A DNA stretch of 64,000 bases from Panorpa germanica (Eukaryota > Arthropoda > Insecta > Mecoptera > Panorpidae): contig OY783218.1 in assembly GCA_963678705.1 (NCBI GenBank), forward strand, positions 7,760,152 to 7,824,151, given 5' to 3'. The position numbers and the translations under genes are program-made. Below are positions 1 to 64,000 of this stretch, piece by piece. Below the pieces are notes generated by a model. It was not told where the DNA came from, made no database searches, and worked only from the letters and a program-made list of their open reading frames with translations. How positions within the stretch are numbered: the stretch's first letter is position 1; each line of letters begins with the position of its first letter.

Positions 1-1191
1 TAATTCATTATTTGAATTGTGTTGTGTCTTGTTAGTAAAAGATACTTGAGAACCATCAGATATAAGATGTTTCGATCTTTCACAACAAGTAGAAGGTTCT
101 GATAAAATTGTGGCCTCCCTACAAGTATTAACTTGAGCAATAGGGTTACCCGTATCTAGATTTTCCTTCTTAATAAAACAATACTTTTCTGTATGACCAC
201 TTTTCTTACAATGGTTACAGAACAAATTTTTAGTTTTTGTTTCGACCTTATTAGGAATTTGCTTGCTTGAAACTGGTTTACTATTAGAATTAGGAACGCT
301 TGGATATGTTTTGACTTTAATATGCCTTCTTCTTTCTAGATTGCGCCACCGTCTCTCCAGAAACTCTGTAAATTCATTTAAGGTTGGTAATTCAGAATTA
401 TTTCTGTTTTCCCATTCCTTTGACGAATTAAAATCTAATTTGGTCTTTAAAATATGTATTAACATAAAATCTGAATGATTAGAATATATCCCCAATTCGG
501 TTAATGCTCTAATCGATTCATTAATTTCATCTAGTAGTTTTTTGATATTGATTTCGGACTCTAAACGTATAACATTGTAGTTTATTAAATTGTTTAAACA
601 GGTTTCAATAAGTGCTACCTTGTTATCATAACGTTTACAAAGGATGTTCCAAACAATTTCGTAATTATCATTTGTTAAAGGATAATTCTTTATGAGTTTG
701 AGTGGTTCTCCTGACAAATTTAACTTTAAATAATGCATTTTTTCAATGCTTGATAGTTTACTATTATTACGAATTAAATTTGTAAATAATTCCATAAAAC
801 TTTGCCAATTAATATATTCTCCATCAAAAACGGTTAGTTGCATTGGACTTAAGTTCAGATTTTTTATTGAATCTATACTTTTTGAGTCGTCTACAATATG
901 TGTATCATTCTCAAATGTTTGCTTATAATTCAACAAGTAAATAAGAGTGTCGTCATAAATACTTTCAACTTCCATAGACTTACTAACGATAGCCGAAGCT
1001 TCTTCATTTTTTAGAGTTGGAAGCAATGCTTCTACGATACTACTATATTTAACCCAAGCTTTGTCTAAGTTTTTGATTTTTAATTCAACTATTGTTAAGG
1101 ATGTTGATTGGACTTCTAGATTTTTTGAAAACTCATTAATTAGATTGATTGTATTCTCAACTAGTGTGAGTGAATGAACGTTCGGTGCCAT
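1..1191 (-). CDS. BEL/Pao retrotransposon gag, 5' part (runs off left edge)
   Basis: An uninterrupted frame of 397 codons starts at the ATG at 1191-1189 and stays open to base 1. The protein is a retroelement gag that would form the virus-like particle. A region around residues 130-150 (FDGEYINWQSFMELF) fits the DUF1759 gag domain of BEL/Pao elements, and a CCHC zinc knuckle (CNHCKKSGHTEKYC) lies near residue 330-345. Protease, reverse transcriptase and integrase would follow beyond the left edge and cannot be seen. The intact frame, with a matching LTR and primer-binding site upstream, suggests a young insertion. Family assignment rests on the domain pattern as read by eye; the DUF1759 match is recalled family knowledge, not a search. 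Confidence 0.85.
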   Translation of the reverse strand, partial: MAPNVHSLTLVENTINLINEFSKNLEVQSTSLTIVELKIKNLDKAWVKYSSIVEALLPTLKNEEASAIVSKSMEVESIYDDTLIYLLNYKQTFENDTHIVDDSKSIDSIKNLNLSPMQLTVFDGEYINWQSFMELFTNLIRNNSKLSSIEKMHYLKLNLSGEPLKLIKNYPLTNDNYEIVWNILCKRYDNKVALIETCLNNLINYNVIRLESEINIKKLLDEINESIRALTELGIYSNHSDFMLIHILKTKLDFNSSKEWENRNNSELPTLNEFTEFLERRWRNLERRRHIKVKTYPSVPNSNSKPVSSKQIPNKVETKTKNLFCNHCKKSGHTEKYCFIKKENLDTGNPIAQVNTCREATILSEPSTCCERSKHLISDGSQVSFTNKTQHNSNNEL

Positions 1192-2244
1192 AGTACTTAA
1201 TTAAAGTTATATATAATATACAGACTAAAGATTATTTTGTACCAATAAATGACTCTCCGAAAAATAGGATTCTGACAAGGAAAAATTGTTAGCGAAAACA
1301 GTAACTCACTGGAAATTTCCGATGGGGCTCAGACACCGCAGTTGTAACAGGAAGGTAGTCTCTCTGATTGAACAGACTGCTATCTAACTGCTTCAGCTCT
1401 TTACTTCTCCTTTTCAAAATTCTTTCTCGTTCATAAAGATGTTCTAAAAATATTAAACATGAATTAATATAATTGTAGAAACAATTATAGGAAATATTAT
1501 AGTAGATATTCAAAAGTATTGGATATAATACTAAAAATATTGAACAATGATGCTACAAAATTGTTATTTTATAACAAATATTCAAAAGTATTGAATATAA
1601 TACTAAAAAATAATAGCTTCAATGAATTACAAGGATGCTACTAATAGATAGGTTATAGCAAATATTCAAAAGTATTGAATATAATACTAAAAAAATAATA
1701 GCTTCAATGAATTACAAGGATGCTACTAATAGATAGGTTATAGCAAATATTCAAAAGTATTGAATATAATACTAAAAAAATAATAGCTTCAATGAACTAC
1801 AAGGATGCTACTAATAGAAAAAAATACAATTATCAATTTATGATAATAATTGTATACAAGATAAAAAGATACTGTCTTATTATACTTAACAAAAAAAACT
1901 TTCGATTTTGATCTATGTACAGCTGTGTGCAGGGTTCTGGAAACGATTAACATCAGTTTAGATTATTCCATTTGTTCTAGAAGCATCCATCCATTCGCTG
2001 GGGGCAAAAGATTTCTTTTTTTTTCTGGTTCAGCGGGCTGTTGTTTTACATCCACCGGACTTGTAGAAAAATTATGTGAAATACAGATGAATTGACGTTC
2101 TATCTCGTACTCTTCGGCAATCTTGGAAATAATCGATCGACGTAGTGGTATCCAGAATAATTGATCTGCATCCAGGTGTAGAATATATAGAAAAAAATTT
2201 TGGGCGTACCTCTTGGATATTTATGTGTAGGAATATCTCTTCGA
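1192..2244 (-). other. BEL/Pao leader between primer-binding site and gag
   Basis: About 1.05 kb separates the primer-binding site from the gag start, which is long for this class. I see no convincing open frame in it. Part of it is a tandem repeat (1503-1822). It would hold the packaging signals of the element, but no such signal can be named from sequence alone. Confidence 0.6.
1503..1822. repeat. ~85-bp tandem repeat in the BEL/Pao leader
   Basis: The phrase AAATATTCAAAAGTATTGAA recurs at about 1576, 1660 and 1745, a period of about 85 bp, with a shorter diverged unit near 1504. Each unit also carries AATAGCTTCAATGAA and GGATGCTACTAATAGA. Copies two and three are almost identical, so the array expanded recently, within the element's untranslated leader. 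Confidence 0.85.
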
Positions 2245-2262
2245 GACCCCACCTGACACCAA
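2245..2262 (-). other. Retrotransposon primer-binding site
   Basis: Read on the minus strand, the bases directly after the LTR are TTGGTGTCAGGTGGGGTC. A TGG-initial 18-mer next to an LTR end is the usual tRNA primer-binding site. Which tRNA it matches cannot be decided here. Confidence 0.75.
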
Positions 2263-3010
2263 TGTTGTAAAATTGTGTCGTATTGTCGTTCTGGAGGAGA
2301 TTACTCAGCTTACTAGTACATTCTGCAGGGATGCTAGCTTCTGGTAGTAGATTCTTCAGTTGACGACTTCCAACACCAATTACAGTAGTAATCGAATATC
2401 TTTCTTAAGATGATTAATAAGGATTCTTGTTCAGACGGTGTATTGTTGCAATTAGAGAATACTTGAGCGGTCTAAAGTAACCTCGTTGCGACATGCGACG
2501 GTTGAACAATTAGTATCTTTTTATTACTATTAATACAAACACTTTTATTAAAATATATCATTTATTCGTTGTAATATTATATCTGCTTACTTAATTACAA
2601 TAGTATTTTATTAGATTAACGAAGATGACAGATATAAAACAAAATGTAATTCTATAGTGTTATAATTTAATTAATAGTTGAAATGTGCTCACTATTCAAT
2701 ACGTACGAAGTTGCGAATAGTAATGCTTGCTTTGAGACTCAGGAGAAGACTGGCTTTCAGCGTCTTGTGCAATTTAATATATAATAATTTATTTCACATC
2801 ACAGAACGCCAATACTGAATTACCAGCATTAAATCAATATTAATCTCCACAAACCAGAGACAATATTTATAAGCGCTAAACTTAAATAATTATTCTTTAC
2901 AATCTTAATACTAATACAAAAACTGTTTACATAATATAATTCTATTACATAATTAACATTTAATATCATTAAAAATAAAAGGTAAGTGCGACATATGCGT
3001 ACTTACAACA
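2263..3010 (-). mobile_element. 5' LTR of the BEL/Pao element
   Basis: This 748-bp segment begins and ends with the inverted octamers TGTTGTAA and TTACAACA, giving the standard TG...CA LTR ends. It sits directly beside the primer-binding site on the gag side. The 3' LTR is outside the window, so the flanking duplication (CAGTA would be the expected right copy) cannot be checked. The LTR's outer end lies 98 bp upstream of the start codon of synthetase gene A, in divergent orientation. Confidence 0.85.
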
Positions 3011-3108
3011 CAGTACTATCTAAAAATCGTTATCATGATTGTAGTTTTTGAGAATATTTAAAATATTTTTTAAAAATATCATTAGTAGTGTTTCAATAAT
3101 TATTAAAG

Positions 3109-6100
3109 ATGTTAATTAAACATTTTAGAAAGTGTTCCAGGTTAGAAAATAGAACATTTATTAGTGTATTTTATAAGCAAAATGGATTTAGTAGAAGGTA
3201 TGAACAACATGATCCTTAAAACACAAAATATTGACGTTACCTCACCTTCCGTGTAATATATAAATTTTAAAATGTAATTTAATTAACTTAGCATTTTTTC
3301 ACATTGAAAAGCAATGCTTTATCAACACACCAATTTCTAATTTTTCCATTGTTTTGCACAGTACGAATATAGCCTCACTAAAATTACTGTAGCTCGTAAA
3401 GTGATGGTCTGAATGACATGAAATTTTAGTATTTAATTTACAAACCAATTAAAATAACGCATGAAAATTGAAATGTTTTTGCTTGCATTATTGTTTAGAA
3501 TGTGCTTGAGTCCTCATTTTTTAGTGGTCGATTTTTCAATTGTTGATTGTAATTGATGTTAATAAATGTGTATTAGCGTGTCTATTTTATTAAATATCAA
3601 AATGTTGACGGAGATATAGCAATTAAAAGTTTGAATTGTAGTTTTAGCGCTAGAAATGGTCGGCCATATTTGTATGACGTGAAATGCCTTTTAACGTCAG
3701 TTATTTGTTGAGTAGCCCAGTGCTTTGGTAATGTTTTGTAGCTGTTGGTAATAATAAGATTATATTTTATTTAACCCTGTTACGGCAGACATAATATTGG
3801 AATTTTATTGTTCCTTGAAATAGCTGTAAATTATATTTGATATATAAATACATATAGCAGAGATTTATGTAAGGTTGGCAGCGGTTGTGATGTCACATGC
3901 ACTTGGAATATGTACAACGTTGAATCCCTTTAATAATTAAAGAGACAAAATGACTTTTTTAATTGTTCATATATCTTAACATATAAGGAGTTATTGAACA
4001 ATAATTGTACATTTGAGGTTCTAGTAACCCACTTTATCAATATATAGTACAGTTTTATAGAAATTAAGACATAGGACACACACCCATTTATTAATATTTT
4101 ATTGTTACATCTACAATATTTACAGTTACAGCAATGCAAAGTTTTCAAAGAATTCCTTTAGTGGCACAGAATTAAGTTACAAACATCATGTAGGCAAAGA
4201 GCCGCTCTTCTATCGCACCATGGGACAGGCTTTAGCAATTGCTGCTGAAGAATTTGGTGACAAAGAGTGCCTCGTTTCAATACACGAACAAGAGCGGTAC
4301 ACTTACCAACAAATCAACGAAAAGGTTTCAACTGACTTACTTACTGATTCCTTGTACGAAATTGCGAATCAGGTTAATTTCTTTTAAATTACTTTCACAG
4401 GTGACGCAGATTGCATCCGGATTAATAAGCTCCGGTTTCGAGAGGGGTGACCGGATAGCGATTTGGGCCCCAAATAATATCCATTGGATTCTGACTGCGT
4501 TCGCAGCAGCTAGAGCTGGTTTAGTTTCTGTAAGAATGTTCTTTTATATTTACTTAAATAATAAATGTAGCAATAAATTCAATGTTAAATGTTACCAGGT
4601 TGGAATGAACCCAGCTTACCAGGTATCTGAATTGGAATTTTGCATTAATAAAGTTGGCATCAAAGGAATTGTAGCCCCGGAAACATTTAAAACGCAAAGG
4701 TTTTATAAAATGGTTGAAGAGTTAGCTCCAGATTTATCAAGAAGTCACCCAGGAAAATTATCCAGCTCCAAAATACCTAGTTTGAAGACTGTTGTCATCG
4801 CTAGTGACAACAATTTACCGTAATAACTTATAGTTGTACATAAATATAAACTTATACAGCATGTGTTATAAGTTGTAGGGTCGTTTTTCAATTCTCAGTT
4901 AAATTTTAGTCTCGCTCGTAAAAATGTAACCTGGGAATTTTACTTACTACAAAGTTGAGAAACAAAAGTATTAAGTTTGAAACCATAAATATTGAATTTG
5001 TAATGGGCTTGTGTCCTCATTTTTTAGTGGTCGATTTTTCAATTGTTGATTCAAATTGATGTTAATAAATGTGTATTGGCATGTCTATTTTATTAAATAT
5101 CTAAATATTGACGGAGATATAGCAATTAAAAGTTTGAATTGTAGTTTTATCGTTAGAAATGGTCGGCCATATTTGTATGACTTGAAATGCATTTTAACGT
5201 CAGTTATTTGTTGAGTAGGTCAGTGCTGTGGTAATGTTCTGTAGCTGTTGGTAGTCAAATAATCAAGTCAAGTCAAAGAATAATAAGTTTTTATTTTATT
5301 TAACCCTGCTAAGGCATACATAATATTGAAATTTGATTCTTCCTTGAAATAGCTGTAAATAATATTTGATATTTTGATATATAAATACATATAGCAGAGA
5401 TTTATGATCTGTAAGGTTGGTAACCTTACACAAGGATTGTGATGTCACATGCACTTGGAATGTGTATAACGTTGAATCCCTTTAATAATTAAAGAGACAA
5501 AATTACTTTTTTAATTGTTAATATCTCTTAACATATAAGGAGTTACTAAAAAATAATTGAACATTTGAGGTTCTAGTAACCCACTTTATCAATATAGAGT
5601 ACACTTTTATAGAAATTAAGACATAGGACACAAGCCCATTTGACATATCAATTTGAGGTTATGTTATAGAATTACCTTATTTCTTTATTATAGCTTCCGT
5701 ACAAATCAGTTCCTCAATCTTAGGATCAACACTCGCTTCTTTCCGCTTCATCATAACAAGACTAATTAGCCTAATATTTCAGGGGAGCTTACAATTTCAA
5801 AGATTTAGCTAGTTTATCAACATCTGAATCTGATCAAAAGCTTCTAGACTTGCAAGCGGTCATACAACCTGACGACGGCTGTAACATTCAGTTCACTTCG
5901 GGAACTACAGGTCAACCAAAAGGCACTCTGTTATCACACTATAACCTAGTTAACAACGGCTATCATGTCGGAGCTCGCAATGCGTTAGCAGGAAGCCAGC
6001 ACCGGATATGCGTTCAAGTTCCATTCTTCCATGCATTTGGTTTAGTTAATACAACACTCGCAGCTATACAACATGGCGCTACTTTAGTACTTCCTGGACC

Positions 6101-7944
6101 TAGTTTTAAACCGAAAGAATCAATCGAAGCTGTAGAAAAAGAAAAGTAAAGAAAACGTATCAAAGATATTTACGATTTAAAACTTATTTTATTTTCAAAT
6201 TATTTGTTCAGATGTACAGTTATCCATGGAACTCCTACAATGTATGTTGATGTCATTTCAATTCAGAAGGAAGCAAATGCTTCGTTGGATTCGCTGGAGA
6301 TTGCAGTTACCGGAGGAGCTCCTTGTTCTCCACATCTATTTAACCAAATAAAGGATGTTTTGAAAGTGAAACAAGTCAAGGCAAGTTGCCACTCTCTGAA
6401 CCACCATTAGAAACATATTAACATTTTTATTTCAATTATTTTTTCACATTGGAAATAACATAAACGTTCGAAGAAGACGCTTATTGAAAACAAAAAATTA
6501 ATCAGTTAATCTATTTGACATTAATTCTTCCAATTACATTGTATCTATTTCTTGCTTTATAGATATTAAGTTATTATTTCCAAAAATGTTTCTTCTCCTT
6601 CTTCTCGTATGTCTATCTGTTCTCTATCTCTCCTTGTTTCGCTGTTGCACCCACTTCTGACTTCTGTCAGTAATCTACCTTTTCTTCACATTCCCAATTA
6701 CATTAAGCTTCTTCTCATTTATTCTCCTTTTCTCTTATCTTTCTCCTTTTACAGTAGTAGCGAAATTATATTTTAGTTTCTCTTGTTTCATCAAATATGT
6801 TGAGGGCAAGGAATTGTTTGAAGGGGCAGATAAGGGTCAAGAGGTAGTAATAAGAGTGCTCGCCTAACCAGAAAGAATTCATAATACCTGTACTGAGCCC
6901 CTATTCCTGAATGATTGTGATCGAACAGATCTGATTTATATGAGTAAAACATTTTTCGAATCACTTTTAAAAGAGTATTCCTAAATTTTATTATTAGTTA
7001 TTATTATAGTTCAGGAACACTCTTTTAAAAGTAATTCGTAAAATGTTTCACCCGTATAAATCAGATGTGTTCGATCACGACCATTGCTCGCAAGACTCAG
7101 AAATAGTGACCCAGGTGACGGAATAATTATGAAGACTATAATATTATGTTTCTCCAAATTAAACTGCCATCGTATTTTCCAGAGTCTCTTTGGATTAACG
7201 GAAACAACAGCTGTAGTGTTCCAATCGCTTCCTGGGGAAACCGCAGAACTTACAACATCAACAGTTGGTCATGTTCAAGACCACACAGAAGTTAAAGTGA
7301 TAGATGAAGAAGGGAAGACAGTACCTATTGGAACACCTGGTGAACTGTGTATTCGTAGCTATGGTACGATGCTTTGTTATTGGGACGAACCAAAGAAAAC
7401 TGCAGAGATGATTGGACCTGATAAATGGCTGAAAACCGGGTAAAGTTGATTACAATTCTGTGTAATTTATTAAATTAATTAAAACTTATATAATAACTAA
7501 ATAGGGATCAATTTGTTTTGGAGAAGAATGGCTACGGTAGGATTGTTGGAAGATTGAAGGATATGATTATCCGTGGAGGGGAGAATATCTTCCCAAAGGA
7601 AATAGAAGACTTTGTTAACACTCACCCAGATATCTTGGAAACTCATGTTAGTATCACAAATGCATACGTTAAATAATTTACGTTTTAATTACATTTTATT
7701 GATACAGGTTATTGGTGTTGCTGATGAAAGAATGGGAGAAGAAGTGTGTGCAGTTGTTCGTCTTCGAGAAGGAAAGACACTAGCCCAAGAAGAACTTAAA
7801 GCGTTCTGCAAAGGACAAATAGCTCATTTTAAAATTCCTCGATATCTTCAAATTACTGATGCATTCCCGAAAACTCAATCTGGAAAAATTCAGAAATTTA
7901 AATTGAAAGAACAAATTGAAAATAGTGGAGTTTTAAATACGTAA
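3109..7944 (+). CDS. ACSF2-like mitochondrial acyl-CoA synthetase, gene A (9 exons, 601 aa)
   Basis: Exons: 3109-3197, 4126-4324, 4401-4529, 4599-4819, 5783-6145, 6212-6380, 7183-7439, 7505-7646, 7708-7944; all junctions keep frame. The product should activate a medium-chain fatty acid with ATP and CoA through an acyl-adenylate. Exon 1 encodes a basic, acid-poor leader ([12 protein letters not shown]...), a plausible mitochondrial targeting peptide. ANL motifs in order: phosphate loop [11 protein letters not shown] (~250-260), FGLTET (~393-398), KTGD at the exon 7/8 join, [14 protein letters not shown] (~490-503), and [10 protein letters not shown] with the expected catalytic lysine near 583. 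Length matches ACSF2 (about 615 aa in mammals, from memory). Intron 6 uses a GC donor (AAG/GCAAGT). Introns 1 and 4 hold MITE copies and intron 6 a fold-back element. An ATTAAA lies about 60 bp after the stop. Substrate is inferred from family only. Confidence 0.93.
3500..4087 (+). mobile_element. MITE family 1, copy 1 (intron 1 of gene A)
   Basis: The left end resembles the family terminus (ATGTGCTTGAGTCCTC, diverged from ATGGGCTTGTGTCCTC) and the right end is GGACACACACCCAT. The interior matches the other copies, including GGTCGGCCATATTTGTATGA and the TTTAACCCTG block. It codes for nothing visible, so it is non-autonomous. No clear target-site duplication. Confidence 0.85.
5003..5639 (+). 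mobile_element. MITE family 1, copy 2 (intron 4 of gene A)
   Basis: 637 bp between ATGGGCTTGTGTCC and its exact inverse GGACACAAGCCCAT. This is one of the best preserved copies and serves as the reference for the family. It splits the intron between the substrate-side exon 4 and the phosphate-loop exon 5. Confidence 0.92.
6590..6750 (-). mobile_element. Possible degraded non-LTR 3' fragment (antisense)
   Basis: A pyrimidine-rich stretch in intron 6 of gene A. Its reverse complement resembles the purine-rich 3' part of the non-LTR elements elsewhere in the window (for example 56200-56745). No reading frame survives. Weak call, based on composition and short shared words. Confidence 0.3.
6893..7101. 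mobile_element. Fold-back element in intron 6 of gene A
   Basis: Two arms of roughly 85-90 bp are inverted copies: the left arm runs CTGAG...GTGATCGAACAGATCTG...AAAAGAGTATTCCT and the right arm is its near-perfect inverse from AGGAACACTC to GACTCAG. A short AT-rich loop of about 25 bp lies between. This is the shape of a small inverted-repeat (foldback/MITE) element. It ends about 80 bp before exon 7. Confidence 0.8.
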
Positions 7945-8276
7945 AAAAATATTACATTTTTTACTGATGTGTATATAAATTGTGCAATATTTGTAAATAA
8001 GAAATATATTAAAAAACTACGGGTATATTTTTGATTTTATTTCTAAGGTATTAAAGAAACGGTATCGGTTATATTTTGTTCAGAAAACAGAAACGTAACA
8101 TTTACGTTTAAAAGTAAACATTTATAATGGTGTATCATAAAAGTAATTAATGAATTGATCAGGGGAACAAGCCCACCAATGCAACTTTTATTTAGAAAGC
8201 CCTATTATAATACATTATGGTGAAAATTAAGCAATTCAATTTAGTATTTTCCATATATTTTGAGAAGCGTATAGCA

Positions 8277-8510
8277 ATGGGCTTGTGTCCACATTTTTTA
8301 TTGGTCGATTTTCCATTGTTCATTGATATTGATGTGAATAAATGTGTATTGGCGTGTCTATTTTATTAAATATCTAAATATTAACGGAGATATAGCTATT
8401 CAAAATTTGAATTGTAGATTTAGCGCTAGAAATGGTCGGCCATATTTATATGACGTGAAATGCATTTTAACGTCAGTTATTTGTTGAGTAGGTAACCCTG
8501 TAAGGTAGAA
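8277..8510 (+). mobile_element. MITE family 1, truncated copy 3
   Basis: The left end ATGGGCTTGTGTCC and the first ~230 bp match copy 2, up to a TAACCCTGTAAGG block. After that similarity stops, so the right half is lost through an internal jump or deletion. It lies between genes A and B. Confidence 0.8.
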
Positions 8511-8814
8511 TTTTTACAATATTTTAGAATTCGTGCATCTTTGATTTACATTGTAGTACTTTGTGTGATTAAAATAGGTGTTACACGTTACTTGTTTTTA
8601 TGGTTTATTTAACATAACTAACGTGACTTGTTTTGTGACCTATTTTTACTGCTTTTTGAAAAATGGATCTGCCCTTTTTGTGCAATAAAATGTTTTAATA
8701 CCGTACCAGCATTATATTTTCTCAGTTTAGTTGTTATCAAATTAAATTGGTTATATACATTCACTAATTAGACAGCAGTTTGATACACGTATAAGAGTTT
8801 AAAGGAGAGAGAAA

Positions 8815-8960
8815 GTTTAAAAAGAAGAGGAATATTAATTAGGAGCGATGAAAGGCTACTTGCCTAAGAAGTTTAGGAAAATCATAGTAGGATGTCTTCA
8901 GTAATACGACTATGCATCGGCAAAAGGCCGACGGTAAATAAAATAAATAAAAAATTAGAA
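8815..8960 (+). mobile_element. Non-LTR retrotransposon 3' end
   Basis: The segment carries GGAGCGATGAAAGGCTAC and TGCCTAAGAAG, then an A-rich TAAATAAAATAAATAAAAA tail. The same 3' words (GCGATAAAAGGCTACGTGCC) end the non-LTR copies at 50307-51140 and 57549-58140. Only the untranslated end survives. Confidence 0.65.
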
Positions 8961-9014
8961 AAATATATAATAGTCTTTAGTGGGGGAATTTAAACATAAG
9001 AAATATAATGAGAA

Positions 9015-9480
9015 TTACAATCTACATTCTTAATACATTTCATAGAACTTAAAGTTGAAATTAAACCTAAAACTATTCTAGGCCTTTCTATTTCCAAAAG
9101 TACTTTCTTCTCTTGACCCTTTCTCTTCATTTTCCTTAGTCCTCCTTCATTCTCATCGTTTCCTCACCTTTTGTCTTCTTTCTCTCCTCTCGACAAACCC
9201 TCTAATATATTTTCACTATACTTCTCCCCTTTTGTTTTCATTTTCATTGTTTCTTTTGTCCGACCATTGCGTTGATACTGTGAAAAATATTCCCTTCCCA
9301 TTCACATTGTGGTTTGGAATGGCAACTAGGTGTTCGCATGGTTTTATTAGACATCACTTCTGATTAAAATCACTTCTGCTCTGGCGTTCCTTCTCTTTCC
9401 TTGTTCTTTTCTCTATTTCCGCCATCCACCTCTTCCCTTCACTTTAATAACTGCACAATATTCTTCTCGCTTATTACTTT
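9015..9480 (-). mobile_element. Non-LTR retrotransposon 3' fragment, antisense
   Basis: The reverse complement matches the plus-strand element at 56350-56740, for example GGTCAAGAGAAG..., AAAGTACTTTTGGAAATA and AATGTATTAAGAATGTAGATTG. The coding part is degraded. A separate short sense tail with GATTGTAAAACCGAAAGGC lies at about 9490-9530. Confidence 0.6.
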
Positions 9481-9839
9481 TTTCTAATGTAGATTGTAAA
9501 ACCGAAAGGCACACAATTAATATAATAATAAATATGATAAGAATTATATTGTTTATAAAAGTTTTGAGGACAGTAATTGTTTGACTATAAAGAATAACAA
9601 AAGTTGAATAGTTGAAAAAACAACAACATATTTTCTTTTCAAATTTGTTCTATTATTAGATTCTCTTATCTCAATAATTAAACAGGATTCACTTGTACAA
9701 GTATACCGATTAAAAATATGAATAGCTTCGTTAAGTATTTGTTAAACTCTTAAAACAAGTGTATTGTAGCTATAATTGTATACAGTTTATCATTGGAATC
9801 GGTTGTAGTGACATTAGGCATCAGGCAATAAATGTAGCC

Positions 9840-12800
9840 ATGTTGATTCAGGTGTTGTTCAAATTTTGCGGTAAGCACAGTGGGACCGGTTCTACTAAAT
9901 TGTTTAGGCAGCTGAATATTTTAAGAAGGTAAATTAGCATATCAATTAATTATTAATAAGTAAAAATCAATGGGCTTCTGTCCTATGCCTTAATTTCTAT
10001 AAAACTGTACTATATATTGATAAAGTGGGTTACTAGAAACTCAAATGTCCAATTATTGTTTAATAACTCCTTATATGTTAAGAGATAATAACAATTAAAA
10101 AAGTCATTTTGTCTCCTTAATTACTAAAGGGATTCAACGTTGTACACATTCCAATTAATTGCATGTGACATCACAACCGCTGCCAACCTTGCAGCTCATA
10201 AATCTCTGCAATATGTATTTATATATCAAATATCAAATATAATTTACAGCTATTTTAAGGAACAATAAAATTCCAATATTTTGTCTGCCGTAACAGGGTT
10301 AAGTAAAATAAAAATTTATTATTCTTTGACTTGACTTGAATATTTCGACTACCAACAGCTACAAAACATTACCACAGCACTGACCTACTCAACAAATAAC
10401 TGACGTTAGAATGCATTTCACGTCATACAAATATGGCCGACCATTTCTAGCGCTAAAACTACAATTCAAACTTTTAATTACTAAATCTCCGTCAACATTT
10501 AGATATTTAATAAAATAGACACGCCAATACACAATTATTAACATCAATTACAATCAACAATTGAAAAATCGACCACTAAAAAATGAGGACACAAGCCCAT
10601 TTCTTATGCGGATCGTTGTCATGATGATATTGTGTTGTCATACTATTTACTAGAGTTAAATGAATGTAGATCCAACGAACAATTGCTAAGATCACTTTGT
10701 TGACATCCAATCATAAAACTGTAAGTGAAATACTCTTCTCTAACACTTGATGCCTCTACTTTAAATTTTACTACTTATGAATTGAGTCTATAAATAACTT
10801 ATTACCTTTAACTCAATTTACTATTTACAAATGAAAGAATTTATTTTTAGATTTACAAATCAGTTTTTGCAGTTCCGTTATATTTAAACATACCAGTCTA
10901 TATCAGGGTTGCACTCAAGTCATATGGTTAAATTTTATGCAACATTCTTACCACTAAAATCATAAACTAGAATACACACTTCGTTTCTCTGGCGTCCTCC
11001 AAGGGCGTTGCGTTTCCGCTGCACGATTTGTGTTTTTATATGTGTACGCATAAAGTATTTGAATTATTTTTATGCGATACTTACTGACACAATTTTTATA
11101 AATGAATTTGAATATGTTCATTTTATTTTAAATAGATAGGGTTGCTATGCATGTTTTAATGAACTTGTAGGACGGAGTCAAATATATATTTTATGTAATA
11201 CTTACGTTTAGATGGTTCTTTTGAAATTCATGTATTAATTGTTTGTTTCCAGTGCTTCGAACATTAGTTATAGACATAATGTAGGCGCCAATCCTTTGAT
11301 CTACCAAACTGTGGGCGAGACTCTTACGAAAGCTGCGCAAAAATACGGCGACAAGGAATGTGTTGTGTCCATGCATGAAGGACAGAAATATAGCTTCAAG
11401 GAAATTGATAAAATGGTATGTTCATTAAGGGTGCTTTCCAATTTCTGTAGTAGAGCGCATAATTAATTGGTTTTTCCATAAATCCATAAATGTTGTCGGT
11501 GATAGAACTAAATAAATTAAATTTAAAGAGAAAACTAAATGTGAAAAATGTGGAATAAGAGGAAACGAAATTGCCGACAAATTGGCAAAGGAATCAATAA
11601 ATTTAGAAATTGAGATGAAAGTGAAATTACCTTCATATGAAATTTTTATTATAATCAAAAAATTAAACTTCAATTTGAGAAACAAAAGGAAGAGATTATT
11701 ATATGTTACATCCAAATTTAAGTAAGGTGGTTTAGAAATGAGTCCTGCAAAATTATATCAACTATAATCAGAATCAAAAGTAATCATTGCAAAACTCCTG
11801 CTCACATGTACAAAATTAATATTAAATCCGACGATAGATGTCAATGTGGTGAAGAAGGAACTTTGTATCATATTATATTTGAATGCATAAATTATAGTTT
11901 AGAAAGATCAAAATTCAATTGTGATATATTAGATGTGATTAAAACTTTTCCTGTTAATACTAAATTTTTGTTAAGTGATTCAAAATTAATTAGTGTATTA
12001 TTGAAATATTTAGAAATTTGTAAAATTGAATTATAAATTACAAAAGATGTATAAAAAATGTTTAATGGTGGCTATGACGAAAGAAAGTCAAGGAAAATAA
12101 GTAAATAAATATAAAGAAAAAAAAATCATAGAGAAAACTAAATAATTAATTAAAATAAATTTGATTCAGTTTATTTTATACTAAATAGTAAATTATAACA
12201 TTATTTTTAAGGTCAGCTCACTTGCGGGAGGCTTATTAGACACGGGATTAAGCAAAGGCGACAGATTAGGAATTTGTGCACCCAACTATATTTATTGGTA
12301 CCTAACGTTTTTGGCAGCAGCAAGAGTGGGAATCATTTTGGTAATTATTTATAGTTATTTTCAGTGCTTAAGTCTTCAATATGAATGTTTAATTATTGTA
12401 TATGTTGAAACGATCAGGTGACCTTGAACCCAGCGTATCAGGCCCCCGAATTAGAATACTGTATTAAGAAAGTTGGCATGAAAGGAATAATAGTTCCAGA
12501 GCGATTCCTTACGCAGGACTTCTATAGGATGCTAGTAAATATTGCTCCAGAATTATTAACTAGTGCTCCAGGGCTGATGAAGAGTAAAAACTTACCAACC
12601 CTGACCTCCGTCATTATTGCTGGCAACTACATTCACCTGCCGTAAGATCAGTTTCACTGTCTTCACCGTATTTTCGTGATGAAAGATGTTATATCAATAA
12701 ATATATTTGCTATTTCAGTGGGTGCTATATGTTATCCGAGTTGGAACCATCAAAATCCGCGGATAAGGTTGAAGACATTGCAGAAACAGTGCAAGCTGAT

Positions 12801-15571
12801 GATGGTTTCAATATTCAGTTCACTTCCGGGACAACTGGGCTGCCGAAAGCTGTTTTAATGAATCATTTTTCTGTAGTTAACAATTCTCTTAATGCTAGCA
12901 GACGAATTTACAACGAGAATGATAGAATTTGTCTTCAAGTTCCTTTCTTCCATTCGTTTGGCATTAATACTGTAGTTGGGGGACTTCTTCAAGGTTATTG
13001 CCTTGTTCTAGAGAATTCTAGGTTCAATTCCAAAGAATCATTATGCACAATTGAAAAAGAAAAGTAAGTTTAATATTCTTGCTCAAATTTGGTAGACAGT
13101 ACAGTACTTCAACTTAAGGCCGAGATTTCCTAATAACTGACTATTTCATCATTTGTAGCACAATTTCAAAAGTAATATATAATATTTGAATAGTTTCAAC
13201 ATGTTTTTAGTATTATTTGGAATAGTATATGTGACCAAAGTATTATATATATTGTCTATAACATTTTCTCAGATGCACTGCTTTACAAGGAACCCCAACA
13301 ATGTATGTGGACCTCACAAAGAATCAAAAGGAAGTCAACGCAGATTTATCGTCGCTAAGAAAGGCTCTTGTAGCTGGTGCACCTTGTTCTACGGAGCTGT
13401 ATGGCAAAATTGCTGAAGAATTACAAGTCAAACAAATATTTGTAAGTGTTAATAAAGTTTCTTTTACAATCTGTACGATTAAATAAACAACAAATACTTG
13501 AAGTAAGTAGGGAAGTAATCTAGATAAGTAAATAGTCGTCCAGTGACAATTAAATAATAACATGTCGTGAACTCATTACACCACATTATGTCTTTTGCGA
13601 CGTTCCAGTGTGAGAAAGCCTATCGCTTTAAACTTTGATGTATTTTTATCCACTGCTAAATAGTTTGTGTGATTATTAAGATTGTTGGTGTCTCAGTCTG
13701 TTATATATATTAGAAAATGGACTTGTGTCCTATGTCTTAATTTCTATAAATGTGTACTATATATTGATAAAGTGGGTTACTAGAACCTCAAATGTTCAAT
13801 TATTTTTCAATAACTCCTTATATGTTAAGAGATATTAACAATTAAAAAAGTCATTTTGTCTCTTTAATTATTAAATGGATTCAACGTTGTACAACATTCG
13901 ATCTCACAACCGCTATGTTGTTTCTCTTTTATACAACAGAGCGTAAAAGATATATATTCTTGGCAGAACTCTGACAAGTTTGCAGGTTACCAACTTAACA
14001 GCTCATAAATCTCTACTATATGTATTTATATATCAAAATATCAAATATTATTTACAACTTTTTCGAGGAACAATAAAATTTCAATATTATGTCTGCCGTA
14101 ACAGGGTTAAATAAAATAAAAACTTATTATTCTTTGACTTGACTTGAATATTTCGACTACCAACAGCTACAAAACATTACCACAGCACTGACCTAATCAA
14201 CAAATAATTGACGTATACAATGCATTTCACGTCATACAAATGGCCGACTATCTCTAGCGCTAAAATTACAATTTAAATTTTTAATTACTATATCTCCGTC
14301 AACATTTAGATATTTAATAAAATAGACACGCTTATACACATTTATTAATATCAATTTCAATCAACAATTGAAAAATCGATCACTAAAAATGAGGACACTA
14401 GCCCATTAGGACATGGTTCACAACCCAATTATTGTGTTCTAGCTTGCTTATGGGATGACAGAACTTTCTGGTGTAACTTTCATGTCCGTCCCGAATGAAC
14501 CCATGGAACTAACGACAAACTCAGTGGGTTACCTGATGGATCACACAGAAGTGAAGGTCGTTGACAACAAAGGGAAGATCCTTCCACTTGGAGCGACTGG
14601 ACAACTAGCTGTCAAATACTACGGAACTATGTTAAAATATTTCGGGGATGAAGATAAAACAAGTGAAGTTTTCTCTCAAGACATGTGGCTAAAGACTGGG
14701 TAAATAAAACATGTTTTATCTTGTCTTAATATCATTGATATTTCTATTTATATTTTTTATGATGTTTGTTTAGTGACTTATTTGTTCTTCGAGAAAATGG
14801 ATACGGTCAGATTGTAGGACGGATTAAAGAGATGATTCTTCGAGGAGGTGAAAACATCAACCCCAGAGAAATTGAGGAACTGTTAAATACACATCCAGAT
14901 GTCGTAGAATCACAGGTACGTATCTATGTTTCTATGTGGTACTACCTAACCAACCAAAGGAAAAAAGCAATATACATATATTAATGAAATAAAATTGTTA
15001 GAATTGTTTTATAAGATATTCTTTCCCTTTCCAATATCATACAATTAAGTGGAGGTATAGTTGTTGTCTCACTAGAATATGATAGAGAAAGAAACAAGAT
15101 ATATCTGTCTCTGTTACACTTTAATGGTTTATTTACAACTTCATTCAATACTGATACAGTAGTGAGCCCAGGGGAAGTTATTTTTCTATTTATAGTTCAT
15201 ATTACTGACATTTCCTTGAACGAGTGAAATCAAATTGAATTGTTTTATGGCAAGAAAATCATACGCACCTTCAATATGATGTCAAAGTAACTCCAAAATG
15301 TTTACATGGTGGTTAACCGTTCCCACGTTTTTTGCAGGTTGTCGGAGTCACAGATTTAAGAATGGGGGAAGAGATCGTAGCATTTGTTGTAACTAAAAAT
15401 GATAAATTTAGAATACAAGATTTACTTGATTTTTGCAAGGGAAAAATATCTCATTTTAAAATTCCAAAAAAAGTACTCATTATAGATCAAATTCCGAAAA
15501 CTCCTTCTGGTAAAGTACAAAAATTCAAATTGAGAGCTCTAGCGGAAAATTATGTTTTAATTGAAAAGTGA
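9840..15571 (+). CDS. ACSF2-like mitochondrial acyl-CoA synthetase, gene B (9 exons, 583 aa)
   Basis: Exons: 9840-9928, 11253-11415, 12212-12340, 12418-12641, 12719-13063, 13273-13441, 14443-14699, 14774-14915, 15338-15571. Exon 1 was found by frame and by its ending in RR before a phase-2 donor, as in A, C, D and E; it gives a basic leader beginning [10 protein letters not shown]. Motifs: [45 protein letters not shown]. Exon 5 is 15-18 bp shorter than in the paralogues, and the usual GTPGELC stretch of exon 7 reads GATGQLA, with the conserved glutamate replaced by glutamine. It is the most divergent of the six and may have shifted in substrate or activity. Introns 1 and 6 carry MITE copies, intron 2 a non-LTR copy. 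An AATAAA sits at 15641. Exon 1 is less certain than the rest. Confidence 0.88.
9970..10600 (-). mobile_element. MITE family 1, copy 4 (intron 1 of gene B)
   Basis: ATGGGCTTCTGTCC at the left and GGACACAAGCCCAT at the right, with the interior in reverse orientation to copy 2. About 631 bp, nearly complete. Confidence 0.9.
11541..12129 (+). mobile_element. 5'-truncated non-LTR retrotransposon, intron 2 of gene B
   Basis: A perfect 14-bp duplication AGAGAAAACTAAAT flanks it (11527-11540 and 12130-12143), and it ends in an A-rich tail. The left part encodes the end of a ribonuclease H domain ([11 protein letters not shown]), and a terminal zinc-finger-like stretch [16 protein letters not shown] lies near 11840-11890. 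The frame is broken, so this is a dead insertion. It is a diverged relative of the other truncated non-LTR copies here. Confidence 0.85.
13717..14406 (-). mobile_element. MITE family 1, copy 5 (intron 6 of gene B)
   Basis: ATGGACTTGTGTCC at the left and GGACACTAGCCCAT at the right. It is about 690 bp, longer than its relatives because of extra bases near 13915-13985. It ends only ~36 bp before exon 7. Confidence 0.88.
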
Positions 15572-16808
15572 TAATATACCTATTTAAGTTTGTTGTTTCG
15601 ATTGATGATCAATGGTGATTATCTTCTAGTCATAAATATTAATAAAAGAGCTTATAATAATTATAATATTTATTTAAATATTTAAAGAAAATAATAATGA
15701 TTTTATGGGTTAGATAAGAATCATTTAAATGTTAATATTTAATATATGCGATCGTACAAATAATAAATTTTCTTATAATAATTGGTTTTAATAATTATCT
15801 TATATTAATTTAATGTGTGAGTCGTTAGACTTTACATTCTTTTAACATTAAGTCACGCAATTACATGTCATTACCAAATTAAACTTAAAACTACTCCAAC
15901 ATTTGTAAACATATTTGTCTAACATAATTAAAAAAACATTGTCTGATTTTTATACTCTTGTCCCTATATCTTTTTACTGCCTACTTCTCACTGTTTCATT
16001 CCTTTTACTTTTTCTTCTTACTCCTTCTTTATCTCCTCTCTGCAAGTCCTCCATTTTCTTTTCTCAATGTATCCTAACATAATATTTTCTCTCATCTGCT
16101 CCAACGTTTCTTTTTCTATCTTACACATTTCTACAAATTCTCCTAAATCTAAGAGTTTATTGCTAATCTTATAAAATTATCTTAAATATAAATAATATTT
16201 TTAAAAACAATAGGCATGTAGAAATACGACGAAATAAGTTAATTTATATAAGTAAAAAATAATATTTTTAGTTTTTGAGGTTAGGCGCCTAATAGCACTG
16301 CAATTATAGTAACACAACATTAAATGCGTTTATTAAGATATTGAGACGCACAAACTAGCAGCGATTTCTTGCGACGTAGTATTACATGACACGGCCACAC
16401 AATCTACAGGTATACCCTATGCGATATGTATTTGTAACAAACAAATATTATAAATCCTTTTACAAATTAATTGATTATTAAGATAACGTATATTGCTCTT
16501 CCCGAAGATAACACCCGTTGTATTGCTTGGGTACACTCAATTTAAAATAAATATTACTCTTACTTTCTACATCTATTTATACAATTACTTATTTACTAGT
16601 CACCAAGGTTTTGTATTTGAGTGTAATTCGTCATGTGGACGTTGGACCCTTAAGTTTGTGTGCGTGTGTGTGTATGTGTAATTGAATAAACAAGTTACAT
16701 TCGGCTTGAAAGTCGCTGCATAAGATCAGCAGCATAACATACTGACAGTTTGCCGAGACATTTTGTTAGTGCATTAACACAAGAATAATATTTACTAAAA
16801 TATATAAA
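15572..16808. other. Intergenic B-C, no gene seen
   Basis: Contains the gene B 3' end with an AATAAA at 15641, then AT-rich DNA. A pyrimidine-rich block at about 15900-16150 looks like an antisense, decayed non-LTR 3' fragment, similar in composition to 9015-9480. A short GT/TG run lies near 16655-16680. Nothing else is recognisable. Confidence 0.5.
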
Positions 16809-17274
16809 ATGTTAGTGAGATACATTGGAACTTTTTATAAAACCAAACACAGTGTCCTTAGAAACTGTTATAAACAAATTATATTTAGCCGGAGGTGAGT
16901 ATATTTGTGTTTTCATGTATATTACATATACTTTATAAATATAAATCAACTTCTGCGGCGTTTTAAGATCATATCATTTTGTTAATTTACTTCTGAACAT
17001 ATTGCAAAATTGTATACATTTGTGCTGTGTATTATTAAGTATTATGTACAATTTGAACCGAAAGGAACTGGCTATTAATTTATGTCTATTCAAACGCTGT
17101 GTGACGTCATTTTACCAATTAAACTGGTCTTCCACCCAGTGTTTTTTTTATCATTTTAATTACTTAAAACCTAATAATATTAAATCTAAACGGGTTTTAT
17201 TTTATAATTTTATAACTATTCTATAAGCTTTTAATCCTCAAAAGCATTAAACATTGTATAACCCTTAAAAAGTA

Positions 17275-17345
<71 letters not shown>

Positions 17346-20300
17346 TTTAAAAAAACAGTAGAATGGGTCATAACACGTTGTACATTAGATTTGAAGTTTG
17401 ATAAACCTGAAGTACAAATAACGTTTATACAAATAATGTTTAGCAGGATTTCGTCCATGTCCTATAAATTTCAAATAAGATTAAATTCTTTATTTCAAAA
17501 TTTCAGAGTCCATTCTATCCAGTGTACATATATTATGGATACCATTCTATTTAGTATAACTTTGTGCATTAATCCAGTTCTGTGGAATTTACTTAGTCGT
17601 CCTTCACACCTTATCAGTTGCTTTTTAACTGTTTAATTTAATTTAATTTATTAGCTGTTGCAATTATTGAATAGTAATATTTATTACAATTTATTCGACT
17701 TTATTTTTATATGTTTTAGCACGTTTATGATATTAAAACTGTATGTGTTGCAAACAAACAAACAATGTTATTTGTGTTGTGTAACAGCTGTAATTGACGT
17801 TTGAGTTTGACACATGATAATTCATAGAAGCGAAGAGAATGGAAAACATAAATAACGTCAAAGTTTAAGCCACAAAGATAATTATTTTAATTATTAATAT
17901 CTCGTATAATATTGCGTTTTATTAATAGATAATTAAACACTTGAGTGTTTGATAGCCAACTTTATTAAGATATGGTACAGTTTTATAAAAAATTAAGACA
18001 AAAACAGAACGTTAGATACAAATGTTACGTTAAGCATTATATGAGTTTATGTTTTGTGTTTAATGGGACTTCTATCATTATAAACTAAATTAAAAGAATT
18101 AAAATAAATCTCTAATATTACTGTGTGTTACAGCAAGACTACAACGCCATCTACAAGTACGCTAACCGATCAAGTAAAACAACCCAGCTACTTTCACCAT
18201 GTTGGAGCTCATCCTCTGGTGTACCGCACTGTGGGTGAAGTTCTTTCCGACACAGCAGGAGAATGCCCCGACCGGGAATGTCTCGTCTCCATGCATGAAA
18301 ACCAAAGATACACTTTTGCAGAGATGAACAATAAAGTAATATTTTTGTATGCATTTTAAATGCTATAAAGATTTAATATACTAGTATATTGATAAAGTTG
18401 ATTACCACTTATTATTCTGATTTGCAATTTAAAATAATCCTTATCAATAAATTAAATTACTCGTCAGATTATTTTACATTATTAATAAAAACTTTCACAT
18501 CTTAAAAACAATATAAAAAATATTAAAATAATGTAGATGGCACAGTGGCAAAGGACGTTGAGTTATTAACTCAAATCCGCTTAACTCCAGCTGTTATGTA
18601 ATATATTTGACCTAATTTAAACATAAATACCCAGCAAACATTTTGGAGTAAATTCTACTTAATTTCTATTACATATCATGAGTTTTTTGTCTGGAACGTG
18701 TTCGTTTTCTATTCAGTCGTTCATAGGAAAGGCCCTTTTTATGACCTACAGAGATCGCAACGACGGTTCACAGCTGAATTAAAAGCGGAGTCGGTTTATG
18801 ATTTATGATCGGAGTTATAAACTTGACACTAGCAGGGATGGCAGGGGTATAAAACTTAATGGAATTCTACTTTTTAGAGTCTGCAAAATATAAATATTTA
18901 AATGAAGAAATATATAGATGTAATCTTTAGTACGGATCGTGATTTTTTTAATGAATATTATTCATCTTCAACAATACTCGTTATATTAGTTTTTTAGAAG
19001 GTATATATACTTTCATGCGTATTACCATACTCGTAAAACTGTTTAAGAAACCTTTTTAAGGATCAAAGGCTTTTAAGATTAAACAGGTAAAAACCAATAT
19101 ACATGACTTTAAACAGATTGCCAAAACAATTCAATCGCACAAATCAACCCAAAAAACCTCGAATACAGCCTTAACATATTATCTATTGTTACAAAATAAA
19201 CCAATGTTAGAAACTAATTCAAATATTGTATACTGTAGGCAAATCAAATAGCTTCCGGATTTATAAGCTCCGGTTTGAAGAAAGGTGACAGAATAGGTAT
19301 CTGGGCGCCAAATTATGCTTGCTGGTATCTGACAATGATGGCAGCTGCAAAAGCTGGATTAATTTTAGTAAGTACTTTGTTTTCTAAAACAGAGAATTAT
19401 TTAAAGAAATTTGTACATTCTCCTCGTACACAGTTATGTAGTATGTACGAATAATTTACTGCTTGTTTCTGCAGTGTATATTTCTCATTGTTTCTATATA
19501 ATTGAAGGTTGCAATTAATCCGGGTTACCAGAAGTCAGAAATTGAGTACTGCATCAACAAAGTGGAAATGAAAGCCATTGTTACATTAAATACTTTTAAA
19601 TCTCAGAAATATTATAAAATGTTAGCAGAACTAGCTCCTGAACTTAAAAGAAGTGCTCCAGGAAGTCTGCAAAGTTCCAGAATACCTAGTTTGACAACTG
19701 TTGTTATAGACAGTGAAGAAACATTTGCGTAAGTCGTTTAGGAAATTCAGAAAACTTCATCAGTATGTGGTGGAAGCCTGAGATAAGTGTTGGTAAAACA
19801 GAAAACTTTTTATATGTTTTTAGAGGTGCCTATAAATTCAACGATATTTCATCGCTCGCAACAGATGCTTCTAACAAGCAGCTAACACAACAGAAAGAAT
19901 CCGTTCAAGCAGATGATCCGTTTAACATACAATTCACTTCCGGAACAACAGGATCTCCTAAGGCTGTAGTTTTATCGCACTATAGTTTAGTCAACAATTC
20001 GTTGAACAGCGCCAGACGTTTTGAGCTGGCCAAAAAGCATGAGAAACTTTGTCTGCAGTTGCCAATGTTTCATGTCTATGGCACGGGTACTTTAATTAGC
20101 TCTTTGTATGATAAAAACACTATCATTCTTGAAGCAGCCAGCTTTAAAGCTATCGATTCATTGAAAGCAATTCAAGAAGAGAAGTATGTAGTCAACATTA
20201 CTGAGCATAAGTTTAATTAAAAGAAGAAAGTTATATTTATGTTATGTTCCAGGTGTACAGTATTATTTGGGGCACCGACTATGTTTGTAGACCTTGTAGC

Positions 20301-21290
20301 AAAACAGAAAGAACACGATTATAAAATAGATTCCATGGAAGTTGCAATATCTGGAGGTGCAGCGTGTTCTCCTCATTTATTTAAACAAATGAAAGAAACT
20401 TTAAATTTAAAAACTGTTAAAGTAAGTCAATAATACGATATTTCATTGTTTCTAGAATCTCTGTAATTTTAATACATATGGTTTGTTTCTTAACTTATTT
20501 TTATGACAGCAAGGTTACGGTATGACTGAAACATCTTCTGCGGTGTTTTCATCATTGCCTAACGAATCTGAAGATCGAACTTTAAATTATGTTGGCCACG
20601 TCCAGGATCATACTGAAGTTAAAGTTATTGACAAAGAAGGAAATATTGTTCCCATGGGAACACCTGGAGAGCTTTGCGTTAGGTTTTACGGGCTAATGCA
20701 AAATTATTGGGGAGATGAAGAAAAAACTGCTGAAGTTATTGGACCAGATAATTGGTTCAAAACGGGGTAAGTGACTTTGTAGATTATAATCTGCGCTAAA
20801 ATGGTGCGGGAATATGCAATATAATATTTTTACGTCATTGCAGCGACAAATTCATTTTGGAACCCAGTGGTTATGGACAGATTGTAGGAAGGATTAAAGA
20901 AATGATCATCCGTGGAGGAGAAAACATTTATCCTATGGAAATTGAAGATTTTCTTAACACCCATCCCGATATTCTGGAAGCGCATGTAAGTATACCATCC
21001 TATTATGTAACATAAATATTTTACATCATAATATTCTTTCAATTAATCCCCAGGTATTTGGAGTTTCCGATGCAAGAATGGGTGAAGAAGTATGTGTCTT
21101 TGTGAGAATTCGAGAGGGAGCGAAGTTTAATCAAGATATCTTAAAATCCTTCTGTAAAGGAAAAATAGCACATTTTAAAATTCCATCGTATTTAGAAGTA
21201 GTAGATAGTTTCCCAAAAACTCTTTCTGGAAAAGTGCAAAAGTTTAAACTTAGAGAAATTGTAGAAAATAAATTGGCTAAATCTAGATAA
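16809..21290 (+). CDS. ACSF2-like mitochondrial acyl-CoA synthetase, gene C (9 exons, 600 aa)
   Basis: Exons: 16809-16894, 18134-18335, 19239-19367, 19508-19728, 19824-20183, 20253-20421, 20510-20766, 20844-20985, 21054-21290. The leader MLVRYIGTFYKTKHSVLRNC is basic and lacks acidic residues, as expected for mitochondrial import. Motifs: [45 protein letters not shown]. All core residues of an adenylating enzyme are present, so it looks active. The codon split across the exon 4/5 join gives Ala-Gly, as in gene E (Arg-Gly in D), against Pro-Gly in A, B and F. Intron 1 has a long TA run, intron 2 a truncated TA-target element. An AATAAA is at 21330-21335. Confidence 0.94.
17279..17342. repeat. 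(TA)n microsatellite in intron 1 of gene C
   Basis: About 60 bases of uninterrupted TA dinucleotide. Likely variable in length between individuals. Confidence 0.97.
18630..18996 (+). mobile_element. TA-target MITE (family 2), truncated, intron 2 of gene C
   Basis: Begins after a TA with CCCAGCAAACATTTTGGAG and matches the left ~365 bp of the full element at 44332-45184, including GGAACGTGTTCGTTTTC and GCCCTTTTTATGACCTACAG. It stops at about 18996, so the right end is missing. Confidence 0.85.
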
Positions 21291-21536
21291 AGGATAGATA
21301 TATATTTAAGATGTATTATATAATTTTATAATAAAGACTGTTTGAGATTAATGTTGTAATTATTAGATGAGTTTTCTCGAAGTAGCAGAGGTGGACCATT
21401 CACGCCGAGACTGAGTTCATTCCCAATATCATAATGTATTTATTGCGAGACTGGAAAAACTGTTCACGTAGTTGTGCTGTGAACTGTATCTGAATTTATC
21501 TGCACTGTATATTATAAGGCTATCAGAACCGTAAAT

Positions 21537-22377
21537 TTTTCAATTTTTGATGCAGAGCTGGTAGCTGTATTTCAACAATTGAGAACAACAAATGGTCGAA
21601 AGCTGTAATGTTCATAGATTCAAAAGCATTGGGAAAGAATTTGATTATCAGAAAAGTGGGAAATATATTTTATACAGTAAGAAGAAATCTAAATAGAATA
21701 AAGATGAAATGATTCGATGTACCGTTAGTGTGGATTCCTGCTCACAAAGGAATCACAGGAAATGAAAAAGCAAACGACACCGCACAACAAGCAGCTAGAA
21801 CAGTAGCAAGTGGAGAAATTCAATATGAAGTGGACTTATTGGTAAAGAGCAAAAATGAAGTGAAAGAGAAGTGGCAGGATAAGTGGAACAATTCAGAGAA
21901 AGGAAGAAAATTTTTCAGTTTGCAGTCTTCGGTGTGCGGACGTCGTTGCTGGTGGAAAGCCCAAGGTCTGAGAAGAGTGTTATCACTTATCTCGAGACTG
22001 AGGGTAAACCATACAGGGGCATTGTCACATCTTAAAAGAAATCACTTGGTAGAAGAAGATATGTGCAATTATGGAAAAGGGGTAGCAGATCCAGAACATT
22101 TGATCTTCCAATGTACAGAAACGGAGGCCTGCAGCAATAATTTGTACAGAGTTTGGTGAAAAATGGAGTGGTGTTGCCAACGAGTATGCAAGAACTACTA
22201 AAATATACGAGGTGGCCAGTGTGCTTAGTCATAGACAGGATATTGCATATAACGGGTTTAAAAGTTTAGGTAGTAAAAATAAAGTAAATGTAAACAGGTA
22301 AAATGTAAATAAAATGAAGTAAGAAGGGCGAAAAAAGGACCGTGGTCCTAAGAAGCCCGTGAAGTATTATTAAAAAA
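21537..22377 (+). mobile_element. 5'-truncated non-LTR retrotransposon between genes C and D
   Basis: Flanked by a 10-bp duplication AACCGTAAAT (21527-21536, 22378-22387). It encodes part of a ribonuclease H domain (DAELVA, FIDSKAL, then WIPAHKGITGNEKAND from about 21730) followed by a C-terminal region with a cysteine/histidine pattern (DPEHLIFQC). Stops and frameshifts break the domain upstream of 21728. The tail reads CCTAAGAAGCCCGTGAAG plus A-rich DNA. Confidence 0.85.
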
Positions 22378-22827
22378 AACCGTAAATATACAATTATTAT
22401 TTCAATTCGTAATATTATAGAACTTACAAACGATTGAAATAGTTATTTTTGATCCTTGAATAATAAACGAGGTAAAAATTTATAAAAAGTGATTCAGTAG
22501 TTGATGTCATTGCCTCGCCAACCTTCATCTAGCGCGTTTTATGCAAATATAAGAAAAATAAGATCTATGTTTCTCATTGCTATGAATAGTGGTCGGGAAG
22601 GGGAACATACCAACAATAAAACATTCTTATCTTATCTTTATTACATTAATTTCTTTGAGTCTTTGAGTCAATTGTTCGAACAATTTTTATTTCTTTTATT
22701 TTAAACAAGTATATTTGAAATCACAACAAGTAATATTGTGACGATAGTTAGAGATCATTACTTAGTTAATGAAATATCAAGATCCGTGTTAGCGTGTCAA
22801 TCTGCAATCAATATTTGTCTCTCCAAG

Positions 22828-25560
22828 ATGTTTCTTCAACAAGGAACGAAGTGCCATGTTTTTAAACAATATCTGAAGCAAATATTATTCATTCGAAGGT
22901 AGGTTTGTGATATGAAGGTAAACAATGTGTACGTTTCATCTGATATTATTTATTTACAGTTGTAGCACGGTTGTTGCACCGATATCTACAACTAAATCCA
23001 AAATAAATCAACCTAGCTACTTCCATCATGTAGGAACACAACCGTTGATATATAAAACAATTGGTCATCTTCTGTCGGATGCTGCAGAAGAGTATCCTGA
23101 TCGAGAATGTCTCGTCTCTGTGCATGAAAAAAAGAGATATACCTTTAGGCAAATGAATGAGAAAGTAGAGTATTAATTATACATTTTATTATCAATTAAA
23201 ACTAGTATTATCAAACGACATTTTGCAATAATAAATATTAATAGAAGAAAAATTATGTTTCATAAATTCAATTAAATTCAAAGAGTCAAAATCTTGAGTT
23301 CGTTGGAATTTCTATGAATGTTGCTGAAAGATTTAAGTTTATTTGCAAATGTGCAACTTTTTCCATAGTACAATTCATTACCATTCTTTTCATTTCAGGT
23401 GGATCAGCTAGCTTCTGGGTTTATAAGTTCTGGATTGAAACAAGGAGACAGAATTGGCATTTGGTCTCCAAATTATGCCTTTTGGTATATGACAATGATG
23501 GCAGCTGCAAAAGCCGGATTAATCATGGTTAGATAAATTAATATACTAGCGTTAAGTGGGTTCGTTCTATTATCAGGAAAACAGAAAGAAAGGAATCTCC
23601 AATATATTATTTTGGAAAGTTGTTATCAGATTCTCAACCTAATTTTCCAAAATTTTGACATGAATGTAACGGAAATAAATTTTACTATTGCTGTTATTAA
23701 ATGAAAATAGGATTTTATTAATTATTTCATCTGAAGTAATAAAATACAATATTATATTTGATTGAATACTTTTAAGGTAGGAATAAATCCGGGATTGCAG
23801 ACAGAGGAATTAGAATACTGCATCAACAAAGTCGGAATGAAAGCATTAGTAGCTCCAGAGGCGTATAAGACTCAAAACTATTATAACATGTTGAAAAAAC
23901 TTGCTCCTGAACTGGAGGGAAGTGCTCCTGGAAGCTTAAAGAGCAGCAGACTTCCTAGCTTGTCCACAATTGTCGTAGTTAGTGATGATAACGATTTTAG
24001 GTAAGTTGCAAATAAACAGTTCATTCTAGGTTGAGTGCCGGATCGAAATATTGGTGCCGCATTATAAAAAGGCGGCTAAAAGTAACCTTTTCATGTTTTC
24101 AGGGGTGCGTACACTTTAAACGATATTTTTTCACTTGCAACGAATTCTTCAAACGACGAATTAATGAAATTAAATAAAACAATACAGCCTGACAACACAT
24201 GGGCCATATTCTATAGTTCTGGGACAACAGGAAAGCCAAAAGCTGTTATGTTATCACATTCTGGATTTTTCAATACTATCGAAATTATGAGCAGACGGTT
24301 TAAACTTCAAGATAAACGCCACAGGTTTTGTCTGCAGGTTCCTTTCTTCCATGGTTTGGGAATTGGTGTGTCCATGTATGGTCTGCTTAATAAATCCGCC
24401 TTAGTTCTTGCGGGACCTACCTTCGCAGCTGAACGTTCTTTGAAAGCTATTGAAGAAGAGAAGTAAGTTAAAGGCGTGTTATGTACTTTGTATAAAAATG
24501 GTAATGAGGAGTGAATTCTAGATGCACGGCGATAGTAGGCGTGCCTGCAATGTTTGTGGATCTCGTCGCAAAGCAGAAAGAGTTAAATTATTGCTTGGAC
24601 TCAGTGGATTTCTCATTTTGTGCCGGTGCCACCGTTACTCCACAGCTCTACAAACAAATGAAGGAAACGTTGAACGTCAAAAAGACTCTTGTATGTATCT
24701 TACATTAACCTAAAAAACGACGTTTTTTAAAGTTTCTTTTTCGTTTTATTTAAAGAATTGAAAGAATTATGAATTATGTTCTATTTACAGAGCGGCTACG
24801 GATTGTCTGAAAGCGGTGGATTTTTAACAAGTTCATTTATTGACGATTCAGACGACTTACTGTTGAATACAGTGGGTCACGTATTGGATCATATTGAGGT
24901 TAAAGTTGTAGACAAAGCAAGCCATGTAGTTCCCTTAGGAACTCCTGGAGAACTTTGCGTCAGGTATTATGGAACCATGCTGGGGTACTGGGGGGAAAAA
25001 GAGAAAACTGCTGAAGTCTTAGGAGCAGATAAATGGCTAAGAACAGGGTACTACGATTTATAGGTTATGTATGTTATTTTGTGGCGATGTTTCATATTCC
25101 TTTGTTGCAGAGACCGCTTTATCTTAGACGCAAACGGTTACGGAAGAGTGGTTGGCAGAATAAAGGACATGATCATCCGCGGAGGAGAAAATATATCTCC
25201 TAAAGAAATAGAAGACTTTATTAGCACTCATCCTGATGTTCTTGAAGCACATGTAATTCCTTAAGATATAATTTATTTATATTTATTTTTGATTAATATT
25301 TAAAAGGTTTGTTTTCTGTTAAGGTGGTTGCAGCTCCCGACGAAAGAATGGGTGAAGAAATCTGTGCGTTTGTTAAAGTTTGCGAAGGCTCTCAACTTAA
25401 TAATGAGACTCTAAAATCTTTTTGTGATGGAAGAATTGCACACTTCAAAATTCCAAAGTACTTGGAAATAGTAACAAACTTTCCGAAAACTGCAACCGGA
25501 AAAGTACAAAAATTCCGATTAAGGGAAATCATAAAGGAAAAATTGAATAAACAACTGTAA
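22828..25560 (+). CDS. ACSF2-like mitochondrial acyl-CoA synthetase, gene D (9 exons, 597 aa)
   Basis: Exons: 22828-22898, 22960-23164, 23399-23527, 23777-24000, 24103-24462, 24522-24690, 24791-25047, 25111-25252, 25324-25560. It is the most compact copy, free of large intron insertions. The leader [20 protein letters not shown] is basic. Motifs: [11 protein letters not shown], then YGLSES where the others have YG(L/M)TE(T/L), [28 protein letters not shown]. The threonine-to-serine change in the core motif is conservative but falls in the adenylate-binding loop, and the next residues ([14 protein letters not shown]) also differ from the paralogues. Probably active with altered specificity; not certain. 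Exon 4/5 join codes Arg-Gly. Confidence 0.93.
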
Positions 25561-25899
25561 TACATATTAAACATAACGATTTATATAAAGTAAAGAAATT
25601 GTATTTATTGTAGTGTTAGGCGTTTTTATGAAAATGTTCGTTTAGTTTTCTTTTCCATGCAATACGTTGAATATTTTTTAGGTAGCTTAATAGTCGTATT
25701 TAAAAGATTCTCAGTTGTCTAAAATATTGTACTGGAAAAGCGCCAAAGCTAAACACAAACTTTCCACCCCGCTTTTTTTTCTCTTCTACGTTTCATTTAT
25801 TAAACAGAATGCATTGAATGCCTTGCGTGAATTTTTCTCTATGCTAGTGCGTAAATGTTCATTGAAGTATAACCTTCTTTCATCTCAAGAAATGTATAG

Positions 25900-26530
25900 G
25901 CGAGAATAGGACGGAAAGAAAAAAAATCCCAAGAAATTCAGAAAATCTAATTTTTGCTAAAATGTAAAATACAACATTTTCATAATTTTTAACAGGAATA
26001 TAGCCCCATTCTCACTCACTGAGTTTTAGTGGTAATTTAGGGTTTTAACCTATAATATATAAAGAAATAAAATTAATTATATTAAACGCAATAATTTATA
26101 TTAAATATAGATGGTAATTATTACAAAATGATGTATATTGCTGACGCATGCGACATATGATTTTACAAGTTCAAAATTACATTTAAGGTTAAAACCTTAA
26201 AGTAAAACTAAAAACAATGAGTGGAAATGGGGCTATATATATAAATTTATTTTATCTCAAGAAAAGCGGAAAATCTAATTTTTACTAATATTAAAAATAC
26301 AACATTTTCATCATTTTGAAGAGTGTGAAGTCTAATTTTTACTAATATTAAAATTAAGTCATTTTTATCAGTTTTAACAAAAGTATAACATTCCTTTATC
26401 TTTAGAAAAGCGGAAAACTTTAATTTTGCAAAAGTTAAAAATGCAGCATGTTTATCATTTTTAACAAGAGTATAACCTTTATTAAATTTAATCTGAACAA
26501 ATACAGAAAGCCTTACATTTGCTAGTAATA
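25900..26530. repeat. Degenerate minisatellite-like repeat, intergenic D-E
   Basis: Words such as AAAATACAACATTTTCAT, TTTTTAACA(A/G)GA(G/A)TATA and CAAGAAA...GAAAATCTAATTTTT recur at spacings of roughly 70-100 bp. The same words make up the large array in intron 7 of gene F and the arms of the inverted repeat near 54.9 kb. Copies here are well diverged. Confidence 0.6.
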
Positions 26531-26886
26531 ATCTTCAGCCCTCAAAATATGGTTTAAAAATTAAACGATAGAACAGAAATACAAATTTGAAATAGGTATA
26601 TCTTCATTCATTTTTGGGTATTTAAATAATTAAAATATATATATAATTTCTATAAAAAATGAGTTCACAAGTCAATCAAAATAAAAATTAAGTTAAATTT
26701 AACGTTTACCATAGTGTATATTATTGTTTTTATCTGAATTATTATCAACTAATAATCTTACTTGAAAAACATATAATAATTCTGACATTTGTAAGGCAGA
26801 GTTCACTGTGAGAGCATCGCAGCTGTAACAAACCAGCAGACGAATACCAGCAGTTCTGAGCAGAGATAAGTTCTAAGGCGTCTAAA

Positions 26887-29800
26887 ATGATAGTTAAGTG
26901 TTTAGGACGTGTTCACAAAACCAAGTACAATGTTGTTAGAAATTGTTACAAACAAACAATATTTAGTCGCAGGTATGTATGCATGTAGTGGACGGAATCA
27001 GTCACCATAATCAAATCATTTTAAAATAGAAATAATAAAACTAATATTTATATTTATGTGAAAAAATATAATAAAAATATTTTGTGTTAACGTAAAACTA
27101 ATTGTTATTTTTAAATCAGTGAAGAAAGTGATTATATTTTATGTTTCGTGTATTTTTCATCAACGGAAAAATTAATTTCCTGTATAACAATTAACCCGGC
27201 GTCTGTATGATGGAAAATTAGTACAATTGTGGGTCAAGACGACCCGAATATTGAACGGAAATTGAAGGATTTATTATCTTTTTTAGGAAATTATTATATT
27301 TTGGTGTAAACAATACAGAAAGGAGTCATATTAGGAACTTGTTACGCATTTACGAAAAGACTATACAATAACGCGCGTTTGAAAACATTACGGGTCATTA
27401 TGGCCCAACGTGACTGGCCGGGTTTTTACACGTATAAGAATATCGTAACTCTATCTATTTTTATACTCAAATTTTGCTATAATAATGGTTTTTACGTCCT
27501 AAAGTGGTCCTATTTCTTCTACAAACTTACCGTTTTGTCATATAATCGTACATGCAGTGATTGTCAAACCAAACTTCGAGCTGAGCATGCTAACCACCAA
27601 CTATGTTCATTGCACCCATTAACGACCAACCATGTTGGCCAAGCGGACGGCACTATTCTTGAATTAGCACGTTAGTAATATGGTGGAAATCTCTTCTTAT
27701 CATTAATTTCCATATGATTTTTTGAAAAAGAAGAGGATATACGTAGTAAAAATAATTTAACTTAGGCTGTGAACTAGGAATTCATTTAATTAATTTATTA
27801 TTGTAATAAAGGTAAATCAATGTACATTTGCGTTTTTATTTTATAAAGTACGAGTATTTAAACATTGACGAAGATATATTTGTTTGTATTTCTTTGAAAT
27901 GCGCACTTCTCTTGTTTAACAGCGATGGTAAAGGTACCCAGTAAACAATTTGGCGAAGTGTCCTATTTAGTGACGTTTCTATCACTATTTGACTTCAACT
28001 ATAGTTCGCATCAACTTTATCTTCATTTGTATTCCGACAGGTGGAGTAATTTCGCCTTTTGTAGCCAATAAAGTAGACATTTTATATGAAAAAATGTGAG
28101 AAACTGATCTATAAATGATCTCTTTCATTATAAAAAAATCATGACGTATCTTCAATATGATGTCAAAGTGACTCCAAAATGTTTACTGGGTAGGCAAATG
28201 ATAGTGAGGATAAAGATAGGGAATGAAATTCTACTACTACAATTCCTCAATCATTTTTTCTATATATTTTTATTACTTTAATGATTAGAATATTAAAAAT
28301 GACTTCTTCAATTCTTAATAACTTCTATTATATCACGACATTATGGATCGACGTAACAGCTGCTGTAGTTTTGATGTTTAATTATGCATCTCCTTTGCAC
28401 TTCTCTTGCTTAACATATTTGTAAAGAATGGCAAATGGTAATGGGGACGAAGATGAAGAAGCAATGTCTTTAATTATTAAAGAGACTATTTCAATCGGTA
28501 ATAACTTTTATATTATTGTGAATTGGATAAAAGTAATTGCATATTCGAGATTTTTATGAAGATCCGAGTTTTATCTAAATTCAGTTATTGTTCATAATTA
28601 CAGTTCGTTTCATCGAACGTGCGCATGACTGATTGTATAATTGCATAAATTAAATGGTAAACAAGTAATTAAAGATAGTAACTTAGCGCACCTAGCTATT
28701 AATAAATTTGCTAGCGAAAATGGACTAAGGACTTTAGACTTCTCTGAACGTTTGCCCAAATGCTTAAAACAATATTTGTGAGGTCGACCTTACTTCGAAA
28801 TAAACAAAATAATCGGGAATATTATCAGATAGATAGACGTTAACAAGCGCGGCAATATAATAATATTTATATTTGTTTTTATAGTCCAGCAGAATTTATT
28901 TGATACCCAAAATGTTTAAATAAGTACATACCTTTGAATTTACACATATATATGACATACAGTGAGGGTTTTACATCACAAGAGTATATACATAGGATAT
29001 GCAATATACATGAATAAATATCCAAATATTTTCTGTGGTTTTACAGCTACAGTAAAACTGCAACGTTATCTACGGCCGGGGGGCAAAAACAACCCAGCTA
29101 TTTGCATCATGTAGGAAAACAACCCCTAATCTATCACACTGTAGGCCAGGCCATGTCGATGGCAGCAGAAGAATGTCCAGACCGCGAATGTCTCATCTCT
29201 GTTCATGAGAACCAAAGATACACATTTAAGGAAATGGATGAAAAGGTATTATAATTAAAACTTAAACTAAAATATTATTATAAATAACAATGCATTATTT
29301 CAGTTCAAAAATTTCGCTAGCTTAGCTTAGAACTTAATCACGCTTTTCAGAGATGGAAAATATATTAGTTAAATATGTAACATTATATAACGTTACATAA
29401 AAAGTTTATTTAGCTTTTAAGAGCGTAAAACTGTAACAAAAATTTAATGAAATCTGACATTACAGTCTGACATATTCATTCTGACAATTACATGGCTTGG
29501 TTTATTTAGCTCTTGCGTTATTTTAAAATAAATTATGTAAAAATAAACTATGTATGTTAACTAAATATACATGTGTTTTGCTTGCTTGATTGTGTTTTAC
29601 ATCAAATAATGTGTTAAAAATATTAAATTATGTTGATAAGAAAAGTAAACATCAATCACAATAAAAGTCTTAACAAATTCGTCATTAATATGTCTATGAT
29701 AAATTTGTATAATTTTAAGTACGAGTATTAGGTCGTTTACATTTTTATCACTCGATAACCAGTTAGCGTCTTAAAAAACAGCTGTATATGTTCCAAACAA

Positions 29801-31843
29801 ACAAGAATCAGAAATAGAACATTGATAAAAGTATGAATAAAGTTTAACTATTTTGTTTAATTGTAAGTTATTTTAAAGGTGAACCAGCTGGCTTCAGCGT
29901 TTATAAGTTCCGGATTGAAACAAGGAGAAAGAATCGGGATATGGGCCCCCAACTATACTTTTTGGTACATGTCATTGATGGCAGCAGCTAAGGCCGGATT
30001 AATCTCAGTAAATACATATAAAACTAAAACCATGAAAGTGTTTTCTATAAAATTAAATGTTTTCATATTTTGAAGGTAGTCATCAATCCAGGGTATCAAA
30101 CATCAGAATTGGAATACTGCATCAATAAGGTTGGGATGAAAGCGATAGTTGCACCAGAGAAGTTCAAGACACAGAAGTATTATGGCATGATCAGAGAATT
30201 GGCCCCTGAGCTTGGACAAACGTCTCCTGGACAACTGAACAGCAGCAAGCTACCAAGTTTGAAAACAGTTGTGATTGCTAGCGACAATGACTTTGCGTAA
30301 GTTGGGAATTTGTAAGCAAGTGATAACTTATCAGCCATGACTGATAAGCGTGTGTCAGTTGTGTCAAGATAAGATAATGATCTTTGTAATGATTTCAGAG
30401 GCGCATACAAATTCAACGACTTGTTTTCACTCGCAACTGAAGAATCAAACCAACAAGTTTCTAACTTGGCTAAAATAATTCAGGCAGATGACCCCTTAAA
30501 CATACAGTTTACTTCCGGAACAACAGGAAGTCCTAAAGCAGCTGTTTTATCGCATTTTGGTTTTATGAACAACGCTGATATTTGTGGAAGGCGTTTAAAC
30601 CCAGATAATAAGCCAGAGAGATTTTGCATGCAGCTGCCAATGTTTCACGTGTTTGGAACATTAACGCTATTTATTTCGCTACTTAGGAAAGCCACTGCAG
30701 TTCTCCCAGAAGCTGGGTTCTCTCCAGAAGCTTCTCTACGAGCCATTGAAAAAGAAAAGTACGATTGCTGAATAGCAAATGATTGAACAATACAGAGATA
30801 ACAATATAAATTCTTTCTAAATTGCAGATGTGCTACAATTATGGGGGCTCCTACAATGTTTGTAGACCTCGTGGCTAAGCAGAAGGAGTGTAACTATTGT
30901 CTGGACTCCCTAACAACTGCATTTTCAGGAGGAGCGTCTTGTTCACCACATCTATTTAAGCAAATAAAAGAAACTTTGAAAGTCGATACAGTTTTAGTGA
31001 GTTCATTTTAGCTCTGCTTTCCAAAATCAATATGTTTTTACTTAACCAAACTTTCCATTTGTCAGCAAGGGTATGGACTCACTGAAACCTCATCTGTTTT
31101 GTGTGCTCCATTTGTTGACCAATCGGAGGAGCTTACCTTAAATACAGTAGGTCATATTCAGGATCATGCAGAAGTTAAAGTTATCGATGCAGATGGTAAA
31201 ATAGTCCCAATGGGAACTCCAGGAGAAGTCTGTATTCGGTTCTTTGGAAATTTGTTGCAATATTGGGGGGATGAGGAAAAAACTGCTGAAGTTTTTGGAC
31301 AGGACCGATGGTTCCGCACAGGGTACGATGGTAATATACATTTAACCTCAAACAAGGAGAAATAAATTACAAAAACCGTTTATATTTTCAGAGACAAATT
31401 TATTTTGCATCCCAATGGTTACGGGAGCATTGTTGGAAGGATTAAGGACATGATTCTTAGAGGAGGAGAAAATATTTATCCTGTGGAAGTAGAAGACTTT
31501 ATAAATACTCATCCTGATGTTCTAGAAGCTCATGTAAGAATCTTTTAACTTGCGTAACTGATAAAGTAACGTAAATTAATTGTATTTATTCCATTATAAG
31601 GTAATTGGCGTTCCTGATGAAAGAATGGGAGAAGAAATCTGCGCTTTTGTTAGAATTCGAGAAGGAGCCAAGTTTAATCAAGAAATTTTAAAATCATATT
31701 GTAAAGGAAAAATTGCACATATCAAAATTCCTTTATATGTAGAAGTAATAGATAATTTTCCAAAAACACTTACAGGAAAAGTGCAAAAATTTAAACTAAA
31801 AAAAATTGCAGAAAAAAGACTGAATAAAAAATTGTCAAATTAA
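26887..31843 (+). CDS. ACSF2-like mitochondrial acyl-CoA synthetase, gene E (9 exons, 601 aa)
   Basis: Exons: 26887-26972, 29047-29245, 29879-30007, 30076-30296, 30399-30758, 30828-30996, 31066-31322, 31392-31533, 31601-31843. The leader [20 protein letters not shown] is closely related to that of gene C, as are many exon sequences, so C and E are recent duplicates. Motifs: [45 protein letters not shown]; catalytically complete. Intron 1 (2.1 kb) holds an intact 254-bp TA-target MITE. This is the last synthetase before the array is interrupted by the minus-strand G block. Confidence 0.94.
27191..27426. mobile_element. Possible decayed inverted-repeat element (intron 1 of gene E)
   Basis: The left side reads TTAACCCGGCGTC... 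with GGGTCAAGACGACCCG, and the right side ends GGGTCATTATGGCCCA...GGCCGGGTTT. The CCCGGC ends face each other and the left one follows TTAA, which would fit a piggyBac-type element. The right flank is not TTAA and the arms match poorly, so this is tentative. Confidence 0.3.
27937..28190 (+). mobile_element. TA-target MITE (family 2), short intact copy
   Basis: 254 bp from CCCAGTAAACAATTTGG to CCAAAATGTTTACTGGG, flanked on both sides by TA. The left end is the inverse of the right end of the 853-bp copy at 44332-45184. TA duplication and inverted ends fit a Tc1/mariner-type non-autonomous element. Confidence 0.88.
28193..29046. other. Remainder of intron 1 of gene E, no gene seen
   Basis: AT-rich. 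A block at about 28370-28510 shares words (TGCATCTCCTTTGCACTTCTCTTG; ...ATTTCAATCGGTAATAACTTT) with 48010-48140, so both are old copies of an unclassified repeat. No coding potential seen. Confidence 0.45.
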
Positions 31844-32189
31844 TTTTATATTATAATTTATACATCTTACTTTTTTTCACTATTTGTTGATTTTATGTAA
31901 AGAAATGTATTACGATGTAAGTGCTATTTATATAAAAGATTTTACGTAAAAAACTTGTTATAAATAGACATTGTATTGACCAGCCCATTTGTCTTGTGAA
32001 CTCATTTTTACAGTTGATTTCTTTTTAAATTTGATTGAAATAGATGTTAATATATTTACAAAATAGGGACTATTCTCATATTAACTCGTTCAAAAATTCA
32101 ACGTTTCTTGGTTTTTAAGAAGGTTATATATAATCTTCTTTCCATCTTGAAAATACATAATTATGAGTTCAGCAAATTTTGAAAATTCA

Positions 32190-32221
<32 letters not shown>

Positions 32222-32222
32222 A
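32190..32222. repeat. (TA)n microsatellite downstream of gene E
   Basis: A run of about 30 bases of alternating A and T between genes E and G1. Confidence 0.9.
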
Positions 32223-32656
32223 TTGAGCAGACCTGGTTATATAAAAAAGGCATTTATAGTTACAAATTATTTTATTTGTTTAAAACATAATACAAATAAT
32301 ACATGATAAATAATATTTTACAAGCTCACAATATTTGAGCCTTTTAATAAATTTAAATATGACTACAATAAAATATGATTTATAAAATAAATATGACAGA
32401 CAACAAAACATGCAACGCGTACTTTCAAAAACCACACGTAATGGAGATGATACTAGAATTTAGAAAAATAGTTTAAAATTTAACAAAATATTAGAAAAAC
32501 ATGCAGAACTTATAAATGATGACATTATTATTTTTAACTCACAAATTTCAAGACTTTTATAAAAATGACAAAAGGTATTTAGATATATCTATAATCTATT
32601 TTCAACTATATCAACATCAATACGTCAACATCAACGTCAATACGATTTATGGTATT

Positions 32657-32983
32657 TTATATATTATACTGTCTTCTATCATCAATTTCTTGATAATATC
32701 TTCTTACTCTAATTTTATACTTATTTCTTGATTCTCCATCGTTTTTTTCTGGTCTCGCCGTTCGTCCTCGATAGCGGATTGGTTGGTTACTTTTGTTAAT
32801 CATTTCATACACCAACCGGTCCTTTTTGGCTTTCGCTTCTTGTATCACATGTTCATGTTCATCCGGTGGTTCTTTCATTTCTGCTTTTTCTGATTCTGAT
32901 GAGAATGACACGTGTTGTACTATTTGATGAACAAGAAAGCCAAGAGATAAGCCCCAGCCCGATAATAAGAAGAAGTAAAACAT
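32657..32983 (-). CDS. G1: orphan membrane-anchored small protein, 108 aa
   Basis: I do not recognise this protein. The start is the ATG at 32983, directly after a splice acceptor (TTTTGTTTCAG/ATG on the minus strand), as in four other genes of the block. Residues 1 to about 26 are hydrophobic (MFYFFLLSGWGLSLGFLVH...), a membrane anchor or signal anchor. The tail is highly charged: acidic near 30-55 (SESEKAEMKEPPDEHEH), then basic with RYRGRTARP and YKIRVRRYYQE. No conserved domain is visible. The conserved first exon is inferred at 33991-~34200; a family 1 MITE sits in the intron. The 3' flank (32262-32345) shares words with the 3' flanks of G2, G3, G4 and G6. Confidence 0.72.
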   Translation of the reverse strand: MFYFFLLSGWGLSLGFLVHQIVQHVSFSSESEKAEMKEPPDEHEHVIQEAKAKKDRLVYEMINKSNQPIRYRGRTARPEKNDGESRNKYKIRVRRYYQEIDDRRQYNI

Positions 32984-33163
32984 CTGAAACAAAATGAGAT
33001 CATATATACATATGTGTATGTATATTCAGAAACTGATAAAGCTAGCGAGAAACGTTAAATATATTTTACATATAACATTTATTCAATAAGTTCGTAGATT
33101 GACATATAGATGGTGCTACTATTAACAAATTTGTTTTACAGTGCTTTTAGTTTTACTTTTGTA

Positions 33164-33784
33164 ATGGGCTTGTGTCCTCATTTTTTAGTGGGCGATATTT
33201 CAATTGTTGATTGAAATTGATGTTAATAAATGTGTATTGGCGAGTCTATTTTATTAAATATCTAAATATTGACGGAGATATAGCAATTAAAAGTTTGAAT
33301 TGTAGTTTTAGCGCTAGAAATGGTCGGCCATATTTGTATGACGTGAAATGCATTTTAACGTCAGTTATTTGTTGAGTAGGTCAGTGCTGTAGTAATGTTT
33401 TGTAGATGTTGGTAGTCGAAATAATCAAATCAAATCAAAGAATAATAAGTTTTTATTTTATTTAACCCTGCTAAGGCAGATATAATATTGAAATTTTATT
33501 GTTCCTTGAAATAGCTGTAAATAATATGTGATATTTGGATATATAAATACTTATAGCAGAGATTTATGAGCTGAAAGGTTGGCAGCTGTTGTGATGTTAC
33601 AGGCATGTGTACAAAGTTGAATCCTTTTAATAATTAAAGAGACAAAATGACTTTTTTAATTATCAATATCTCTTAACATATAACGAGTTATTAAAAAGTA
33701 ATTGAACATTTGAGGTTCTAGTAACCCACTTTATCAATACATAGTACACTTTTATAGAAATTAAAATATAGGACACAAGCCCAT
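33164..33784 (+). mobile_element. MITE family 1, copy 6 (5' intron of G1)
   Basis: ATGGGCTTGTGTCC to GGACACAAGCCCAT, 621 bp, interior highly similar to copy 2. It lies inside the inferred intron between the non-coding exon and the coding exon of G1. Confidence 0.92.
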
Positions 33785-33990
33785 ACTAAATTACAATAGC
33801 AAATTAATTAATTACAATTAGCAAATATGACTTTTGGACCTTTTGTTGTTTGTCTCTAAATGAAAATTGAAACTTATGTATACAAAACAATAAAGATATT
33901 AACATCAAACAAAACTTCATAAATAAATCATAACCTTAAACATTAATTCCTAATAACACTGATTAATTGATTAATGATTGTATATTATAC

Positions 33991-34200
33991 CTTGTGTTAA
34001 TTATGTACGAACTGCGATTAATAAATGGACCTTGAATTATATTAATTGGAATATTTTATAATTATTCGTAAACACTAACAAATCGTGAGCCGAACAATAC
34101 AGAAGAACAAACTGTTAACTACTAAAATTATTGCGTGAGTTGAAATATTTCTTCTATGCACTGGTAAACTGGCTTTGTTTATTACGGAAAGACCTATCTG
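33991..34200 (-). other. Inferred non-coding first exon and promoter region of G1
   Basis: Its 3' end is the donor CACAAG/GTATAATATAC (minus strand) at 33991. The segment matches the equivalent regions of the other units in the order GCAGTTCGT, a CAGT...TT block, and an AAATATTTGT motif near its upstream edge. The upper boundary is a guess. Confidence 0.5.
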
Positions 34201-34496
34201 CATTTCTAACAACAAGTGCGGTTTAGTTTGGAAATAGACAAATATTTGTTGTTATTAAATATACTCGTAATTTTGATTTAAACGTTTAATTTTTAAAATT
34301 TGTGAACTCATTTTTATTCATTTTTGAGATGGAAGGACAATTATAGCCTTCTTAAAAACACAAAAACGTTGAATTTTATGACATAAATATGACATCAAAG
34401 TTTGAATAAATGTGGCATATAAAGTACTAACAATATATTCTTTTTTTTTGGTGACACCCTGTCCACCATCTGTTTATAACCTCAAATTCAAACATC

Positions 34497-35135
34497 ATTG
34501 GGCTTGTGTCCTATGTCTTAATTTCTACAAAACTGTACTATATGTTGATAAAGTGGGTTACTAGAACCTCAAATGTTCAGTTATTTTTTAATAACTCCAT
34601 ATATGTTAAGAGATATTAACAATTAAAAAAGACATTTTGTCTCTTTAATTATTAAAGGGATTCAACGTTGTTCACATTCTAAATGCATGTGACATCACAA
34701 TCCTTGTGTAAGGTTACCAACATTACAGCTCATAAATCTCTGCTATATGTATTTATATATCAAAATATCAAATATTATTTACAACTATATTTCAAGGAAC
34801 AATAAAATTTCAATATTATGTCTGCCTTAGTAGAGTTAAATAAAATAAAAACTTATTATTCTTTGACTTGACTTGATCATTTAACTACCAACAGCTACAA
34901 AACATTACCACAACACTGACCTACTCAACAAATAACTGACGTTAAAATGCATTTCACGTCATACAAATATGGCCGACCATTTCTAGCGGTAAAACTACAA
35001 TTCAAACTTTTAAATACTATATCTCCGTCAACATTTAGATATTTAATAAAATAGACACACCAATACACATTTATTAACATCAACTTCAATCAACAATTGA
35101 AAATCGACCACTAAAAAATGAGGATACAAGTCCAT
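34497..35135 (-). mobile_element. MITE family 1, copy 7
   Basis: ATTGGGCTTGTGTCC at the left, GGATACAAGTCCAT at the right, 639 bp, reverse orientation. It lies between the G1 promoter region and the 3' end of G2. Confidence 0.9.
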
Positions 35136-35344
35136 TATTAATTATAATTAATTTTATTAGTTTAAACACGATATAAATAACATTTGATAAATCATTATGA
35201 ATTCCTCTACAGGTTCACAATATTTTAAACTTCAATAACTTTAAATACATTGGGTTATACAATAAATAAATAAATATTAGCATTTAAAATTAGTTTTTCA
35301 TGGAAATACAAAATGAGAATGTTGTAAAATTATTAAATAGTATT

Positions 35345-38300
35345 TCAATATCCCGGCCAGCCTCTACGGCCACCACCTCTGTAATTTCTGTTATTTCTAT
35401 TGTTTCCACGTTTTCCATGTTGTTGATTTCTCTGCGGATCTTGTTTCCCATCCCTTGGTAATGATGCCACTTCTTCTGTCTGGCGAGCATTGCTTTGTTG
35501 GGGTTTTCTTTGTCCTCTATTTGATGGATTATATGTATTTGTGAATCTTCCTGGTTGCTGGCGTGCACCACTGTTCCATCTCTGATCTTTCTGTTCTTCA
35601 CTATGTCGCATTGAATTATCATTTGTTGGAAATTGCGGTAGCTGTCTTGATACTGCCCCCTGTGCTCTCTGTTGTTCCAGTTTACTTTGGGTTTCTTCTC
35701 GGTGTGAAACTTTGTTTTCTGTTTTGTCCAATGGTTTCTTGGTTGGATTTATCTCTAGATCTTTTGATGTTGCCAACCGTTTTTTCTGTTGTACATCACT
35801 TTTTTTACCTTTTTCCAGCACTACTTCCTTTTTATCTTGGTTTTGTTCCTGTGCTTCTGACACTGCATCTTCATCCTCTAATGATAGCCTGGTTAGACAT
35901 ATCTCTAGATCTTTTGACGATTCCATCTGTGTTTTCTCTTCTTCATCACTTTCTTGATCTTCTTTCAGCACTGATTCCCCTTTATCTTGGTTTACGTGTT
36001 GTGCCTCTTGGTATTGTTCTTGAGTTTGTGACACTGCATCTTCATCTTTCAATGATAGCCTGGTTGGACTTATCTCTAGACCATTTGACGATTCCATCTG
36101 TGTTTTCTGTTCTTCATCACTTTCTTGAACTTCTTTCAGCACTGATTCTTCTTTATCTTGGTTTACATATTGTGCCTCTTGATATTGTTCTTGAGTTTGT
36201 GACACTGCATCTTCATCTTTCAATGATAGCCTGGTTGGACTTATCTCTAGACCATTTGACGATTCCATCTGTGTTTTCTGTTCTTCATCACTTTCTTCAA
36301 CGTCTTTCAGCACTGATTCCTCTTTATCTTGGTTTACGTGTTGTGCCTCTTGATATTGTTCTTGAGTTTGTGACACTGCATCTTCATCTTTCAATGATAG
36401 CCTGGTTGGACTTATCTCTAGACCATTTGACGATTCCATCTGTGTTTTCTGTTCTTCATCACTTTCTTGAACGTCTTTCAGCACTGATTCCTCTTTATCT
36501 TGGTTTACGTGTTGTGCCTCTTGATATTGTTCTTGAGTTTGTGACACTGCATCTTCATCTTTCAATGATAGACTGGTTGGACTTATCTCTAGACCATTTG
36601 ACGATTTCATCTGTGTTTTCTGTTCTTCATCACTTTCTTGAACTTCTTTCAGCACTGATTCCTCTTTATCTTGGTTTACATATTGTGCCTCTTGATATTG
36701 TTCTTGAGTTTGTGACACTGCACCTTCATCCTCTAATGATAGCCTGGTTGGACTTATCTCTAGACCATTTGACGATTCCATCTGTGTTTTCTGTTCTTCA
36801 TCACTTTCTTGAACTTCTTTAGACACTGATTCCTCTTTATCTTGGTTTACGTGTTGTGCCTCTTGATATTGTTCTTGAGTTTGTGACACTGCATCTTCAT
36901 CTTTCAATGATAGCCTGGTTGGACTTATCTCTAGACCATTTGAAGATTCCATCTGTGTTTTCTGTTCTTCATCACTGTCTTGAACATCTTTCAGCACTGA
37001 TTCCTCTTTATCTTGGTTTACGTGTTGTGCCTCTTGATATTGTTCTTGAGTTTGTGACACTGCATCTTCATCTTTCAATGATAGCCTGGTTGGACTTATC
37101 TCTAGACCATTTGACGATTTCATCTGTGTTTTCTGTTCTTCATCACTTTCTTGAACTTCTTTCAGCACTGATTCTTCTTTATCTTGGTTTACATATTGTG
37201 CCTCTTGATATTGTTCTTGAGTTTGTGACACTGCATCTTCATCTTTCAATGATAGCCTGGTTGGACTTATCTCTAGACCATTTGACGATTCCATCTGTGT
37301 TTTCTGTTCTTCATCACTTTCTTCAACGTCTTTCAGCACTGATTCCTCTTTATCTTGGTTTACGTGTTGTGCCTCTTGATATTGTTCTTGAGTTTGTGAC
37401 ACTGCATCTTCATCTTTCAATGATAGACTGGTTGGACTTATCTCTAGACCATTTGACGATTCCATCTGTGTTTTCTGTTCTTCATCACTTTCTTGAACAT
37501 CTTTCAGCACTGATTCCTCTTTATCTTGGTTTACGTGTTGTGCCTCTTGATATTGTTCTTGAGTTTGTGACACTGCATCTTCATCTTCCAATGATAGCCT
37601 GGTTGGACTTATCTCTAGATCATTTGACGATTCCATCTGTGTTTTCTGTTCTTCATCACTTTCTTGAACTTCTTTCAGCACTGATTCCTCTTTATCTTGG
37701 TTTACGTGTTGTGCCTCTTGATATTGTTCTTGAGTTTGTGACACTGCATCTTCATCTTTCAATAATAGCCTGGTTGGACTTATCTCTAGACCATTTGACG
37801 ATTCCTTATGTGTTTTCTGTTCTTTATCACTTTCTTGATCTTCTTTCAGCACTGATTCCTTATTATCTTGGTTTACATATTGTGCCTCTTGATATTGTTC
37901 TTGAATTTGTGACACTGCATCTTCATCCTCTAATGATAGCCTGGTTGGACTTATCTCTAGACCATTTGACGATTCCATCTGTGTTTTCTGTTCTTCATCA
38001 CTTTCTTGAACATCTTTCAGCACTGATTCCTCTTTATCTTGGTTTACGTGTTGTGCCTCTTGATATTGTTCTTGAGTTTGTGACACTGCATCTTCTTTTT
38101 TCAATGATAGACTGGTTGGACTTATCTCTAGACCATTTGACGATTCCATCTGTGTTTTCTGTTCTTCATCACTTTCTTGAACATCTTTCAGCACTGATTC
38201 CTCTTTATCTTGGTTTACGTGTTGTGCCTCTTGATATTGTTCTTGAGTTTGTGACACTGCATCTTCATCTTCCAATGATAGCCTGGTTGGACTTATCTCT

Positions 38301-40918
38301 AGATCATTTGACGATTCCATCTGTGTTTTCTGTTCTTCATCACTTTCTTGAACTTCTTTCAGCACTGATTCCTCTTTATCTTGGTTTACGTGTTGTGCCT
38401 CTTGATATTGTTCTTGAGTTTGTGACACTGCATCTTCATCTTTTAATGATAGCCTGGTTGGATTTATCTCTAGACCATTTGACGATTCCTTATGTGTTTT
38501 CTGTTCTTTATCACTTTCTTGATCTTCTTTCAGCACTGATTCCTTATTATCTTGGTTTACATATTGTGCCTCTTGATATTGTTCTTGAGTTTGTGACACT
38601 GCATCTTCATCCTCTAATGATAGCCTGGTTGGACTTATCTCTAGACCATTTGACGATTCCATCTGTGTTTTCTGTTCTTCATCACTTTCTTGAACTTCTT
38701 TCAGCACTGATTCCTCTTTATCTTGATTACCGTGTTGTGTCTCTTGATATTGTTCTTGAGTTTGTGACACTGCATCTTCATTCCCTAATGATAGCCTGGT
38801 TGGACTTATCTCTAGATCACTTGACGATTCCGTCTGTGTTTTCTGTTCTTCATCACTTTCTTGAACTTCTTTCAGCACTGATTCCTCTTTATCTTGGTTT
38901 ACGTGTTGTGCCTCTTGATATTGTTCTTGAGTTTGTGACACTGCATCTTCATCTTCCAATGATAGCCTGGTTGGACTTATCTCTAGATCACTTGACGATT
39001 CCATCAGTGTTTTCTGTTCTTCATCACTTTCTTGATCTTCTTTAGGCACTGATTCCTCTTTATCTTGGTTTACATATTGTGCCTCTTGATATTGTTCTTG
39101 AGTTTGTGACACTGCATCTTTATACTTTAATGATAGCCTGGTTGGACTTATTTCTAGATCATTTGATGATTGCATCAGTGTTTTCTGTTCTTCATCACTT
39201 TCTTGATCTTCTTTCAGCACTGATTCCTCTTTATCTTGGTTTACGTGTTGTGCCTCTTGATATTGTTCTTGAGTTTGTGACACTGCATCTTTATACTTTA
39301 ATGATAGCCTGGTTGGACTTATTTCTAGATCATTTGATGATTGCATCAGTGTTTTCTGTTCTTCATCACTTTCTTGATCTTCTTTCAGCACTGATTCCTT
39401 ATTATCTTGGTTTACAAGTTGTGCCTCTTGATATTGTTCTTGAGTTTGTGACACTGCATCTTTATACTTTAATGATAGCCTGGTTGGACTTATCTCTAGA
39501 TCATTTGATGATTGCATCAGTGTTTTCTGTTTTTCATCACTTTCTTGAACTTCTTTCAGCACTGATTCCTTATTATCTTGGTTTATATATTGTGCCTCTT
39601 GATATTGTTCTTGAATTTGTGACATTGAATCTTTATACTTTAATGATAGCCTGGTTGGACTTATTTCTAGATCATTTGATGATTGCATCAGTGTTTTCTG
39701 TTCTTCATCACTTTCTTGATCTTCTTTCAGCACTGATTCCTCTTTATCTTGGTTTACGTGTTGTGCCTCTTGATATTGTTCTTGAGTTTGTGACACTGCA
39801 TCTTTATACTTTAATGATAGCCTGGTTGGACTTATTTCTAGATCATTTGATGATTGCATCAGTGTTTTCTGTTCTTCATCACTTTCTTGATCTTCTTTCA
39901 GCACTGATTCCTTATTATCTTGGTTTACAAGTTGTGCCTCTTGATATTGTTCTTGAGTTTGTGACACTGCATCTTTATACTTTAATGATAGCCTGGTTGG
40001 ACTTATCTCTAGATCATTTGATGATTGCATCAGTGTTTTCTGTTCTTCATCACTTTCTTGAACTTCTTTCAGCACTGATTCCTTATTATCTTGGTTTATA
40101 TATTGTGCCTCTTGATATTGTTCTTGAATTTGTGACATTGAATCTTTATACTTTAATGATAGCCTGGTTGGACTTATTTCTAGATCATTTGATGATTGCA
40201 TCAGTGTTTTCTGTTCTTCATCACTTTCTTGATCTTCTTTCAGCACTGATTCCTTATTATCTTGGTTTACATGTTGTGCCTCTTGATATTGTTCTTGAGT
40301 TTGTGACATTGAATCTTTATACTTTAATGATAGCCTGGTTGGACTTATTTCTAGATCATTTGATGATTGCATCAGTGTTTTCTGTTCTTCATCACTTTCT
40401 TGATCTTCTTTCAGCACTGATTCCTTATTATCTTGGTTTACATGTTGTGCCTCTTGATATTGTTCTTGAGTTTGTGACACTGCATCTTTATACTTTAATG
40501 ATAGCCTGGTTGGACTTATCTCTAGATCATTTGATGATTGCATCAGTGTTTTCTGTTCTTCATCACTTTCTTGATCTTCTTTCAGCACTGATTCCTTATT
40601 ATCTTGGTTTACATGTTTAGCCGCTTTTTTTTGTTCCTGCTTTTGTGACACTGTTGTTTTTTCATTTATTTGTCTCCGTCTCTCTTCTTCCTCATTTTTT
40701 TGTACATTTTTATTTCCCGCCTCTGATTTTTTATTTAATGCGGTTTGATGTACTACTTGAGTTTCTACATTGTCTGATGTTTGTAGTTCTAATTGCTCAC
40801 GTGACATTTTCTTTGGATTTGTTTTGATTTCTTGTGGCGCATCCGTGTTGCGTGTTACTAGCCAGATTACGGTTACAATTATCACTATGATAATATATAA
40901 GATTATGATCACTAACAT
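35345..40918 (-). CDS. G2: giant membrane-anchored repeat protein, 1857 aa
   Basis: Unrecognised. The start at 40918 follows a splice acceptor (TTGTTTCAG/ATG); an upstream in-frame ATG reads through the intron. Residues 1-~24 form one very hydrophobic segment (MLVIIILYIIIVIIVTVIWL). A polar linker follows, then about 28 tandem copies of a 57-residue unit (consensus core AVSQTQEQYQEAQ, VNQDKEESVLK, ESDEEQKT, SSNGLEISPTRLSL), rich in E, D, Q, S and almost free of Cys. The last ~150 residues are R, G, N, Q-rich and end RNYRGGGRRGWPGY, like RNA-binding or phase-separating tails. The frame is intact through nearly 5.6 kb, so the protein is under selection or very young. The unit looks disordered or weakly helical. 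Role unknown. Confidence 0.8.
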   Translation of the reverse strand: MLVIIILYIIIVIIVTVIWLVTRNTDAPQEIKTNPKKMSREQLELQTSDNVETQVVHQTALNKKSEAGNKNVQKNEEEERRRQINEKTTVSQKQEQKKAAKHVNQDNKESVLKEDQESDEEQKTLMQSSNDLEISPTRLSLKYKDAVSQTQEQYQEAQHVNQDNKESVLKEDQESDEEQKTLMQSSNDLEISPTRLSLKYKDSMSQTQEQYQEAQHVNQDNKESVLKEDQESDEEQKTLMQSSNDLEISPTRLSLKYKDSMSQIQEQYQEAQYINQDNKESVLKEVQESDEEQKTLMQSSNDLEISPTRLSLKYKDAVSQTQEQYQEAQLVNQDNKESVLKEDQESDEEQKTLMQSSNDLEISPTRLSLKYKDAVSQTQEQYQEAQHVNQDKEESVLKEDQESDEEQKTLMQSSNDLEISPTRLSLKYKDSMSQIQEQYQEAQYINQDNKESVLKEVQESDEKQKTLMQSSNDLEISPTRLSLKYKDAVSQTQEQYQEAQLVNQDNKESVLKEDQESDEEQKTLMQSSNDLEISPTRLSLKYKDAVSQTQEQYQEAQHVNQDKEESVLKEDQESDEEQKTLMQSSNDLEISPTRLSLKYKDAVSQTQEQYQEAQYVNQDKEESVPKEDQESDEEQKTLMESSSDLEISPTRLSLEDEDAVSQTQEQYQEAQHVNQDKEESVLKEVQESDEEQKTQTESSSDLEISPTRLSLGNEDAVSQTQEQYQETQHGNQDKEESVLKEVQESDEEQKTQMESSNGLEISPTRLSLEDEDAVSQTQEQYQEAQYVNQDNKESVLKEDQESDKEQKTHKESSNGLEINPTRLSLKDEDAVSQTQEQYQEAQHVNQDKEESVLKEVQESDEEQKTQMESSNDLEISPTRLSLEDEDAVSQTQEQYQEAQHVNQDKEESVLKDVQESDEEQKTQMESSNGLEISPTSLSLKKEDAVSQTQEQYQEAQHVNQDKEESVLKDVQESDEEQKTQMESSNGLEISPTRLSLEDEDAVSQIQEQYQEAQYVNQDNKESVLKEDQESDKEQKTHKESSNGLEISPTRLLLKDEDAVSQTQEQYQEAQHVNQDKEESVLKEVQESDEEQKTQMESSNDLEISPTRLSLEDEDAVSQTQEQYQEAQHVNQDKEESVLKDVQESDEEQKTQMESSNGLEISPTSLSLKDEDAVSQTQEQYQEAQHVNQDKEESVLKDVEESDEEQKTQMESSNGLEISPTRLSLKDEDAVSQTQEQYQEAQYVNQDKEESVLKEVQESDEEQKTQMKSSNGLEISPTRLSLKDEDAVSQTQEQYQEAQHVNQDKEESVLKDVQDSDEEQKTQMESSNGLEISPTRLSLKDEDAVSQTQEQYQEAQHVNQDKEESVSKEVQESDEEQKTQMESSNGLEISPTRLSLEDEGAVSQTQEQYQEAQYVNQDKEESVLKEVQESDEEQKTQMKSSNGLEISPTSLSLKDEDAVSQTQEQYQEAQHVNQDKEESVLKDVQESDEEQKTQMESSNGLEISPTRLSLKDEDAVSQTQEQYQEAQHVNQDKEESVLKDVEESDEEQKTQMESSNGLEISPTRLSLKDEDAVSQTQEQYQEAQYVNQDKEESVLKEVQESDEEQKTQMESSNGLEISPTRLSLKDEDAVSQTQEQYQEAQHVNQDKGESVLKEDQESDEEEKTQMESSKDLEICLTRLSLEDEDAVSEAQEQNQDKKEVVLEKGKKSDVQQKKRLATSKDLEINPTKKPLDKTENKVSHREETQSKLEQQRAQGAVSRQLPQFPTNDNSMRHSEEQKDQRWNSGARQQPGRFTNTYNPSNRGQRKPQQSNARQTEEVASLPRDGKQDPQRNQQHGKRGNNRNNRNYRGGGRRGWPGY
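35860..40610. repeat. 171-bp coding minisatellite, ~28 units
   Basis: Each unit is 171 bp, exactly 57 codons. Units near the protein N-terminus carry LMQSSNDLEI and SLKYKD variants; those nearer the C-terminus carry TQMESSNGLEI and SLKDED. Blocks of three units (513 bp; e.g. the TTTATATATTGTGCC variants near 39.58 and 40.09 kb) and of four units are themselves repeated, which indicates repeated unequal exchange. Confidence 0.95.
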
Positions 40919-41146
40919 CTGAAACAACATAAGAATATACATTTAAATAAGTTTTAATAAATATTTATCAGAGCAGATTTCTGCATGGTCTCTGTATTTT
41001 GCATATAATGATATCTGAGATTCTGGTATCTTTTGAAGATTATAGAAATTTACACTAGATAGAATACATAAACAGAATTTGCCAAAAAGTAATTAAATTT
41101 AATATGTTTCACCACAAATGTGACAAAACACTATTAAATATACTAA

Positions 41147-41708
41147 GGCCCGGTTTTATGGTTCGTCTTACTACCGAACTAAATAGCTAACTCCCGAATT
41201 AAACGAAAAATGAGTTTTATCATCAAGGATTAACGCTAACTCGGAACTAAAATCACGGAGTAAGATATCCCGTCATAAATCAAGGTAATAATATTTAACC
41301 CGGAGTAAGTGTGCAACAGAGATAAAATATCATGCTATCTCAGCCAGTTTAGCTATCATTATTATAATATTTTAGGTTATAATATTAAATTATTGTTTAT
41401 TATGAATTTTGTGAGTGACCTTAATCAATTATCAATAACAGATGATGAGGAAGATCAGCTATTATACAAATATAGTACTAAGTTGAGAAATCCGTCATTT
41501 TTAAAACAATAATTAAACTGAATCTTGCATTCCCATGGATTTACAACTGTAAACAAATATTCGAATTTCTTAAAATATGGTTTACGTCTCTACTAACTAA
41601 CTCGGGATTAAATTTGGACCATAAAACCCGATACAAAAATAAGTACCGAACTAAGCTAACTCGGGGTTTCGTAACCCCGAAGTAAATAAAAGACCATAAA
41701 ACCGGCCC
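41147..41708. mobile_element. PIF/Harbinger-like MITE in the 5' intron of G2
   Basis: 562 bp between GGCCCGGTTTTATGG and CCATAAAACCGGCCC, flanked on both sides by TAA. A three-base TWA duplication and GG(C/G)CCGG-type ends are typical of PIF/Harbinger elements. Sub-terminal repeats with ACTCGG/CCGA recur inside. A short open stretch near 41400-41512 shows no recognisable transposase. Confidence 0.85.
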
Positions 41709-42084
41709 TAAGTATTTGACATAGTACCAGAGTGACAAAATATATAGTAATTTCAATATTATATAAGGGAATTTTTGTGATAAAGCCAATAGGTACCTAC
41801 AGTTTTATTTGCCAGGTAAGAAGTCCTCACCTATATGTTAACAAATTAAAGAAAGAAATGTAATTGCAGGTGAGAGGGAGATTTATGCAATAACAAACTA
41901 GTCGTGGAAAGAATAAAATACTTCAGGAAGGAGCGGATGGAGAGAAATAGGCCAGAAAGAAATAAACGGGACAGAAAACTGCGAAAAGGTTTTGGCATCT
42001 TTTCTTTTAACAAAAATATTGAAACATATTTAATGACACTTGCATTTTTAATCATACAACTTGAATAATTGAATGTATATTTAC

Positions 42085-42300
42085 CTTGTGACATTTATAA
42101 ACGAACTGCAATTATTAAAAATAACCTATAATTAAGATAATCAAATATTTTTTAATATTGAAACACTGCCAAACTGTGGCCTGGACATTATCGATGAATG
42201 ACAATTGAATACTGAAATAATTGTAAAGAAAGACGTTATTGCATTTTTATAAACAAAATTATTTAGCTTGAAATAAAGAAAATAATAATTGTTTACAAAT
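42085..42300 (-). other. Inferred non-coding first exon and promoter region of G2
   Basis: Donor CACAAG/GTAAATATAC (minus strand) at 42085, with GCAGTTCGT just upstream and an AAACACTGCCAAACTGTGG block near 42155 (plus strand) that recurs near G6 (52610). The part from 42123 upward was copied in the tandem duplication. Confidence 0.5.
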
Positions 42301-43142
42301 GAAACTAAAAGAACTAGTTGTATAAGAAGTGTTGAATTTTAGTGTTTAATTCTATGTTATATATAATTATACTTCTTTATAGATCCTATAAATGTTATAT
42401 ATCAATTCCTTTGACAATTCCCTTTGCAGAGGCACTATTTACATCTGAGGAAAAAATTATCACGTTCATTGGCATCATGATAGATTTGCATAAATTACTC
42501 CATAAGAAATCGCTTGTTAATCTTTTTCAATCAATACCTTTTCTAAATAAATCGACTTTCGGGTTAGATCTATCCGAGATTATCAATAAATCCATGGTTT
42601 TTCAAAAATGTTTTAATCTTTTTCTATGCTACTTGATAAGTGTTACATTTGTTTACAAGAATGTTTGTTTACACCAAATAAGGAAAACGGTACAATGACT
42701 TTACTCTTCAGTCAATAATTTATGTAAAATATATTATACAAAAACAATGAAAGATTTAACGTAAAATTTACATAACAGTGTTCAGCACGTTCTACATAAA
42801 AGACAAATAAAGCTTTTGAAATTATAAATTATTTTAATTGTTTCTATTGTTTACAACACGATAAAAATAATACACGATCACAATATGTGAACCTTTTAAT
42901 AAATTTAAGTACAATGAAATTTAACTCAACAATAAATACAACCGACAACAAAATGTGCAGCACATGTAATGGAGATGATACTAGCATTAGAAAATTAAGA
43001 ATTAGTATTTTTAAACCGTAAATTTAGTAATTTAATATGTACAAACTATTTTAAACTTTATTAAGATATAGTCAACAAACGTATATAACTTTTTGGTGAT
43101 TTTAATTTTGCATTTGGTTCGTTGATTGTTCTAGTTGTTAAT

Positions 43143-43397
43143 CTATAAAGGTGGATTACGTGTTTCTAATGCTCGACGTCTAATTTCCCGAATTGTTTCA
43201 ATTAGCTCTTGTTCATCGCGTTGTAGTTCTTCTTGGTATTCCGCCTCAGCTTCTTCAGCTAGCTCTGTTGCGGGTCTTCCTTGTACTTCCATCTGTCCTT
43301 GGTAAGTATTTAAATATCCTACTCTGTATAAAGCGTAGACGCAGACTGCCAGCAAAACTTCCACCATGCCAATAACTGCCACTAACCCAAATAACAT
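43143..43397 (-). CDS. G3: orphan membrane-anchored small protein, 84 aa
   Basis: Unrecognised. The start at 43397 follows the acceptor CTGTTGCAG/ATG. Residues 1-~25 are hydrophobic (MLFGLVAVIGMVEVLLAVCV), then a linker (YRVGYLNTYQGQMEVQG), then an acidic, helix-prone stretch (ELAEEAEAEYQEELQRDEQE), ending REIRRRALETRNPPL. The ending and anchor are shared with G4, the middle is not. The first exon is inferred at 43958-~44160. The intron carries a fragment of a non-LTR 3' end that predates the duplication. Confidence 0.72.
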   Translation of the reverse strand: MLFGLVAVIGMVEVLLAVCVYALYRVGYLNTYQGQMEVQGRPATELAEEAEAEYQEELQRDEQELIETIREIRRRALETRNPPL

Positions 43398-43439
43398 CTG
43401 CAACAGGATATAGTTATATATTATGTAAGAAGAAGAAGA

Positions 43440-43680
43440 AAATGAGAAAGACGTAGGCAATGAAGAGGAAGATAAAGAAGATCTGGATAATAAGGAGGAG
43501 GAGGAAGATAATGAAAACGATGATGAGGAGGTGGAATCAGAGGATGAATAACAACGAAACCAAAAAGAGAAAACAAGAAGAGAACGAAGTTAGCAGAAGG
43601 AATCAAACGGAAATTTATGTTAATGTAATTTGCGGGGCAGAAAGAGGACCGTGTCCCTAAGAAGTCCATCAAATTATATA
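43440..43680 (+). mobile_element. Non-LTR 3' fragment in the intron of G3
   Basis: A purine-rich stretch (GAAGAGGAAGATAAAGAAG...) ends with GGGGCAGAAAGAGGACC and CCCTAAGAAGTCCATC, comparable to the tail at 22320-22377, followed by a short TA run. It is also present in the G4 intron (46330-46560). Confidence 0.6.
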
Positions 43681-43957
43681 TATGTAAGGTTTATTTAACA
43701 TAAACAAGTTTACCTATTACAAAACATTTTTAGGTTAGATTAGGTCTTTGGACATAAATTTACATTTTCTGATGTTGATTCCGATTGTAACATTGTTACA
43801 GAATCATGTTAGACTTCGATAAATAATAAAGAAACGTTATGTAAAAAATATTACAAACCACGTGTTTTTTTAAAAAGAAGCTTATTTTTCATCTTTGAAG
43901 TATACTTTTGTGTTTAGCGGAATTGTAATTTGGTTAATTTAGTGTATATTTTTGTAC

Positions 43958-44160
43958 CTTGTCTTAATTGTGGACGAACTGCGGTTACTAATTACTGGCT
44001 AAAGATATAATTAATTAATTATCTTATAGTAAACAAACACAATGAAACTCTGGCTTTATCAACACTGAAGGAGAATAATTTGAAATGATTTTTGCCGTAG
44101 ATATGTCTTTTGTGCTATCAAACAAGTCTTCAGCATGCAAGAGGGCTGTGTTTTGAAATC
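43958..44160 (-). other. Inferred non-coding first exon and promoter region of G3
   Basis: Donor GACAAG/GTACAAAAAT (minus strand) at 43958, with GCAGTTCGTCCACAATTAAG upstream. Near the upper edge the minus strand reads AAATATTTGTTGATTTC followed by AAAACACAGCCCTC. The same region in G4 (46843-47050) is almost identical. Confidence 0.55.
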
Positions 44161-44331
44161 AACAAATATTTATTGTTTACAATTTATACAAGAACCTATA
44201 ATTAAGATAACTAAATATTTTATAATAATGAAACACTGCCAAACTGTGGTCTGGACGTTATCGATGAATGACAATTGAATACTGAAATAATTGTAAAGAA
44301 AGACGTTATTGCATTTTTATAAACAAAACTA

Positions 44332-45184
44332 CCCAGTAAACATTTTGGAGTAAATTCTACTTAATTTCTATTACATATCATGAGTTTTTTGTCTGGAACG
44401 CGTTCGTTTTCTTTTCAGTCGTTCATAGGAAAGGCCCTTTTTATGACCTACAGAGATCGCAATGACGGTTCACTGCTGAATTAAAAGCGGAGTTGGTTTA
44501 TGATTTATGACCGGAGTTATAAACTTGACACTAGCAGGGGTATAAAACTTAATAGAATTCTACTTTTTAGAGTCTGCAAAATATAAATATTTAAATAAAG
44601 AAATAAATAGATGTAATCTTTAGTACGGATCGTGATTTCTTTAATGAATATTATTCATCTTCAACAATACTCGTTATATTAGTTTTTTACATTGTTTTGG
44701 TAATTCAAAAATCCACGATTGGCAGGTCTGCGTTAGGTTTAAAACCTCTGTCTTACCATCGCTAGATTCTATCTTCGTTTATATACATTTTATTCGGGGA
44801 TTGAGGGAGATAGCGTCTGTCTATTACCATTAAAAAAATATTTGTTGAAAAAGGATAGCATATACTTTAAGCATACTCTCCTGAACGAAATACTTTACAA
44901 GTATACAAGCGTAACGGTGAAAAATATATTTTACTTGTCTAACCGCATCTCGTTTCTCTCTCACTTTGGAATAAATGAGATGAAAATGAACCTAAACAAA
45001 AATATATCCATGTGGGAAAGAAATAGAAATACTTAATGAATGATGTTGGAAAAAGAAAGAATATTATTATGAAAAACTAACACAAAATCTGTGACAGGTA
45101 GAGAACTTGTAAAGCGCTAGAATAGAATTGTACGAGTGACTCGAACTTCACCAAATAGGGCACTTCACCAAATTGTTTACTGGG
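44332..45184 (+). mobile_element. TA-target MITE (family 2), full 853-bp copy
   Basis: CCCAGTAAACATTTTGG to CAAATTGTTTACTGGG, flanked by TA on both sides. The paralogous site in duplication copy 1 (~42250) is empty and has a single TA, so both insertion and target duplication are visible directly. No transposase frame seen. Confidence 0.93.
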
Positions 45185-46067
45185 TAATTAGGTTGAAATA
45201 AAGAAAATAGTCATTGTTTACGAATGAAACTAAAAGAAATAGTTGTATAAGAAGTGTTGAATTTTAGTGTTTAATTCCATGTTATATATAATTATACTTC
45301 TTTATAGATCCTATAAATGTTATATATCAATTCCTTTGGCAATTCTCTTAGCAGAGGCACTATTTACATCTGAGATAAAAATTATCACGTTCACTGGCAT
45401 CATGCTAGATTTGCATAAATTATTCCATAAGAAATCGATTGTTAATCTTTTTCAATCAATACTTTTTCTAAATAAATCGACTTTTGGGTTAGATCTATCC
45501 GAGATTATCAATAAATCCATGGTTTTTTAAAAATGTTTTAACCTTTTCCTATGCTACTTGATAAGTGTTACATTTGTTTACAAGAATGTTTGTTTACACC
45601 AAATAAGGAAAAAGGCACAATGACATTACTCTTCAGTCAATAATTTATGTAAAATATATTATACAAAAACAATGAAAGATTTAACGTAAAATTTACATAA
45701 CAGTGTTTAGCACGTTCTACATAAAAGACAAATAAAGCTTTTGAAATTATAAATTATTTTAATTGTTTCTATTGTTTACAACACGATAAAAATAATACAC
45801 GATCACAATATGTGAACCTTTTAATAAATTTAAGTACAATGAAATTTAACTCAACAATAAATACAACCGACAACAAAATGTGCAGCACATGTAATGGAGA
45901 TGATACTAGCATTAGAAAATTAAGAATTAGTATTTTTAAACCGTAAATTTAGTAATTTAATATGTACAAACTATTTTAAACTTTATTAAGATATAGTCAA
46001 CAAACGTATATAACTTTTTGGTGATTTTAATTTTGCATTTGGTTCGTTGATTGTTCTAGTTGTTAAT

Positions 46068-46295
46068 CTATAAACGTGGATTACGCCTTCCTAAAGCTCT
46101 GCGTCTTATTTCCCGCATTATTCGAGTTAGCTCTCGTTCGCGTTGTCGTTCCTCTTCGGTTCTTCTTTGTCCGGTTCTTCGCATCCGTCTTGCAAAAATA
46201 TAGTCTGAATTACGTATTCCGTAGGTGTAGACTGCCATGAGGATTAACACTTCGATCATGCCAATAATATACAATACCACTAACCAATATAACAT
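46068..46295 (-). CDS. G4: orphan membrane-anchored small protein, 75 aa
   Basis: Unrecognised; tandem duplicate of G3. The start at 46295 follows the acceptor CTGTTGCAG/ATG. Residues 1-~25 are hydrophobic (MLYWLVVLYIIGMIEVLILM), then AVYTYGIRNSDY, then an arginine-rich tail (ARRMRRTGQRRTEEERQRER) ending MREIRRRALGRRNPRL. The G3 tail is acidic in the same place, so charge reversed after duplication. First exon inferred at 46843-~47050. Confidence 0.72.
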   Translation of the reverse strand: MLYWLVVLYIIGMIEVLILMAVYTYGIRNSDYIFARRMRRTGQRRTEEERQRERELTRIMREIRRRALGRRNPRL

Positions 46296-46329
46296 CTGCA
46301 ACAGGATATAGTTATATACTCGTACGTGT

Positions 46330-46560
46330 AAGGAGAAGAAGAGAATGAAGAGGAAGATAAAGAAGATCTGGATAATAAGGAGGAAGAGGAAGATAATGAA
46401 GACTATGATGAGGAGGTGGAATCAGAGGATGAATAACAACGAAACCAAAAAGAGAAAACAAGAAGAGAACGAAGTTAGCAGAAGGAATCAAACGGAAATT
46501 TATGTTAATGTAATTTGCGGGGCAGAAAGAGGACCGTGTCCCTAAGAAGTCCATCAAATT
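46330..46560 (+). mobile_element. Non-LTR 3' fragment in the intron of G4
   Basis: Duplicate of the fragment at 43440-43680, with the same CCCTAAGAAGTCCATC end and TA run. Copied with the segmental duplication rather than inserted again. Confidence 0.6.
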
Positions 46561-46842
46561 ATATATATGTAAGGTTTATTTAACATAAACAAGTTTACCT
46601 ATTACAAAACATTTTTAGGTTAGATTAGGTCTTTGGACATACATTTACATTTTCTGATGTTGATTCCGATTGTAACATTGTTACAGAATTATGTTAAGCT
46701 TCGATAAATAATAAAGAAACGTTACGTAAAAAATATTACAAACCACGTGTTTTTTTTAAAAAGAAACTTATTTTTCATCTTTGAAGTATACTTTTGTGTT
46801 TAGCGGGATGTAATTTGGTTAATTGAGTGTATATTTTTGTAC

Positions 46843-47050
46843 CTTGTCTTAATTGTGGACGAACTGCGGTTACTAATTACTGGCTATAGATATAATTAAT
46901 TAATTATCTTATATAATTAAACAAACACAATGAAACTCTGACTTTAACAACACTGAAGGATAATAATTTGAAATGATTTTTGCAGTAGATATGTCTTCTG
47001 TGCTATCAAACAAGTCTTCTGCTTGTAAGAGGGCTGTGTTTTGAAATCAA
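46843..47050 (-). other. Inferred non-coding first exon and promoter region of G4
   Basis: Near-identical copy of the G3 first-exon region, with donor GACAAG/GTACAAAAAT at 46843. Confidence 0.55.
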
Positions 47051-47341
47051 CAAATATTTATTGTTTACAATTTATACAAATGAAACTTTAAAATATAGTT
47101 GATCATAATATTACAAGATAGTTTAAATTGCAAAAAATATTATTAAAAAGTTTTAAACAAAAATATATTGGTGTAATGAACTACTCAACAGGTCAAGTAC
47201 TGTCCTTTAATTTGATAATAAAGAATTCTTAAATAACTTCTCTCTAAGAAATTCTCTCAGTGCTGACAGTTTATGACAATTTATCCGCAATAATATCCTG
47301 GAATTGAGTAGTGAACTTATTAATTAAGGGACAATTTCTTA

Positions 47342-47971
47342 ATGGGTTTGTGGTTTTTACTGGTCGATTTTTCTATTGTTGATTGAAATTGATGTTAATA
47401 AATGTGTATAGGCGCGTCTATTTTATTAAATATCTAAATGTTGACGGAGATATAGCAATTAAAAGTTTGAATTGTAGTTTTAGCAATAGAAATGTTCGGC
47501 CATATTTGTATGACGTGAAATGCATTTTAACGTCAGTTATTTGTTGAGTAGGTCAGTGCTGTAGTAATGTTCCTCAGCTGTTAGTAGTCAAATAATCAAG
47601 TCAAGTAAAGAATAGTAAGTTTCTATTTTATTTAACCCTGCTAAGGTAGACATAATATTGAAATTTTATTGTTCGTTGAAATATCTGTAAATAATATTTG
47701 ATATTTTGATATATAAATACAAATAGCAGAGATTTATGAGCTGTAAGGTTGGTAACCTTACACAAGGATTGTGATGTCACATGCAGTTGGAATGTGTACA
47801 ACGTTGAATCCCTTTAATAATTAAAGAGACAATATGACTTTTTTAATTGGTAATATCTCTTAACATATACGGAGTTATTAAAAAATAATTGAACATTTGA
47901 GGTTCTAGTAACCCACTTTATCAATATATCATACAGTTTTATAGAAATTAAGATATAGGACACAAGCCCAT
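47342..47971 (+). mobile_element. MITE family 1, copy 8
   Basis: ATGGGTTTGTGG at the left (altered terminus) and GGACACAAGCCCAT at the right, 630 bp, interior typical. It lies between the G4 first exon and the 3' end of G5. Confidence 0.88.
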
Positions 47972-48506
47972 TCTTTTTTAAACGACGTCATTATATGAAA
48001 ACTTTGACATTTGATTGTGCATCTCTTTTACACTTCTCTTGTTTAACGGCGATAGCTAATGGTAGTGAGGCAGAGGGTAATAATTGAAATGATGGTAATT
48101 AGATGGTCAAAAGTGGGTATTTCAATCGTTAATAACTTTTTACAATATTGCGGATCCAATTGTCCTTCAATGATGTATCTTCTTTCACAAATTATCTACT
48201 ATATTTTCATATGTAATAAAAACACTTTTTTGTAATTTATAAATAAAATATATTAAACGAATTACTAATTATAATTTTAATTTATAAAACATGATGACTC
48301 TTTCAACAGCTTAATAATGTTTTATACTTAAGTTAAGATTATTAAGATAATAAAAGTAATAATTATTACCGCGGAATTATTATTTTTTCTTAATCTGTAC
48401 GTGTTGTCCTTTTGTCGCTTTTATTGCATCATAAATTTGTCATTTTTTTGGTCTGGCATGTGTTCGTTCCAAATTTTCCGTCAACCGTCTCTGATTCTGC
48501 AGGTAC

Positions 48507-48761
48507 CTATGCTGGCCCAGGTTCGTCCGGTAATGCATTTGTTCCTGATTCTACTTCTTCTTTTTCTAATTTTGCTAGTTTCTCTTTTAATTCAGCTATT
48601 TCGCTCTCTTTTACCGATATTTTTGCTTGATACTCTAATATCTTCATTCGCCTGACAAGTAACGATTCATGCGGTTCTCTTTCCTGGGTTTGAATTCGTT
48701 CTGATTGGTTTCCCACATTATATTTGCGTTTAGGTTTAGGTTTTGGATTTATAGGAAACAT
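48507..48761 (-). CDS. G5: possible family member without membrane segment, 84 aa
   Basis: Unrecognised and less certain. The frame starts at 48761 (MFPINPKPKPKRKYNVG), 28 bases after a plausible acceptor (CAATTATTTCAG/G at 48790). Instead of a hydrophobic segment the protein begins basic and proline-rich, then forms a charged, coiled-coil-like helix (KESEIAELKEKLAKLEKEE). A first-exon-like block lies upstream at 49736-~49900, which ties it to the block. A family 1 MITE (48909-49418) sits in the intron. It may have lost the segment encoding the anchor, or be a decaying copy. Confidence 0.45.
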   Translation of the reverse strand: MFPINPKPKPKRKYNVGNQSERIQTQEREPHESLLVRRMKILEYQAKISVKESEIAELKEKLAKLEKEEVESGTNALPDEPGPA

Positions 48762-48908
48762 TCTCAAACGTAAAGTAGTAATATTTTTCCTGAAATAATT
48801 GATCAAACCATATGTCTTCAAATGTATTTTACCACTTTCAATGGACACAGAGAAATGAGAAATTTAAATCCAATGTTATTCCTTGTAATTTTACTTGTTT
48901 TTACAGCA

Positions 48909-49418
48909 ATGGGCTTGTGTCCTATGTCTTAATTTCTTTAAAAGTGTACTATATATTAATAAAGTTGGTTACTAGAACCTCAAATGTTCAATTATTAGAC
49001 ATCACAACCGCTGCCAAACTTACAGATCATAAATCTCTGCTATATGTATTTATATATCAAAATATCAAATATTATTTACTGTTATTTCAAGGAACAATAA
49101 AATTTCAATATTATGTCTGCCTTAGCAGGATTAAATAAAATAAAAACTTATTATTCTTTGATTTGACTTGATTATTTGACTACCAACAGCTACAAAACAT
49201 TACCACAGCACTGACCTACTCAACAAATATCTGACATTAAAATGCTTTACACGTCATACAAATATGGCCGACCATTTCTAGCGCTAAAACTACAATTCAA
49301 ACTTTTAATTGCTAAATCTCCGTCAATATTTAGATATTTAATAAAATAGACACGGCAATACACATTTATTAACATCAATTGAAAAATCGACTACTAAAAA
49401 ATGAGGACACAAGCCCAT
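48909..49418 (-). mobile_element. MITE family 1, copy 9 (5' intron of G5)
   Basis: ATGGGCTTGTGTCC to GGACACAAGCCCAT, 510 bp; internally deleted relative to the ~630-bp copies (the section around the TTGTCTCTTTAATTA block is missing). Confidence 0.9.
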
Positions 49419-49735
49419 TGATGTGAAGATGAATACATTTTTATTTCTTAAACTTTAACTTGAATTTTTAGTAACATAATGTTTATGTAAGGTTTATCTA
49501 ACATTTCCAGTTATGTAAACAGTTTTACATAACAGTTTTTTTGAAGAGTTACTTTTTTTTTAATCCACTAAGTTTTAATAACGATTAAAGAAAAAAAGGT
49601 TTATAGAATGGTTTTAAAAATAGCTATAAAATATAAATGAAGACCACTGTAGATTAAATATTAGTTAATACTGGCACATTTATGTTTTGGCTTTAGCAGG
49701 ATTACAATTTGGTAAATTTAGTTTATGCATTGTAC

Positions 49736-49900
49736 CTTTTGTTGGTTGTGACGAATTGTGGTTGCTAATTACTGGCGAAAATATAGGTAATTATATATCT
49801 TACTATAATCAAACACTGTGAAACCGCATTTGCCTTAACAATACTGGAAGAGAATAATTTTGTATTCAAATGATTCAAACCGGTCTTCTAATTGTTAAAG
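49736..49900 (-). other. First-exon-like region upstream of G5
   Basis: Minus strand AAAAG/GTACAATG donor at 49736 and, upstream, CAATTCGTCACAACC, plus AAACACTGTGAAACC on the plus strand near 49810, related to the G2 and G6 first exons. More diverged than the G3/G4 pair. Confidence 0.4.
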
Positions 49901-50306
49901 AAATACCGTTTTGTATATTTTTGAATCGGGTGCTGTAACTTCTAACATAGAAATATTTGTTGATTATAATTTGAACAAATTTAACTTTAAAAATTATTTA
50001 TTGATGAAAAAATTGGTTATTATATTGTTGCATTGGATGTTTAAAACGTTGGCGCCCGGTAATCAAAGTTACCTGTTACATAAATTAGAGTACTGTAATA
50101 TTAGATAAAATAACAAATATTATCTATTGACATAAATTTACATTTTCTAATAAAAGCTAATAGGTGCCTGCGGCAGTCCTCAATATAGGTGTTTTGTTTT
50201 AACTCGATTTACAATGATTACTTTTGATTCTGATTATAGTTGAAATCATTTTGCGCGACTCATCTTTTCTTACTTAAATTTGGATAAAACATATAACAAT
50301 CCCTTC

Positions 50307-51140
50307 AAGCATCCATATATACAGCTGAGTTATGTGCTATAGATCTAGCTGTGGATCAAATCATTACTGATGACAGAGACAGCACTTTAATATTATCCGA
50401 CTCGTTATCAGTCATACAGTCGTTAAGCAGTAAGGGAATCAATACAAAATTAGACAACAAAATTTATTATGTCAAAGAAAAAATAAATAGGGAAATAGAT
50501 AAGGGCCGAAATATTAATCTAATTTGGATACCGTCACATAAGGAATTAAGGGAAATGAAAAAGCTGATCAAATGGCCAAGGTAGCTACTTCCTCTGATAA
50601 ATATATTTCATTTTTTATAAAATCACACATGAAAGCAGAATTAGAAAAAAATGAAATGAAAAATTGGCAAGACAAGTGGGATAATTCTGATAAAGGTAGA
50701 GAATTTTATAAAATACAACCAGTACTGAGACGTAAGCCATGGTTTGCCAAACTAAAATGGCCAAGAAGATTAATAACAATGGCCTCAAGACTAAGAATGA
50801 ATCATCCTGGAGCTCCGAAACATCTAGCAAGAAACAAAATCATTCCAAACTCTAAATGCGAATGTGGTGAAGAAGAGGCAGACCCTGACCACATTCTGTG
50901 GCAATGTAAAAATACATCAATGGCAAGAAATGGACTCCAAAGGGCGGTGCTACAGACTTCGCAGACGCTTCCTGTTAACACCGCTTTTTTGATTGAGAAA
51001 CCGAGATTTATAACTGCAGTAGCCATGAATAGATCATTCTTGTTGTCTGGGTATAAAGTATAAGAAGAGGCAGAATAGTATTAGGGGCGATAAAAGGCTA
51101 CGTGCCTACGAAGCCCGAGAAACTATATTTAAAAAATAAA
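50307..51140 (+). mobile_element. 5'-truncated non-LTR retrotransposon with 15-bp target duplication
   Basis: Flanked by the perfect repeat TATAACAATCCCTTC (50292-50306 and 51141-51155). It encodes a ribonuclease H domain (AELCAIDLAVDQ, LILSDSLSV, WIPSHK) and a C-terminal cysteine/histidine stretch ([17 protein letters not shown]). A one-base deletion near 50545 breaks the frame inside the ribonuclease H motif. The 3' end is GCGATAAAAGGCTACGTGCC plus an A-rich tail. Confidence 0.92.
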
Positions 51141-51559
51141 TATAACAATCCCTTCCCTTCAGTTTTCCTTGTAAGAATATTGTAAAAGCCGAAGAATAAG
51201 AAACAAAAATAGACTTTCTAATTATAAATTATTTTAATTGTTTACAATACGGTACAACATAACACTTGGTAAAAACTGTTGAATCTTTTCACAGGTTCAC
51301 AATATTTTACTTCTTTTTTTTCATAAATTTAAATACAACGAAAGTTTGCCAGAAATTTTACAAAATAATTTTTTATCTAACGGATAAATCGGAAAATAAA
51401 AAAGACTCAAAAACTATGCATTATTATTTATAACCTACAAATTTAGTAATTATTATTAAAACGTTAAAAGTAACTAAATAAGTACTAATTGATTAATTTT
51501 TAGTGTTTTATAATTGGCAGCAATGAAGGCATGTTATAGCTTTTATTTTCGACTGGGTG

Positions 51560-51808
51560 CTACTCGTTTTTCTTTCTTTCTGGGCTTGATGATGACGAGT
51601 CTCGATTCTTTTGACGTTCGAGTTCTTCTTTTGCTCTAACATATAGGTTCATTCTGCGGTGGAAGTTGTCGGTGGATTCTCCTCGCCACCGTTTCGGTTC
51701 TGGTCCTACTCCAGGAGCTGGTTCTGGACTATAAAATGTACTTCCAACGATGAAGATTACCACAATGATAGCGGCTAACCAGAGCAATAAGAAAAATAAG
51801 TACAGCAT
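51560..51808 (-). CDS. G6: orphan membrane-anchored small protein, 82 aa
   Basis: Unrecognised. The start at 51808 follows the acceptor TGTTATTACAG/ATG. Residues 1-~26 are hydrophobic (MLYLFFLLLWLAAIIVVIFI), then a proline-rich stretch (YSPEPAPGVGPEPKRW), then a charged, helix-prone tail (RRMNLYVRAKEELERQKNRD) ending in a serine run and basic residues (SSSSSPERKKNE). First exon inferred at 52525-~52730; a MITE family 1 remnant (51855-51970) is in the intron. The 3' flank near 51215-51305 shares the family words. Confidence 0.7.
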   Translation of the reverse strand: MLYLFFLLLWLAAIIVVIFIVGSTFYSPEPAPGVGPEPKRWRGESTDNFHRRMNLYVRAKEELERQKNRDSSSSSPERKKNE

Positions 51809-51854
51809 CTGTAATAACATAAGATTATGGTTCATAAAAATATCGTTTTTAAAT

Positions 51855-51970
51855 AAACTTGGCTAACAGAACCTCAAATGTACAATTATTTTTGAATAAC
51901 TCCTTATATTTTAGGAGATAGTAACAAATAAAAAAGTCATTTTGTCTCTTTAACTATTTTAAGGGATCCA
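51855..51970 (-). mobile_element. MITE family 1 fragment (5' intron of G6)
   Basis: Matches the interior word order CTAACAGAACCTCAAATG, ATAACTCCTTATAT, AAAAAAGTCATTTTGTCTC of complete copies. Both termini are lost. Confidence 0.75.
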
Positions 51971-52524
51971 ACAACAATTTGTTTCAGATTCAGATAAACT
52001 ATCCGTTTATTGGATATGACTATTCTGCTAAATTTGAAATCGAATCACAGTCTAATTTGGGAGCTGATCTAATCGTCTTAAAAGTGTAATATACATAACG
52101 GTCGTCCAGTTAATTAATAAGATATCTCTGACAAAATTATCTGCATTTGGTTTTCATTTATGACATAGACTCAGATGGATAATGGATAATATGCTTTTAG
52201 GCATAACTGTATATTTAAGTTAATTTTCTGTTTTTCGAGGATGTATCATCACGAGAGCAAATGCAGACAAAATCCTTGAAACTCTCGCGGTTTTTAAGAA
52301 AATGTTGTTAGACAATGGAGCACATAATATCAACAAATTATCTTTAATTTGATTAAAATAAACAATAAATAAATTAACTGTGGAATATTAACCTAAAGCA
52401 AACTAACCTTGAAAACTTATCAATGTAAATTTATTGATACTGTTAATAAAACATTTAAATTGATTGTTTTGACTTTTGTACTTTTTAATAACATTTGTTT
52501 CTTGATTAATAAATTATGTTTTTA

Positions 52525-52730
52525 CCTTGTATAGATTGTAGACAAACTTATTGGTTTTGTTTAATTAATTGCTAAAAGCAAGGTTCTTTTATCAATGCTA
52601 ATTATCAAACACTGCGAATCTGTGGTCTTCACAGTACTGAAGAAGAATAGTTCTGTATTGAAATGAATCTTTGAAGAGGAATGTCTTTTGTACAGTGCCG
52701 CATCTAGCCAACGTTTTTAAATTTTCATAA
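52525..52730 (-). other. Inferred non-coding first exon and promoter region of G6
   Basis: Donor ACAAG/GTAAAAAC (minus strand) at 52525. The block near 52605-52690 (CAAACACTGCGAATCTGTGG, AGTACTGAAGAAGAATAG, GAATGTC) recurs upstream of G2, G3/G4 and G5. Confidence 0.5.
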
Positions 52731-53454
52731 ACACGAGCCATCAGCGCTCTGGCTTTAAACAATTTTTTTGTTGTTGTTTACAATTATATTCTTTTAACGT
52801 TAAAAATCATCAGAAGACAATAAATTTTTAAAATATTATATAGGGTGTTTAAAAAGTAGTTAAAATAGTGCGTTAAAAATTACAGCGAAGCAAAAGTAGC
52901 AGCAATATTTCAGGAAACCACATAATGCCCGTGTACAGTGGCGGACTTAGCCATTGCGAGGCCCCGGTGGCAGATATTTGCGAGGCCCGGACAGCAGAAC
53001 TTTGCGAGACTCTTATTCTTTGTGTAATTTAAGTAAATTAAAAGTAAGTAATTTTGATGTTGATTGACGAGAAAAGCACGAGATTTATAAAAGTTAACAA
53101 ACACAAAGAAAACAAATATAAATAATGATAAACTGAGGTACATGAGTGTCTTAAAAGATATACGCAGTGATTCAAGTGGGTTTTCTAAAGCGCTAGGCGA
53201 GATTCAATTTATATATTCCAATATTATAATGTTTCAAGTGTTTATATGTGTTTATATGTTTTCTCGATTTGTATCGTGGCCTATAACTCTTATTAATTTG
53301 AACAAAAACGGTTAAATTTAATTGCTAATTGGTTAATAAGAATGTAATATTTTATTAGTCTGTAAATATTGTCAGAAAATAATAGCAAAATACATGATTT
53401 TCTTGTAATGTAAATTTAGCTAGTAAGTAATGTTGCCGCTTTGTCAGGCGCAAT
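52731..53454. other. Intergenic, no gene seen
   Basis: AT-rich. A small block at about 52935-53015 with GCGAGGCCC repeats stands out in composition but shows no frame or known element ends. Confidence 0.4.
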
Positions 53455-54610
53455 GATGCCTAAGTTTTATTAAATTCATGGACATTTTTCTTCTAATTTT
53501 TTTTTTATTCTTGGAAATATTTTGATGCAGTTATGTTCGCTAGGCTTTAAATTAAAGAACTACTTCATTACATTTTAAATATCTTCGGGATTCTGGCTTT
53601 TATGCGACCTTTTTTAAATTCATGGACATTAATTTTCTTAAATTTTTTTTTGGATTTTTTAAAAATTTTTAATGCAGTTATGTTTGTTAGGCTTTAAAGT
53701 AAAGAACTGCTTCATTACATTTTCAATATCTCCGCGATTCTGACTTTTATGCGACCTTTTTTAAATTTATGGACTTGTTTTTCTTAATTTTTTTTTTGTA
53801 TTTCTTAAATTTTTTTGATGCAGTTATGTTCGCTAAGCTTTAAATTAAAAAAGTGTTTCATTACATTTTAAATATCTTCGCGATTCTGACTTTTATGCGA
53901 CCTTTTTTAAATTCATGGACATTAATTTTCTTAAATTTTTTTTTGGATTTTTTCAAATTTTTTAATGCAGTTATGTTTGTTAGGCTTTAAATTAAAGAAC
54001 TGCTTCATTACATTTTAAATATCTTCGCGATTCTGACTTTTATGCGACCTTTTTTAAATTTATGGACTTTTTTTTCTTAAATTTTTTTTTGGATTTCTTG
54101 AAATATTTTGATGCAGTTATGTTCGCTAAGCTTTAAATTAAAAAACTGCTTCATTACATTTTAAATATCTCTGCGATTCTGACTTTTTTGCGACCTTTTT
54201 TAAATTCATGGACATTAATTTTCTTAAATTTTTATTTGGATTTTTTCAAATTTTTTAATGCAGTTATGTTTGTTAGGCTTTAAATTAAAGAACTGCTTCA
54301 TTACATTTTAAATATCTTCGCGATTCTGACTTTTATGCGACCTTTTTTAAATTCATGGACTTTCTTTTTCTAAATTTTTTTTTTGATTTATTGAAATTTT
54401 TTGATGCAGTTATGTTCGCTAAGCTGTAAATTAAAAAACTGCTTCATTACATTTTAAATATCTTCGCGATTCTGACTTTTATGCGAACTTTTTTAAATTC
54501 ATGGACTTTTTTTTTCTTAAAATTTTTTTAGGATTTCTTGAAATTTTTTGATGCAGTTATGTTCGTAATATTTTAAATTAAAGAACTGCTTCATTACATT
54601 TTAAATATCT
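53455..54610. repeat. ~147-bp tandem repeat, left arm of a large inverted repeat
   Basis: About eight units, each with AAATTCATGGAC, TTTTTTTCTTAAATTTT, GATGCAGTTATGTTCG, AACTGCTTCATTACATTTT and ATTCTGACTTTTATGCGACC. Spacing is 140-150 bp. Non-coding. Confidence 0.92.
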
Positions 54611-55117
54611 ATGCAGAAACTCAAAAAATTGCATTGCTCTTAAAATCATAAAAGTGAACCTTTTCATCATTTTTAACAAGATTATAGTCTTCTTTCATTG
54701 CATATATACTCCGATAAAGAGATTTAATATAATGATATATCATAAACTAAAATACTTAAAATATTTAAAAATGAATTATAAATATGAAATCAGCATTCAA
54801 AATTAAGTTAAAATCTGTTATAAAATGACATACATTTGTCTTAAATTTTTATGAAAAGTAAGAAGGTTATACTCTTCTTACTTTTCATAAATATTGAGAA
54901 AAAAATCTCTTATTTTTATTACGTTTTTTTTCTTAATTTTGAATGCTGATTTCATATTTATAATTCATTTTTAAATAAGTATTTTAGTTTATGATATATC
55001 AATATATTAAATCTCTTTATCAGTATGCAATGAAAGAAGACTATAATCTTGTTAAAAATGATGAAAAGGTTCACTTTTATGATTTTAAGAGCAATGCAAT
55101 TTTTTGAGTTTCTGCGT
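54611..55117. repeat. Central palindrome of the large inverted repeat
   Basis: The two halves are near-perfect inverses around ~54873, where AAAAGTAAGAAGG meets CTTCTTACTTTT. Each arm is about 250 bp and includes CCTTTTCATCATTTTTAACA and AGATTATAGTC, words shared with the minisatellite in gene F. Confidence 0.9.
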
Positions 55118-55670
55118 ACATATTTAAAATCTAATGAAGCAGTTCTTTAGTTTAAAGCCTAACGAACATAACTGCATCAAAAGAATTCAAGAAATCCAAA
55201 AAAAAATTTAGAAAAAAAATGTCCATGAACTTAAAAAAGGTGTCGTAAAAATTAGAATCACGCAGATACTTAAAATGTAATGAAGTAGTTATTTACTTTA
55301 AAGACTAGTGAACATAACTGCATCAAAAAAATTAAAGAAATCCAAAAAAAAAATTAAGAAAAAAAAGTCCATGAATTTAAAAAAGGTCGCATAAAAGTCA
55401 GAATCGCGGAGATATTTAAAATGTAATGAAGCAGTTATTTACTTTAAAACCTAGCGAACATAATTACATCAAAAAATTTCAAGAAATCAAAAAAAAAATT
55501 TAATAAAAAAAGTCCATGAATTTAGAAAAGATCGCATAAAATCCAGACACGCGTGGTTATTTAATATGTAATGAAGCAGTTCTATATTTTAGAGCATAAG
55601 GAACACAACTGCATGAAAACTTTTCACGAAAATGGATTAAATTTTTTTTTTTAATGTCCATGAAAATAAC
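55118..55670. repeat. ~147-bp tandem repeat, right arm (inverted)
   Basis: About four inverted units of the left-arm repeat (GAACATAACTGCATCAAAA, AAAAAAAGTCCATGAA, AGGTCGCATAAAAGTCAG). The last units are more diverged. Confidence 0.9.
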
Positions 55671-56199
55671 TGCACGGCCGAACAGTTAGTAGTACTAAAT
55701 TTAGTGCTGATTAAATTGTATGAGTAAATTGAAGAGCTCAATTTATAAACTCATTTGCTCTGTTTGTATATAAATAAAAATAAACTAAAGCTAGACATTT
55801 CTAATGAGATCAATTAAATCCAAAACTAATGTCAACTTATATCTTGTGAAACGAAAAACGTATTCCAAAATTAATCCTCTTATTATTAAACCGTAATAAG
55901 TATAGAGCTACACAGTGGCGTCCAGACCAAACATGTGGTGGGTGCGTTCAAGTTTCAAATTCCATTTTGTCTAATGCGGAAATGTCACTGATTTTATTTT
56001 ACCCAATGTGAATTAGACTGCATTGGTTGATTGGGTTGTGATCTGATTTTTTAGAAGTACCTTGTTAATTATTTATTGAAATATTAGTTAATTAATGTAT
56101 ATTGGCGTTTTTATCTTATTAAATATCCAAAAATTGACAAAGATATATCTATTTAAAATTAGAATTTGGTTTAACCCATTAATATTTCTTGACTTTAAG
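55671..56199. other. Intergenic, no gene seen; possible old MITE remnant
   Basis: At about 56080-56170 the sequence (ATTAATGTATATTGGCGTTT, ATTAAATATCCAAAAATTGAC) resembles the left third of MITE family 1, heavily diverged. Nothing else is recognised. Confidence 0.4.
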
Positions 56200-56745
56200 G
56201 CTTGCTAATATTTAATACATATATAACATTATAGAAAAGGACAGCAAGGCTTAGATTGGGAAATGAGGAAAAAGGAAACAGATACTGGGAAAGTAGTGAG
56301 GAAAGAAAGTGTAGAGTGTGCGGAGCGGAGGACGAAACACTGGAGCTATTAAAGAAGGCAGTGAAGGAAAGAGGTGGATGGCGGAAATAGTAAAAAGGAA
56401 AGGAAAAACAGGACAATAAATAAGCTGGTGGCTGGGTTGCACAAGGAACAGGAAGAGAGAGGAAGTACTAAAAGAGGCAGTGAAGGGAAGCAGGAGAAAG
56501 AAAGAAGTAGCGAGGAAACAGTTAAACTTCAGTCCAGAAAAATAGACTAGGGAATAGACCAGTCCAGAAGGAAGACCAGGGAAAATGAAGGAAGAGGGTC
56601 AAGAGAAGAAGAAGCAGAAAGTACTTTTGGAAATAAAAAGGTCTAGAATAGTTTAAATTTAATTGTAAGTTGAAGTATAGGAAATGTATTAAGAATGTAG
56701 ATTGTAAAGCCGAAAGGCGAACAATAAACAATTAATAATATAACA
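56200..56745 (+). mobile_element. Non-LTR retrotransposon 3' portion
   Basis: Encodes RLGNEEKGNRYWESSEER followed by KCRVCGAEDETLEL, a C-terminal zinc-finger-like region typical of insect non-LTR polyproteins. It continues purine-rich and ends with GATTGTAAAGCCGAAAGGCG plus an A-rich tail. The frame breaks soon after the cysteines. The reverse complement of 9015-9480 is the same family. Confidence 0.75.
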
Positions 56746-57421
56746 TTATATAATCTTGCATAAATATTTACTAATCTCAGAAAATGTAAATTTATGGCGA
56801 TAGGTAATTTTTATTACGTTATTTTTGAAAAGATAATGTTTGTTACCCGTATACAGTGGTGCAGAAGTAATGGCCCGGTTTTGAGGACGTACAAAATAAA
56901 ACTAATTAACTTAGATTCTTAGTATATAATCCCATTTTCTCATTAGGTGTTGAATACCATATCAGGAAGATGGCGGCCTCAGCAGCAATCCACTGACTAT
57001 TCCTGAAGTTTTGGACTGCTTTTCTGCACATTTAAGTAGTGTGATGGTTGTTTCCTCGATTATTCGGGTATGAACCCCTACTAAAGAAGTTTGGAAACTT
57101 TCTCCTTCATGTAACCTAACAGAAAAAAGTCGCAATCGATTATTTTTGTCAATTTGGCCATAAAAATTCGAGCTGCGTGTTCTAGCCGCTTCTTGTTGGA
57201 ACCACAAATTTTGAAGATTAGTTTAGTCATACAATTACTGCAATTGGGACTCAAAAAAGTTTTCCAGCATTGAAACATAATGTCCAGCCGCTACTGGTTA
57301 GTAATTATTATGGAAATAACATACAACATGAATTTCATGAATATGTAGGTTGCCATATATAAAACCGTATTCAAATGCGTTATCAGTAGCAAGGTTGAAA
57401 ATCGTTAATAATTACTTCAAC

Positions 57422-60400
57422 ATGATTAGCACAATTTGTTCAAAGTGTTATACCTTCAAGAAGAAATCAATTTTTCTTAAAGTATCGTCAATTTATTGTA
57501 AAAAGTAAGTGGTTTTAGTTTTTAATATATTTATAATTAGTGTAGCTTTAAGGGAAATGAAAAAGCTGACTAAATGGCCGAACTAGCTGCTTCCTGTGAT
57601 AACTATATTTCATATTTTATAAAATCAGATATGAAAGCAGAATTAGAAAAAAATGAAATGAAAAATTGGCAAGACAAGTGGGATAATTCTGATAAAGGAA
57701 GAGAATTTTATAAAATACAACCAATACTGAGACGTAAGCCATGGTTTGCCAAATTAACATGGTCAAGGAGATTAATAACAATGACCTCAAGACTAAGAAT
57801 GAATCATACTAGAGCTCCGAAACATCTAGCAAGAAACAAAATCATTCTAAACTCTAAATGCGAATGTGGTGAAGAGGAGGCAGATTCTGATCACATTCTG
57901 TAGCAATGTAAAAATACAGCAATGCAAGAAATGGACTCCAAAGGGCGGTGCTACAGACTTCGCAGACGCTTCCTGTTAACACCCCCTTTTTGATTGAGAA
58001 ACCGAAATTTATAACTGCAGTAGCCATAAATAGATCATTCTTGTTGTCTGGATATAACGTATAAGAAGAAGCAGAATAATATTAGGGCGATAAAAGGCTA
58101 CGTGCCTAGGAAGCCCGACAAACTATATTAAAAAAAAAAAAATTAGTGTATCTTACTTAAGGAATCAGTAAAACGCTAATCTGCGCAATTTATCTTAAAA
58201 TCCTAAACGCAAGTCCCCCGCTCAAAGTAAAATATGGGTAGTACCTTAAAATCATGTAACATTTTACGTTAAATTTCAGCACTTCTGAAGAATATCTGTT
58301 TTACGATTACGAAAGTATTAAAATAAACCTTGCGCACGTTAAACAAATTAAATAAATTAGACCAGATTAGATTTTTTGAAATTAATTAATTTAACAACTA
58401 TTTCCAAAGCGGCATCCTATCACCGACGACATCCTACTGTGTTAGCAACTTACTAAGTTAATGATTTATATTTTCATAATCAATTTAACTTCGAATCCGA
58501 AGATACAGCAGATTACCCTCTGGTGTTAATACCGTTGCCCACTGTGTCGTCAAAAATATTATATATTACATAACATTTTTATGTTAGAAAAACATTTAAA
58601 ACACATAACTGATAAAAAAAATATTTTGATGCAGTTTCAGCTCTGTACCTCCGAATATATCGAAACTTGAAAAACGTTCTCCGAGCTATATCCACAAAGT
58701 AGGGCAGGAGCCGTTACTGTACCGCACTCTAGGGCAAGAACTTTCTCTGGCAGCAGAACGTTTTGGGAATCGCGACTGCCTTGTTTCCATGCATGAAGGG
58801 ATACGCTATACTTTTGCCGAAATCAATGAAAAGGTAAAACTCCTTTTAGAAATCACAGAATTCAAAATTCTTCTTCAAGAAAATTAGATTAATTGAAAGC
58901 AAAGTAGTTCGTTATTTGTTCCACCAAAAACAATCCTTTATCAGCACACGAAATACAGATTTTTTTATTGTTTTAAAATTACGAAAGTAGCGTCGCTAAA
59001 AGCATTGTAACTTGTAAACTAATGGTTGAAATGTCATGAAATTTTGACACATATCGTTTGAAAATTGGTACTATCTAAATATGTCACCTATATATCACCT
59101 TACAAACTTATTGAGTAATTTATAGTTTTAAAATTGAATTAATAGAGTAGGGTCGGTAGCGCGGGGGGCCGTTCTTAAGGTAATTTAAAACTACAGAGCG
59201 TGTTTTTAAATATTAGATGTGTCAAGCCAAATACTTCCATTAAATATTCAAGACACATATTTTAATTTAATAAAGTAATTAAAATTTGAAATGAAACTTT
59301 GCGATGGTACAACACTAATGTGGTGTACTTTTATAGAAATTATATGATTTGATTGCAATTAAAGGTAAATCAACTTGCTTCGGGATTCATCAGCCTTGGA
59401 TTAAAGAAAGGAGATCGACTTGGAATTTGGTCTCCAAATTACTCTTATTGGTACATATCTTATCTGGCAGCTGTACGCGCTGGACTTATCTTGGTGAGTG
59501 CGGCACATTTCTTAGCATCTTCCACATCTTAACTAATTTCTTATTCAGGTCGCCATCAATCCAGCTTACAAAGCAGACGAAATAACAGGATGCATCAACA
59601 AAGTCGGCATAAAAGCTATTATAGCACCTGGATCATTTAAGACACAAAACTTTTACAAAATACTGCATAAACTAGCACCGGAATTGTCTTCTAGTGAACC
59701 AGGATATCTAAAAACTAAGAAACTCCCTTCATTGTCTACCGTTATCATAGCTGCCGAACAATATTTACCGTAAAATATATTCCAAAAGATTGTCATAACA
59801 GCTTGTCATTCATTAAGTAAAAAATATTTATCTTCCAGGGGAGCTGTCAGATTTACCGATATCGCAACTCTTTCAGATGATGAATCCATGAATAAACTTA
59901 CCGACTTGCAGGAAGCAATAAGTCCTGATGACGGCAGTACTGTGTTATATTCTTCAGGAACAACTGGAGATCCTAAAGCGATACTTTTATCGCATTTTAG
60001 TTTGGTAAATAGCGCCCACGTTGGCAGCAGACGTTTAGGGTTTGCTGACAAACGCCACATTATTTGCGGTACTGTTCCTTTCTTCCACATCTTCGGAATT
60101 TTAGGAAGCATTTGTTATACACTGGTAAATGGAGCAACGTTAGTCTTACCTGCTCCACATTTTAATGCAACAGATGCTCTGTTAGCCATCAAGAAAGAAA
60201 AGTACTTATACTCATTTCATAATTTTCAAAACAAGTCTATATTTTGTTAGTAAATTCAATCTGCATTAGGTGCACGACTCTGTACGGGACCCCTACTATG
60301 TTCGTTAATATAATTGACAAGCAAAAGGATGAAGATATTCCTGTAACTACGCTGGAGAAAACATTTTGTGGGGGAGCACCATGCTCACCATATTTATTCA

Positions 60401-63400
60401 AGCAAATGAAAGATATCCTTCATGTTAAAACTGTCAATGTAAGTAAGAATTATCCTACTACGCATTGTATAAACAGCTTGTATACAAACAGCATATCAAT
60501 TGCAGTCCAGTTATGGAATGACCGAAACTTGTGGCACAATTTTCCAATCGCTTCCTGGAGAATCGATATCTGATGCTCTGAATACGGTTGGGTCAATTAT
60601 GGACCATACAGAAATGAAAGTCGTTGATCACGATGGAAATATAGTACCAACGGGAACCCCTGGAGAGCTGTGGTGCAGATCTTACAGCAATATGAAATGT
60701 TACTTCAATGATGACAAGAAAACTTCTGAAATACTTACACGTGAAGGATGGCTAAAAACCGGGTAAGAAATTTTTGAAACATATATTCCTCCGAAAATAT
60801 TTATAAGTGAATATTTTTAATTTTTACTGTCTATTATTATGTTATATTTCTCAGAAGGTAATAGCAATTTATAAATTACGACGCCTGGTCCGCATGCTTC
60901 TATAATTACACATACATAAATACACAACATTTTTAACAATCTTTAATCTAAAGAAACGCAGAAAATATTATTTTTAATAAAATTTCAAATATTACATTTT
61001 TATCAATTTTAACAAGAGTATTATAACCTTCTTACATCTAAAGAAATACAGAAAATTCTATTTTTTCTAAAATTGAAAATATTAAAATTTTATCAATTTT
61101 AACAATAGTATAACCTTCTTTTATGAAATATTAAGTGGAAAATTTATGATTTTTTAAAGTCTAAAACTGAACCTTTTCATAATTTTTAACAAGATTATAG
61201 TCTTCTTTCGTTGAAAAAATAACAGAAATTTTATGATTTTTTAAAATTTAAAACTGAATCTTTTCATCATTTTTAACAAGATTATAGTCTTCTTTCGATG
61301 AAAAAATAACAGAAAATTTATGATTTTTTAAAGTCTAAAACTGAACCTTTTCATCATTTTTAACAAGATTATAGTCTTCTTTCGATGAAAAAATAACAGA
61401 AATTTTATGATTTTTTAAAATTTAAAACTGAATCTTTTCATCATTTTTAACAAGAGTATAACCTTCTTTCGTTGAAAAAATACCAGAAAATTTATGATTT
61501 TTTAAAGTTTAAAACTGAATCTTTTCATCATTTTTAACAAGATTATAGTCTTCTTTCGATGAAAAAATAACAGAAAATTTATGATTTTTTAAAGTCTAAA
61601 ACTGAACCTTTTCATCATTTTTAACAAGATTATAGTCTTCTTTCGATGAAAAAATAACAGAAATTTTATGATTTTTTAAAATTTAAAACTGAATCTTTTC
61701 ATCATTTTTAACAAGATTATAGTCTTCTTTCGTTGAAAAAATAACAGAAATTTTATGATTTTTTAAAATTTAAAATTCAACTTTTTTATCATTTTTAACA
61801 AGAGTATAACCTTCTTTCGTTCAAAAAATAACAGAAAATTTATGATTTTTTAAAGTCTAAAACTGAACCTTTTCATCATTTTTAACAAGAGTATAACCTT
61901 CTTTCGTTGAAAAAATAACAGAAAATTTATGATTTTTTAAAGTTTAAAACTGAATCTTTTCATCATTTTTAACAAGATTATAGTCTTCTTTCGATGAAAA
62001 AATAACAGAAATTTTATGATTTTTTAAAATTTAAAACTGAATCTTTTCATCATTTTTAACAAGATTATAGTCTTCTTTCGTTGAAAAAATAACAGAAATT
62101 TTATGATTTTTTAAAATTTAAAATTCAACTTTTTTATCATTTTTAACAAGAGTATAACCTTCTTTCGATGAAAAAATAACAGAAAATTTATGATTTTTTA
62201 AAGTCTAAAACTGAACCTTTTCATCATTTTTAACAAGATTATAGTCTTCTTTCGATGAAAAAATAACAGAAATTTTATGATTTTTTAAAATTTAAAACTG
62301 AATCTTTTCATCATTTTTAACAAGATTATAGTCTTCTTTCGTTGAAAAAATAACAGATAATTTATGATTTTTTAAATTTTAAAATTGAATTTCTTCTTCA
62401 TTTTTAACAAGAGTATAACCTTCTTTCGTTGAAAAAATAACAGAAAAGTTATGATTTTTTAAAGTTTAAAACTGAATCTTTTCATCATTTTTAACAAGAT
62501 TATAGTCTTCTTTCGTTCAAAAAATAACAGAAAATTTATGATTTTTTAAAGTCTAAAACTGAACCTTTTCATCATTTTTAACAAGAGTATAACCTTCTTT
62601 CGTTGAAAAAATAACAGAAAATTTATGATTTTTTAAAGTCTAAAATTGAACCTTTTCATCATTTTTAACAAGATTATAGTCTTCTTTCGTTGAAAAAATA
62701 CCAGAAAATTAATGATTTTTTAAAGTTTAAAACTGAATCTTTTCCTCATTTTTAACAAGAGTATAACCTTCTTTCGTTGAAAAAATATCAGAAAATTTAT
62801 GATTTTTTAAAGTCTAAAACTGAATCTTTTCATCATTTTTAACAAGAGTATAACCTTCTTTCACCTCAAGAAATGCAGAAAATCTATTTTTATATATAAT
62901 AAATAATAATAATAATGTATAACCTACTTACATCTCAAGAAATGGAGAAAATCCTGTTTTTGCTAAAACTAAAAATATTAAATTTTTATCAATTTTAACA
63001 AGAGTATAACCTTCTTACATCTTAAGAAATGGAGAAAATCCTTTGTTTACTAAAATTAGAAATACAACATTTTTATCAAAGTTAACAAGTTAACCTTCTT
63101 ACTTCTCAAGAAATACAGAAAATATTGTTTTTTATAAATTAAATCTCGTGGTTAAATTAAGATCTCTTTCTATCCAGTGGTAATAACGTATAAAGCAACA
63201 TTGAATAAAGTTTAAAGCAAGCCTACTTATACAAAGTAAAAATGAAATTGAGCCTGGGTAATGTTAAATATCTTTTGACTACTTTTGTATTCTGACACTG
63301 CATATAGAAAATCATTAAAGTAATAAACGAAGGTTTGAAAAAGTTTGTATATATATTTGTATTGTGTAGTAACTTACTAAATTATGTATCCTATCCCTTG

Positions 63401-64000
63401 AAATCTATATTAATTTTTATTTAGACACCAATGAATTTTGTATAATTTATAATTTAGCAAATAGTTAAACCAAAAACTCGCCATCTATTAAATGGTAGGC
63501 AGAACAAGTGCAACTTATAAATTACAGCGCCTGTTTATCATGCTACTACATATACACACACGTAAATACAATAGCCTTATGAAATAGCAATGTGATATAT
63601 ATAATTAGATAAAGATGATAAATTGTTAACCGAAAGAAAGTTTCATTTTTCGATTTCGACAGAGACAAATTTATTTTGGAAGAAAACGGATACGGTAGAA
63701 TAGTTGGCCGTCTAAAAGATGTAATTATTCGAGGAGGTGAAAATATTTATCCAAAAGAAATTGAAGATCTCCTAAATACACATCCTGAAATTTTGGAAGC
63801 GCATGTAAGTAATAAGTTTAACATATTGTAAGTACAATTATCTTGATTTGGTTTTGATATTATAGGTTGTTGGTGTCTCGGATATCAAATACGGAGAAGA
63901 AGTGTGTGTCTTTGCTAGACTTCGCCAAAATGCGTTATTAAATTCTGAAAGTTTGAAGAAATTCTGTAAAGAAAAAATCTCCCATTTTAAAATCCCAAAG
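57422..64000 (+). CDS. ACSF2-like mitochondrial acyl-CoA synthetase, gene F (cut by right edge)
   Basis: Exons: 57422-57504, 58635-58833, 59365-59493, 59549-59769, 59839-60201, 60270-60438, 60506-60762, 63663-63804, 63866-64000 (continues). 566 codons are visible. The leader [20 protein letters not shown] is basic. Motifs: [35 protein letters not shown]; the C-terminal catalytic-lysine motif lies beyond the edge. Exon sizes and phases equal those of gene A, and the exon 4/5 join codes Pro-Gly as in A and B. Exon 2 has two in-frame acceptors six bases apart (58635 or 58641). Intron 1 holds a non-LTR copy; intron 7 (2.9 kb) is mostly minisatellite. Confidence 0.9.
57549..58140 (+). mobile_element. 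5'-truncated non-LTR retrotransposon, intron 1 of gene F
   Basis: Flanked by AATTAGTGTAGCTT and AATTAGTGTATCTT (57535-57548, 58141-58154; one mismatch). It begins in the ribonuclease H end and is closely similar to 50307-51140, including [14 protein letters not shown], with a stop at the following Trp codon. Ends in a pure A run. Confidence 0.9.
60950..62880. repeat. ~88-bp minisatellite, about 20 units, intron 7 of gene F
   Basis: Each unit carries GAAAAAATAACAGAAA, TTTATGATTTTTTAAA, AACTGAA(C/T)CTTTTCATC and ATTTTTAACAAGA followed by TTATAGTCTTCTTTCG or GTATAACCTTCTTTCG. Central units are nearly identical; edge units (60950-61150 and 62880-63130) are diverged. Variant types alternate in blocks. 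Confidence 0.93.

Follow-up and report, generated by a model that had tools for sequence, protein, structure and literature searches.

Old coding exons between nearly identical flanks in a tandem gene pair of Panorpa germanica

A divergence peak between paralogues under gene conversion is reported for the primate red and green opsin genes in a review (PMC3924837). For the SSSGP-1 genes of the Hessian fly, which encode small secreted salivary gland proteins, the authors of the report invoke positive selection together with homogenisation (PMC2955719). In Drosophila, conversion between the duplicates CG18281 and CG17637 has been studied with the help of orthologues (PMC2588116). Here we describe a tandem pair, G3 and G4, whose pattern is of this known kind but in an unusual family without a known domain. 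The pair lies in a window of 64,000 nucleotides of the P. germanica assembly (contig OY783218.1, positions 7,760,152 to 7,824,151), which is the whole stretch of DNA analysed.

G3 and G4 form a 2-kb tandem duplication, as determined by repeat search and MAFFT alignment (Table 1). The original prediction was correct in the unit coordinates, the exon sizes (84 and 75 aa) and the position of the 853-bp insert, the initial 358 bp of which match 18630-18996 at 95% identity. The duplicated unit does not take in the G2 leader. The leader of G3 contains an in-frame TAA ahead of the predicted splice in the reading frame and is thus predicted to be non-coding. The predicted G3 protein has a hydrophobic N-terminal start followed by a charged tail, the middle of which changes from acidic in G3 to arginine-rich in G4; judging from the sequence, both proteins are apparently membrane-anchored. 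The 3'UTR end block of G3 is common to G1, G2, G4 and G6 (BLAST for G1 and G6; alignment), that is, to 5 of the 6 window genes, and was not seen in G5, while the whole intron is common to G3 and G4 only.

Table 1. Features of the tandem pair and of related genes in the window.
Feature	Coordinates	Strand	Basis
G1 coding exon (predicted), 108 aa	32657..32983	-	
G1 promoter and leader	33963..34142	-	profile
G2 coding exon (predicted), 1857 aa from CAG/ATG	35345..40918	-	
G2 promoter and leader	42061..42238	-	profile
Tandem unit 1: gene G3 and part of G2 promoter region	42123..44192	-	repeat search, MAFFT
366-bp identical run (3'UTR, stop codon, last codon and one base)	42784..43149 = 45709-46074	-	
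G3 3'UTR, end block with ATTAAA hexamer	42791..43145	-	BLAST, alignment, hexamers
G3 coding exon (predicted), ATG directly after TTGCAG, 84 aa	43143..43397	-	
Island of divergence, G3	43150..43458	-	MAFFT alignment
237-bp identical intron	43520..43756 = 46405-46641	-	MAFFT alignment
G3 promoter (TATAA) and short leader exon, predicted donor CAAG/GTA	43930..44110	-	
Tandem unit 2: gene G4 and 853-bp insert	44193..47080	-	repeat search, MAFFT
Second copy, part of G2 promoter	44193..44331	-	
853-bp insert in unit 2	44332..45184	undefined	
G4 3'UTR	45716..46070	-	alignment, profile
G4 coding exon (predicted), 75 aa, layout as G3, arginine-rich tail	46068..46295	-	
Island of divergence, G4	46075..46343	-	MAFFT alignment
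G4 promoter and leader exon	46815..46997	-	
G5 coding part (predicted), 84 aa, without hydrophobic start	48507..48761	-	
G5 promoter and leader	49709..49885	-	BLAST, profile
G6 coding exon (predicted), 82 aa	51560..51808	-	
G6 promoter and leader	52502..52687	-	profile

The two units, taken from a single assembly, were compared in a MAFFT global alignment and mismatches were counted per aligned site. The distal 3' flank differs at 30 of 660 sites (4.5%) and the proximal 3'UTR at 1 of 360 (0.3%), whereas the coding exon differs at 64 of 216 (30%, plus 51 gap columns; Fisher p = 3e-29 against the proximal 3'UTR). The intron adjoining the acceptor (61 columns) has 9 mismatches in 48 sites plus 13 gap columns, the inner intron 3 in 297 (1%), and the outer intron with leader and promoter 19 in 436 (4.4%). 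The strongly diverged exon amid near-identical flanks that had been predicted is therefore real (30% versus 0.3-4.5%), and takes the form of a sharp peak between regions of low divergence, as described for the opsins. The flanks had been described as almost identical throughout; this holds for both inner sides (0.3-1%), but likeness is not uniform, as divergence rises to 4.4-4.5% at the unit edges. The step at the exon is abrupt, and neither reading frame is broken. The island does not coincide exactly with the coding exon: besides nearly all of the exon it takes in 38 bp of intron that have diverged too, beyond an acceptor stretch of 23 bp that is identical in both copies.

Tract-like runs of identity adjoin the peak, again as in the opsins. 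The 366-bp run takes in the inner 3'UTR and the final seven coding bases; its 359 flank sites ending at the exon were reached in none of 20,000 permutations of the mismatches. On the intron side, the longest identical run is 237 bp (p = 0.004, permutation of mismatches). Within the coding exon there are four indels (3, 36, 6 and 6 bases), all multiples of three. The hydrophobic start has diverged too, with the residue kept in 13 of 27 aligned codons and 70% DNA identity.

Silent sites inside the peak are also old, as in opsin-type peaks. For the exon pair dS is 0.42 (0.21-0.71), dN 0.36 and dN/dS 0.88 (0.44-1.92), based on 71 codon pairs with codons facing gaps dropped; a second alignment (73 pairs) gave dS 0.58 and dN/dS 0.77. 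Silent sites differ at 16 of 50.2, versus 53 of 1753 flank sites (Fisher p = 6e-12). Since the middle of the exon has no secure alignment, the C-terminal 27 codon pairs were also tested alone: 5 of 20.8 synonymous sites differ, compared with 4 of 657 in the proximal flank (p = 2e-6) and 49 of 1096 in the distal flank (p = 0.002). In the shared REIRRRAL motif there are 4 silent and no replacement changes in eight codons, a pattern in which purifying selection is visible and which, with the frame-preserving indels, is that of a protein-coding gene. The old silent sites and the diverged part of the intron show that the exon pair predates its flanks.

We consider it rather probable that the flanks were homogenised by gene conversion or unequal exchange, while the exon was spared by selection and heterology. 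On this reading, a small, apparently membrane-anchored gene would exist in two tandem versions, G3 and G4, that diverged long ago. Gene conversion and/or unequal exchange between the units would even out the non-coding surroundings and would halt at the coding exon, where heterology may impede strand exchange; conversions turning one protein into the other would be removed by selection. Conversion would thus be the agent and selection the guard, and some selection is probably needed to keep the two exons apart. Functionally, G3 and G4 might share a promoter and a similar membrane segment, with tails that bind different partners. High divergence at the edges, as in G3/G4, is also reported for converting Drosophila duplicates (PMC2588116). 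Against homogenised flanks stands the observation that both outer flanks are about 4.5% apart and that the G2-promoter copy at the edge is 95% identical. It also counts against this reading that in the same-promoter cluster on C21, BLAST of K1 against K3 gave no comparable island; the promoter-intron piece is 72% identical and the piece reaching the coding exon 71%.

The similar outer flanks are most simply explained by a duplication of the complete unit at the age that they indicate, in which case the exon pair, with its dS of 0.42, must have another origin. In such a history, a recent unit duplication (about 4.5%) was followed by ectopic conversion or crossing-over that gave one copy a diverged exon; we regard this as possible, though the less likely course. 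The outer flanks (both 4.4-4.5%) and the promoter copy at the edge (about 5%) agree with it, and the exon and 38 bp of intron do form one old block. Exon replacement by itself, however, leaves the greater likeness of the inner flanks unexplained, and the searches gave no donor, although a recent one should be nearly identical unless lost or allelic. Diverged copies are hard to detect in this way, as even G3 and G4 retrieve one another at no better than E 7.9 and 0.18, and an old donor could have escaped. The original prediction had offered an exchange involving the exon as one cause; a role of recombination is supported, in the form of either homogenised flanks or a replaced exon. Long-lived balanced alleles of the exon, set side by side by unequal crossing-over of two haplotypes, would account for an exon that predates the duplication with no need of a third locus. 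This is improbable, as divergence at linked neutral sites should peak beside the exon, where it is in fact lowest, and later conversion of the flanks would still be required.

The other cause originally put forward was very strong diversifying selection. A sweep of replacements through the exon after a recent duplication, with all else static, would account for the exon being the strongly diverged part and for the change of the tail from acidic to arginine-rich, and the dN/dS interval extends to 1.92. If point mutation had diversified the exon after a recent duplication, however, dS should lie near the flank level (0.003-0.045) and dN far above dS. Instead dS is 0.42 (0.58 in the second alignment), dN/dS is 0.88 (0.77), REIRRRAL is unchanged yet carries silent changes, and the island includes intron, so that the exon must have had a history different from that of its flanks. 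As sole cause, such selection is rejected as highly improbable. A ratio well below 1 had been named in advance as evidence against it, and 0.88 (0.44-1.92) is not such a ratio; the interval extends above 1, but the pair does not demonstrate a value in that range. Locally raised mutation of the exon and intron end, which would fit the near equality of dN and dS and an island crossing the exon/intron border, is barely credible: transitions and transversions (32:32 in the exon, 32:21 in the flanks; not tested statistically) give no clear signature, and purifying selection is seen in REIRRRAL. An assembly artefact, for example two haplotypes placed in tandem, is equally hard to credit, since the unit is just 2 kb, its ends are sharp within the G2 promoter, one copy has an insert, and the whole unit was on no other contig among the 42 matches listed (758 candidates, 40 scored).

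Protein and DNA searches for further copies, as had been proposed, covered the 464-Mb assembly and turned up no third gene with a near-identical version of either exon. Genes with the promoter-leader block also lie on C21. For the G3 exon, G4 was the sole relative found. With the G4 protein as query, the matches were G3 at E 0.18 and a weak one on C95 at E 0.50 with 21% identity, and a DNA search with the G4 exon returned G3 only. Of nine proteins submitted to Pfam, two belonged to neighbours; the other seven, those of G1, G3, G4, G5, G6, L009 and L039, had no match above the gathering score. Exact runs of seven TTAGG or TCAGG units were not found.

The promoter-leader block is alike in all 15 pairs of window genes (z 5.6 or more), the window profiles having been built from the same sequences that they later found. 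Among ten genes selected for this block it is alike in 45 of 45 pairs and the proteins in 8 of 45, a contrast biased towards promoter likeness because members were picked by the block; proteins were compared over the first 120 residues, and the cut-off of z 5 was set arbitrarily. The predicted G2 protein has a hydrophobic start followed by 57-aa repeats. By inspection, such a start is absent in G5 and in three C21 genes, and in G5 a multi-copy repeat lies between coding part and promoter. A profile built from the other members served to locate the three C21 promoters; the C21 coding exons were sought as AG/ATG frames, which biases any claim of a recurring junction. A candidate on C19 (L038) was dropped, as just 29 bp fit the profile (E 1e-3).

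Without mismatch, the leader pattern was found only at G1, G2, G3, G4 and G6, and exact matches to the promoter pattern were confined to G3, the G2-promoter copy and two members on C21. When mismatches were allowed, the leader pattern gave 23 and 13 matches (22 and 28 in the reversed control) and the promoter pattern 40 and 48 (29 and 47); as these totals are close to the control, most such matches are due to chance. A mobile element carrying the promoter was rejected, since exact matches are confined to a few family sites. A DNA search with the G5 promoter returned itself alone, despite 76% identity to the G3 promoter, so searches with single promoters are insensitive. More doubtfully, the block might be a constant cassette, in which a fixed promoter and non-coding leader would be spliced to an ATG-first exon, with exons replaced or remodelled behind it; the tails of one cluster would be membrane-anchored, the proteins of another soluble and coiled-coil-like, and the genes presumably co-expressed.

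G3/G4 thus offers a compact natural case in which recombination has apparently evened out all but the coding exon, with a step sharp enough for mapping where exchange stops. It also illustrates a pitfall: here, conserved non-coding next to variable coding sequence would be misread as runaway positive selection, since silent sites are equally old. If the pattern holds in sister species, conversion and the selection against it could be measured well at this locus, and through the shared promoter-leader block one can look for members of the family whose proteins are no longer recognisably similar.

The comparison with the Hessian fly drawn in the original prediction is apt. According to PMC2955719, SSSGP-1 genes are clustered in tandem, with conserved promoter, UTRs and intron and a diverged coding part. 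G3 and G4 show such a pattern; across the six window genes, the likeness covers the promoter-leader block in all pairs, the 3'UTR end block in five genes and the whole intron in this pair only. They differ in a conserved signal-peptide part and secreted products, while the G3/G4 products appear membrane-anchored and have no strongly conserved coding part; alignment and inspection revealed no conserved secretion signal before a diverged mature part. Moderately diverged SSSGP-1 pairs (80-95% identical) have dN/dS above 1 in that report, compared with 0.88 (0.44-1.92) at 70% identity in G3/G4. In the original prediction no description of the pattern for membrane-anchored proteins of this type was known, but it is reported for primate opsins (PMC3924837) and for the Drosophila major facilitator pair CG18281/CG17637, membrane proteins with divergence peaks in their coding regions (PMC2588116). 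High-divergence regions also persist despite gene conversion in GOT1p1/GOT1p2 of Tigriopus, enzyme genes that were compared across populations rather than in one assembly as here (PMC3728101). The primate opsins (PMC3924837) resemble G3/G4 in that introns are homogenised while a coding exon is held apart, forming a divergence peak between paralogues; in the opsins this peak is linked to two residues of functional importance, whereas G3 and G4 differ across the whole exon.

The tandem genes G3 and G4 belong to a cluster of six minus-strand predicted genes (G1-G6). When the two tandem units were aligned globally, with the insert in the G4 unit left out, the unit measured 2,070 bp and had sharp ends. 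By region, the differences between the copies amount to 30 of 660 aligned sites (distal 3' flank), 1 of 360 (3'UTR adjoining the gene), 64 of 216 (coding exon), 9 of 48 (intron by the acceptor), 3 of 297 (inner intron) and 19 of 436 (outer intron with leader and promoter). An identical run of 366 bp takes in the stop codon and ends within the second-last codon; its 359 flank sites alone were matched in none of 20,000 permutations (31 mismatches over 1,020 sites). On the intron side, where 733 sites contain 22 mismatches, the run is 237 sites long (p = 0.004). These counts and permutations confirm the original prediction of a diverged coding exon between near-identical flanks, a pattern well above chance. 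The step is sharp, but the island passes the limit of the coding exon into the intron: the copies agree in all 23 bp by the acceptor, then differ by nine mismatches and 13 gap columns over the adjoining 38 bp, and the intron beyond is 99% identical. Near-identity holds for the inner flanks, whereas the outer ones are less alike (3' side, Fisher p = 3e-5; intron side, 0.008).

Very strong diversifying selection or exchange of the exon had been offered as the cause. With codons facing gaps left out, a nucleotide-informed codon alignment of 71 codon pairs gives dS 0.42 (0.21-0.71), dN 0.36 (0.25-0.51) and dN/dS 0.88 (0.44-1.92), and a MAFFT protein alignment of 73 pairs gives dS 0.58, dN 0.45 and dN/dS 0.77 (0.41-1.41). 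Within the exon, silent sites have diverged to the same degree as the others, and flank divergence is far lower than the exon dS. Among the 27 C-terminal codon pairs, where the alignment can be trusted, synonymous differences occur at 5 of 20.8 sites, versus 4 of 657 in the proximal flank (p = 2e-6) and 49 of 1,096 in the distal flank (p = 0.002). The REIRRRAL motif is the same in both proteins, and its eight codons contain four silent differences. The exons, these counts say, parted earlier than their flanking DNA did. The synonymous counts and the silent REIRRRAL changes contradict an explanation by recent amino-acid diversification alone; some positive selection is compatible with the counts, since the dN/dS interval passes 1. 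Of the two causes offered, exchange is thus the one that gains support. Each of the four exon indels, as placed by the nucleotide aligner, has a length divisible by three, so that both reading frames are kept.

Two recombination histories fit these observations. Probably, G3 and G4 are old tandem genes in which conversion or unequal exchange would have evened out the flanks and spared the coding exon. Strand exchange would proceed poorly over an exon that is 30% diverged, and conversions running across it would alter the protein, which may together explain the sharp step. Homogenisation would also account for the gradient from inner to outer flanks; converting blocks are described as highly diverged at their edges (PMC2588116). 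It seems rather unlikely that, instead, a duplication of the unit (about 4.5% divergence) was followed by the swapping of one exon. Such a replacement is favoured by the outer flanks, which have diverged to a similar extent on both sides, and by the 95% identity of the G2-promoter copy at the unit's very edge. However, no near-identical donor was found: DNA searches with the exon return G3 and G4 alone, and protein searches of the assembly for a third copy gave, beyond this pair, one weak match on contig C95 (E = 0.50). An old, diverged donor would escape these searches, whose sensitivity is low, because G3 and G4 detect each other at just E = 7.9 and 0.18.

Promoter and short leader are common to all six cluster genes, and the leader's predicted donor is AAG/GTA (CAAG/GTA in five, AAAG/GTA in G5). 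G1, G3 and G4 have TATAA at the aligned position, and the remaining genes have altered forms of it; the 3'UTR end, with hexamer AATAAA or ATTAAA, is similar in five of the six (G5 excepted). The leader of G3 and G4 is non-coding, since an in-frame stop shortly precedes the predicted splice, and the ATG of the predicted coding exon immediately follows the acceptor. G1, G2, G6, the G2 relative on another contig (C21) and a second cluster, on C21, likewise have this predicted AG/ATG junction; G5 lacks it.

Features in the window and on contig C21
Feature	Location	Strand	Remarks
G2	window 35345-40918	-	Hydrophobic start, many 57-aa (171-bp) repeats, RGG-rich end; long open frames also on opposite strand of repeats
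G3 unit	window 42123-44192		
Purine-rich G3/G4 intron segment	window 43426-43582		Recurs genome-wide at many places, ~73-83% identity
G4 unit	window 44193-47080		853-bp insert at 44332-45184
25-bp stretch of the G2-promoter copy between G3 and G4	window 44212-44236		Identical to promoter core of C21 G2 relative
Several AMP-binding genes (acyl-CoA synthetase or luciferase-like), in pieces	window 4239-31816, 59888-60573		Flank the cluster; one piece compared with Pfam
Multi-copy repeat	window 47387-49380; copies ~3.5-14.4 kb, 33.2-35.1 kb	both	Also in C21 cluster; one copy separates G5 from its promoter
G2-like gene (L009)	C21:1,394,345-1,397,174 (L009 5846-8675)		441 aa, repetitive
Second cluster (L070, L039, L071)	C21:30.59-30.61 Mb		Three promoters, same promoter-leader block

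The G2-like gene on C21 matches the G2 promoter region at 85% over 244 bp, and a 227-bp match (77%) combines the final 170 bp of intron with the first 57 bases of coding sequence; identity at the 3' end is 71% over 146 bp, and other coding matches are short and repetitive. G2's own promoter differs from that of this relative at the 25-bp core. In the C21 cluster, the frames after the promoters (K1, 195 aa; K2, 107 aa; K3, 443 aa) are without a hydrophobic start, and the proteins appear coiled-coil-like by eye. Two of them are similar to G5 (z 9.1 and 6.6). Among ten members, all 45 pairs reach z of at least 5 in promoter-leader similarity (lowest 5.6), against 8 of 45 in protein similarity, a contrast that is biased because members were picked for their promoter. 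An island of the G3/G4 type was not seen in the C21 cluster, where K1 and K3 were compared (promoter-intron piece 72% identical, piece extending into the coding exon 71%); so far, the sharp island is confined to G3/G4. The whole genome, on both strands, contains no exact seven-unit run of TTAGG or TCAGG.

None of seven family proteins submitted to Pfam gave a match above cut-off. G3 has a hydrophobic start of 24 residues, with no basic residue until its end, followed by a highly charged tail, and the hydrophobic starts of G3 and G4 have a glutamate in common (IGM[V/I]EVL). Judged by hydrophobicity, both are predicted membrane anchors, and by the positive-inside rule the arginine-rich tail of G4 should lie on the cytosol side. 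Our best guess at a putative function is that of co-expressed membrane anchors with tails that differ in their binding partners.

Literature searches for a promoter-conserved, coding-variable family gave no match, by title or start of abstract, among the papers listed, which does not prove its absence. Related patterns are described in four published accounts: opsin genes with converted introns and one divergent exon, where selection restricting conversion is named as the cause (PMC3924837); clustered Hessian fly secreted-protein genes with conserved non-coding and diverged coding sequence, for which positive selection plus homogenisation is proposed (PMC2955719); divergence peaks in a Drosophila membrane-transporter pair (PMC2588116); and high-divergence regions in Tigriopus GOT1 in spite of conversion (PMC3728101). 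Unlike these, G3/G4 is without a strongly conserved coding part and its island runs over the intron border, and in the wider family the common part is mainly non-coding. G3/G4 is a striking variant of an already known evolutionary pattern.
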